Source: Aptenodytes patagonicus (Eukaryota; Chordata; Aves; Sphenisciformes; Spheniscidae). Taken from it: a DNA stretch of 64,000 nucleotides. Below the pieces are notes generated by a model. That model was not told the DNA's origin and did not search any database. It saw nothing but the letters and a program-made list of their open reading frames with translations. Of this stretch, positions 1-64,000 are shown piece by piece (position 1 is the first letter of the stretch; each line of letters opens with the position of its first letter). A program made the position numbers and the translations under genes. The stretch spans positions 7,199,501-7,263,500 of the forward strand of contig NC_134963.1 in NCBI RefSeq assembly GCF_965638725.1. Reading direction: 5' to 3'.

Positions 1-2305
1 CTGTTGAATTGGTGCTTTGCGTGGTTTCCTTTATTCACCTGTGGTGTAGCTTTTACATGTCATGAGCTTAGTTTACAAACTAGCGCGATCCGTGCTATTA
101 ATTTCCTTGCAATTAGTTCAATTTTTAAGATTTAAAAAAAAAAAATCTGGAAATTGTGATAGTACAAAGACTGTCAAGGCCAAGCCCAGGACACTCTGTA
201 AGGATTGCATTGAATCACATTGTGTCTTGGTGTGGTTTTTTTTTTTTCTGCACAATAATGTCTAATGTTTGGTCCAAAGCTACTTTAATTTTCTTTTTAA
301 ATACTGTGAAACTAGATACTTTACAGTGGAACTGCAGAAATAATGCAGAGCAAGGCAATCCACGTTTGCTCTTTGCTTCATTGTCAAAGTTGCAGCATGT
401 TTTATTTCTGTAAGACAAGTCTGAAGGTTGCTTACCCACCTGAAGTAAAAAGTCTCAAATGATTAAAAATATGTTTTTCTTTAAAAGTCAAGAAATCCCA
501 TAGATATTTCTGATGTAGTATGTTACGTGGCAGAACAGAATGTAGTTAGTGCAGAAGCTTAAAGAAGAAAACATCCAGATGTTAGAAAAGTAGTTTCAAC
601 TTAAGTAATTCAGTTATCCTGGGGCAGGGGGAGAAGGCTACAACTACCACAGTGCAGGGTTTTTATTTTACTTATTTTTGTATTCCAGAGAGAGAGCAAA
701 TACTTTCAAAAAAAGATCAAATACTTTTCTTTTTTATTATTTTATTCTAATAAGCAAACTGGAGTTAAACAGACAGAGGGGGTCTGTGAAGGGGCTGATT
801 TGGCAGAACTCAATCTTAGAAAACAAAACAACAGACCGAAATCCACAGTCATAACTGGAACAACTTGGAGAAATGAAGGGGTTTTTTAGGACATAGTACG
901 CATTATGCAGGATAAATAAGAGCAGAAGTGTTTGCTAAGAGAGTGATTTAAGGTGTGGTTTTGTTTTTGGTTTTGTTTTTTTTTAGTTGTTTTTAACTAT
1001 TTAAGAGTGAAATGCAGTGTGAAATAGAGTCCCCAGTGGTTGCTGTTGAAGCGTGTGAGTGAGTATAGTGACAGTGACCAGGAGAAAGGGCTGAGGTGCA
1101 GCAGCACAGGCTCTGGCAGTGGACAGCTGCACAGGCATAAGCAACAACCCCTGGTCTGCCTTCCCAGCCTCTAGCAATTAGCAAGGCTGAGCCTTCTGCA
1201 GCCAGAAGCTGCCTCTTGCACACATTGCCTCAGCAGCACAAAGGCCCCAGCCACCAAGACCATGGAAAATTCCATTTTCTAATTTTGAGCTCTACAACAG
1301 CTTGCGGCAGCAAGTACCACAATTTATAAACTGAACAGGGGCAGTGAAAAAAGTGTCTGTTTTAAACCTGCTGTTTACTGGGTCACTGACATAGCTATTT
1401 TTGGCCTGAGTCCCATGCGGGGAGTATCTGTGTGTCTTCAAACATAAGCTCTTGACACACTGGTGTCATTCATACCCTGGAGTTGCCTTCCAGAGTCAGG
1501 ACAAACAAGCCATCTCACGCCAATCCCTTCAGAGGGCAACTGAAGTATAATGCTCAAGCATCTCCCTCGTAATTTGGGTGCAGTTGGTTGTATTCGCAGT
1601 CAGTGCTGTTGACATGCATGTGGATAGTTCAAGGTTTAGCTGTTGCTGCAGGAAATCCAATGAATGCCTTGGCCAAAGTGTGCAGGACAGCGGACTTGAG
1701 CGTGGCCTACAGGCAACTAACCACAACAGACAGCTTGTTACAGTACAGAGCAGGCTAAGCAGGTCCTGCAGGTGCATTATTCTGGATGCCCGAGAGCCAT
1801 GAAGTTTCTAAACCCATGCAGTAAAAAATGTTTGCTTCCCCTTTACAGCAGTTCTCTTTCCATTGTACAATCAGCTTCCAATGATGTGAGAAGATTTAGC
1901 TACTGTGGCCTGGCCCTTGCTGCTGCCTGTTGATGTGAATGTGCTGAAGCTGAGGGAAACACAAGTTCCTTGGCTTTCGTCAGAAAGATGAGAGCAGGAA
2001 ACCCCCCCACATACTGAACCCTGGGTTTCTCTGACAGAAACAGAGCCAATGCATTGATGGAATATATCAGGCACCAGAGAGACAGACAGATGGGAATATT
2101 GGTATGAAATCAGGAACAGAAAACATCCTGCCTCCTCAGTATCTTAGGAAGGTAAAAAGAAGTAATCACACCACCCATTAAAACTAAACAAAGAAAAAAA
2201 AAAAAGAAGCAATTTGCCAAATAGAAGGACCAGGGCAAATCACCACTCCCCTAGCACGTGTTTGCCGATTCAGACGACAAGCAGGGATCTCTCTTTCTCC
2301 CATTG
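1..2305. other. Sequence downstream of VPS33A, no gene recognised
   Basis: I see only short chance frames, homopolymer runs (near 135, 238 and 2201) and AT-rich text. Part of it may be a longer VPS33A 3' UTR. I recognised no exon, RNA gene or repeat family. Confidence 0.5.
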
Positions 2306-2311
2306 TTTATT
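2306..2311 (-). terminator. VPS33A candidate polyadenylation signal
   Basis: Canonical AATAAA on the minus strand, about 230 bp after the stop codon. Cleavage would fall roughly 10-30 bp further to the left. No transcript evidence is available here. Confidence 0.5.
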
Positions 2312-2537
2312 TCATTGTTAGTGCCTTTCAGCACTGCTTGTCTACTAGGAAGTTCCACAAACAGTAGGAACACAAGTGCAGAGAGGGATGAGGGTGACTG
2401 TATCATGAGCTGGTCTCAGGAGAGCTTCTTTCACTGTCGTGTTCCTCTTACGTTCAAGCAGCCATGCTAAAAGACCAGAAGCTGATGTGGCTGTGTCGCA
2501 CAGGGCCTCTTACTTTTACTGTCTCTTGCCACAGACC
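2306..2537 (-). other. VPS33A: VPS33A 3' UTR, minimal estimate
   Basis: This is sequence from the TAG to the first AATAAA (2306-2311, minus strand). The UTR end is inferred. Further AATAAA hexamers occur downstream (for example near 664 and 740), so a longer UTR is possible. Confidence 0.55.
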
Positions 2538-2731
2538 CTAGAAAGGGGCAGGCTCCAGTTTTTCCATCAAGGATTTGATCCAGCTTGTTCCATTGATCAG
2601 TTTTGTAGTGGCAATGACGTACTCTGTGCCTCCATCTTCCATTTGGGACAGAAATCTCAGTGCAGCTATTTCTGCGTATGTCACACCTCCCAGGAAGAAC
2701 ACCAGAGTGACTCGGTTCTCACCGTGTTGAC
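2538..2731 (-). CDS. VPS33A: VPS33A exon 13, terminal (residues 538-601)
   Basis: This is 194 bp of coding sequence. It encodes [20 protein letters not shown], then [20 protein letters not shown] and ends [11 protein letters not shown] with TAG at 2538-2540. The acceptor is ATGCAG|GTC. The core matches human; the last few residues are longer than I recall for human. Confidence 0.95.
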
Positions 2732-5700
2732 CTGCATATTCAGAGAAATTTACAGATTGTCTTAGTTTTATTTTTACATTTCCTATCCATCAACTGTCAG
2801 TCAAACTCAAAATGACCTAAAACTGAAATAAATATAGCAGCTGAATTAGAGGAGAAACCTATTGGGCAGAATACCAGACTGGGGCCCCGAAATGCAGACT
2901 CTGCTCCCAGCTCTGGAGTCTCTTTACAGGATGTGTTTCTGCCTGCCCAGGCTTAACACTAGGAGAGTGATATTGACCTTCTTTGTAAAGTAATGTTACT
3001 TATTAAAATCACAGTGTAAGATTAGGGTTTATTTTAGTACTCTGATGAGAAGGTAAACAAATGTACAACTCTATAGTGTTTTCAGTGCACATGGTGCTGT
3101 GCATTAATAGCAGGCTGAATATGTGACTGGACGTTCTAAAGAGGCCAGAAAGCTCTCTGTCAAAAATGGGTTGGGTAGATCCAATACTGCAGTGGAACAG
3201 GGAGATGAGATAGATGCCTGGACTCTGCCAGCCCTGATTTCAGTTTGCCTCATTCCAGCCTAACAGAGATGCATCTCCCTTTAAAAAATGGGAAAGCAAA
3301 GCAAAACTTACGCTTTTTCTGAAGGCCAGTAGGTAACTGCTGCCTCTCCTCAAAATGGGGACCCGGCAGCATCTTTAAAACCTCCTCTATGCTCCGCCAC
3401 CCTGGCCGAGCCAGTAGCTGTGCCAGGCGTACGCTCAGCGGTGCATAGCCACTGTACACGTAGGAGATATCGTTGGGGTTCTGCAGGAAAGAGCAGAGTG
3501 TGAGCAGCAGGCGAGTGCTACTTCATGCTGCAAAACAGCACCATAGAAATAATTAAAAAAGTAAAATTATGAGGGTTTTCCTGCTGCGCATAATCCTGTA
3601 TTGTTGGGTGTAACGTTCACTGCTGAGGCATCTGTTTACCTGTTCATTAACATCATCCATCCATAAGCGCAGGGTCTTCCTGATCGTTGGGTAGTTATTC
3701 CTACCACTTGTCTGAGGTTTCAGGAGTCCAGCCTTTTCTAAGTTGTTTAAGGTCAATATATGTTCATAGCCGTAAGTCTGCAATATGAAGAATTCACCTT
3801 TAATACTATGTCAATAGTCCGTGACCAGAAAAAAAGAAGGCAAAGATGTTAGTTTAAAAAAAGCTTTTTTGTTTAAGATCTCTCTAGAGTGTATCCCATT
3901 TAGAGTATTTAAATCATGAGAGCAAAAAGTGCAATGATATAAATATCTCTGTATCTATGTGTTGTAAAACACATATAAGCACCTCCTGAGTCATTGCTAT
4001 CAGCCCAAATAGAAGCCTCAGTTCTCCGTCTGTACACACTGGACATCAACACTACCCACGTATAAGATGTGCCTGTCTAGAATGCAAGTGTTGTAGAGCT
4101 GAGGCTTTGATGTGGATTTTCTCAGAAATTTATCAATCCAAAAGTTAGAGCCCAACCTGGAGAATCTCTCTTTTGTAATAGTCCAGAACCTTCTGCTTCA
4201 GTCCACTATTGCATACAGATTGCAAGCAAATGAGACGTAAGATCTTGATTAATGGATGTTTTTGAGCTATGCAGTCTTCAATATAATTGTTAACCTATTA
4301 AAACAAAATACATAAGCTGTTATTTAAAGACCTGTTGAAGTGCCTAAAAGACCTGGAAACAAAGATCTGGTTTTGCCTAGTATCTCCAAAACAGCAAGAA
4401 AAAGGGTGCAGCTGCTTTCCGGGCAGCTCAAGACCGTCTGTAAAACAGTGATCCAGCACTGGTTCCACCTAGCACATTTCTAAAGCATGTCGATTCCACA
4501 GTCAACAGCTAGACTTTGTCTGATGCACTGAAAAAGTTCTGAGTAACGGTCTTGAATCTTTCACTGATCCCCCACAGCACGTAGTGCCCCTGTACAAGTC
4601 GAAGCACCCCAGCTGTATACACCTGCTTTACAGGCAATGATAGGTAACCTGAGCCTGGCAAAGCACCCAGTACAGCACTGTCTCCAAGTACGTTCAGTGA
4701 TGCCTGTCACTTGGAAAAAACTGCAAACATGCAAGGAGGTGCAAGTGAGAGCTCACAACCTTGACAGTGTAAGGAGACAGACATTCTCTAGATCAGATGT
4801 TTCCTCTCAAAAACCCCAAATGGAAAAAACCCAGAGAAATACATTGGGTTTTTTTTGAAGATGTTAAGAGTCGCTAATTGTCATTATCTACTTACCTTGT
4901 CTGTGTCTATTCCAGACATGAACTCTTGTTCCACTGTTAAATTATCAAAGAAATCTTCAGATGCTTTGGGAAAAGAATGAAAATCAATACAATAGCAACT
5001 GACAGCTTATTTTCTACATTTAACATTTCAGCAGAGATGCATGGGATGGAGCAAAGCCGATTTTTGCCAAAATGAATGATGTCCATCAAGTTGTCTTGCA
5101 TCTTGCTTTATTTAAATTAGTCAGATAGACTATTCAACGAATACTCACTGGTGATGTCTTTGATGAGTTCTGCAATGGAGGTATGGTTTGCTAGAGAACT
5201 TCTTGCTGCCTGCATGTGTGGCAACTGTGAGACAAACTGCTTAATCTCTCCAACGGTTTTCGCGTGGTGTCTTTCCTAAAGAAATCCGTCACATAGGTTA
5301 GGTCTTGTTCAGATTAACTGGCCGGTCACCAACTAGATAATTTTTTTATCTATAAAAGGTTTTTTACTGTACTCACTGCAACAGCAGACACTGTTAGAGA
5401 TACGCAACCTTTTAGACAAAATACTTTAAATGCTTAAACTAAAGTCATAGCATTACCTGTAACAGCACTTTGTTCATTAGAAGAGGCAGGACATAATAAA
5501 ACAGGATCATTAGACTGTTTGTTTTTCATTATACCAGTGTTGCCAATCACTTTTCTTCACCTTTGTCTGACTTCAGCCATCACTATCTGCTCCTCAGTTT
5601 CCCTACCAGCAAAACTACCTTTTTCATGCGAAGATGAATTACTTTGCTAGCTGCCAGTAAACATGGAGCTCTAGGCAAATGCAGTCAGAGATAGGGCACA

Positions 5701-8700
5701 TTTCCCCTCAAAACAGTAGTGAAGGTGCTGAGGAACTGGGTTGGCAGGGTCTGCGTCCCTCTCGAGCAGCAGCCCACCAGTCACTGTACCTGGCTGTAAC
5801 AACGTCTCAGGTTTTGAGCAAGGATCTGATGAAGCACAATGCAGACTTCAGCTCTCAGAGCAGTCCAGAGGTCTGTATTTCATTTGGGCTACTTGCCTCT
5901 TGCTGCAACTTGGAATAAAAATAATAATAATTTGACTCATATGTGAAGGATTTAAATGGGCAAGTGCAGGCAGGAGAGTGATAATGATGAAGCCTGCAAT
6001 TTAAGAAGTCCTCTGCTGCCAATATGCTGCTGTTTCATTATCACCTATTACCTCTGACAATTTCTTAAATTTCTTTTTTTTTTTAACCACCACTATGAAT
6101 AATCCATCTTTAGCACCTTCAGCACTAATATCGCAGTAACAGACATTTACTAGGAGATGAGGCTGAGCACACAGTATTTCAGTTAAGGTACCACTACCTC
6201 GTCTTAAACGTGGCAGAAGTGAACAGGCAAAGAAAAAAACAAGGAAATACAATCAGTGTAACAAGTTCTCTCGAGAATCACCATGAAGTCTGAAAGCAGA
6301 GATGTGGGATCTCAGTTTCTTTATGAATCATCAACAGGATGTTTTCAAACAAAACCACAAACACACCCCGCAGCACTCTACAGCTTTGTCTAAGGTGACA
6401 AGTGAGCGTGAATTTACAGGTCAAACCTCCCTGTAAGACAACAGTCTCTTTCACATTTCTATTGGTTTTTATGCCAGCCATAACACTCTATGAATGTACA
6501 TTCTGGAGTTTTATTTCTTAAAGCCTTTTCTCTGCATCCTCAGGGAATACAAAGGGAAAAGGACCATTCACTTAACAGGTAACAACAGCAACAAAGTGGA
6601 ATTGATCAGGATGCGAAAATTAACCTTTGGCCTCTTGCAGAGGGAAGCAGCACCTGACTGTTCTGCACACTGAAGAAAGCCATTCCTATTATGGGAACTA
6701 CGGGCTCACACAGCAGAAATGTGGTTTACGTTAGCTCTGAGACAAGCTTTTAACAGTGAGGATAGGAAAAGTCCCAGAACTGAGGTGTGGGGCGAAGAAA
6801 GGATCCTCATTACTACAGGATTCTTAAGAGGAGATTTGACCAACACCTACTCAGAACAGTCGAAATGGAGCTGATCTTGTTCCAGGACAGGGGAACAGAC
6901 TGGAGGGGCTTCTGAGGACTACCTGTTTTTTCTCTGGCTGGGGGATTACTCCATGGCAACAGCTTGAGCTGCCAGTCACAGCCCTGCTGCACGCAGACTG
7001 TCTGTATCTGACGACAAGAATGCCCAAGGGATGCACGGTTGGATACAGGCCTCACCTCAAAGGCTGCTGAGATGATCTTGGCTTTCTTGCTCAGCACTGA
7101 CCCCACTGCGTTGAAGTTCTTGTCTCGGATTTCAGCATACAGCTCTTCAGCAGAGTTCAGCTGGAGCTTCTTGGGTTCTGTGGGGAGATCTTTCCCACCC
7201 TCACCCTGCTTCTTTGGGGCAAACTTCTCAGGAGGGAGTTTCACATAAGCTACCAGATGCAGAGAAATAACCCTTATAAGGACAGGAACTTCACCACCAG
7301 AAGTTAATATAAACGCCTGGATGACTCAGTGCGTATGTGTTAATTAAGAAGTCACCCAGGGACCCAGAGACCTGTACACACATACATGATCAGAACCCAA
7401 GTGCTAGCTACCCTGCTACCAAAGAGGTTTGGAGGCAGCCTTCCAGCCAGTCTTCAGTACAGCAGGAGGGATTAAAACCCGTAAATGCCTCTCTGGAGTT
7501 TTTCTCACTATCTCCTCAAGAGCAGGAGAGTGCTCTCAATGGCCTTTCACAAACTGTTCCCTTCCCCTCAGTGTGGCACGTGAGCCAGCCAGGCTGGAGG
7601 GTGAATGCACACACTAACATTTTTACTCCCACTCTACACGTTCTGTGTCACTGTGTCTGCACCCAGTCAACATCCAAAGTATTCCCACTCAATAACATGC
7701 ACTGTACCCAACTCCCCTTCCTAGGCAAAAAGAGGGCCAGAGCTGATCTTGATGAGCTCTAGCTTGGGACTGAACTATCCCCCGACTAAATTCAGGTGAG
7801 CTGCTCCCACGTCACTGTCATTTAGTGAAGCAGAAATCCACTTGACACACTGCAACCTGCTCCAGTACACCGGAGACCTCCCCCTTACCCAGCAGTACTC
7901 ACTGTTCTGAATTCCATAGATTTCATCTATCAGCCCTTCGTACGTCAGCTGTGTAGCTAACGGTGTCAGCAGATCAACGTTGCGGTCCAGCAACAAGAGG
8001 GTATCAAAGACGGGAAATATCGAGTTCTGGCTTCCAGGGAACTCACGCTTCATCCTGATCATCATATTAGCCACGTGCTGAAAATAAATCACGTCGGTCT
8101 GGTTATGGTGCAGGCCACAACAGACGGATTTGACTTCTAGGCCCAACAAGCACATGCTCATGCAAGTATGGGGTGCAGCCCTGTGTAAAGGAAGAGAATG
8201 GCAAGAGGTGCAAACTGGCCGACAGATGGGTGCAGGACAAGACCAAAAAAAGGAAAGTACTTCTCTGCTGCTCTCTGCAGCTTAGCAAGACAGTGACTGT
8301 GGCCGAAGCGCTGGGTTTATCTCAAGCCACTTCCTCATTACAAAAGGTACCAATTAAACCGTAAGTTGATCAGAGAGAAGAAAAAAGGGTGAGTGAGTTA
8401 TAGGGAGAGATGAAGAAGCTAAGGCGTGAGCAGTAGGTTACACATTTCCCGCTTTATTCAGCCCTTCTGATACCAACAGAGCGGCTAAGTGTTAAAACTC
8501 CACAAGAAAGGAGAACTGCTGAAAACACGAAGGCAGTGTACCTATGAGCAAAAAGCATACGATAAATCCTCCTGACAAGAAGACTTAGGGAACAGCAAAG
8601 ATTGTTCTTTTGGCCAGAGATGACAAAGACCTAATGGCCATGATCCTGAAATTCCAATACAACAAGAAGGGTCCGTGGCTGGATGCAAAAAACCCACAGG

Positions 8701-10950
8701 TGCATTTAACCAAATGCTCCCTAAGGCAGTTCCAAAGAACAAGATGTATTTTGTTAGCAGCAACATTTGCCTCACCCGGGCACACTCGCCCTTCCCAAAA
8801 ATCTGTGGGATGGTTCCGTAGAGAGCCTGCAGCGTCATCAGCCCTTTTGCCGCGTGGTACAGACTTGTCTGGTCGCTCTCCAGGTAACATTCCTAAACAA
8901 CAACAAGAAGGATTCCCGATGGAAGGTGCCGATCCGACACAGCTGCTTCCACAACAGAATGTGGTCTGTGTGAACAGTTCAGAGGAGACGTAGGCTGGGG
9001 AAAAAACTATGGCTGTTGGCAAACGTGGAGCTTATCTGTGCTGTCAGTACATCAAATCATTTGATCAAACCAGACACTGTAATATTTTTGAACCCCACAC
9101 GCTACTCCCAGTTTGATGGAGAGGAGTAAGAGAGCCAGAAAGTGACTGCAAAGAGCCTCTCTCTCTAATTAGGCCAATCTGAGAGCACACCACCTCATCA
9201 TAGCTACCGACAAGCAACTGCAAGCCCTGACGTGTCCTCTGGGCTACACTTAGTAAGGCAGAGATGGCCAAAGAAACTCCCAAACCTTCCCGTCCCCAGA
9301 CACGGCATTCTGAGAAAACAGGATACACAGCTGGTATGTGACAGCTGTTAATTCTCAGTGCAGCTTTAGTGCACAGTGTTAACCATTGTACATGGCTCTT
9401 CGGCTGCCTATCGACACAAACTGTGCTGGCTCTTTGTAACGACTAAGTACTTTAAGCCTCATGAATGCTCGATTTGTGAAGATAACACCAGCAGTTAAAG
9501 CTGGAGGAACTGGGGTGCAGCTTGGTGTAGCAATGGCTCCTCCAGCGTTTAGCTAAAAAACACAGAGAAGTTCAGGCTCAGTTCAACACTCGGGATCAAG
9601 CCACATTTGCTCTGCCAGGCCTTTCCCTGCTGCGCGGGTCACCACCAAACCCTCCGAGAGCCTCTGTGCCAACACAAAAACACACAGCGTTTTTCCTTGA
9701 AGACGAGATGAGTGCTTACCTTGAATGCGCTCTCAGACTCCATGGAGAGCAGGTCTCCATCGAAGGGTATCAAGTCCAGGCTGTACTGCTCTCGGTGGAT
9801 GAAGGACCCCAGCACGCCCTGCTCCTTCAGCCACTGCTCGCAGAGCAGGCTGCGGCGCGGCACGAAGAGGATGTGGAAGTCTCTCTGGGGAGAGCGGCCT
9901 CTGTCTTCCCTGGAAGAGTCACAGGCAGGAGCACAGCAAACGGTAACTCAGCTGCGTGGGTAACCAGCACAGATCGCGGGCTGGGGGCACTGAATTCAAA
10001 GGAAATAGGAATGCCGCACTTCCATTCCTGGCTTTGTATGTCAGAATATTTTTTTACCCGGCCATATGCATCCGTAGCCACAGGTCGGAAACCAGGGCAA
10101 GATGACTTGGTTTTCCTGCCGTTCTCAAAAGGAGGGTCAATCAAAGCATGACTCGTTCCAGCTAATTAGAAGGAACGTTCATCAACTTAACAAGGAACAC
10201 ACCCTCTGCATCACCAGCCAAAGTGAACCCCCCCCTCCCTTCCCGGTGTGTCTCGCAGCTGCCCTGCAGTTGCGGTGTCTGCACGTAGCTCCCGGTTTTG
10301 AGCGCAGACGTGACAAACCACGGGGCATTTTCAGGCCAAACCCGTCCCCTTCTTTGGTAGGAGCCCCAGCCGGCTCCCAGGAAGAGAACCAGGGGCCAAC
10401 CCCTCGCAGCCGCCACCTTGCCCCCCCCCCCCCGTCAGCACCCGCTGTACCTGAGCACGTTGTCCGTGATGATGTCCATCAGCTCTAGCTTGGGCCTCAC
10501 GAAGAAGATGATGTTCTTGACGTCCGCCTGGGGCAGGCGGCCCGGCTTGAGCGTGAACATCTTTTCCACCTCATGTTCCTACGCGGAGGCAAGGGCGTCA
10601 GTTAACTGCGGGGAGCTCCGGCGACAAGGCCCGGCAGCTGAGGGACCGCCGCCGCCGCCGCCTCGCCAGCCGCCGCCCGGCCCCGCCGCGGCGTTTACCT
10701 TCAGGAGCGAGTACTGCGCGATCAGCCCGAAGGGCCCGGTCAGGTACTCGTCCCACACGATCGCCTACGGGAAGGGACAGAAGCGTCAGGCCCGGGCCCC
10801 GCCGGGCGGCCCCCCCACCCCGGCCCCGCGGCCCCCCCCCCCGTTCACCTTGGAGCCCGCGCACTTGTCGAGGAACTCGCGGAGCTCCCTGCGCCCCGCT
10901 TCGCGCAGCGCCGTCAGGTTGACGCGCCCCGAGCTGAGGTGCGCCGCCAT
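2538..10950 (-). CDS. VPS33A: VPS33A, complete coding region (13 exons, 601 aa)
   Basis: This is the Sec1/Munc18 (SM) family subunit of the HOPS and CORVET tethering complexes. It binds VPS16 and assembling SNARE bundles to drive late endosome, autophagosome and lysosome fusion. Thirteen exons, all bounded by AG and GT, join in phase to 1806 bp (601 aa plus stop). The human protein is 596 aa; the extra residues are one near residue 100 and about four at the C-terminus, which reads EKLEPAPF. Recognisable blocks are [20 protein letters not shown] at the start, [16 protein letters not shown] (exon 4), [20 protein letters not shown] (exon 6) and [11 protein letters not shown] (exon 11). Two residues tied to disease or mutant phenotypes are intact: D252 (mouse buff D251) and R499 (human R498, mucopolysaccharidosis-plus). 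The start codon has G at -3 and +4. Nothing is broken. Identification is by similarity to the human protein from memory. Confidence 0.97.
3312..3480 (-). CDS. VPS33A: VPS33A exon 12 (residues 482-537)
   Basis: This 169-bp exon encodes [20 protein letters not shown] through [15 protein letters not shown] and QKK. R499 in APLSVRLAQ corresponds to human R498. The donor AAGC|GTAAGT leaves phase 1. Confidence 0.96.
3640..3777 (-). CDS. VPS33A: VPS33A exon 11 (residues 436-481)
   Basis: This 138-bp exon encodes [20 protein letters not shown], then [20 protein letters not shown] and DDVNEQ. The acceptor is TTGCAG|ACT and the donor CAG|GTAAAC. Confidence 0.96.
4157..4294 (-). CDS. VPS33A: VPS33A exon 10 (residues 390-435)
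   Basis: This 138-bp exon encodes [20 protein letters not shown], then [20 protein letters not shown] and KREILQ. The acceptor is AATAG|GTT and the donor CAG|GTTGGG, phase 0. Confidence 0.95.
4896..4963 (-). CDS. VPS33A: VPS33A exon 9 (residues 367-389)
   Basis: This 68-bp exon encodes [20 protein letters not shown] plus TDK. The acceptor is CAAAG|CATCT and the donor AAG|GTAAGT. Confidence 0.95.
5149..5275 (-). CDS. VPS33A: VPS33A exon 8 (residues 325-366)
   Basis: This 127-bp exon encodes [20 protein letters not shown], then [20 protein letters not shown]. The acceptor is TTTAG|GAA. The donor ACCA|GTGAGT leaves phase 1. Confidence 0.95.
7056..7249 (-). CDS. VPS33A: VPS33A exon 7 (residues 260-324)
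   Basis: This 194-bp exon encodes [20 protein letters not shown] through [12 protein letters not shown]. The split codon at its start gives Thr, where human has Ser. The donor is GAG|GTGAGG, phase 0. A 1.78-kb intron follows, the largest in the gene. Confidence 0.95.
7903..8077 (-). CDS. VPS33A: VPS33A exon 6 (residues 202-259)
   Basis: This 175-bp exon encodes [20 protein letters not shown], then [20 protein letters not shown] and [13 protein letters not shown]252 is the equivalent of mouse buff D251. The acceptor is TTTTCAG|CAC. The donor AACA|GTGAGT leaves phase 1. Confidence 0.96.
8776..8892 (-). CDS. VPS33A: VPS33A exon 5 (residues 163-201)
   Basis: This 117-bp exon encodes [20 protein letters not shown], then [19 protein letters not shown]. 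The acceptor is TTTAG|GAA and the donor CGG|GTGAGG, phase 0. Confidence 0.96.
9720..9909 (-). CDS. VPS33A: VPS33A exon 4 (residues 99-162)
   Basis: This 190-bp exon encodes [20 protein letters not shown], then [20 protein letters not shown] and [11 protein letters not shown]. The acceptor is TTCCAG|GGAAG and the donor AAG|GTAAGC. The EDRGRSPQR stretch is one residue longer than human as I recall it. Confidence 0.96.
10421..10433 (-). repeat. G13 run after VPS33A exon 3 donor
   Basis: Thirteen C on the plus strand give a G13 run in the transcript, about 17 nt after the exon 3 5' splice site. Such runs are prone to length variation and sequencing error. Confidence 0.8.
10451..10578 (-). CDS. 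VPS33A: VPS33A exon 3 (residues 57-98)
   Basis: This 128-bp exon encodes [20 protein letters not shown], then [20 protein letters not shown]. The acceptor is GTAG|GAA. The donor CTCAG|GTACAG leaves two bases of a split codon. Confidence 0.96.
10699..10764 (-). CDS. VPS33A: VPS33A exon 2 (residues 35-56)
   Basis: This 66-bp exon encodes [20 protein letters not shown] and two further residues. The acceptor is CCGTAG|GCG and the donor AAG|GTAAAC, phase 0 at both ends. The sequence is part of SM domain 1. Confidence 0.96.
10809..10842 (-). repeat. G-run cluster at start of VPS33A intron 1
   Basis: In transcript sense the intron starts GTGAAC and then carries runs of about 11, 4, 4 and 7 G separated by short gaps. 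This is a strong G-quadruplex pattern immediately after the exon 1 donor. Structure is inferred from the pattern. Confidence 0.7.
10849..10950 (-). CDS. VPS33A: VPS33A exon 1 (residues 1-34, start codon)
   Basis: The ATG is at 10948-10950 in a strong context (GGGCGATGG). The exon encodes [10 protein letters not shown] through DKCAGSK and ends AAG|GTGAAC, phase 0. It lies inside the CpG island. The 5' UTR start cannot be fixed from sequence. Confidence 0.96.
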
Positions 10951-10977
10951 CGCCCTCCCGCCGCCGCCCGCGCCGCA

Positions 10978-10985
10978 CACGTGAC
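10978..10985 (-). promoter_or_regulatory. CLEAR/E-box-like site 1 (CACGTGAC)
   Basis: CACGTG palindrome with AC flank, starting 28 bp upstream of the VPS33A ATG. It matches 8 of 10 positions of the TFEB/TFE3 CLEAR consensus GTCACGTGAC. A lysosomal gene under MiT/TFE control is expected from known biology; binding here is inferred. Confidence 0.55.
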
Positions 10986-11008
10986 GCCGGCGGTCACCTG
11001 GCGCGCGC

Positions 11009-11016
11009 CACGTGAC
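11009..11016 (-). promoter_or_regulatory. CLEAR/E-box-like site 2 (CACGTGAC)
   Basis: Second CACGTGAC, 31 bp (about three helical turns) from site 1. It matches 9 of 10 positions of the CLEAR consensus (GCCACGTGAC). Both sites sit where the VPS33A core promoter or 5' UTR must be. Confidence 0.6.
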
Positions 11017-11242
11017 GGCCGGGGCGGAGCCGCGCAGCGAGAGGCCGCGGCGGGCCGGCGCGGGCGGCCCAGCGCCCCCCGGCGGGCGCCACCCCAGCTG
11101 CGGCGGCACCGAGCTCCCCACCTTCCGCCGGTGGGTTGAGGCCAGCGACGTTGGTCGGCCGTTACCGAAAGCCTGCTGCGGGAGGGGTCGCGTGAAGCGT
11201 TAGCAGAAACGCCCCACAACGCTGCTAAGGTTTCTCTCTCTG

Positions 11243-11248
11243 TTTATT
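11243..11248 (-). terminator. CLIP1 distal polyadenylation signal
   Basis: Canonical AATAAA followed within about 25-40 nt by a G/T-rich element (minus sense GTTGTGGGGCGTTT). This is the best-supported end of the gene and is the one nearest VPS33A. Confidence 0.65.
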
Positions 11249-11356
11249 TACAGCGCAGCCGCAGGGCGCGTTTGTCCTCCGGCAGAGCCCGCGACATTCC
11301 TAACGGAACAGAAAGATACGAAAGAAGACACACCTTTTTTTTTTTTCCCAAAATAT

Positions 11357-11403
11357 AACTTTAATATATATATGCATATATACACACACACCCCACACAC
11401 ACT
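11357..11403. repeat. TA/CA microsatellite
   Basis: Alternating TA then CA dinucleotides with short interruptions, inside the CLIP1 3' UTR. Confidence 0.8.
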
Positions 11404-11422
11404 ATAGAGAAGCTGAAAGAAC

Positions 11423-11424
<2 letters not shown>

Positions 11425-11454
<30 letters not shown>
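11425..11454. repeat. A30 homopolymer
   Basis: Thirty consecutive A on the plus strand, a U-run in the CLIP1 3' UTR. Confidence 0.95.
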
Positions 11455-11458
<4 letters not shown>

Positions 11459-11894
11459 GTCCCACGAACTGTTTTAGGTGTGCACAGCATACAGGTTTCC
11501 AAAAAACGCCACAGCAGCTCCATTTCTTACCTGCTTCATGATTTCGTGTTTCACACTGCCGTCAAACTGCAGCCCAGAGCTCACGTTCAGTGAGCGAAAT
11601 CACAGTCAAACGAGTAAATGAAGATAAAGATGAAACATTTCTCAACCCCGTCCAGTGTCAAAAAAAGCTTAAAAATCTAAATGTACAAATTCAGCCTTAA
11701 AATGGTTTAGTGCAAATACGAAAATTAACAGCATCATTTTAAAGTATTTAAATAAGCTTTAATATAACTATAGTGCTTCGTTCCTATACATGTCTTCCCC
11801 TCAACAGATGCAACAGCACAGGGGCATTTCTTGTTAAGAGTGGGAACAAACCCAGAACCTGGGAAGAAATAGCATAAAGTCATTTGTTAAATCA

Positions 11895-11943
11895 TTTATT
11901 TATATTTCACTTAAGTTTATTAAAGGGAGATAGGGTATTTATT
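11895..11943 (-). terminator. CLIP1 proximal polyadenylation signals (two AATAAA)
   Basis: AATAAA hexamers at 11938-11943 and 11895-11900, about 180 and 225 nt after the stop. They could yield a short 3' UTR isoform. Use is unproven. Confidence 0.4.
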
Positions 11944-12122
11944 AGCGGAGGAGCAAAATATTCATCCATGTACTGATTCTAGAGTGGATGGGCAAGGGGA
12001 ACGGGAGCGAGGGGTCAAGAAACGCTGTCCCTTTTCCTGACATTCAGCACACACAAATGCTGGTGGTATAAATCGTCCGATTAGCACGCACAGACAGTCT
12101 ATCCTCCCGGCCGCACGTCGCA

Positions 12123-12345
12123 TTAGAAGGTCTCGTCGTCATTGCAGTCGGCCGTCCAGTGCCCGAACATCTCGCAGGTATCGCAATAGGGGCGTTCTTC
12201 TCTCCTGCTGCCGTGGTAAGCTGAGTGGGGTGGCTCCTCCAGCATCTGTGCCTGCGTCGGACAATCTTCAGTGTCGTGAAGATCAAAGCAGCCGCAGATA
12301 TCACAGAAGAGACGAGGTTTCTTCTTTGACAGGCTTTCTTCTTCA
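12123..12345 (-). CDS. CLIP1: CLIP1 window exon 24: zinc knuckles and stop
   Basis: The coding part of the last exon is 223 bp. It encodes two CCHC-type knuckles, [15 protein letters not shown] (CX2CX5HX4C) and [14 protein letters not shown] (CX2CX4HX4C), and ends NDDETF with TAA at 12123-12125. The DETF tail resembles the EEY/F motif recognised by CAP-Gly domains, giving the known head-to-tail autoinhibition. The acceptor is TTGCAG|TGA. Confidence 0.97.
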
Positions 12346-15300
12346 CTGCAAGATCAGCACCAGGGCAAGTCAAGCAGGGTACTTCTCCTTCATAAAGGAG
12401 AAAGGCCTGCTTCCCTGCCCTGCACGATAACCTGCCTCATAATCACTGAGACTAAGGAAGCACTACAGTGGTCAACAAAAACAAACAAACAAAAATTACA
12501 AAACCCCTTCTGAAGATCTTCTGACATCTTGACTACCTTGCAGTACCCCCCATATTCCCTTATACTGTAATATTTACTAAACAAACTGCTCTGTTTGTAT
12601 AAATATTTCAACAAATACAGACATTATTTAGAAAAGAAATACATGTAAACTAGTTTCTCTTTTTTCTTGATAGAAGAGATCTGGAGTCACAATATATCAA
12701 AGAAGTTTTAGTTCTCTTTCTCTGGACTGGATCTCCCCGTCTCAATGCAGCTATCGGCCTCCTGAGAGCAAAGACTCTTCTACTTAATTTGGGAAGGGCC
12801 AAACTCAACCAAGACTGACAACAAATATGTTATGATACATCAGTGTTTGTGATCGATAACTACAGAGGATCATTTTGCACCACCAGGTACACCGTAGCAA
12901 AGGACCTAAAAAGAAGGCTGGATTCAAATCACCCTAAATTCAAGAGAAAGCTACGTTTGTCCTTCCTGACAGCTGAAATCAGGCTGGCGCATTGTGCAGC
13001 TGGCAGAACAGACTGCTACCAACAGCTCCCAAAACACAAGCCAAGGTTTCCTTTAGGATTTATACCTGTCATAGTTATTTATCTCCTCTTCGTTGCCATT
13101 GAGGGCTGCTTCACACATTCTTTGTATTTTCAAGTTCAATTCTTCATTTCTTCTTTGCAGATCTACTATCACTGAATTCAGGAAGTCAATCTATGATAGT
13201 CAAGAACAAGGACAGTCAGCGGGCTGAGGACTGCACTTCAGAGAAGGCGAGCAACAAAGGAACGGCCCTCAAACTGACACATGCAGATCTGCATTAACTC
13301 TTACCGTTGGATTGTTGTATTACAAAGAGCACCTGTGGACACTGAAAGAACAAGGGATAGGAACTTCCCAAAGGACCTCCGAGACCCTCAGTATGATTTA
13401 TGTCCAGGGAGCTAGGTAATTCTGCCCAGCCAACATGTCTGACAGACATCGGTGGGTCTCAACCCACCACTGATAGATGGAGTTCTTTTTCTAATGTTAC
13501 ATTTTGAACGTAAATCCAGTTGTGTAATTCTGATCAGAATGGCGTCTCTGTTCCTCTGACCCTGCAGCTCTAGCAGATACTCTCAGAGCTATCCTGGAGG
13601 GGCAGCGGGACAGCGCAGCGCACCCGTACGGCATCTCCCAAAGCTAGTTTGAGCCACAGAGATCAGCAGGCCAGCACTGCAGCAGCACCGCTGAATGTAA
13701 CCAAGTAATGCTTGGCAAATTAACATAGTGAATAAAATAAAGGAAGCCAAGAAGTGGAACAAACCTCGTGCTGATTGGAAGGAAGCGTTCCCATCAGCAG
13801 GTGAGTTCAAGGAGGAAGAAAAACAGAAAAAGATTGGTGGTTAGTGTATGTTAATTGCACTACTTCTGATCTTTGTACAGGCTAGGAAGGAGATTTTTTT
13901 TAATCAACATGACTGACACCACTGATCTAACAAGAACTTTTATAACGAGCAGAAGGTGCTTCTATTCTAACCGTGTTTCCTAGGCATTCGTTGTCACAGG
14001 CAGCCTGTTGCATGGCAGCGCTTCACATGTTCATTATGATGATCATACTCTCTGATACACATTTTTCCTGTTACCAAGCACATGCTAACTGAGCAACTTC
14101 CTTGCCCCATTGCTGCCAAGCCTCATTCTGAGTAAAGTTCTGCAGTTAAGAAGCAGCAAAGATCAACATTTTCAACTGCAGAAGCTTAGAAGTAGCATGG
14201 GAGCTCAGGTAACCCATTTCTCCAAGATGGCAAGCACCACAGATTCAGGTGGGCCATACCTTATTCCTTGTTGGCATCCGAGAAACCTTTGGGAAGAACA
14301 GCAAGGAGCAGTTTATGAGTGTGCTCTGCTGTGCTGTACCTCACCAACAGACTGCAGGTCAAAACTTGCCACCCCTGCTTTCCTGCTTGCTTCCTCATGT
14401 TCCAACAACCTGAACTATTTCTCCGGTATCACTCATCACTTGATTCTTAATATTTACTGTCATTAATATTTCCTTCAGAAGCAGAAGGTTACAAGATAAA
14501 TCTGCCCATTATAATCCTGATTTACAAAATCTGATAGGAACTGTCTTTTGAAAAATATTTCAGTTTGCCTATAGACACACTGCTGTTATAGCATGCTGAT
14601 GTTTCTGATCAAATACCTGCTTCTCTTTTGCAATTTCATCTTGAAGTAGATTAGCAGCAATGTCACCTTTGAAGAAGAAAACCAACAAAAACAAACAAGG
14701 TATAAGTATTCAGTAATCTAAATTATGAAACATACAATGGCTTAGTCAGAGACTGAAACAATGTAATACTCTCTAGTCTCCAAACCATCTTATTCTCACT
14801 GCTTTCTAATCACTCAGTATAAGCTTCTGCAAGGGTGACTTCTTTGAGGAATTTTTTTGACCACTGCATTATGGGAAGCATATTCAATACTGCATGTTAC
14901 TTATTAAAATACCAAAAATGTATGTATAGGTGACAGCTAACATTCACAGATCTGCAAAGGAATGCTCCTCTGTTGAGAGATGAGACTACAGTGGTAAGAA
15001 GCTTAAGAAGCTCGGCATAAGGTAAGCATGAGTGTCTGAAATGTGGGATTCCCAGTCCTGCGCTCAGGTAGGTGGTTTTGATACGATGCCTACACATTAC
15101 TTTGCAGCTACAGCAAGGAAAAACAAAATCAGACTGAGAGAGGCTCTTGCACAGAAGCCCCACCACAAACAGGATAAAGTTTTATGGTTTATGCACGTTT
15201 CATTTCAAGTCAAATTGTCCCCCACCCCGGTGTAAACGGGGTTAACTGGCAACATCGGTGGCTTTCATATTTTGCAGCTGGTCAGATTTCCTTCATTCAA

Positions 15301-18300
15301 ATCTTACTGTGTTCTACAACGGGAAAGTCACCTGTCACAGGAGGTTCAATTAGTTAAACCTCCTTTTAACTATCTGGTTAACAGTTGCAAAAATCTACAA
15401 GATTAAAGCTGAAGGCACAGAGACAGTAAAGAGGCGCTCTCTTTTACCTGAGGAGCTAGTTACAGTTAAAGGCTGTTCGTTGTTTTCCTTGAGTTTTTGC
15501 TCCAAGTTCTTCACCTTTTCCTCAAGTTTCAATTTGTCAGACTCCAGTGACTTAACCACTGACTGCAAGGTTTTTGCAGAAGCATTTTCTCCACGGAGCA
15601 CCATGATCTGTAAGATTTCAGAATGCTTAGGCCTTCCAGAATGAAGTAGTAAGGGCTAAATAGCCACCAAAAATACACGCCAGAAGTCACCTAACCAGGC
15701 ACGGATTCTAAAGATTTAATTCTAAGGTTTAACTATGCTAAATTAATAAAGAAAAACAATTAGCCAGCTCTTCAGTAGCAAGCATACAAAGCCATATGCT
15801 TCTAGCCATAACTTAATCCGAAATTAAGAAGCATCCGACTGTTCCTCATTTACCTCATTTCTGAGTTTTTCCAGTTCCTCATCTTTTTGTGTGATCAAGG
15901 CACTAGTAACACTGATGGATTTTTGTAAAGATGCTCTCTCTTCATCAATTTCTTTTTTTAATGTTGATTCTCTAAAAGAAAACCAAATACAACCAGAAAT
16001 CATCTAAAGAATAGATTACTGTAGTCGCCTAAAGAAGTTTTGTTTAATTTCAAATATTAGACTACTGTAAGAAGTGGTTCTTAAAAAGCCAATTTCAATT
16101 CTGTACTTGACTGAGATTTTATATATGTATAAACATTTCAGATGTTACAACTGCAGAAACAAAGCAAAAACTTTACCTAGGTAGTACATGCCAGAATCTG
16201 CATATCATCGTATCCATTTGAATTTAAAGAAGCAAGTTAATAGACTGGGGAGATACAGGATAAACAAACATGTTGCACAATGTTCCACAAAACCTAACTT
16301 CAGCGTTTTGTTACTTCTTGAAAATTATTAACAAGCAACAAAACATACATGCAAAGCTCATTATACAAGTTGTCATGCAAAGCATTGATGATGCTGGAAA
16401 TATCAGCTGGTCCTCACTAATTTCAGTAACATCATTATTTCCTGAAACACGTACTTTGAGAGTTTCTGGGCCTTTAACTTCGGTTTCAGCACAAAACCAT
16501 GTGGGATTTGTTTTACTTCAAGAAGGGTTAAAAAGAAATCCTCCAGAGCAGGCACAAACCCCTTCTGTATGTCCAGTTTTCCCAACCTTTTCAGCTGATC
16601 TAATAAGAGATGCGACTTCTGCCTACAATTCCTGTCCTGACGGTGATCTTAAGGTACCATAGCTATGACATCCTCACACTGATGCTAATGAGTCTTCCTG
16701 ATTGGTCACAGAATACACACAGATGAGCAATTGTCCTCTGATGTGAGGACTATTGCTACAAAAGCTCCTTACAAGCGGAAAGGTTTTTGTTTGTTTAAAA
16801 AAAAAAAAAAAAAAAAAAAAGATTGTTACTCCAAAATCTATGTTTACTTATCTAGGAGAGAAACTTGCTTTTCAGAGCACCAAGCAGTGCCCAGCAGCTA
16901 GCTGTCAACTCTCCGAGCTTCTGCAGGTGTTCTCTGTGCAATTCCATACATCTTGGCTTAGACGATCATGGTCTCACTGCCACAGCAGTGAGCTGCTTCT
17001 CTTCTTACTAGCCAAGAGTGCGGAAGCTAAACTAGGCTACTTGAATGCATACCCACTACACAAAAAGCACGAAGTAGCCAATACTTCAAAGATACCAAGT
17101 GGCACAACCATTTTAAGTAACTAAACAAAACTACACTCTCTTAGGACTGTTCAAGGGCTCAAGAGCAGAACACGTCCTTGTGTGACGATGCTCAGTAGGT
17201 AGGGGACACCTATTAAGTTCAAATGGAGAAGTTTTCATATCCACGGTATCTACAGTTAGTGAGAGCCATGATACCCAGACCATGAAACACAGTAAATCTC
17301 ACTGACTCAAGATAAATAGGAAACCCAACAATGAGAGCGCAATTAATGCAATTCTTTCATTGTTAAGATTGTACTCGGGAATGGAAGCAGCAAGTGGAGA
17401 ATCTGGGGTTTAGAGAAGCTGATGCAGCTACCAAACAAGAACCAAAAGGTTGATTTTGGTTTTGGTATTTTTACAATGAGAGAATTAATAGAAGCAGAAA
17501 CACAACAAATTGCAGACTGCACGATCTTGCCTTCAAATACAAGTCATACCCTGTTCACAAAAACCAAAAGGGCAACAGCATTTAATAGATCTCCTCGCCA
17601 ACCCTGACTCAGCAAAGCACTAAAAGCATGACAGCAATCTCTGTGTTCTTCAGCAGGATTACATACACGCTCTAGCCTAACCCATGTTTTTAAATGCTTT
17701 GCTGAATTGGATCAAAAGCGCAGGGTGGTGGTGTGGGAAAGAAATGTGCCACCAATGCATGGGACGCTGCTGACAGAGCACAGCTGCCCTCTCCAATCCA
17801 CCGAGCTGCAAATCCAGCGTTTACTTAAGGCAGGGGAAATGGGAAAGTACATCTGGAAGTTGCTGCTCGCAAGCTCTCCTGTACCTGAGACTTCACCCGG
17901 GCTTCCCTTTGCTATATACACAGCCGTAGAAGGGCAGATGGAAACCCCAGTGACTCATCTCATGCACAAGAGCTTGTTATTTAGCCAATGTTTCCAGTTT
18001 TTAGTCAGATCTTCACCTTGGAGATCAAGACCAAATATATGCTTTTTGTACAAATACGGTTAACTTGCCATTTATTGGGCTTGGTTGCAGCCACCACAAG
18101 CATTTAGGTGGTTGAAAAGGCTAACAGTTTGTGAGCATATAAATATATATTTACAAATTCAATATAGGAGTCTAGAATACTGTAACAGAAGGGGGAGAAA
18201 CAAGAGAAGAAAAGAGGAGAGAAAACAAGAGGGGGAAAAAACAGTCCCTGTACTGTAGCACTGTTGTTTTTCTTTTACAGGGCAGTCTCTCCAGGAACCA

Positions 18301-21300
18301 TGCTTTACAGCTCCAGGTGGAGGCCCTCTAAAACTTTGATACTGGAAAACCTACAAATATAGTAGGTATATGTCACTACTTACTTACACATAAGTGTAGA
18401 TCACAGTTCACTTCCAGCATCAGCTGAGAGTCTACCCCACTGATGCTCTCAGCTTCAGTATCGTTTGTGGTATGATTCATATGAGAGATAGTGAACGTAA
18501 GGAGCGTATGTTGAATGTGAAGTAACTACATAGTGATAACTTGCAAGACAAATCTTGTGGAAAGTATTTATTTTATCGGGGGGGGGGGGGGGGGATTGAT
18601 CCAGTGAACTTAAACTTTTTCCCTGCCAATTCAAGTCCAAAATATCTGCTTGCCAGCAGGGATTAAAGAAAAACAACAATAAAAATTACTTTGTCATTTC
18701 ACACACCATTTTAAAATTTCACTTTCTTGAGGAGGTTAAACCATGTTTTGAGCAGTGTGTGGACGTCATGGGAGAGAGAGGTTTTTCTTTTGTTTTAACA
18801 TTAAAAAAAAAAATCACCCAGATTCTTCCCTTACTACAAAAATAAGAAAGTCTAAGAATGAAGCAAATACCTTAAAGTGTTACTGGGCAAGCTTTAAAAA
18901 TGCAAGATAACAAGAACCACATGTTAGAAACATGGAGTAGAAATGCAAAATATTCTAAGGAAGAACTAAATTTGCACCAAGGGGCTTTTTTGTTTTGGTA
19001 AAAAATATAGACTTTTTTTTAATATATATATATAGAGAGATATATATAGCTGAGTATTTTACAAAACAAAAGCAAGACACCAAGGGACAAAGGCAGCCAA
19101 AATATGTACAACAACTTTACTTAAAAAAAAAAAAATTATTTATTGTAACGTGGATAGACTTTCTTGAGTCTTACCATTAAAGACACACAGATATAGCAAA
19201 GGAAGCAAGGGTAGGAAAGGGAAGAGAGAGGAATGAAATGAGTATTGATAAATAGCGCAAGCTCAAAGACAGTAAGACAGTTAGCAACCCACAATGAACC
19301 TAATAAGCTGAAGTAACATAGAACCCCCTTAGATTCATAAATATCAAACTCCTGTTACTCCTAGCCGGACTATTTCATAGAGGGACTTGCTAAACTAGAG
19401 GAAGAGAATTCCTGTGGGTGGAAGGAAGGCAGGAAAATTACTGCTAGAAATTTGACCTAACTGAAACAAGAAGATGTCTCTTTTTCAGTATCTCAAATTC
19501 TTAAGACAAAAGGAAGAAATCATCACTCATCACCAACTTCACGAGAATTTGGGAATTTAGAGACACTTTTTTATTTAATTAGCTCTTCATTCAGCCTAAC
19601 TTTTTTCGTTGCAAATAATGTCATATGCTGGCGTATTTTAACCCCTACTGGCCTGCAGTCTGCTTCAGTGAGGTTGACTGTTTCTGCTACTTGTTTTATC
19701 CTTTCTATTGGAGTTTATTCAACACTGTTGAGAAATGTCATTAAGCCAAACTTGGGCATCTCAGTGTAACCAACTGAAGGTGAAGTAATGTTAAAACTCA
19801 CTTTAATGATTTCATAATTATCTAGGTTATTTCAGGCAGCTCAGAGTAAAAACAGGAGAAGGAAAATCAGAGCCACACACCTTGCTTTTTATAACTTACT
19901 ACAGAATTCGTCTTTTAAAATGTATGGTATGAAACAGAACTGCTGGAAAGTATTGAATGAATCTTGGGTCCCCATTCCCTCCTTCCTTCCCCCAAGTAAC
20001 TTTCAGGAATACACTATTTAAAAAACTCTCAACTATTTAAAATACATGTTTTAAAACATGTTAAATAACAGGCTATAAACAGCATTCTAAGCTGTCAGCA
20101 GTACTAATATCCTCTTTTTCCCTCCCTTCCTCCACATCAGATATGCTGGAGATGATCCTCAGTTGGTGTAAACATACTAATTATTGTGGATGTCAAATGG
20201 CCTTTACACCAGCTAAAGATTTCTCTCCTTATCTTCTCCTTCACCTCATCTTAAAAAAAATAACTTACACTTACGCTATTCTATGCGGCTAAAGGCTGAG
20301 TGATCCAGTTCATAAGGTTGGTTAAAGCTGGAGGTTCAGCTGCTCACTTGCCTCTCTGTATAACAACTGATCAAACTCTTACATTCTCCGAGGAAGCTTT
20401 AGCTTGTGTGATACCCTATGTGCCTCCTGCCCTTTAGAAGAGTGTGAGCTACAACAGAGTATGACCCACCTCCCAGGTAACAGATTATTAGGGAATACAA
20501 AAGGGATCAGTGTATAACACTGAGTAGCTAAGGATGTGCATAAATACCAAAGTACCACTCACTGTTCTTTGTTGCAACCATTTAAGAGGGGTTTGTTTGT
20601 TTTTCCTGGAACACGTGGTGTCATGGAGAGCTGCATCTTTTCCTAAGGATTTATATAACTGCTTTTGAAAAGCCCACATTTTCCTAAAGACATTGTGGCA
20701 CTTAGCCAACTAGCTTTCCATACATGTATTGCAGAAAGACAGTAAATTTTGTAACTTGGGACCATTTATTGAACAGCACAGTTTACAAATGGATGCCCCA
20801 GTCACCCAGGACAAATCTCCTGGTATTTAAAAACAGTGCTGAATGAACTGCAATAATTACTGCCACAACGAACTCAATATCCCCAAACTATGGGAACAAT
20901 CCATTCAAGGCTGAATAGTCGCCGCTTTTCTTTCTTTCTTTTTTTTTTTTTTTTTAAATAACAATCCTTAGCATCACTGTATTTTTCCATTATTCTTTAA
21001 GAACTTGGTGGGTCAGATCTGTACACACACATATTTATCAGACTAATGGACAATCCAATATTCCAGAGAAGACTAAAACCAAACACTAAACTGGTTACTG
21101 AAAATGAAGAAAACTACTACAATGCAAGAGGTGCGTAACTAAGGAGGAAATGGTAAATACCACTTCTTAACGTGTTCTTACATTAATACAATTACATTTC
21201 CTTCTGACTTTTAATAAAGAAAATAGGGAAGATATCATCTGTAAGCCAATCTGTGTAACAACCTCAGGACTTTTAACTTTTAACAATAGAAAAGAACCGC

Positions 21301-24300
21301 TTTCTTAGCGCTGTTTTTGTATTATGTTTTCTGAAGTTTTCTGTAGGACTGTACAGTTAAACACACATCAGAAAAAACAACTTACCTCTTTTTCATCTCT
21401 AATAACTGGTTATTGAGTACTGATCTCTCCTCTTCCAGCTAAAACACAAGTACAAAAAGACTACAGTTAATACACTAAGGATTGTTTCCTTAGTATAATA
21501 TATCAGAGCATCATTATCATCATAAAACAAACATGGGAGAGGCTACAGAGCCTAAAAATCCTCAAAGTAATCCATTTTCTACTAGGACAACACACACACA
21601 CAAACACAAATTGTTCAGTGACCAAGAATATTAGCTAGTGAGGGGTTATTACTGCTTTATATAGTATTTTCATGTCCCGTGCACACAAGAGAGGTGTGAG
21701 GCTAGTATTGTCTTATACGATATTTCCGGGTCCCATGCACAGCAAATAGAACCATAAGCTTTTCTGCGCCTGGCTATTAAGTTTAGCCCCATATCGGTGA
21801 ATTACTGGATTTGCTGTTGTTTTGACCTGGATAATTGTACTACTGATCCGTATTTGTTACTGTACCATTATTTAGAGATAAATTATTGATCCCTAAAGCT
21901 GTTGGTTTAGTGTCTGTTACTGTATCCTGAACCTGTAACTCGGCAGGGTCACCTTAAGCCCTCATAGTTAGCAAGGCCTTCAACTGAAAATACTGTTGCT
22001 GCAGGTTCTTGGGGTCCAAACTGACAGGCACACATAGGTTTAGGAAAAGCAAAACAAAACAACCAACCATAATTTGTACAACAACAAAACTGTAAACCCC
22101 CACCACAGAAACACTATGGTAACTGAACTTCTGATAAGGTTAAGAAATTAAGTCGTTTTCAGGCCAATTAATTATTTTTCACCATCTCCTCCTTTCTTCT
22201 TACTCAATGGCCGAAGTCAGCAATTACTGCCCTACAGAACTGCTTATAGTAGCAACTACCAGTGCCTTGGCTTGAAGACAATCTCTCTTTAGATTTCACA
22301 AGCATTCAGGGTTCATCCACAAGGTTAGCAATACATACATTCATAATGGAAACCTCAGAGCCCCGGGAACAGCAGCAAATAGTCTCTTATTGACTAAATC
22401 CTTTCAGCACTTTGCAGGCATTCAGGTTTGGCACAGACAGGCACAGAAAGCGTTAAGCAAGTTCCAATGAAAAGGAAGGTTGTCTGCCAGCCTCCAAGAC
22501 TAGGCTAAATGCAGCTCACCTAGATAAATTGTCTCCTCCATGTTTTCTGACAACTTGCCTTCTCCTTTCGTGTACTGCAGTGCTGTTAAGCCTTCCAGGT
22601 TTAAGATTAATCGGTATCATTTTGCTGGGGCTTAATCAGACAACTTCATTGATACGAAAAATAGATAGTAGAAGGGTGTAGAGAGACTTATATTAAGGAA
22701 TCTTAAAGAAAATCAAAATGTCTCTCTCAAGGAAAGTGACCACAGTAGACTGTGAGCAGCCATAGTACTATGGGGGTATGACCAAATTTTTCCTGCAGGC
22801 AAGTCAAAACCAGCAATTTCACTAGCAGCACAAAGTATAGCCCATTTTCGAGAATTTTTGTCTGCTTCCTACACAGAGGCAGCCTATATGAACTCCTTAC
22901 AGCTGTACAGACTGATGACAAAAAAGGAGAAGGAAAAAAGAATATGAAAATTCTGAGAAATGTTTCACTTCTAAATCCCAGTGAGCTGCACCTCTCCAGA
23001 ACACCCTCTGGCATCTATTTTATATGGCCTCTCTCCTCCCTCAGACTCATGTTGCAATCTCCTGTGCATCACACTTTTCCAGCTGGTTTTTTGGACTACT
23101 TTTCCTCTACCAGCACTAGCATTTCTCTACGGTCACACTGTGCAGCATTAACCAGGCCATGTTACACAAACAAATTGCCTCGTTTCACCCCAGGCCAGCT
23201 TAACTTTCTGGTGTTTATGCTCTTGACTGCCACTTGCAATTGGAAAAACCTCATACTGACATTATTCACCCTTTACTCCCCAGAGGCCATGTCCACAGAG
23301 CTCCATGATGCTCTCCCCGTCCCATCCGCCCCCCACCTTTTTATCGGTTTCTTTTAGGAAAAGATTGTGGTGCCTGTTTAACTCAGAAAATCCTTCAACA
23401 TCTGTGGAATGCTCCAAGACTGTGAGCATAAACCCTGCATCTCTCCTCCCTTTTAGTTCCCTGGTTGGCTGTGGAGAGATGAGTGGTTTTTGTACAGACC
23501 AAGACAGAAGTGGATTTAAAAGAGAGAAAAGTAAAGGACAAGATGTTAGGGAGTTGTGCAGCTTCTAAACCCCTGTTGCAGCTGCATCGAGTTATGGATC
23601 AAGCCTTGAGCAGCTTTGTGGTAGAAAAGGAGAAAGGACACCCCTTCTCTCATCAACATTCCTCCAGCAATCCGCTCACTCTCTCATTAGCCTCAGAGCA
23701 GACTTCTCGCATACCTTTAATAAAAGATGGACCAGCCGAGCTAGTAGATATTTCTACACTTTTTCCAATGAAGTTAAAATACCTGGGCAGGTCTAAGGCT
23801 CCCAAAATGCTACAACAAATAATTTGAAGCCAGGAAAGTTCCCCGAGCTCATATCTATCTGAATGTGAATCTTTAACTAATTACAGACAGCTAATTACTT
23901 ATGGATCAATACAGAAAAGCACCCCTCAGCATCTTTAGTATAAGACACTTTAACCTTTAGATGTCAGGATAAATCATTCATGAAACAGTATTCATTAATT
24001 TTGCAAAGTGTGTCACATGCAGCCACAGATTCACTAACCCAATTGACTAACACACTTGCTAGAATTTATATAGTTACCATAGCGACTGCTCAAAATACTT
24101 AAGACATATGCTTGCTACCTTTCTTACTGCATTTTAATAGGCACATGCACAGAAACTCACACAGACTGAAGCACTGCTACATTCTGTGCTTTCCTCCCTA
24201 CTGTCCAATTTTTCAGTATCCACTGCATAAAATGCAGTTCCATGAGCAATCCTGCTCTGTGTTTAACCTCTTCACTGCCACCACAGACACTTGTTCTCTA

Positions 24301-27300
24301 AAATCTAATCGAGCAATTCTTCATGGTAACATTTTTTTCACTCCCCACAGACAGCCTGAACCAAGGAAGCCCACAACATGCTGCAATTTGGTGCCTAAAC
24401 GCAGTGTACATTCACCCGAGTGACAGCAAAGGAAAGTGATGGTGGGGATCAGTGAGACTGTGCTAGCCCAAGATAGGGCTGTCCGAGAATCCTCAAGGCC
24501 AGCTGGTTTTGTTGCCGTTTCATTAAGAGAACTCGGCAGAGTCCAAGGTAGAACGAGGGGACTGGAAGTTCAGGTTCTGCAGAAAACACGGAAAAAGTCC
24601 TGTTCCTCAGGATAACAGCAGGTTTCTATCAGAATGAAAAGGCTGGTTAGACTTCACATGCTCCAGATGAGACAGGGAATGCTTTTTAGGAGAACATCTG
24701 CCTCCACTCCCAAGTAACCAGGAAATACGACAGTTCTGGGCAGACAGACCGCACGTCTTGCCAACGAGACCTGAACAATACTGAACTGAGAAGAGCTGCA
24801 CTCGTTAGTTATGTGACACTTGGAAGGAAACCTGCATTTTAAATGACACCATTTTGCCTTCGCTCCTTTTGCCACAACACAGCTCCCTGGAATACCAAAG
24901 GCCTCTTCCAGTCTTTTAGGAGGTTGTGCAGTTCACTAGACCTAAAGCCACCACAGTCCAAATATTACATGTAGGAAATGCAACAGGCGGCATTCCCACA
25001 TTTCCAAGACTCAGATTACATCTTCCTCGCAGAAGAGGACATAATGCAACACAAATGGCTGAAGAAGGCAAACAGACTGTTTCTCCAAGCTCTAGCAGAT
25101 CTTCCAGATTTGTGATCTTGGAGCCATCTACTCACGGGCGGAAAAGGCTATGGTGCAAGTGAACTGAGAATATTCCAGTGTGCAAGATGATCGACTAATC
25201 CCTGTGCTTCACAGATTACAGCTGTCTATCCTGGCAATGAGAGAAGGATCCCTGCTGACAGATCCACAGCAGGCAGGATGCAGACAGCAGGACTCCTTCA
25301 CAAGGTCACCTGGAAACAACGGAGGCCACAGACTGAGATTGCAGTGACCACCGCCAGCCCGTGCCTTGTGGGCTGAAGGTTCCCTTCCCTCGGGGACTTT
25401 CTGTATATCAACTCTGGCTACATACAATAGGCAGAAAGGTTTGACCAATGTTGCCGAATACTTTTCAATTTACAACTCTTTCTGAAAATAACAGGTTGCC
25501 TCAAAGATTCTGAAATAATTTAAGAAAACATGTGGGAGTGGGGAGCAGAGCTCCCACTGGCTGTTTAGGATGACAGCATTCTCTTACCACACCACTACTC
25601 AGATGCAGCATGAGTCAGTGGTTGAGCCCACACGTCTGGGACTCTTGTTAATCATCTCCACAGGCTCTCTAGGATGAAGGAGCTCGTGCGTTACTCCTGT
25701 CAGCAGCCAAAAGGATTTAGAAACTGGCCAGATCTGTAGTCACTGATCCTCAGTATTTCCAAACAGGACCCTTGAAGAAAAGTCAGCCTCTTGGTTTTAA
25801 AAATATTAGGCTTTGTTGCAGGATGGAAGAGATCTGTTCCACTGTCACTGGGAACAAGCATACCCCTCTTCTGCACATGTGCTATCTCAGAAAGGCAATA
25901 TATAAACCCATGCCTTCTACGTTCTTGCTTTTGGACCAGATCTTCCAAAGATGTCTTCACGGTGTGGCTGTCACTGGAACTGTTCCACAAGAACTAAAAC
26001 CACCATATTTAATGGCTGTAAATCTAATTTATCTTTTGGCAAGTACCAGTGTTATAAGCTGTGTAACTAAGCCCATACTTTAAGATTCCAACAGCCTGTT
26101 CAAATGTAATAGTAAAAAATAAAAAATAAAATTTAAGAGAGCCCTTTTCTCCCCTGTAAACTACCGCCAGAAAAACATCTTACATCGATTCCAGTCCTCC
26201 TGGCTGCAGCACTGTTCATGTACCTGCACAGTATGAAGTTTAAGCAAGCATACATGTGCATAGTGCTTTTTAGAGACAGAGTCCAACCAAGTAGTTTCAA
26301 ACAGTATTCTGAAATACATCCTAAATACTCTTTTTTAGTGGGAAGGGAGAGCAGGAATAAGGAGGAGAATTAAATTGCTAGATTTCCTTAGTACTGGGTA
26401 GATGGAGATTTCCACAGTTGGATAACAAAATTACTCCTGACAGAAATAGCAAGTGTCTGTTAATACATTTGGCTAAAGCATATTTAATTTATGCTTATTC
26501 CCAAGCCTCCTAAGTATCCTTCATGGGTTACGTAACCTTCTGTTAGCCTGCAGTTCTAACCTCCCAATGCAGGTGGCTTCCAAATTTATGTTAAAACATT
26601 CTCAGAACAACTCATCTTTCAAGCACAAACATGCAGTGCAACGTCACCCAGGCATCAGCGGAAACAGCATGCACAGCACTTGCACCATAGATCGGGAAAC
26701 GTCCCAGCCACTCTACCTTCTGATGACTTGTGACTTCGTCCCTGCTCCTGCCCAGCTCCTCGGCAAGTTTCACGTTCTCCTCTTGCAAAGCTGCAAGCTG
26801 CTGGGACTTCTGAGCTGCTGCCAGCTTCAGCGCTTCGCTGCGAGGACAGAGAGTACATCGTTACCATAGGAACGAGAGAGGCAAGAAAAAACTGTGGGAG
26901 AGATTCAGCTTCACAGCTTGGAAAAATACATCTAGGTCACGTGTCTAATGGGATCTATAATAAAGGTGACAATCTATACTTCAGATGCACGGGGACAGGT
27001 TTAACCCTGAAAAGCAGTAGCAGCACAAAACTCCTTTTCCTTTAAATGTATCAGATACTCAAAGAAGTGGAAGGTAAGTTCAGACTGCTAGTTCCGCATG
27101 CTTTCAATGGTTAGCAAATGCTTGGATTTAGAAATACAGGGTAGGGTTTGACAAGAGTGTTGGCGAGGCTAATAGCCTAGACTTTCTCTGAAGTGAACTC
27201 TGTAGCCAGAGGGAAAACATGAGAATTGTTTAAAAAAAAAAAGAGGGGGGGGAGGAAGGCAAAAAGAAAAAGAAAAAAAAGCAAAAGAAAAAAAAAGCTT

Positions 27301-30300
27301 ACAGTTCCGCTTATTTAAATACTCCCTACAAGGTCTGACATCCAAACATACAAGAATGTGCAAGATCACAGGAGGCAAAACAGGAAAGTATCTAATCTAT
27401 TCCATTATTTTAACAGATACAAACCTGAAACCAAGACAAAACAAAAGCTGAAGAAAAAAAAAGGATTTGCAGGTTTCATTAACCTATGTTGCCACTAAGA
27501 TGTGTGGTTTCCTTAAAGTAAGTTTATTTTCAACAAAGTTTTGAAAAAAATATTTTGCACGCCTGCCTGTAACACAAGTGACTAACACAAGTTTTTATAA
27601 GATTTGACAATCTCTTTCAAAAAATAAAAAAGATGTGCTTCATTTCATTAAACAGTAATTTTTATGACTGTGTTTTGTTTTCATGAAAAGGAATCTTCAG
27701 TACTCCCATGTGCCAACGCTGCACAGAGTTAAACCCTGACTGGAATATTAAAAATACTTTTATGACTCTGGGAGGCAGAAGAACCCCTAAGTCAGAAACT
27801 TATTCAAGCACTTCAAAATACAAGGAGTCTATGGTCTATTATTGGGCACATTTAAACTAAAGGAAGTCTGATTTACTTTTCGAGTTCAGCATGTAATATG
27901 GCTAAGATTTTCCAACCATTTCTTCTATCTGGTCTCACCTTGACCGATTTCTAATCCGACCCACCTAGACTGGATTAAACAGGCTAGCTCACATCACTGA
28001 ACATCGATTCAAATTATCTTGGTGTGAACCTACTTGCTGATGCAGGAACATACCTATTTTTAACCAAGACTGTTTGCTGAACTGCAGTACTAACCAGTTC
28101 TCCTCTTTTTGCTTTTGGCATTAAAGCGTAGATTCAGGGCATTATAAAAAAAGCACACAAAATACTGGGGTCAATTTGTGTGAAATGCTCCCCTGTGCTT
28201 AGTGCCAAGGAGCTTCAAACTGATAGCTGCAAGGGCACTTGACAGTAGGCAGTACTAAACGAATACACAACATCCAGCCGGTATTTCTGCTTTTCTTCAT
28301 CCTAGTTTTGCATGGAACGCTCTTTTACAAAGGCCACCAATGTCACTGTAGCACCCTCCCACCTCCAAAGGCGCTGTTCTAGAGGCAGCAGCATGTCCCT
28401 ACCTACAGTCACAGCTCCTGTGGGCAAAATCTTCCCTCTACTCTCCTTTGCAAAGACAAGGGAACTACCTTCATCAACTGACCTCTCAAAGGCGTTCTCT
28501 CCACCCACACTCCTGCTGATCAAGAAATGCCTATTGTCAAGCAAATTCCTTACTCTAATTAAAACAAGCAACACACAAAATAATTACGACAACAAAGATC
28601 AATTAAAAACAACTAGACAAGCTTCCACTTATCCACAATGTCTCATACCACTGATGATTAGAGACCACATTCAGCAATAGTCTATGACTAAGATTAACCT
28701 TAAGGAAAAAGAAAAAAAAAAAACAAAAACCAAACCACAAAGTGATGAGGATCATGAGAACACTTTCAGTGCTGAAGATTTTCAAGGACGTATCTTCTAT
28801 AAATAACTTCTGCTTGACAAATTACAGTCTAATATATTTTGTCTTTCCATGATACCAGAGTCTGCTAGCCCCTTGCTGTTCTAGCATTAGAGCAACTAGT
28901 CTGGAAATAATTAGTTTGCTTTGGCATTTCCCACCAGCACTGAGGCAGGTAGGAATTGCTCACGGAATGAAATCCTGCCTTCCTCAAAGGAGGCTGCTGC
29001 CTATACAAGCATGCAGGTTTTTAAAAGCAAGCAGTAAAACCTGTCAGTCAGAAACTTAGTATTAATTCTGTGTGCTGATTTCCTTTGTGTCCGGTCTTCA
29101 CCTCAGAGCAGTGGTTAAGAACTATCACAAAATGACTTATGGAACTAACAGGAATAATAATTAGCCAAAGCTGCTCTTAGCTACCAGTCCAGACTCCAAA
29201 CTAGTGCCCTCAGGTGGCAGAACTCTATACTTCCTCCGACAAACAAATTATTTCAAACGGAAATAATCCTCAGAGTGAAGGATTTGCTTCAATACCCTTC
29301 AGCAATTCAGGAGCAGCATTCTGATTTCAAGTTTTATACATGTCAAACTAATATTTAATTTTGACCTAATATCTGCCTTATAAGTGAGGATACGAGAGAG
29401 ATACTGAAAGACAATTTAAAAAAAAAAAGGAAAGGTAAATGTAACTACAAAGGAATGGTTTAACAGATGTAACATTGAAATACTTACAATTCTTTTTTAA
29501 GTTCTTCCACTTTCTTGTTCTCCAGATTTAGAAGCTCTTTTGATTTATTAAGTTCCTCTTCATTTTTCAGGTTGTTTTGTTTAAGCATGTCCAACTTAAA
29601 GAGGAAAAAAACCCTCGTTACACTAATGAAACTATACAGTTCTTAGGTGTAGCACTCAGAAAAGATACTTAGCAAAATGGGGGCCTGAGCTGAGCTGTTC
29701 CACTTTTTCATCTTTAGTCTTTAAATTAATTCAGCCTGTTTGTACTGAGAAGCATTTGTCTAACAAAAAATGTTATGAGACTTTCTGCATTCGAGTCAAG
29801 CAGCACAAAGAATTCGAAGTCCACTGAAGAGCAGCTTACAGTAATCTGATGCATATACCCTGATATAAAAGGTAAAGCTCCAAAGCACCTCCATTTTAAA
29901 TGCTATACAACTCAAAGCACTGTTGTTTTTTTTTTTAAATTCAAGCTTGTTGCTAAAATTAGCTGTTCCCTTGATCTTTATTCCTCTAAGACAACTGATA
30001 AAAAGTTCTGCTTTACCATACCTTAATTTCTGAGAAACAGTAGGCTGTATGTCGTGCTTGCACCCATAAGAAATGAATTCCTTTCGGAGGTCTTGCTGCA
30101 TGGGACAAATTGTTGTGTATCTATTTACTGAGCTTGCATCTACCGCGTAAACAGCACAAGCTTGCGAACCTTATTTGTTCACGTTCAGCAACACATTATA
30201 TTACATAACAGATAATCTTCAGCCATTCTCATGGCATTACAGGACCCTGTGGATTTTTTTTTTTTTTTTTTAAATCCAGAAAGTGAACCCCTGCCACTGT

Positions 30301-33300
30301 TAATGTCACCGCTTTTCATTCTCGAGTCATCAGATCTCGTTGGAAGTCAGTACTGTTTCAGCACAAACTGTGGCATTTAGGTTAGCCCAGCTGTTCACTA
30401 CCCATTATTACGTGAGCTGCAAAAGATGAAAGAGCCATCAAAAAGAGGCCTGCAGATCTCAAGATCTGCAGAAAAGATGCCAGTTCAATGTTAGACTAGA
30501 TACGCTGGGGCAAAAGAGTGTGAAAAAGATAATTGTGAGGACATTTTTCCCTCCTTTGAACCCTGAAGTATCACAAAGTGGTGGGAGGACGTAGACCGAA
30601 GAACAAGTCCCTAGAGGAACTGCTGTACACGTTGGACTGTGAAGTTCTTTGGGACCACTGTGCTCATCTATTTGTATAGTGCATAGCTCAGCAGAATTTG
30701 TACCTCGTCAGATCACAATTCTGATTAACAGAAAAGTGGAAAAAAAGAAGGAATGATAACGTTACACATGCCAAGATCACAAAGAGGATGTACAGAGCAA
30801 GGAGTGCACTATAGGTGAGAACTGGAGCGGTAACTTTTGTGCATTAGGAGCACTGTTACTCAGAGTTCTGTAGCACTTCATTGGAGTGTGAAGTTGCACC
30901 CCGTACTTACAACCAGGGAACTGAAGCACAGAGCGGTCACATCTAAGCAACTTATCCAAAGCTATACAGCAAGACTGATTAAGCCTTGAAGTTAAACCCA
31001 TGTCTCTTGATTCTGTGATCTGCAAAAGCTGCTGTAGCATCCAGAACTCCCATTACATAATTTTTTTTGTTGCTGCACCAAGATTTAAGGGACATGACCT
31101 TATATGCTGTAAAGTATTTGAAACCACATCCAAATTACAGAAGAACATAGGTTATATGGCTATATAAAGCGCCTAGATTTGCCATCAATATGCACTATCT
31201 AGTAAGTTTTATCAAGACTGAGTATTGTGGTGGGAAGATGACAGAATCCACTCTTGCCTAAGCTAATTCTCTGTAATTCAACAGTTGTTCCTTACCAACT
31301 AGGCAGAACATTTCATATAAAAGCATTTAAATGCGATTACTTCATTCTGTAGCTTCTCATTGGTCTGTCTAGAGTTCTCCAAAGAGGCCAAAGTTTCAAT
31401 CTTTTCTTTGTGAATGGCATCCTTCTCTTTGGTCACCTTCTCCACAGTCTGGAAAACATCTTCTGCCATTTTGGCAGCCTACATATAAAGGGGGGTGGGG
31501 GAAAAAGCAGCGTTACCAAAGGGGGCTCTGAAAGCAAAAGATGAACCACAATACTTTATGCACAGCTCCACTGTTTGCCAGCTGCTTTCCAATCAAACAA
31601 GGACTTCAGCTGGGAATTTATTTGCATTTTGAAGCTGCATAAAGTATAAAGATAAATGGACATGAGAAGATTCAATTCCATGCAGAAACAGATCATAACC
31701 CCATGCTTGTGTTACCACCGAGGAAGCCCATTTCTTCTTTTTTTAATTCCTGGATTTCTAATTACCACCATTGTGATTGCTCTTACGACTTATAGCCACT
31801 TTAGACAGTAGTAGTTCAATAGATATTCACTTCCAACAGACTGCTCTATTTTCAGAAAATGTAGAATTATAAAAAGCTGTTAAAATTTTGAAAAAAAGAA
31901 TTAAAAATCAAATAGGAGATAAAGCCAGTTATTGCATTATTTCAGTGTTGTTCATTATGCCTTCATAAAAGGAAATACTTCACAAGTATATTAAAATATC
32001 TAGGTAGGCATAATACATTCCTACAGTATATCTTGATTCCAATTTGTATTCAAAGTTATTTTATGGGCTTCAAGCCCCACAAACTGAAATTCAAAATAGT
32101 ATTTGGAATTTGTTGGTGGTGAATACAAAAGACTTCTGTGAATAAAAAGAACACCAGAATTGCCAATGTCTTTAACAGACTGAAAGTCCTATAATGTAAA
32201 TTTAAATGGTTCTCCTACACTACTTTTTATCCAATTACATTTACAGGAGCAGTACATTGTTTTGTATTTTTTGAGTAACCCAAATTTGTAATTTAACATA
32301 AAACTGCACAAAGACCTGATCTAAAACTGTATTTATTACTACTCTAGCTTTCAAGCTGCAGAGTACTTCAACAGAAGGAGCTGCTCAATTTCTCCTACCA
32401 GATTGAGGAAACAAAACTTCCTTTTATTCACAGTTTACGTTGTTTTCTTGCAACATTCAGCAACAACATAGGCTTTTATATTTATAAATAAATAAATTTA
32501 AAAAAATAGAGTTAGTGTCTTTCAGACTCACAGTTACAACTTGAAAAAAACCAAAGTAATGTAGTGAGAGAGACCATAACTCCAGCCTGTTTATAGTGAG
32601 ATGAAGTGCTGATTGTGCAATGAAGTGCAGAGAGGAAACCATTGGGTTAGTGCTCAGTATTAGTATAACCATACTTGATTGTTTAACTATGTGTTTCAAT
32701 ACCTCAATTTTTTGCGTTACTGTTTGGGCCTGGAGAGTCTCAATTTCTTTTAGTTTCAAAGCCAGATTGTTCATCTCCTCCTGCAGCATCTGATTTTTGC
32801 CCTGAGAGACCAGCAATTTGCCTGAGAGGTCACTATTAGTTTGTTTTAAAAGTGATACTTCCTTGTGCAGTTTATAATAATCCTTGGAGAATTTCTCCTT
32901 CTCTTTTAGTGTTTCTTCCTTAATGATGACCAGACTCTTCTGTTCAGCAAGCAGGCTGGCATTTTCCTGAAGTAACTGTATTTTCTCCTTCTCCATCACC
33001 TCATGCCTGTGTCGAAGATCATCTAGCCTCTTGGAGACACAGCTATGCAAGTCCTGGAGCTCTGCTTTTGATTTAGACAAGGAAACAAAGTCACTCTTCA
33101 GTCGTTCGATACTGGAAGCGAGCTGCTCTGTCTCTGCACAGAGGCTTTCTTTTTCTTTAATTATTTCCACCAGTTTAGTTTCAGATTTTTCTTTCCTCTG
33201 AACTAGAAGTTCTTTCTCAGTCAGCAATTCTTTATTTTTCTCTCTCAGCTCTTCTATCTCCTTCTCCAAGAAGCTGATGTTGCTTTGAAGTTCCATACGT

Positions 33301-36300
33301 TCCAACAAAAATGATTCCTTGTCCAGTTTTCTAGCTTCCTTTTCTATGGTTAAGTTTTCTTTCATAATCTCAACCTCTCCATTTAATTTCTGACACTCAT
33401 CTTGCAATTCAGTCCTCTCTCTGGTCAGCATTTCCCTATCAGTGGAACAGGTCTTGAATGAAGATGACAGGACCTGCTTGGCATGTGATACGGCAGCCAG
33501 TTCATTTTCTAATGTTCTTTTGGCATCCTGGGCCTCTTGCAGAAGATCTGAAAGGTCACATTTACAGGCTATTAGCTCTTGATTTTCTAGAGTCTTCTTA
33601 CTTAGTTCTTCCTTGAGGGCTTCAATGGAATCTTGGAGCATGGCATTCTCTTGGGCCAGAGCTCTCTTGGCTGAGACATCCAGTTCATGTTCTCTCTTCA
33701 TATCAGAAACTGCATTTGCAGAAGACTTGTTTTCATCAAGAAGCTCTGAGTATTTGTTCTCCAATTCATTCTTCGCTTGAAGAAGAGCTTCATGGTGCTT
33801 TTCAAATTGTAACAACTTACGAAAACCAGACTCCTTTTCTAAGTTCAGTTCATTTATTTTCTCAGTAAAGACTTTCTCAGCAAGTACAGCATCTGCTGTG
33901 GCTTTAGCAAGCTTTTCAGCAATTGCCTTATTTTCATTTAAAAGTTCCTCCCTTTCAGCCAAAAGCCTTCGTTCTGATGAAGAAAGAGCCTCTTTCTCTT
34001 GAACTAACTGGTTACACTCAGAATTGGTTCTCTCTCTTAAGGCTTTAATTTCCTCAAGAAGATGAGAGAGACTAGCAAGGGAATCCTTCAACTCCATATT
34101 GTCTTTCATCGCTTTTTTAAGTTCTTTACATTCAGTCTCGAGTTCCGTTTGCATCTCTTCCGTTCTCACTTTTAATGCTTGGTTTTCACTAACCGTATTG
34201 TCTAAACTCACACGCAGCTCTTCTATGCTTTTAAGAAGCATCTCCTTCTCGGACTGCAGACTCTGACTTGTCTGCAATAGACTGTCCATTTTATTTTCCA
34301 AGGCTGTATGTGTATTTTTAAGATCTGAGTATTTACCTAGGGCTGAATCTCTCTCTGCAGTCAGAGTTGACACTTCTTGCAGTAGCTCTTTTTGATCTCT
34401 GGCCAGGGCCTCACAAGAACTTTCCAGCTTCTGAATAACATCATCTTTGTCTTTAACAACGGCATCTTTCTCTTCCAAAAGTTTCTTCTGATAATGCTTC
34501 AGTTCTTCCCGTTCTTTGATATGCTTCTGACATACCACGTCCATGGCATCTTTGTTGGCCTGAAGTTCTTTCAGCTGTTGGAGCAAGGCTGACTCTGAAG
34601 ACCACAGAGCATCATTTTCTTGAGTTATCTTCAGAAGGTCTGCCTGTGCTGCCTCTATTTCAGAGAGTAATTTGCTTTTCTCAGAAATTAGTGCTACCTT
34701 TTCTGTGCTTTCCTGCTGGCTTTTGGCCTCAGCTTCTTCCTTCTGCTTTAGGATTTTTTTATTTTCTGAATTAAGTTCTTCATTTATTGTCCAAAGTCGT
34801 TCTTGGTCTTGTTCCATTACTGAAATCTTTGATTCCAATTCTAGAAGTTTTGATAACAAGGAACCTCTCTCTAATTTTAAAGTATTCCCCTCCTGTGCCA
34901 GAGCCTCTTTTTCTGATATCAAACCCCTCATCTTGTCTGACATTAGTTCAATCTCTTTTCTGGCTGATGCTAACACAGAGCTTAAGGGCTAAAGAAATAA
35001 AGTCAGGGAGAAGGGAAAACAAAAATGAAGTCAAGCAGACAAATGAGGAATGTGGTTTAAGGGCAAACAGAGCTATTGTAATTTAAGTTTTTAAAAAGTG
35101 TATACACTGACACACAGTCCCTGCGTGAATTCAACTGTTGACAGCCACCACTGATATTTCATTACAAAGCACCCACCATCCACAGGAAAACTTTTCCGTG
35201 GTTAAATAAATTTAAAAAAAAAAAAAAAATCATGGTTTGAAGGTTCCTCCATACAAGACTTCATCTTGTTTTTAAAACTACTCTCAACAAATTTTCTGAA
35301 TGTAAATTACTCAGAAAAGAGCCACAGAATTATTTCATGAGAATCTAAGGGAATTCAAATGCAGGGAGTTATATTAGATACTGACTTCCAATTCTCAAAT
35401 TCACCTTCTATAGCTACTTGTCCTCATGATTCTGTCCAAAACATACTGTCATAACCCATTTAATGCAAAACACCACATCAGTGGTGTATTTAAAGTTAAC
35501 TTGTGTGCCAATTTATACACTAAATATTTTGCTAAAGCATGAAACAAAGATTATAGCAAATAACTAATGAGGGATGAAAGCAAGCAGCAATGTCAAAGAA
35601 ACATGAGAAAAAAACCCAGAAATTACTAAAGTCAAGCTACATAGTAAGTAGTTGCACATAATATGGGATCATAGTACAGAACAAAATTTCAGGTCTGTAA
35701 CACTTTTAAATGAAATAGTTCACAACATTTTAAATAAAATTCATGCATTTAAAAAACAGAGAATAACATCTGGATCCAACTGATTGTGCTGAGCCAGATA
35801 TCTATGAACATAAAATGTTAACATCAAAGAACGATATTTCATGGATTCTTGTGTAATCTAGAGAAGACAACCAGTTAATTGTGTATGCTTCTCTTCCCTA
35901 ACCAATATTAATCTACCCTGGAAAAGTTCAAAAAAGAAACACTGCAAAAATCCTACTATGAAATGATGAAGCCCGGCAAAAAACAGTGATTCACTGAAAC
36001 AGAAAGATTTAAACTTTAAATTACGCGCAGAGTAACAAAGTATACGTACTTTGGCCTGTTCTGCTTCCTTTTTCAGCTCCTCGGCCTGTGTTTCCAACTC
36101 ATCGTTTTTCTTTTGTGCAATTTTCAGTGCCTCTTCTGCATCCAGCAAGTTCTGCTTCAACCCTTTGATATCTGCATCATGTTTCGTGATCATCTCAGAA
36201 GTTTCTTTTTCATACTTTGCCTGAAGATCCTTATACTGAGTTTGGCTAGTCTCGATTTGCTTTTTCTGACAGAAGATAAAACAATTGGAACACAGTTAAA

Positions 36301-39300
36301 GAAGCAGCGGTACTATATTCTGCACGTAGTTAGCTAGTGCTTCTTAAATTTCTTCTTACCATGTCTGTTAGTTGATCCTGCATGTTTTTCAGTTCTGCTT
36401 GATGAATCTTGAGTGTTTCTTGCTGACTCTGCTCAGCTTTCCATGTTGTCTGCTCCACATTTTTCTGAAGCTGAACAGCCTTTTCATTTGCTTTAGTAAG
36501 CTCAAGTTGTATTTGCTCCAACTGCCTAGAAAGACCAAATAAAAGAACATTACTTTTTGCTGACAGCACGACAAGCACAGAGACAAAAGACTCTAAATTA
36601 TGCTTAAGTTCTATTTTCTGTCCAAGCATTTAGAAAGAGATTTAATTCTTTAACATATAGAGAATGTTCTGCTAAATTAAATATATACGAGTGAGACCAA
36701 GCACTTGCCCGTGTGCAGAGCAACACAGCTGCCAGTCACCTTGCCCCCAGCCTGGGGTTTTGTAAGGTAAAGAACAACTATTCTACATACAATTTTTATT
36801 TGAAACAAAACACATTTTCTCTTGCTAGAAACGTGGGTCAAAAATGTGACCCAAAGTCTTTTATTATATATCCAAATAAACCAAGCTTATCAGGTAATCA
36901 ATTAAGAAGCACAATCACAAAACAGTCTAGATTATTAAAATGTTCGTTTACTCTGGACAGTAAGAAGCATGTTACCTAAGAATTTTAGAATTATAAATGT
37001 TACATGCTCTTCAAATCACTCTGAGGAGACTGTTTGGATGAATTTAGTTTGATAGAATTAAGTTCACTTGTCGTATCAATGACATTCAGGAGCATCTTGT
37101 TCAGATAATTTACAAAAAGATAAAATGAGAAGCAGGGAGTGCAGGAGTAAAGAATTAATGTGAAAATGTTCTGACAGTGATGGAATACCTTTCTTTTAAC
37201 CGGAGCTCATCATTCATTTTTGTAAGTTGGGCAGAGCTGTCTCCTGAAGACTTCATGATCTCTGCAATATCATTTTCAAGTTTGGCTTTAGCTTCAATCA
37301 GTTGCTGTTCTCTCTCTTCTCGCTCCTTCAATTTCTTCTCCATCACTGAGCAAGACAAAGGTTAGCAGTCTAGTAAATTTAAGAGAAAGGGTACGCACAG
37401 CCTAGCTAGAAGGTAGTAAAAAACTATAAACACAGCAATATTGATGCTACAGAGCTTGCAAATTACCCCTCTAAAATGAAAAATTACGATTGTTTGACCT
37501 TTGAACTGTTAATTGTAGCAGAAGGCTGAGAACTCTTCAGACATAGTAAAAAAGCAACTAGCCAAGAAATCTTTATTTCAGAATTGATTCACTTAACTTC
37601 AGGCCATGAGAAGTGGCTACGAGTTCCACCCATATCAGATGGTAGTCAAGCAATATAATAAGAGAGGTATGCACATCTTACAGGCAAAACAACTCACCAG
37701 CTATTTAGTAGAGCAGCAGAAAACAAACAATGCAAGCAACACAAAGCTACAGTAAAAAAAAATTACTCATTCCAGGGCAGGCACTGCCACCAAGGGCAAG
37801 AGCAGCCCTTGGGATGACTTCTACAGTCCCAACAATGCCTTGAAAGGCTTGCTTACAGGGTACATAATCACTCTTGATTTCTTTCTACGCTGGTTTTAAA
37901 TTGAGATGTACAACTAGAAAGATACAGCAAGACTCCCTCCTATGAGATAAGAAGAAGCAGACAACCAGACGAATGTACAGTCTATTTTATGTCCCTAAAA
38001 AGAAAACACTACTTATGGACAAGGCTTCTGTGAATTAACTATCTTACGCGTGTAATTCTTCAGCACGGTCCCCAAGCTTTTGACTGGTATCTAACCATTA
38101 CGGCATGATTTTGTGGCAACATCAAGCAAGAATTTAACTATTGATTTGGAATACACTCAGCCAGGAAATCTTCTGCCTTACTGCACTATTCCCTTAACAT
38201 CACCATCCCCTTGCTGCGTCACTATACACAGTGCCACAAAAGCTGTTTTCTGCTTAGAAAAAAGGCTTTCTTTTGAAGGCAAATGCATTTGTGAAAGCAT
38301 TACATACTGTGATGTGGCGAGCTGAGCAGGAGGCATACGAAAGCACAAAGCTGATGCGTTTTTCAAAACATTCCATTTTATTACTTCCTTACCAGTCAAA
38401 CTAGACTTCAGCTGTTCCAGTTCTGAAGACATGAGTGCAAACTGCTCTTCTTTTTGGTTTAGTTTTTTTATTGTTTCTATGCAAGTAAAATTTTGAAAAC
38501 AAAGTTAGTAACTACTTAGATGCAGACAATTCCACCTACTCGCAAGGTATATTACTCTTAAGAGAGGCTGCGCATAATCCTGTCCTTTCCATAGCTGCTG
38601 AAACTGCTGTACCGCCAAGTGTAAGTTTGAAAGCACATGGAGAAACACCCTTTATTTTGCAGCATTTATTTTCTGCAGCTTTTTATTTCTTTATTTTGTT
38701 TAGTTTAGCAGCAGACATACCTTGCATAGTTTGTTGAACGTTTTCTGCTTCATCAGCTGCACTAGTAAACTTTTCTTTCTGAAAAATGGATAAAAACCTA
38801 AGGTAAGGTTTGGTAACAGCAGTATAATTCAACCACTGAATTTATAGTAGGTATTTTTCAAGTACAAAACAGAACAGTCTTCACCTCTATTATAAATCTG
38901 AAGTTTTCGAATTACAGTTTAGCATAGATATAGTCAGCAACATAAAGCAAGATTTTCCCTTGCCTTGGTTGCAAGCAAGTCCCTAAACTTTCAAAATAAC
39001 TTCTCCATCAGCTAGCATAGCAACAGAACTGCAGCCACAGAGTCCTGTGTAGAAGACGTGATTTCTGGGCTTCTCAATGCAAGGAGCTATCCATGCTGCT
39101 CACAGGCTGCACAGTGGACATCTGCAACCCTGTGATCAATCTCATACCAGTGTTTTCCAGCTTTACCAGCATGAAGAGATGCTAGACTGTGAAGAAAAGG
39201 GAGGATATTGAGGAAGGTAAGAAGCAAGACTCTTCCACCAACTTCAACTATTTACTATGGCCATGGACAGATTTTATGAGAGGGATAGTTGAAAGCATGT

Positions 39301-42300
39301 CTTTTTGTTACTAACTCCGGTGTAGTTTCTCAGGAAAATCCCACCCAACTACAGAATACTTGCAAGTTTAATTAAATTTGCAAAATGAGAAATCGGATGA
39401 AAAATGTCTTCAAAAACCATTTGTAAGACGCGTATAGCAAGCATTAATTTGTACGACAGTTATAACAAAGGGCCATGCGTTCCTTAATGAGTAGTCTAAA
39501 TTTAAACTACATGCTGCTTTTGATTTGGTTTAATATTTTATCTGAAATCCATAAACAGATGAGCTCTATTTAGACAAAACACCTGATAACACAGAACTCG
39601 GGTGAAATGCTCTTTTCATTCTGACATGGATCCTGTTAGTCATGAACCCTTGCCTTCTTTTCATGAGTAAAATAGCTTTAAAAAACTTTGCTCAGTCAGA
39701 GTTGATCCTCAGATTTCAATTACACTCTCACCATGAAAACCAAAATCCAAAGGATAAAGTCAAAATTTTTGGGTATTACTCACCAAAACTTGAAGTTCCT
39801 TTTCCAAACAATCTTTAACTTGATTTACTGCACTCAAGTTTTTCTCAAGGTCAAGAAGCTTTTGCTCTTTGCCCTGCAGTTCTTTGGCCAGATTACTAGC
39901 CTAACGAAGATGATGAAATGGAGTAAAATAAAATTACAAACATGAATGAAAAAATAGGAAAATTAAAAGTTGAATCTGAAAGAAATAACTATACTATTAA
40001 TATCACTGTAAGATGAAAAAATAAAAGAAACTGAACAAAAACAATGTGATGTGTTAACTGAGCAAAGCTGATTTCCACTGATGACTACATCACAGTACTA
40101 ACTGCATCTTGGAATACATTTGAAATTGTTAAAATTTAGTTCTCTTGGAATTAATGGTAAAACATTATTTAATGGCAGACATTTTTGAGTACATTCAAAA
40201 TTTCCAAACAAAGTTAAAGCATCAGTTGAATTAGTAGTTTTGGTTCTTTATTGTTTTAACTTTTTTATCTGATAAATTTAGCATTTATGTTTCAACTGGC
40301 TATTCAGACCAATACACATACGGGGATGTAATTTTTCAAAAGGCTCTGTACCACACCCAGGGGTAGTGCAGAAACCCAGCGTGAACTCAAAAATAAAGTC
40401 AAAGGTCCACAGAAATCTAGCATCTTGGAACCATCTGTGAAGGGTTTAGGAAAGCTACTTCCCGTTACTTTCCCACTACTCTTAAAATTAGAGCTCTATC
40501 TTGTCAGGTCATGCACAGATTAGGGATGTGGAGGAACCCCTAAAATGAAATTATATCTTAGCATTTTTATTCCTAGCTGCAGTGGCGGAACAACTTTCAA
40601 GTACTGAATGCCATGCTATCAACTTTAAAGAGACATTGCATCCAAAACCAAGAAAAATCTCGGCAAGATGTATCATGTTGCAGTCTGTGCTTCAAAAATG
40701 CTGTGAAACGGTGCCCAACAACATCACTGCATACCCTTGTCTTAAAGAAAAGTTCCACAGGATCTTTTTTGCTTTCTTTTGTTTTTAATAGCCTCTTCCA
40801 TCATCTTGTTTGATGAGAGGCAAGGTAGTGAAGGTACAGAGGAAACATTTCCCCATTGAGCCCCAAGTCACAAAGGTTAAAAACTTAAGATGTGTGGATT
40901 CTTCTCCCAAATAAGACAACAAACTAACTTTTCCATAACATGAAGCTTTCAGCAGAGGCATGCCGAAGCCTGCAGCAAGAAAGCGCAGAAAGAACTTTTT
41001 TCTTTTTCTTAGTGGTGCAGACCAAGCACTAGAAACCTGTTGAGAGACGTGACCCAGTGAACGCTTTCTCTAAACCTCCTCAGATGGTACTAAGATACGC
41101 ATTCAATAAAACTAGTTTTTTCTGTGATGTATTTGCGATAGCAGATTAGAACTGTACAAATGTAAAATAAAAACAAAGTAAAAATAAAAGGATGGATGTT
41201 GATACAAACCTTGCTACTTCCATCAACCTTTTCAGTCTCTAAATTCTGAATTTGTTTCTCAGCTGCCTCAAGCTGCTTGCTAAGTTTCTGGATTTCCAAT
41301 TTACCTTCAGAATTGGCTTTCTGAAGTGCAGCAAGGTCCAAAAGCTTTTCTTCAGCAGCTTTGATCTGTGGTGTAAGACTATCAATAACTTTGGTTTGTT
41401 CATTGTACTTGGCTTGCAGTACCTCTAGCTCCTTTACCTTTATTTCAGCTTCCTGTAATTTGTTTAAAGTGTCTTCCATTTCTACTAGATGCTGATCTTC
41501 CACACTTTCCAGTTTGGTCTTCAGGCTTTCCAGGTTTTGCTCTTTCTCCTCTGTGACTGCCAACAGTTTTGCTTTCAGTGATTCAATCTCTTTTAAATGA
41601 TGAGATTTTTCATTTTCCTGCTTCAGTTTTAAATTTGACATTTCATTTTCGTAGTCTAATTTAATCTTCTCAATCTGAGTCTTCAACTCTGCAAATTCTG
41701 CTGTCTGAGCCCCTACACCTTTGCTGAAAGAAACTTTCAGCTCTTCCATTGCTTGTTGATGGGAGGCAATTGCAGATTCCAGCTTCGATTTCCACAGCTC
41801 TATGACATCTGAATTCTCCTTGTTGGCATGATCAAGCTTAGTTTTCAAGGATTCATTTTCTTTTGCCATTCTCTCATTTGAAGCTGAAAGTGATTTGATC
41901 TCTTTCTGCAACGCTTCTTCGCTAATTCCAAACTTCTCTTTCAGTGAATTCATCTCATTCTGATGTTCTTTGCTAACTGCTGCCATTCTTTCTTGCAAAG
42001 AACTTATTTCTTGTAACAATGAAAGAGAAGTGTCCACATCATCAATGTGTTTACTAGACTCTAATCTCCCTCGAAGCTCAGCTACTTCCTTCACCCGCAA
42101 TGCTAGATCTCTTTCTAGTTCCATGATGCGAGATTTTTCTGACACCGTGGCCACCTATGATTAATAGCATTTCAAGAAAAGAAGAAAGAATTATAAAAGA
42201 TATGTTTAATACAAAGACACTTAGGCCTCATTGAAAAGAAACCACCGAGTGTTGCAAACTAACATCATTAGTGTATTCTTCCTCGCATTTTGGATTAGAA

Positions 42301-45300
42301 TATCTTTGAGTTTCTTTGTCAACTCCTATTTCTACGGAAATTCTAAAGAAACCTTAAGTAAAAGTAAATGCTGCTTTTACATGGAAGGCTGTGAAACAAG
42401 ACCAACTGTTGTTTCATTTATGTATAAATTATTGCTTTAAAAAAAAAAGGAAAAATGTCCACGTCTTTGTATTACACGCATATTATATTCTTTCTAAAGG
42501 TGGAATTTATTTAAATTCATTTTTCTGAAGTTATCTGGAAATAACGACTTGCTAAACAACTTACAAACTATGCTTATGCATATTATCAATGTTTAACAAA
42601 ATATTTCTCAGAACCACTTTAAAGCAGACTGAAAAAGAAAGGAGAACCCTGAGGTCTGTCTTTATTGAAATAATTGCTTCCAAATTCATCTCATGCCAGC
42701 TATAAGACTGTCAGAGAAAAATACAAACACATTTTTAGCCTACAAATCCTTTGAAACTCCTTCTATATCCACTCCATTGTTCTCTCTGAAAAAGCGTCCT
42801 CACGTTATCTGAGCTTTTCACTGACTGTTGAAGCAGTTTGTGGTATGGAAAAGCATGCAAAGCTACCACAACTATTTCTAATTAGGAAGTTACTGTTTCA
42901 ACCTCCCTATTATACCAACATCATGAAAAAGATACTACTTACCTGCAATTGCTTTTTAAAAGTACTTATTATAGAGTACATTTTTGGTTTTATAATATTC
43001 ATCCCTACCTCAACTTCAAGAAAAGCCACGTGTGAGCATGAATCTCTTTCTCTCTCTCCCCCCCCCCGCCCCTTAAGAATTGACATCTGCTGAACTTCTG
43101 ACTTGGGACAAAGTATGTCCAATAATATTTTGACAGGCAACAGTATTACTAATGCTACTAGGATATCCATGAAAAGATATCCATGTCATGGGTGGAAAAA
43201 AAAGAACCAAAAAGCCACTGCAAACCATGATTTAGCAAAACAAGTAGTACAACAACTATCTAAGACCTCAGCAACCAAGCCCCAAATACTAAGTTTGTGT
43301 TAAAAGCATCGGCACAGTCGATCTTACTTCTTTTGGATTTAATGAACTTTGCTACTTCTAAAAATGAACCACTGAATATTCCTTTATGTCAATTCACAGT
43401 CCCATTTGCTACTTTTGACTTGGATTCAAGTATTAATTTTGCAGTTTTAAGACATCTTACCTGAATTCTTCTGAAGAAATGAGTATACATATACAGGCAT
43501 ACACATACGCAACACTGAAGCTCAAAATTAATGCTAATTTTTAAAGTGTTCCAGCTACATCTCTAGCAGGTACTGATCATGGTAGGACCAAGGATATGTT
43601 TCGGCACGTGTTATACCCAGAAGACTGTGTCATCAGAAATCTTCCACAACACAAATCAGTCTTGTTATTTAAATAGTGAAAACCATTACCCTAGTGTCTT
43701 CTAACTCCCTCTGGAGTTTGTCAGCTTTGGTCTTTTCAAAGAGCAGGCTCTGTTCAAGCTCCTTAATGCGGGCATGCTCCAGTTTGGTCTGCGTCTGTTA
43801 GTAAAAAGGGAAAGGAAGAGAACACAACGGTGCCACCATCACATGCCAGCACAAGAGGAGGGAGCCACATGCAGGCCGTGCTGCCAGAATCTTCTACCAA
43901 TGATGAGCAGAGAAGATGCAGTGGATAAAATGAACAGGGAAATGCTATGGATGAGAAAGATGGACTGAAAGTGTAAATGGACTGAGTGTAAAAAAATAAA
44001 AAATAAATAAAAAAAATCACAAACGAAGAAATATGAACAAAAAAGTTTCATGCAGCCAAGTAGAAGTTATTTATCAGTACATGAAGTTTTCAGCACAAAT
44101 TAGAATAGTTATGTAAAAAAAAAAAATATATGTGTATGTATATCTGTACCTGTTCTAACAGGATGATAAATCCCTTTCCTTGTCATCCCACTAACTTTTT
44201 TCTTTAATGTATCGGGCTTATTTTATAAATGATTTAGTTATGAACCAGCGGACAAAAATTCATCACTGAAGCTCGTAAGACAAATTAAAACTTTTTTTTT
44301 TTTTTTTTTTTTTAAATAGTGGCTGTATCTCAAGTCTCAGCCATAAAAATCCTTTTTGCTAAGACCTGGGAACACTAAGGTTCACTTGTCACTATGGTAT
44401 GAATTATTTGAATAGAAATAGAAAGAGAATGGTTGTCTATAACTGCAGAACCCTCCTAGTTCTTCCCCCTCCTCCTCTTTCAGGAAGGAAGCAAGCAGCA
44501 AGTAAGATTCTCCAAAACCAGGTGAAAAAGTGAATCAGTCTGGTTGCTCTGTTGTTACTGAAGTCTAAATGCATTGAACAAGATGTGGAAGTAAGGAAAA
44601 AAAAAAAGAAAGATCTTTGTAATTCTAATGGGTTCCTAAAGAGAAGCAGGAAGCCGATGAAACTGAGTGGGTACCTCCTTGCCTTTTGCTTACAACGGGG
44701 TAGAATTTTTAGCAAGAACACAGAATATTGGATATTCTGGCTTGATACCCAGATACTCCCAGAGGCCTGCAAGAGAGCTTGAAGTTTGAGAGATGCAGGT
44801 AAAGTCCAGCAGCTAGTTCAAATCTGACCTGCACCTCTGAAGTGGGGAAAAGGGGAGGGGGAAAGAAAAAAGAAATAAAAAGAGGTAAGAACGAGGTGCC
44901 ATGCTTATTTCTGAAGTGCCGAGATTTGAGTACTGTGTCAATCTTGACAGGTCACTGTTAGTTTAAATTTACTAAACAATCCAAATTAAAAGGATTATGA
45001 AAGTCTATTGTTGCTTCACAGTGTCTTTTCCAAAAAGAGCAGCTTTTCAGGGCTTGCCCACATCAAGAGTAAGGTGGATGTCCAGAAGAAGACTGAATGA
45101 ATTTCTGCCTGGGTAGGCTAAGATGTGTTTATTAACCGAAGAAGTGGCATCCATCAGTCTGATGAAAGTTACCCCACACAGCTTAACTGCCGCAGTTAAT
45201 TTACTGCGGAACAAAGGCGGTAACCCCCAAACCCTACGAACTACTATTAACAGAAAAGAGTCCTGCAGCCTGAACAGCTACCCACTGAACACTGGATTGA

Positions 45301-48300
45301 AAGAATCCGAAAAGGCAGGAAGACGCATCTGAATAATTCCAAAGCCACACTGCTGCCAAAGCCACAGCGCAGCGGTGTGTGCACAGCTGGCAGGACACTG
45401 CTGCTTCTCTGATCTTTGTAATATGATATTTAAAAATCCCTGCAGAACTGTGTTATTTATAGAGTGACAAGCTGATTAGTACTGCCTCCAAACCAGCTGT
45501 AGCAGTTAAAGATCTTATGTAGTCTCTGCAGAGCAAGTGGGATGGGGATGAGCCTCTTGTTTTGCTTCAGGCCCGTTCTCCTCCAAACACAGTATTCCTT
45601 CTGACAGCATCAAGTTATCTTCTTTCCCAAAAGCATGCAGGCATCTGGCGGTTTAATTTTTTAAACATTTTTCCAGCTGAAAACAGTTGGCTGTTTTACT
45701 ATGTAGTTACTAGGTCCAAAGTACTAAAATCCACAAACGCTAAAAGTTGCTTCTTAGATTTGTCTGTTTTTTGAAATTCCATAGCAGATTTGTTTCTCTA
45801 TCAGTGGAAGATCTTCAGTGGGGAAAAAGAACCATGAGAACACAGATTACTGTTTTGCCTCCCACAGCCTTTGAAAATGGAACTAAGTATTCTAAGGGAA
45901 ATGACAATATTTTATAAGCGGCTGTAATTCAGTCCCCTCTCTGAGACAGGTTAGTATTAGTTCTGATCCACAATAAAATTAGAAGTCTGAAAAGTAATCT
46001 ATTTTTAAAAATTGAATATTCATACCTTACTTGCTCTAATTCACCAAAGGGGTCTATTGAAAACCAAGAAACCCCAAACCTGATAATTGCAGAAATCTCC
46101 GTGCATGACTTTGCAAAATATGCTATCTTAAGTTTTCCTATGCTACAAAAAACCCCAAACACTCTGATCATTAATTTTATAGACATCGCTTTACTACTGC
46201 AAAGATCAGATATACCATCACTGATTACTGAGGGGTTTTTTTAATCCCATCTCTTATATATTACAAAGGGAAATAAGTCAAAATCCTACCAAAATGGAAA
46301 TAAAAGATAAAAAAAAAAATACTCCAGAGATCTTTGCTGGACAACTTTTTCCCCATTTAGGGCATGAGGGATTATCCTTTAAACAAGTCTGATTTCCAAG
46401 GGACAGACTCCAGTTTCCCTGAGGTAAAAATCACTGCAAAATTTTGAATCACTCAAATTGTTCTTCTCAGTTTACTGTGCTCTGGGTTTCCTCAAAGAGA
46501 AACATAATCATTTAGACATTTCTCTCTAGATGATCAGGAGAGAAGAGTACTACAAAAAGAAGAAAAGAATTTTATTGTAAACCTTAACTTGGATGGAAAA
46601 GAAAAACAGAAAAGGAAAAAAAAAAAATCCCCAACAACCCACCAGCAAAGGAAGCATCTTCACCTTCTCCAAAGCTTCGCAGTTAGACTGATAGGGAAAC
46701 GGGACGAGCCTTACTCTGTGCCTTGATCCTTTAAGAGTTCCACTCAAATAAACTTCAGAGACCAGTCATCAGCTATTTTCAGCACTTGTGTATTCTAGCT
46801 ACTCTTTCATTTCAAAATAAACCTTACTGTTAAGTTTATTTGACTATAGGTCAAACGGTGAAATTGTGCTGAAGCCGTAAATGCTGATAATCAGTTCTAG
46901 GATAGGGGCAAGACGACCTTCAGTCCCTTCGTGCTGGTGTAACAATCACAGAACACGACTGAGATTATGAAGCATTAGCCTAGAAACTAAGTGATCACCC
47001 ACTTCTCTCCTTTAGAGAGTGAAGATGTCCATTTTTATGGAAAAATTACAATAGGGAAATCAGGAGTAAAGATAGGATTAAACAAGGAGTGCACAAAACA
47101 AGAGAAAGGAAGGGCACATGCAGATTTACTTCTAACACACTGTGAGCCTGATTGGAAGAACAGAGGAGACCCAGATCGCTGAAGTAGCTTCGCAAAAGGA
47201 ACGCCTAAGAATACGCAGCGGGAAACCAGTTTTAGTCTTGAGAACTTTCTATCTCGGCTGGGGATGCAGCGGAGGAGGCAGCCTGGGATAAATTTTCCTG
47301 AGTCCAATCAAAGAGAGGGCTTTTAAATTCCACTCTTCTGAGCTATGGAAGCAAGAGGGCTGCTTAAACATCTTGTAAGGCAATTTCTGTTACCCAGTAA
47401 CATATATTTTTCCTACATAATTCAAAGAGAAGCTACATGAAGATACAGTAAAATCAGACAGCTCTGCACGCTAATTCTTCAGATGTTTTTAAATCATCTC
47501 TCCCCTTAGCTTTTCATGCAAAAAAACCCCAACTAATAAGGGGAGGTGGGGAACATACCCATTTTTTTCCGCAGAAAAATTAATCAGCTAATTGCATACT
47601 GCATCTATTGAACAGCAGTAGGAGCTCACAGGAAAGCATGCAGGATTTTGTGAAGAAAACAACTAAAATCCTACATTTAAATGAAAGGCATTTCAAGATC
47701 CTGGACAGTCATCTTCTACAAGCTCCTATACTCTTCAATTAGTTGCAAAGTTTTTGACCCTAAAGAATTCTAATGACACATTCGCCCTCTCTTCAGTTAA
47801 TGGGGATTACAACGTTTAGTCATTACACACATTCTTTTCAATAAATGTTGTAATTGCTCTGAAAGCAACATGCACACAAATACTAGAGTCAATGTTTCAA
47901 TAACAGATTATGCAGTTAGTGAATAAGTATAAGCATTTTCTGCACACAATCTGTTAACATGGGATGTCTCTGCACATTCAAGTGCCCTCTTACATTTTCT
48001 GGATCTTCCGAAATCTGCCTCTTTCGCTATCAGTAAAATTAAAAAAAACAAACAAAAATATTTCACCTGCAGACTTAGCACTATCATTCCAACACAAACA
48101 ACAAGATACATTTCATTATCTTGAATTCCGTTTAAACTCTAAGTTATGCAACTTGACAAACCAGAGTCTTTAAGATGGCTTGCCATGACTATTGACTGAT
48201 TTAACAAAAAATAAAAAATTAAAATTTTCCATGGACTAAACAATAAAAGGAGCATTCTGTGAAGAGTCTAGGTAGGTATCTTAAAATGAATGGAAGACTA

Positions 48301-51300
48301 AAATAAAAGAAATGTTATATGAAATGAATAATTTTCATAAGGCTAGCACTTTAATCATAAATGGTTCACAGGAACACAAGTTAATTAAGTTTGTACTTCA
48401 TGCTGTGCACGAAGTTCTAATATTTTTATGATTAGACAAGAACAGAGTAAACCAACTAAAAAGTATCTTGCTTTTTAATTTGAAATTTGGGATAAAAATT
48501 GGCAGTGTTGAAATATCTGAGAGTAATCCTTCATTAAATGTTTTCTATTCTGATTGTGTAATAACATACTGTGTTTTAGCCCAATGTTACAGTTATACCA
48601 ACAGTAGAAAGATAAAAATTGCACATGTTAATTGCTGTTTAGATTTTGTGTGCAATAACTCTCAGGACAAACCATTCTTTGTTAATCAATCTTCCCTAAG
48701 GAAAGCACAGGGATTATTCAAAAAAGTGATCAAAGACAAACAGGACTAGTCTTCAATATTAATTTTCAACAGCATAAATATTAACTTGTAATTTCATAAC
48801 TTCAAAATGATTTTTTGGTGGTGGTTACTCCTAAGCAATTTCAGAAACATTAGTAAGATCTAATATACAATAATGTAAAATATCAAAAGGTAGAGTTTTC
48901 TATGAATTTATTTAACTACTCTAAACAACTAAAGCCATTCCACAGTACAACCCTTGCTGAAGTGTGTAACTGAATTACAGGTGCAACCCTGTAGTTTCAG
49001 GACGGTTAGCTTGCTCAAGGACTGCAGAACTGGGAATCACTTTCATGTGCTTTGCATATGCTTGGACCAGTACTGCATCTGTTAATCATTCCTGCCTTTC
49101 TCTTCCAGAGAACAGTACACTTAATCTGAACTGATTGCATTTCTGTGTCCTACTATATATCCTGTTTCCAAAGCTGGAGATATTTTACCTCTAGGTCTCC
49201 TTTGGTAATGGATTCTTCCTCCACACGGAACTGAAGGTCTTCAACTTTCCTGTGGGGACAATTCATTAAAATTCAGATAACTTTCAAAGAAAATGCTTTC
49301 AAGCTCACTTTTCAGTGGAAATCAGAACTACAGCGACATCGTTATGATTGTACCAGCAAACTGCCAGAAACATTAAGGAGAAATCTCTCACAGGAAGCAT
49401 CAGAGAGAAGGAAAGCTGCTGTCTTTAAAATACAAGCACTGACAAAGTAAGGCATCAGTCTTCCTGCAGCTCTATAAAGAAAGTATTTTGTTGCATTTTC
49501 TGACAAGTTAAAAAGAAAACCTTGAAGTCATCATTGATCCTCTCATTCTTTCACCCTTCTGCATGTCCTCAGAAGAGGTGACCTAAATGAACAGTCTGAT
49601 CTCATGTTCTGTATATTCTACCATTCACCTAAGACACAGTCAGAGAGTTAGGACACATCCAGGATACCCACGGGCCTTCTAGAAGTGCGCTGGTCAACTT
49701 GCATCAAAACTCTAGCACAGACAAACATATGTTAGGTGTCAAGATGAACTGCAAGATGCAGAGTGGGAGCGCGAGCAAGAACGTTGACTTGCCTTGCTCA
49801 AACAGGAGTCTTAGAATGAGAAGACAGAGGTGAGAAGCTTATATCTGACAAAATAAAATTTGTAAAAAGTTTTTTCTTCCCTGCCCTGACTCTGGTATAC
49901 CCCAATGAACAAGGGGCCAGATCTCCTCCTTTTCCCCTTCATCCTTTCAACGCTGTAAGATGCTGCAAAGGAATAGACAAGCACGTCGTCTTTCCTTTGA
50001 ATTACACACATTGCTGGTGCCCGCAGCTTGCCTGACAGATGTAGAAATCATTGCATCAGAGAGTTACAAGTGATGGATGTCTAAAATAAAAGGACAATAA
50101 GAACTTATTACTGGAAGTGGGTCTTATCAATGTGCTTTGGGAAACAGAGGATTAAAGATTATTTGACTTCAAGTCGCTGCTGAGACTGACTTGAATACAT
50201 ATTACAGAGAACTTTCAAAGTAAATAAGCCTAGAGTGGTTAGGAGGAAGGAGAAATCTTACACTGCCGAAGCCATGAAATGTTTTCCCGGCTGTAGGACG
50301 TCACTTCAGTGAATGGGTAGCAGGTGCACAGCAGCACTGTCACGCTGCCTAGCAACACGCTGAAGGTGAGCTCAAGGCCATGGAGGATTGCGGTGAAACA
50401 GACCCCCACTGACCTGGCACTCAGTGAAAGTAGGTCCACAGCCAGGCTGCCGGAGGTGCTGCAAAACTGCCTTTTTTTTTTTTTAGATTTAAAAACCCAC
50501 TGCATTATTTCATAGAGAACATACAAATAATTCCAGACCTAACTCTGCTGCTTGTTTTGAAAATTCAGTTAGAGTGGGTCCCATAAAAAGGCAGCACGAA
50601 GATTGTAAAGGAATTGCCCAGGGTTTACCACTGCATTTTCTCATCTGTGATTTCTAGTTTTAGGCAGGCTTTTCAGAGAGGTTGACATCTGACTGATTTC
50701 AGGGATGCACACAAGCCTACAGGGCAGACTCACAGTGGGTTTCTAAAGAGACCCTTGCTTTTCAAAAGCATTCCAAATCTACCAAAACAATTTATCAGAT
50801 TATTTCCTCACCTAACCTTGACCCAACAATTTATCAGGTTATTTCCTTTCCTAACCTCACCTTACCTATTTGGTAATCTCAGTTCCCTTCCTCAAATGGT
50901 TATGAAAGGGAATTAGAAAAGGCATTAAAATTAATGGCTTTAATGATTTTCCTGTAAGAGACAGACCCTACCTAGAAGCACATGACCAACAGTAATAAAT
51001 TATTCACAAGAGAACTAAACTGTAAATTCCTAATCCAGCACTGTCAGGAAATGAGATTATCAAAATTTTCATTTGGAAGTGGAAGAAGAGTGTTTCAAAA
51101 AGATCAGGTATGATCCATTAATTTCATATGAGTAGGAATAAAATCCTTCATAACAGAAAGCTATACTAAAAGGAATGAGTTGCATGAAATTCAGCTATAA
51201 ACAATAATTACAGCCTCTAAGCAAGTCCACTTTCTTTGGCTTTCCCTCCCCAAATTTAAGAGAAGGGTTTTTTAGTATTAATTTTAAGAAACTGCAATAT

Positions 51301-54300
51301 GATTTTATACAATAATTGCCCATATCTGCATTATTCAAAATTTGTTTCGTATTTGAGAGTCACCACAGCATTTGCTTTTAATGCAAAGTTTGCTTTTAAC
51401 AGAGTTATACTAATGAAGACAGTTTTGGGTTACCTTTTCTCTTCCTCAAGCTGATTAAGAAGCTCCACTTTCTCCCTATCAGCAGCCTCCACCATAGCTC
51501 GTAGCTGGTCCATTTTTGCTTCCATCTCCAGGACATGCTAATCAGCAGGAGGAATAAGAACAAAATCTACTAAGTTGGGCAATACATGAATTTTTTCCAA
51601 GTTCTATACCTCAGTAATCACAATTTGGTAAAGCGATGGGCCAAGGGACAGGAATCTTATCGTACTCAAATATGTATATAATAAAAGATTGTAGAGATGT
51701 GTGGAGAATTTCAACGAAAATGAGTTAAATGAAGTAGATTTGCTATCTCATCAAGCCAAAGCTCCCGCAACGAAGATCTCACAGGTATGGACTACTTTCG
51801 TTTTAGAACACCACCTCTTACTCACAGACCTTTTTAATAAGAAAACACAATTTTGGAAATTAAGTCAATTGTATTAAAGCCTCTATTTTAAGAACAGCAA
51901 TACCACTCTTACCCGATCGTGTCCATCGCGCACAAGTGCTAATTCCTGCTCTATTTCCCCTACGTGACTGGTTGCTTTTGCAACTTCTGCCCTCTCCAGG
52001 TCCCTTTCTGCCAGGAGCTGTTCAATGTGTTGCTGCTTCTCCTTCAGTGCCTCCTGTAGGGCTGTGGTACCAGAAATTTTTCTTGCATACCGGGAGGATG
52101 TTTCTGTCAACTTCACAAAGTAAATACGTTAAAAATCATTCTGTATCAAGTGAAAACAAGGGATATCTCCAGATTCTACAAACATTGGGTTAGTAAAGGA
52201 AATGCTTTCTGTAAGCTACTGTACCTTTACCTTCTCCTTTTACATTTAAATGACTTAATTTTCTAGAATTTAACAATGGCCATACATATGTGTAGTAAGA
52301 CTGCTTTGTAGCAATCAGCAGCTAGTGTCTCAGAGACAGAAGGGTTGAAGTGAAAACAAAAGGCTGGCCTCAGTCGAAGGTGTGCTTAGTAGACTCACAC
52401 AAAGCTCATTATGTTCCTAAGCACCTTTTTGCACTAAAAAACAAGGCAGCCTTTTAGCAAGTTAAAAGCATTGTGCCTCTAGTTATCAAGTCATCATCTT
52501 GGGTCACCAGCAACAGTATAACATTTCTAAATACCCTATCAAAAGCTTTTGGAACTCCAACTAGCATTTGGGACCTCTACTATGGCAATAAATCATCCAG
52601 GATGAAAAACATTTACCTTAACGTAAAAAGCCAGCCTTACAGCTAAAACCTTGTGAAGAAGAACAGTTGGTATCTGACTAAAACGTACGTTTATATCACT
52701 TGGAATTAAATCACTTCTGGAAAAAAAATCTGGAAGATTAAACTTAAAGAGTATAGATAAAAATGAATCAATCTGAAGAACTATAGCTAAAATGAACCTC
52801 AGGTTTTTCCTTGACCTTGCACGATCTCTGCTCTACTGGATGGAACCAGCGTCAGTGAAAATTCAGCATGGCCCTGTCTTCTACTTCCTCAAGAGTTTTT
52901 GAGCTAGAATAAATAAAGTGCAATTATGTAGTAAAAGTGAGCAATAGTTGTGAAAACAGCAAAAACTGAACAAAAAAAAAAATCCAATACAGCTTATAAA
53001 AACTGACTTTAAACTTAACAGCTCAGAAATTTGTCTAAGTATTAAATGAGAATGACATCTCAGTTAAAGCCTTATTTAAAACAAAAACCAATACACAAAG
53101 GCTTGCTCTTCTGTTATGTTAACCTTTAGCTCTGTCTAATAGTATTGCCCAAGAACAGGAGCAAGTTTCTTCCATGATCCTTTCAGAAATCAAAATGTTG
53201 AAGAATAGTTGCCATATACAGCCTGGGATGCTGGCATTGGACAACATCCCCAACAGAAAGCGTAACACGGACGTGTTCTCCTGTCATCAAAAACACACTT
53301 CCCCTTCTGTTACCATGATTGCTATACAATCCCTCTAACTTGTCTACTCACAGCCTCGAATGATAGGTCTACAATCCATTGCAAACGCTGTATCAAGTGA
53401 CTGAAAAGGTTATGAGATAGAATAAACCATCTTCCACTTGGATGCTTAGATTAGTTGTTTCAGATCCTCTCAGTTTCTAGAAGAGATCTCGTTCCAGAAT
53501 GTATTGCTTTTTAACAATTCTAGCTCTTCAAATCAAACTTGACTTAATTCCCGATTCCAAAAGAAATCCGCAAGATTTCAGAGAAACATCAACTTCCTTC
53601 AGACTTGGAAATAAATACGAATTGTATCAGACAGCCCTCTTAAATCATTAGATCACCTACTTCGACAGTTGCTTTTCTTGCACAGGAAGAAGAAAACAGC
53701 AACAGCCCTGAATAACTGAGAAGACTATGTAAGAGTCCAGCACCTTCCAGATAAGCTACAATTTTCCTAGAAATTGAAGCACGAAAAGTCTGCTGTGTCA
53801 AAACTGATTTCAGGAAATCTTGTTTCTTCAGCAGCTTGACTTTTAAAGAAGAAGTGTCAGAATTATTTTGACAGTCCTTTTAACTTGGAAGGTAACCAAA
53901 TGTTCATGTTGCCTGAGAAAGAGAGTTGGAAGAAAGCTGGAATTTTAATTCCAGAAATAATAGATTACAGAAGCTTTATCTTTTATGGCCCAAAACATGC
54001 AAAAGCCCTGGAGCACAACGCAGAGGCAAAATAAGCAAATATATTGTAGACATTTACAACGTGTAACTGTACTCTCTTGTTTCTTAGAGTATCACAGCAT
54101 ACGGAATAAAATGTAGAGGTCCATGTTAATGCTTCACCATCAGCTCACGAAGTCTGCCCTGAACCTGAGGTAGCACCACATGTTAGTGCACCGATTTCAA
54201 ACTAGGGGGCACTCTGCAGCCAGAAGTGCAACTTCCAGAATGGATTAAGTAATAAAGTCCCACTGTTTGTGCCAAATAAAAGTGCCTTACGCTTTCTGTG

Positions 54301-56736
54301 ATAAGGTATTAACCCTGTTGCCCTGACCAACTGTTGACCTCTGTTCGCTTGTAATCTGCTTCAGTTTTGAAGGACTACAGTAAGTCACCTCTCTGTTCTG
54401 CGCCTGCTGGTCAGTGGGACAGTATGCCAGCTAACCAGTTCCAGATCAGTGGGAGTGATCTCTTTCTAATTAGATGTATTTATGTACTTTGGTTTACAAA
54501 AAAAAGGAAACCTCTAGGGTGACTGTGGAAAAAACCAATTATTTCTATGCTTATAATTGCTTTAAAAGACAGACTTTTTAAAATTCACCTTTCCCAGAAG
54601 ATTTCTGTTTTACTGCTGCAACCCAAGATTAGGACATTTATGTAACAGAGCAACTTTAAAAGAATCCATAGTAAGTGTATTAGGTGGAATTAGTAGTGTG
54701 TTAGAATTCACCTGAGCCACTGCACTTTGCAACATTTAGCCTTTATGAATTCATAGGATTAAAACAAATCTAAAACAAAAGAAAGAGGCTTCTTGTCAGC
54801 AAAGACTTGACAATTGCTACTTCTGTATTTCTCAGCTGACTCATCTTTTTAACAGTAAAAGAAAAACTTTTTACATTTTAGACAATTTGAAGCTTCCTGC
54901 TTAATAAAACAAGTTTGATCTATGGAAGCTTTAACGCATACCAGATCCTCAAACACCAACCCCGTATGACAGAGGTAGTGCTAGGAAAATGAACAACTAA
55001 ATGGAGATTCCAGTCAGAGAACACTGATGCCTTTTCAGTTTGTTGGCATCGCAAGCCCCTTTCTTATTGGAATAACTCAGTTAGCCTGAATTAACTGTGT
55101 AAGCTTAAATATTCAGCTACTCTTCAGGGCTAGCTAAGATTTCCTTCCTTCATGCATGCTTTGAATGAAAAAGAGAGCACAATTAATGTATATTGTGCTC
55201 TGCCCAAGATCTGTTCTATTCTCAATTTATGCAAGTAGACCACAGGCAAGTGCCACGTGGATTCCTGCTTGGGAACGTAAAGCATGCAATAGAAAAAGAA
55301 GCTTACTAGTCCTGTACGGCTTGGCTTGCTGCTTACTGAAGATGCCACAGAACTGAGAGAGCTCAGGGAAGATGCACTGGGACTACGTTTCAGGGCTGTG
55401 GGAGTCGCAACCACTTTTCGAACAGTTGTCTTTGCTTTCGCTGGTGTGGTTGACGGGAATCCAATCTTCGTAACTTTGTGGACTGGAGCAAACAAACCGT
55501 ATTTTGGCTGACATTGAAAATACCTTTAAAAAAAGCAAAGCAGACAGATGAGAGTACTAAATTAACTTCTGTCTTTTCAGATGCATGGTCTGGCTTCACA
55601 AAGAATTCTAGATCAATAGTCTAAAAGTATTAAAGGACAGGGTAACAGCTGGTGACTAATCTATATTAGATTGCAATTTTTTTTTTAAACTCTAGATTTG
55701 GAAAGGGGACTGAGAGGCTGAAACAGCATGATTATATCAGACTTCAGAAATTCAACAGAGTAAACTCTTGAGCTAGAGCTCTGTTTCCTAAAAATTCCAT
55801 TCAGATTCAAAGCTTAATGTGCATAGCTCTCCTCTTCGATACATTCCTCTGAGCTGCCAACAACAAATGTGATAGCAGAGTTAAAAATAAAAATAAAATT
55901 TTAATTAAATCAAGTAGTTTTATATTTTATTACATACATACCTATACATGTATGCCTGTGTGATTATACAGAATGTATATCTTTGGTTATATATAAACAA
56001 AAGCCACTCAAAATTTTAAGCTGTGATCACCTATGTTAAGGTGGCACAATCCTTGTAAAACCTCTTTTTAATGAGTTAAAGGACTGTTCCTTATACCAAA
56101 TGAGTAAGAAAGTTAAATTGTGATGTGAATTAATGCTTCCTAAGTGTGATTTACTGGAGGAAGCAGCTATGCTGTTCCCAGTCTTTACAATGAGGCAACT
56201 ATTGGTATAGGAGCTTTCAGTTCCTGTGATGCAGGAAGATTTCCCTTAAGTTCAGCTATTAGATACCCAGAGATTTTTTCTTAACTGAGCATTCATTCCA
56301 AGCTGAGAAATCAAGCAGACATTCAAAAAGCAGGAAATTGTGTTTTCTGTTACCAGTCTATGAATACAACTCACATGGGAGTAGGAGAGATCAACTAATC
56401 CCATGAATGTGGGGTTGATGCAGACTTTCAGAGATGTCTAGGCATCATAAAATTCAAATCAGTGTCTAACGACCCCCCCCACCATCAGCAGTCAGGTTTA
56501 CAGCCTAACTACTTCCCTTGATATAAAGTTTCGTGTAAGATATTCAAAAAACAAAACAGAATATAGAGATGCAAAATCTTTAAGGCGGCTGCTATCTGAT
56601 GATAGACTAACCTTGTTCCAGCAACGGCTCCATCATTCTTTCCCAGAGGTTCATCCAGTTCTACTCCACACCATTCTCCTTTAGCAAAGTCAGTTTCTCC
56701 CAAGAAACGCACAACTCCAGCTTTTGTTCCACCAAC
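12123..56736 (-). CDS. CLIP1: CLIP1 (CLIP-170), 3' portion of gene, 24 exons seen
   Basis: CLIP1 encodes a microtubule plus-end tracking protein. Its CAP-Gly domains bind tubulin and EB C-termini, its rod dimerises, and its C-terminal zinc knuckles recruit dynactin/LIS1 and fold back on the CAP-Gly domains. In order the window encodes the second CAP-Gly (with GKNDG), the serine-rich basic linker, a very long coiled coil, and two CCHC-type knuckles ending DETF. All junctions are in phase. Without the 33-bp and 2286-bp cassettes the exons give 1215 aa plus stop. Adding the missing N-terminus (first CAP-Gly, beyond 64000) gives about 1,430 aa, the known chicken size. With both cassettes the window encodes 1988 aa. 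The sequence is near-identical to chicken CLIP-170 as remembered, with scattered differences. The gene is 5'-truncated only by the window edge. Confidence 0.97.
13066..13190 (-). CDS. CLIP1: CLIP1 window exon 23: pre-knuckle helix
   Basis: This 125-bp exon encodes [20 protein letters not shown], then [20 protein letters not shown]. The acceptor is ATCATAG|ATT. The donor GACAG|GTATAA leaves phase 2. Confidence 0.96.
14617..14666 (-). CDS. CLIP1: CLIP1 window exon 22: 50-bp divergent linker exon
   Basis: This exon encodes [17 protein letters not shown]. It has the same length as the human segment GNTDTQADEDERAQESQ but little sequence identity, so it is a fast-evolving spacer. The acceptor is TCAAAG|GTG and the donor CAG|GTATTT. 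Confidence 0.9.
15448..15607 (-). CDS. CLIP1: CLIP1 window exon 21: end of coiled coil
   Basis: This 160-bp exon encodes [20 protein letters not shown], then [20 protein letters not shown] and [10 protein letters not shown]. The acceptor is CTTACAG|ATC. The donor TCAG|GTAAAA leaves phase 1. Confidence 0.96.
15854..15971 (-). CDS. CLIP1: CLIP1 window exon 20: coiled coil
   Basis: This 118-bp exon encodes [20 protein letters not shown], then [19 protein letters not shown]. The acceptor is CTTTTAG|AGA and the donor GAG|GTAAAT, phase 0. Confidence 0.96.
16797..16820. repeat. A24 homopolymer
   Basis: Twenty-four consecutive A on the plus strand in a CLIP1 intron. Confidence 0.95.
18578..18594. 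repeat. G17 homopolymer (C17 in transcript)
   Basis: Seventeen consecutive G on the plus strand within AT-rich intron. The transcript strand carries C17. Confidence 0.95.
21386..21438 (-). CDS. CLIP1: CLIP1 window exon 19: coiled coil
   Basis: This 53-bp exon encodes [17 protein letters not shown]. The acceptor is GTTTTAG|CTG. The donor AAGAG|GTAAGT leaves phase 2. Introns of more than 5 kb lie on both sides. Confidence 0.96.
21439..26716 (-). other. CLIP1: CLIP1 intron, 5.3 kb
   Basis: No exon recognised. Positions about 21640-22020 have a different texture, with an imperfect tandem pair sharing a GTCCC-TGCACA core, and may be an old LTR-like insertion. The family is not recognised. Confidence 0.6.
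26717..26837 (-). CDS. CLIP1: CLIP1 window exon 18: coiled coil
   Basis: This 121-bp exon encodes [20 protein letters not shown], then [20 protein letters not shown]. The acceptor is CTCGCAG|CGA and the donor AAG|GTAGAG. It is noticeably more GC-rich than its neighbours. Confidence 0.96.
26838..29487 (-). other. CLIP1: CLIP1 intron, 2.65 kb
   Basis: It contains a purine tract at about 27230-27297 (polypyrimidine in the transcript). Otherwise nothing is recognised. Confidence 0.65.
29488..29594 (-). CDS. CLIP1: CLIP1 window exon 17: coiled coil
   Basis: This 107-bp exon encodes [20 protein letters not shown], then [15 protein letters not shown]. The acceptor is TTTAAG|TTG. The donor GAATT|GTAAGT leaves phase 2. 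Confidence 0.96.
29595..31340 (-). other. CLIP1: CLIP1 intron, 1.75 kb, with fossil SINE
   Basis: Intron between window exons 16 and 17. It carries the MIR-like fossil described at 30845-31030 and a T20 run near 30250. No exon seen. Confidence 0.65.
30845..31030 (+). mobile_element. MIR/CORE-SINE-like fossil
   Basis: The plus strand reads like a decayed MIR core: a block close to GGAACTGAAGCACAGAGCGG, then AACTTATCCAAAGC and ACAGCAAGACTG, then AAACCCATGTCTCTTGATTC. These follow the order of the MIR consensus (aggaaactgaggcacagag, cttgcccaaggtc, acagcaag, aacccaggtct). The call is by eye. Confidence 0.5.
31341..31478 (-). CDS. CLIP1: CLIP1 window exon 16: coiled coil, 3' neighbour of giant exon
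   Basis: This 138-bp exon encodes [20 protein letters not shown], then [20 protein letters not shown] and EKLQNE. The acceptor is TATGTAG|GCT and the donor GAA|GTAATC, phase 0. Confidence 0.95.
31479..32702 (-). other. CLIP1: CLIP1 intron 3' of giant exon
   Basis: 1224 bp of AT-rich intron. The giant-exon frame stays open across its donor for 81 more codons to TGA at 32457-32459, with AATAAA at 32423-32428. No other feature is recognised. Confidence 0.65.
32703..34988 (-). CDS. CLIP1: CLIP1 window exon 15: 2286-bp giant coiled-coil cassette (762 codons)
   Basis: A single 762-codon open frame with acceptor TTTATTTCTTTAG|CCC and donor ATTGAG|GTATTG, phase 0 at both ends. It begins [20 protein letters not shown] and ends [13 protein letters not shown]. 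The composition is Glu/Lys/Leu-rich coiled coil throughout, with recurrent EKE-x-L units ([41 protein letters not shown]). Frame, splice sites and orientation fit inclusion in CLIP1 mRNA. It is absent from the roughly 1,430-aa CLIP-170 of chicken and human that I remember. The sequence context is AT-rich intron on both sides, where a chance frame of this length is not plausible. Inclusion would extend the rod by about 110 nm if fully helical (762 x 0.15 nm). Tissue use and age are unknown to me. A separate overlapping gene is less likely, because no promoter or start codon is apparent. Confidence 0.88.
34989..36049 (-). other. CLIP1: CLIP1 intron 5' of giant exon
   Basis: 1061 bp, AT-rich, ending in a good polypyrimidine tract before the giant exon. 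No start codon in frame and no promoter-like sequence is seen, so the giant exon is unlikely to be a first exon. Confidence 0.65.
36050..36265 (-). CDS. CLIP1: CLIP1 window exon 14: coiled coil, 5' neighbour of giant exon
   Basis: This 216-bp exon encodes [20 protein letters not shown], then [20 protein letters not shown] and ends [11 protein letters not shown]. The acceptor is TGTCAG|AAA and the donor AAA|GTACGT, phase 0. In the usual protein it is followed directly by window exon 16. Confidence 0.96.
36360..36525 (-). CDS. CLIP1: CLIP1 window exon 13: coiled coil
   Basis: This 166-bp exon encodes [20 protein letters not shown], then [20 protein letters not shown] and MQDQLTDM. The acceptor is TTCTAG|GCAG and the donor ATG|GTAAGA, phase 0. 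Confidence 0.96.
37189..37345 (-). CDS. CLIP1: CLIP1 window exon 12: coiled coil
   Basis: This 157-bp exon encodes [20 protein letters not shown], then [20 protein letters not shown] and [11 protein letters not shown]. The acceptor is GCTCAG|TGA. The donor AAAG|GTATTC leaves phase 2. Confidence 0.96.
38393..38476 (-). CDS. CLIP1: CLIP1 window exon 11: coiled coil
   Basis: This 84-bp exon encodes [20 protein letters not shown], then EQLKSSLT. The acceptor is GCATAG|AAA and the donor ACTG|GTAAGG, phase 1 at both ends. Confidence 0.95.
38721..38778 (-). CDS. CLIP1: CLIP1 window exon 10: coiled coil
   Basis: This 58-bp exon encodes [19 protein letters not shown]. The acceptor is TTTCAG|AAA. The donor CAAG|GTATGT leaves phase 1. 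Confidence 0.95.
39784..39900 (-). CDS. CLIP1: CLIP1 window exon 9: coiled coil
   Basis: This 117-bp exon encodes [20 protein letters not shown], then [19 protein letters not shown]. The acceptor is GTTAG|GCT and the donor TTG|GTGAGT, phase 0. Confidence 0.96.
41210..42154 (-). CDS. CLIP1: CLIP1 window exon 8: 945-bp coiled-coil exon
   Basis: This exon is 315 codons of near-continuous heptads. It starts [20 protein letters not shown], contains [20 protein letters not shown] and [20 protein letters not shown], and ends KVDGSSK. The acceptor is TCATAG|GTG and the donor AAG|GTTTGT. It begins with GTG, which is Val here and not a start. The exon is conserved in human and chicken CLIP-170. Confidence 0.97.
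42155..43689 (-). other. CLIP1: CLIP1 intron, 1.5 kb
   Basis: Contains a CT-rich run ending in a C-run near 43046-43072. No exon seen. Confidence 0.65.
43690..43794 (-). CDS. CLIP1: CLIP1 window exon 7: 105-bp restin-type cassette
   Basis: Thirty-five codons, [20 protein letters not shown], then [15 protein letters not shown]. The acceptor is CTAACAG|ACG and the donor AGG|GTAATG, phase 0. It matches the 35-residue insert described for restin and CLIP-170 isoforms, and human isoforms lacking it are known. Confidence 0.96.
44292..44313. repeat. T22 homopolymer
   Basis: Twenty-two consecutive T on the plus strand in a CLIP1 intron. Confidence 0.95.
47994..48026 (-). CDS. CLIP1: CLIP1 window exon 6: 33-bp alternative microexon
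   Basis: Eleven codons, [11 protein letters not shown], with acceptor CTGATAG|CGA and donor AAT|GTAAGA, phase 0 at both ends. It corresponds to human [11 protein letters not shown], the insert that separates the 1427- and 1438-aa isoforms, and to the 11-residue insert reported in chicken CLIP-170. The first three residues are more basic than in human. Inclusion is expected to be tissue-regulated. Confidence 0.9.
49189..49249 (-). CDS. CLIP1: CLIP1 window exon 5: coiled coil
   Basis: This 61-bp exon encodes [20 protein letters not shown]. The acceptor is CCACAG|GAAAG. The donor GAG|GTAAAA ends in phase 0, so all three downstream phase-0 cassettes can be skipped or used freely. Confidence 0.97.
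49250..51433 (-). other. CLIP1: CLIP1 intron with GC-rich island
   Basis: 2184 bp of mostly AT-rich intron. The GC-rich segment at about 50270-50480 stands out and is reported as a finding. A 39-bp tandem pair lies at 50788-50865. Confidence 0.65.
50788..50865. repeat. 39-bp tandem duplication, two diverged copies
   Basis: Two copies beginning CAATTTATCAGATTATTTCC and CAATTTATCAGGTTATTTCC, offset by 39 bp, each followed by a CTAACCT motif. Confidence 0.8.
51434..51537 (-). CDS. CLIP1: CLIP1 window exon 4: coiled coil
   Basis: This 104-bp exon encodes [20 protein letters not shown], then [14 protein letters not shown]. The acceptor is GATTAG|CAT. The donor AAAAG|GTAACC leaves phase 2. Confidence 0.97.
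51913..52110 (-). CDS. CLIP1: CLIP1 window exon 3: start of coiled coil
   Basis: This 198-bp exon encodes [20 protein letters not shown], then [20 protein letters not shown] and ends RDGHDR. The acceptor is TGAAG|TTG and the donor CGG|GTAAGA, phase 0 at both ends. Confidence 0.97.
52111..55306 (-). other. CLIP1: CLIP1 intron, 3.2 kb
   Basis: Between the serine-rich linker exon and the first coiled-coil exon. No further exon or recognised element is seen. The short intron 51538-51912 (375 bp), just downstream of this exon, is likewise plain. Confidence 0.65.
55307..55523 (-). CDS. CLIP1: CLIP1 window exon 2: CAP-Gly end and Ser-rich linker
   Basis: This 217-bp exon encodes [20 protein letters not shown] (end of the CAP-Gly), a basic stretch, then [20 protein letters not shown] and SRTGL. 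In mammals this serine-rich region is phosphorylated to tune microtubule binding. The donor is CTA|GTAAGC, phase 0. Confidence 0.97.
55524..56611 (-). other. CLIP1: CLIP1 intron splitting the second CAP-Gly
   Basis: 1088 bp of AT-rich sequence with TA/TG-rich patches near 55890-55990. No feature recognised. Confidence 0.65.
56612..56736 (-). CDS. CLIP1: CLIP1 window exon 1: second CAP-Gly, first half
   Basis: This 125-bp exon encodes [20 protein letters not shown], then [25 protein letters not shown] is the CAP-Gly motif that binds EEY/F tails. The acceptor is CTTCAG|GTT and the donor ACAAG|GTTAGT. The preceding exon lies outside the window. Confidence 0.97.
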
Positions 56737-59700
56737 CTGAAGCAGTAAGACACACAAGTGCATTTAATACATTTCCAAATTAAAATACCAAATAGAGCAT
56801 AAAAAGCTTTCAGTATAATCATGTTCACAAAGCACATCAATGATGTGACCAGTTCTTATTTCAAGCTGCGTATTTTTTTGCCTATGAGTTTGTTTTAATA
56901 TGTTGAACAGCTCTTCACAACCAAATTGTTCACAGAAGAAACAAACAAACAAACAAAATAAATCAATTCCCTAGCATTTAGTCCTGTCCAATTTGGTATT
57001 CAGGAAGTTTGTCACAATTGAAGGCCACAATTCTATTAAGTGATTTGATATGGCCTTAAGATTAAAAATACATTTAACAAGACTCAGTATAACCAGTGTA
57101 CTGAATGCAATAGATTTGTACTATAGGTTCTCACAAATTTCTATCAGCAAATAAGTATTTCTAAGAACTGCTTCTTATTCTAATTCTGCGAGGAAAAGTA
57201 AAAGAAATGAAACGAGAATTCTTTCGTATTTTCTCTAAGGAATAGTTCAGATAAACTACATAGTACAACCCTCTTGCATTTAAAAGAACTGATATAAAGC
57301 ATAATGCTGTGCACTTTGCAAAATTTTAGATGCAAACAGCTATTTGAATTCTCAGGGAGCGGAGAATAAATTATCTTTTCTTCACTTCTTTTGAAACAAA
57401 ACCAAAACCAAACACACACTCCTAAATGGAAGATTAAAAATCAAAATCAGTTGTTTTCATACTTAAAATATTAAATCTTCCAATTACTTACAATGTCTGC
57501 AAGACATAGTTTTTCATAATGCCCAGGGGAGGAATTAAATTAAGCGAAGAAGCAAAAGGTGTTCAGTGTGACTGACACTTGCCGAGAAGGGCCACAAGCC
57601 AGAACTGCAGGATCCTTGCAGGTCAGAATGACAACATGTTGTGCCCTATTTGTGTGAAAATCTGTTCAGCCTGCATCTAGCATTATGAAAACAAGCAAAT
57701 ATTAATGAAAACCTCTTCAAGAGATTCACTGGATTCAACACAGGCATTTTCAGGGCCATTGCTTTTTTTCACTTGTATTTTCCAGCACACGTTATACAAT
57801 GAGAAATATTTTGTAGCCTTAGCAGAGAGCTTGGATGTAACCTGCTAACACAAAGACTGTAATTTTCCTTTTTATATACTAAAAAGTGTATTAGGATTTC
57901 ATATAATTTTTACATTAGACATTCTATTTCTTGGGGGGAACTTCCCAGGATAACTAGAGAACAACAAGCTTCTTGTGCCATAAATTAAGGTGCATGATCA
58001 CAGTACGCTAGATAATTCATATTAATGCATTTGGGAAGCGTTCACACGAGAGGTTAACTGTGAGGAATCTAGGAATGGAGGACATTATCTTGCATGAAAG
58101 CACTAAGTGTCCACGAAGTACTAAGTTAGTGCACAGTAGATGCCATATACATTTGTGCTTTAGCTACTGGCTCATCAACTTCCCAGAGCCGACAGCTCTG
58201 TTAGCAATTCAAGGCTTCAGCTGATGAGAAAAAAAAAATCCTAATTTACACTAACCTCAGAAACCCAGGGAAGAATAATTAACCGGTTTTGATATTACTA
58301 AAATGAGAAAGCTGACGCATCTTTTGTCCATATTTAAGGTGGAAGTCCCCTTCTCTCATTAGAGGCAGTCTTGAAACAACGTTTAACCTGCAGATCACCT
58401 TTATATCTTCCTTTAAGTGGCACTGTAGCAAACTATTACTCTTCATGGAATAAAAATACACAAAGTTTACAGTTATCATGACTCAGCCTAATATAGTAAC
58501 TAGTAGAACGTTTGGTATTTGGTGTTCTTGGCAGAGAACAGACAAACTTCCCCTCTCAAAACACAAGCACGAGTACTGTCTTCGAAAAAAAAGAGTCGTA
58601 ACCGGCCAAAACAGTCATATGGAATCCAGATCTCCTCTGTGGCACAGTGGTGAAGAGGGAATATCTAACATCGTTTGTTACAGTATTTCCCAGGAAGAAC
58701 TATTCCTTAAGTCGACACGTTATTCACTTTCATACATAACCTACTTTTTCTAGTAGTTTTTCATTACCATAAGTACAAACATCAAAATAAAAGTTAACTG
58801 AGCAGTGTGAGAGAAAAACATGCACGTGTCTGCGCTATCGGTCCATACTAGGTCTTCCAAGTTGTCCTTTTCCTTATTCCCTTTCTAGCAAGTTTGGGGT
58901 TTTTTTTGTTTTGTTTTGTTTCTTTAACGATAAATTTGGAAGACATCTTTAGGTGAAAAGACTGGTTAATTCTGTGAGTACTATTTCCCTACTCAATTTT
59001 GTACTGTTGTCTGCCTCAATAAACAGAGGTAAATCAAAAGAGGCTGTAAAAAACCCATTAAAGAAATCAGACAGGAAAGCTAGAACAATAGCCCAGATAA
59101 GGAGCATCCCTTCAAAGACAATAGTCAGGTTTGGGGTTGCACAGAGGGATTCCGCAGCTCCTTTTAACAGAACTGTTCAGCCAGGCCAAGGAATTTTATT
59201 GCAGTTTTGTGGAGTGGTGGTGAGGTTTCGGTTTTTTTGTGAGGGTTTTGGTTGGTTTTGGGGGTTTTTTTGTTTTGTTTTTTGTTTTTTTTTTTTTTTA
59301 AATAAACTACATAAATCAATTACCAAAAAACACACAGAGGCACAAAAAGCCTTTCCATAGAAGGTAAATGGGGTATGCAAGATAAGAGCTATCTGAAGCA
59401 TGGCAGTGGAAAAGGGTAACTGGATGCAAAGACTCCCAGAGACAGGAAAAACTCTTGCAATCTGTTCCCTCTGACTCAAAACTATAAATAAACCTCTAGG
59501 TAAGTAACACTGGCTCCAGGATAATACAGATTAAACTTGGGTGCAAAATATTCATTCCTTTTTGTTTCATACCTTGGCCCTGCTCATCTTCCACATTTAG
59601 GTAAAAAATGTATGGCATTTATTTTGAAGACTTTGCACCCAAATCACAAACCTGGAGACACGATCCAGTAGAAAAGCTTTGGCAGTGCCCAGTGCCCATT

Positions 59701-62700
59701 GGACCTGCTACAGCAATCACAGTGGATGTGCATGGGACTGCAACCCAAGGCCCAGCGGGGGTGAGCAAATGGAGGAATTCATATCCCGAGAACATATGGG
59801 GATGCACAATATGAGATCCCCAGGAGAAACAACAATGTGACTAGTCTTGTAACCATGGTACCAAGGCTATTTTAAAACAAGATGCAAGGAAGAGCGCCAA
59901 AGAATTTTTGTTTTTTTCCAAACCTAGTCAAGCTTCTTTGACTAACCGGCTACTACATTTCTGCTTTCTGCAAATATTGAAATGTGTATCCTTACCAATA
60001 GTAGGAATCAGAGTCCACTGTGGCAGTGAAGTGCTCATAGCATCGATGAAGGTCTATATATGCAGTTTTGCTCAGTTTCAGGCAAAAGCCTTCTAAGCCT
60101 TCAGCTTTAAAGACAGGGTCAGCATTGCTTTACAAAGCCTGAATCTATTGAAGACTTCCAGTCATTCACAGACATCTGCCTCAAACAATATATTTATCTC
60201 CAGCTGCAATTAAGTACTCTGCATGTGACAACACACCTACCTTGAAAGCATTTAAGAAAATAATCGCTTATTCCCTTGGTAGTACAATGTGAGGTGCTAC
60301 TGTACAACACAGTATGGTAAAGGCTTTTCTATGCATAAAACTTTCTGTACACATACAGACTTACACTTAGTGCTCTAAAGGGCAAAAAAGATTAAGAAGC
60401 GATTACACTAAACTGCATATACCAGTATGAAAAAAGAATTGTACTTACAGCAGAATTATAGCATTTATTATAGAATTATAGAAAAACTATCTAAAAATTT
60501 AATTGTAAGAATTATAGCAAAAAATGTAAAAAAACCCACCAAAACCCAAACCCCAAAAAATTAGTTGCATTTGCCAGTGGATCTACTTCCCAGTAGTGCA
60601 TGGAGGACTAAAAAAAAAAAAAAAGCCCAGTTTCTAAAAGAATCAGGAAAAAAAGTTTATTAAAAAGTTTCTAAAAGTTATATTGAAAAATGGGGCATCA
60701 CTATCATGAAGACAGTTTTCCATGACCTTCATTCATGCTCAGGCAGGTCACTAAATAATAGATCAGAGAAAAGAACTGCCAGACCTTTTTTTAGTCAGTT
60801 GTCACACTCAATATAGTCAAGCTGTAAAATATAAAGCAATAATATGCCAGAGAATTTAGGTTAGGCTACGGGTCATTGTGGGGTGAGGAAATTTGCTTGG
60901 AATTCACTAGTGTTATGTCAAACACATGGGAAAAGTGATTAAATTCCATTTATCAAATTATAACTAAGCTTACATTAATTTGCTGCAATGTTAAGTGAAG
61001 TAGAAAAATGGGTTTGTAAACCTAAAGCAGTTAAAAACTTCCTGATGAAAGCACATCGGGATGAGCACGTCAAACTTTGTGAGAACCTTTGTAGAGCTGC
61101 ATTTCCAATGATAAGTAGAAGTAGGAAACAAATAACCCAGTGTAATCCAGGAAAAAAAAGAGATAGTCTAAAAAACATGAGACTGCTATTTAAACAGTAT
61201 TCATTGAAAAATACAGATCTCTCTGAAAGGAGGATAGCCACTGTCTGAAACTTTGTCAGTGTATCACTTACTCAGACCAGCTGAGGCAGAGTTAAAGGGT
61301 GAGTAACAATTGCTCTGTCCGCCCTTCTGCCTGAGCACTTATTTATGGTGACGCTTGAAAAGCATCGCTTGGATATTTTGGTGTTTGTCACATAGACTGG
61401 GCATTTTCAGAACCATTCAAACCACAGCATCCATAACATGCAACACACGAAGAAGCAAAAAACATCCAGACAAACAAACACCGCCTTTGGAAAACCTGGG
61501 ATCTACTAATCAGAATCTTCTTCCTCTTGTTTCTCAAAATTTAGAGGAACCATTTCCATCTGGCAAGAGCAATTGTATTAATTGATTTGTTCACCCATTC
61601 AAGGCCAGAGGGAACCATCAGATCATCTCCTCTGGCTCTCCTGAAACGCATCTTTACATTTCACCCAGTTACATCTGTAATTAACCCTGTGTAACTGTAC
61701 TGAGCTAAGCTGTATGTGTGGATGTTTTTAGATCAGAGCTGATATCCATCAGAAAACATGCTTCCACTGACAGTCTATTTTCATAGTTAATCACTTCATT
61801 GTTAGAAACATATTTAAATTTGAAATAAAACAAATCTGACTGTGGCTTCTAGCTACTGACTCTCATTATGCTTTTATTTGGAAGATTATAGAGCTCTTCA
61901 GCAACTGGCATTCACCATGCAGGAACACACAGGTTTTAAGCAAGACACCTCAATTTTTCCCTTCATAAATTAAACAGATTGAGTTCTTCAAATCTTTTAT
62001 TACAAGATACTTTCTCTTGCTTGAGTAATTTTGCAGCTGTGTTCTGAATTCTCGCCAATGTTTCCAATGGGCTTTTCAAATAAGTAAGGATGTAACTATA
62101 TAGACTATTTGAGTACTGACCAAAAGCATGGTCAGCACTGCTTAGAGCACCATGTATTTTCAGTGGTCCTTCTGCCACATCAACCCACGAACTTCTCTTC
62201 AGTACCTTTAGCTCCTGGATCTTCTTCAGTCACTAGTCTCTCCAGCAGACAGCTGCCCATGGCTGTTACGCAGCTTATGCTCTCATTCTTAGGCTTATAA
62301 ACTCTGCCACTGAGTGCAAAATGCAGCCAACAGCTTGGCCTGCTGGAGGTGAAATGACAAGTCCCTCTGGACTGCTCCATGCATACTGTTATTTACCCCT
62401 CTGACTCTCTGGAGATTGCAGCAGGAATGATTTACAATTACTTCCAGAGCACGGATCAAAGCGCTGAATAGTATTAGCGCTAGATTAGCTCGAAGAAAAA
62501 CCACACTAGTGACCATATCCAATGGTGGTACCAAGTAAGCCACTTATTTTGGGGGGGGTGGGGGGGTGCTTGCCATCCATTGCCCAGTTCTTAAGTATAT
62601 CAATAAAGTCCAATACTAATTTTGAAGCTAGACTGTTATATAGTACTCAAAATTAAAAAAAAAAAATAAAATCCCACCACACAACAAAGTTTTCTTCACT

Positions 62701-64000
62701 AAATCTATAGTTTCAAAGAAGGAAGTAAAATGTGTTTGACAAAACTGCCATGTTTTAGTTTGTCAACATCTGGTTCCTCTGTCAGCTTTTGCCTGTCTTT
62801 TTTTTCTTGATATTAGACAGTCTAGCTTCAGATTATCCTATTTCCTTTCAGAAATATCTGCATAACATCCAACGCTTGATCAAGGCATGACTGGAAGAGC
62901 GCTAGAGTATCCACTAAACTTTAAACCGGCCTCCCTAATTCAGATTTTTCAAACTAGCAATTCTGTGAATAGCAGGATTAATTATGTCAGTTTTCCTGTG
63001 GCACTGGATATTATGGTCGAGTGACTTTGCTATCTAAAAATATAAGAGTGACTACAGCTATTTCTATTGATGGGAACACTATTTAGACAAGACCTTGATC
63101 ATGTGGATTCTCCGATGTGCAAAAATCTGTGAAGGCAAATTGCAGCTTTTCCAAAATCGGTGGTTAGATTCTCTACCTTCTATTGGTCTGTTTCCATGAA
63201 ACTTTTAAGAACTTATCTTTGAAACCTCTACATTTCTACCCAATTTGATCCCAGTTGACCAGCAAGTTCAAAAGCAAGGCCAAAGTGGGCAAAAGAACTA
63301 ATGTGCAATAAGACACTCACACAGACACAGTGCTATCACACAACCCTTCACTTCCAGAAGAAAATAGTTTAAATAATTAAAATGATCTGCTATTGAAGTT
63401 CAATTCATTCAATCAACTCATTCAGTCACAAAGGAAGCAATACAAAAAACTAACAGCAACTCCATACCACAAAAGCCACATGTTAATTTGCCGCCGCAAA
63501 AAAAGCACAGGCGAAGACTAAAATAAGTAAATAAATAAATTGTTCTTTCGCCCATCCTGTGTTGAAATGAGCAAGGACAACATGTTCCTGGATATCACTC
63601 CCCTTGGGAAGGCAGGGGGAGGGGAAGGGAGACAGGGAGTCCACACACACAAAAAAAATCAGTCTTGCATGAACCAACTATTAACAAAGCATGTGGAGAA
63701 GTCACCTATTGCTGCCATTATATCCCAGTAACTCGCATGCAATTTTAAGTTAAATAAGGAGTTGCCAAAACGACTCACAATTAGACACAACTCACACCTT
63801 GCTGCAATAAGATAAATTTAACATCTTATTTTCAGTGAGCAGATAGGTAACAACATGTCCTGAAAAATGCTTAAATGTAACATTAACAGAAAGCCGCAGT
63901 TTGCACAGAGAAAAATCACCAAGATCATGAATTACAGACAAAGCCTTTGGATACCCTCCATCCTTCAGCTATATTCTCATACATACATGTCATGCTGTGG
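56737..64000 (-). other. CLIP1: CLIP1 intron upstream of second CAP-Gly (continues past window)
   Basis: 7.26 kb without a recognisable exon. I looked for the segment ending KIGDRVL and for the first CAP-Gly and did not see them, so they lie beyond 64000. It contains a T/G-rich stretch (59210-59300), a G-run (62550-62567) and a CR1-like fossil (61595-62085). Confidence 0.7.
61595..62085 (-). mobile_element. CR1-like LINE 3'-end fossil
   Basis: The plus strand follows the antisense order of amniote CR1 3' ends. First comes AGGCCAGAGGGAACCATCAG with GATCATCTCCTCTGG. Later come a degraded middle, then AAACAGATTGAGTTCTTCAA and GCAGCTGTGTTCTGAATTCT. The element is therefore on the minus strand. 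It is heavily decayed and no terminal octamer repeats remain. The call is from memory of the consensus. Confidence 0.5.

Follow-up and report, generated by a model that had tools for sequence, protein, structure and literature searches.

The window (the whole stretch of 64,000 nucleotides of Aptenodytes patagonicus DNA that was analysed) contains on its minus strand the coding region of CLIP1 (12123..56736), modelled as 23 exons that start at the second CAP-Gly domain and end at the stop codon. Every internal border of the model carries AG and GT, and it stays in frame with or without the giant exon described below, the in-window products being 1977 and 1215 amino acids, respectively, and both open. 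The first two coding exons (222 amino acids, with the first CAP-Gly domain) lie 6-8 kb beyond the high end of the window; these are the exon with the start codon and that with the first CAP-Gly domain, at contig positions about 7269834-7270992. Both N-terminal CAP-Gly domains are thus present (Pfam CAP_GLY, 1.7e-25 in the window and 7.8e-26 just outside it), as are the C-terminal zinc knuckles (Pfam CLIP1_ZNF, 2.2e-17, two stretches). When the CAP-Gly exon was compared with the PDB, the best matches were named Restin (2.2e-24), with CLIP-115 near (5.5e-23); Restin is CLIP-170, and CLIP-115/CLIP2 is not known to have C-terminal zinc knuckles. A Sec1-family gene, presumably VPS33A, starts some 1.2 kb downstream of the CLIP1 stop codon on the same minus strand (window about 10950-6800).

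We drew up the exon model manually by following the reading frames, with the human protein as a guide. A de novo gene finder for which the giant exon and the large rod exon served as training set reproduced 12 of the model's 23 exons in full and got one boundary right in 7; it missed 4 (55523..55307, 37345..37189, 31478..31341 and 21438..21386) and added 5 spurious pieces. Two other exons of the model, both on the minus strand, are worth recording. The second large coding exon (window 42154-41210, 945 bp, phase 0 to 0, 39.3% A) has low splice scores (acceptor -0.1, donor 1.6) and is presumably constitutive. The product of a 50-bp exon (window 14666-14617) differs from the human segment that we take to stand at the same place, and this exon may be lineage-specific or alternative.

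Within a CLIP1 intron, bounded by an AG acceptor and a GT donor, lies a single block of 2286 bp (34988..32703, minus strand), which equals 3 x 762, giving 762 codons without a stop, and is in phase 0 at both ends. The preceding exon (36050..36265, minus, 216 bp, phase 0 to 0) ends in EAEQAK and the following one (31341..31478, minus, 138 bp, phase 0 to 0) begins with AAKMAED. At the base composition of the block, 762 open codons would arise by chance with a probability of 1.1e-24; over the same interval the other two minus frames contain 58 and 70 stops, and the plus frames 56, 20 and 24. The frame begins exactly at the acceptor, the codon immediately 5' being a TAG that is part of the acceptor itself, and its first methionine is codon 16. 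Beyond the donor it stays open for another 243 bp, a tail that by eye does not look like a coiled coil. The codon-position composition resembles that of the large CLIP1 rod exon, as measured on 42154..41150, an interval which includes 60 bp of intron. The encoded protein is rich in glutamate (16.4%), lysine (12.3%) and leucine (16.0%), with a single proline in 762 residues, at residue 1, and its strongest period is the heptad value of 3.5 residues, none of 200 shuffles being equally periodic. The open frame, the codon composition, the heptads and the in-frame splicing all point to a giant coding cassette exon of CLIP1, and the open block with its splice boundaries is confirmed as a real feature. 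The original prediction had described one 2286-bp open frame on the CLIP1 strand, divisible by three, in phase 0 at both ends and lying between the EAEQAK and AAKMAED exons, and its coordinates, strand, lack of stops, boundaries and neighbours were all as claimed. Its description of the product as coiled coil also held, with the periodicity weak in the last stretch of the exon.

We scored the splice sites with matrices of textbook frequencies. The acceptor of the giant exon (gactttatttctttag, 34989..35004, minus), which reads ctttatttctttag|CCC at the exon border, is the ninth weakest of the 23 in the model, and the donor (GAG|gtattg, 32697..32705, minus), which has no G at +5, is the second weakest of 22. 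Such scores would be in keeping with default skipping of the exon. Among the phase-0 donors listed from 32760 to 32540, that at 32703 alone scores above zero (0.2). An alternative phase-0 donor at 32532, 171 bp beyond 32703, scores 2.0, and five others within the exon (34536, 34212, 34194, 34170 and 33000) score 2.0 to 3.3; the gene finder placed the end of the exon at 32675 (CAA|GTATGG, phase 1) instead of 32703. Because higher-scoring phase-0 donors exist inside and beyond the exon, the 3' boundary at 32703 is likely rather than proven, and shorter versions of the exon are possible. The weakest of the 22 donors is that of the downstream exon (window 31341, minus, GAA|gtaatc, -0.4), which may also be regulated.

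With the two exons beyond the window added, the full protein comes on paper to 1437 amino acids in its standard form and 2199 in its long form. The length of chicken CLIP-170 is 1433 amino acids. The claim that all other exons sum to the chicken length was therefore right in substance, although the start exons lie outside the window and the sum could not be seen there. The giant exon was also said to lengthen the rod by about half; its 762 residues do amount to about half of the whole protein, but to about three quarters of the rod, which is 1001 amino acids long. The predicted gain is some 87 kDa and about 113 nm of coiled coil (762 residues x 0.1485 nm). An alternative exon yielding a CLIP-170 of about 2,200 amino acids, with the frame kept when it is skipped, is supported as the best reading.

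We then compared the phase of the 3.5-residue period on either side of each junction, using three scales and three window lengths (9 settings). At the junction formed by skipping, the phase jumps by 125-141 degrees in all 9 settings; when the giant exon is included, it jumps by 30-67 degrees at the upstream junction and by 0-28 degrees at the downstream one. Along the full rod with the exon included, positions jump by a median of 26-40 degrees, and 2-9% of them by as much as the skip junction. Random deletions have a median jump of 88-93 degrees; 22-30% of them reach the value of the skip junction, which thus looks like an ordinary random cut and no worse. In 17-36% of them the join is as good as at the upstream junction, and in 0-16% as good as at the downstream one. 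The heptad register therefore runs through both junctions only when the giant exon is in, and skipping breaks it: the long rod looks like a continuous one and the skipped form like a cut. This is suggestive rather than proof, since the giant exon is weakly periodic in its last stretch (power 0.6-1.3) and since another normal junction, between 36360 and 36265, jumps by 139 degrees, with weak power (0.7) on one side.

In A and GARGAR content the giant exon stands well above CLIP1 introns but not above the other CLIP1 exons. Its A content is 37.7% (28.3% in CLIP1 introns, 37.6% in the other CLIP1 exons), and per kb it contains 7.87 GARGAR motifs (1.81 in introns, 9.05 in other exons), 3.06 GAAGAA motifs (0.47 in introns) and 9.19 CpG (10.06 in introns, 15.62 in other exons). 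Seven counts (six RNA motifs and CpG) were further compared with 1000 synonymous shuffles of the exon. GARGAR alone is clearly above the shuffles (18 vs 13.7, reached by 1 in 1000) and DRACH weakly so (61 vs 52.7, reached by 36 in 1000); GAAGAA (157), AGAA (156), purine hexamers (146) and donor-like sites (396) showed no excess over the 1000 shuffles. CpG is depleted (21 vs 45.0), with none of the 1000 shuffles as low.

A genome search with the giant-exon protein returned one match, itself, from 17 candidates, all of which were scored. A paralogue on C17, probably CLIP2 from its CAP-Gly likeness, is thus without a counterpart of the exon within the reach of this search. No Pfam family was found above cut-off (2 matches, both below) and no transposon domain; NCBIfam gave 2 SMC matches far below cut-off, as is expected of any coiled coil, and the PDB gave 3 matches, the best with an E value of 0.014. 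Pattern matches in viral contigs (3) and prokaryote genomes (21) yielded no confirmed relative, and Rfam had no match at gathering score in the window. Two modes of origin were considered and set aside. Duplication within the rod was not shown: blastp of the exon against the remaining CLIP1 sequence found a single match with an E value of 0.23, and comparison of the exon with itself gave only the full diagonal. As for insertion of a transposon or retrogene, Pfam found no transposon domain and the genome search no source copy.

Giant cassette exons of this kind are the subject of a Nature paper of 2024, whose authors we take to be Ilik et al. Human CLIP1 and mouse Clip1 are described there as having a giant protein-coding cassette exon that is spermatid-specific and repressed by SAFB (PMC10901741, Nature 2024). 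Giant protein-coding cassette exons, MAPT excepted, are reported in the same paper to contain more than 33% A and to be rich in purine enhancers (PMC10901741), a trait that the penguin exon shares. This trait fits targeting by SAFB without proving it, because the other CLIP1 exons are equally rich and the trait does not discriminate. We consider it probable (about 0.82) that the block is genuine as an alternative coding exon of CLIP1 (CLIP-170/restin) and that it is the counterpart of the giant cassette exon of human and mouse. Orthology is here suggested by likeness in gene, kind and make-up rather than by an alignment: according to the published description, the mammalian exon too is a giant coding exon that can be skipped in frame, with an A bias and a high purine content. 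That exon has been shown to be spliced, controlled by SAFB and expressed in spermatids (PMC10901741), whereas the present one is known from DNA alone. Tissue-restricted use would match what is reported for the human and mouse exon, which is used in spermiogenesis (PMC10901741).

It is improbable that the exon is constitutive or broadly used in this lineage, the short form being a minor one. Such use would account for the heptad register, which the long form keeps and the skip form breaks, and for a composition matching ordinary CLIP1 exons; it agrees poorly with the weak donor and with the chicken protein, whose 1433 amino acids do not include the giant exon. It is also at odds with the SAFB repression and spermatid specificity reported for the mammalian exon (PMC10901741).

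Very improbable is a nested or read-through unit, either an intronic gene or an exonised insertion, lying in CLIP1 by chance. A long, intronless, A-rich frame within an intron resembles the targets that SAFB is reported also to bind in pseudogenes, nested genes and transposons (PMC10901741). The frame, however, starts at the acceptor with its first methionine at codon 16, is in phase 0 at both ends and fits the register of both neighbours, while Pfam offers no family above cut-off and no transposon domain, the NCBIfam SMC matches are far below cut-off and no second genome copy was found. We give a similarly small chance to a decaying relic whose splicing-in has been lost. In its favour are a donor that ranks second weakest of 22 and a CpG content at the intron level and below the synonymous shuffles; against it are 762 codons free of stops and frameshifts, with splice dinucleotides and heptads intact.

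If the block is indeed an alternative CLIP1 exon equivalent to the mammalian one, its regulation might be as follows. In most cells, SAFB proteins would coat the long purine-rich exon in competition with SR proteins and TRA2B; the weak donor would then go unused, and skipping would give the protein of 1437 amino acids. Where SAFB is scarce, as it would be in the post-meiotic spermatid of mammals, the exon would be included and the protein of 2199 amino acids made. The CAP-Gly head, which binds microtubules, would thereby be set further from the zinc-knuckle tail by about 113 nm of extra coiled coil, and this longer reach could alter the spacing between microtubules and their partners, for example in the manchette, which gives the sperm head its shape. 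Loss of CLIP-170 is listed as causing manchette and sperm-head defects (PMC8812575). Autoinhibition of CLIP-170 is reported to be mediated by the first zinc knuckle (PMC8664194), and a longer rod could change it.

One might further speculate, tentatively and with some doubt, that the giant exon is ancient and common to birds and mammals, that the long rod is the original CLIP-170, and that the textbook CLIP-170 is the exon-skipped somatic form, with a hinge where the register breaks; the last of these ideas arises from the register being continuous only with the exon in. Birds and mammals separated about 310 million years ago. If the exon is the counterpart of the mammalian one, an optional exon of 2.3 kb has been kept open since they parted, which would mean that the form of 2,199 amino acids matters and that the giant CLIP1 exon predates mammals. 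The exon would also offer a clean test of the role of rod length in a microtubule-tip protein.

For mammals, a CLIP1 exon of this giant coding cassette type has already been published. In a literature search that had most subscription journals beyond its reach, no paper describing a giant CLIP1 exon outside mammals was found, and the sole paper judged to bear on a giant CLIP1 exon at all was PMC10901741 (February 2024), in whose main text neither 'chicken' nor 'zebrafish' occurs. The present analysis adds the likely presence of the exon in a non-mammal, together with its exact anatomy and the register observation. The paper also lists giant cassette exons in ANK3, ANK2, MAP2, MAP4, MAPT, NIN, MPRIP and NASP, several of them used in one tissue; these belong to other genes and other tissues, that of ANK3 measuring 7.8 kb (PMC10901741).

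Alternative exons of CLIP1 reportedly add inserts of 11 and 11+35 amino acids to chicken muscle CLIP-170 (Griparic and Keller, 1998/1999); these are small, unlike the 762 amino acids of the giant exon. In the window we noted a 33-bp phase-0 stretch on the minus strand (48026-47994, gatag|...|gtaaga), within the intron that separates the exon ending in GDLE from the one beginning with TQTK, which we take to be probably the known 11-amino-acid alternative exon of CLIP-170.
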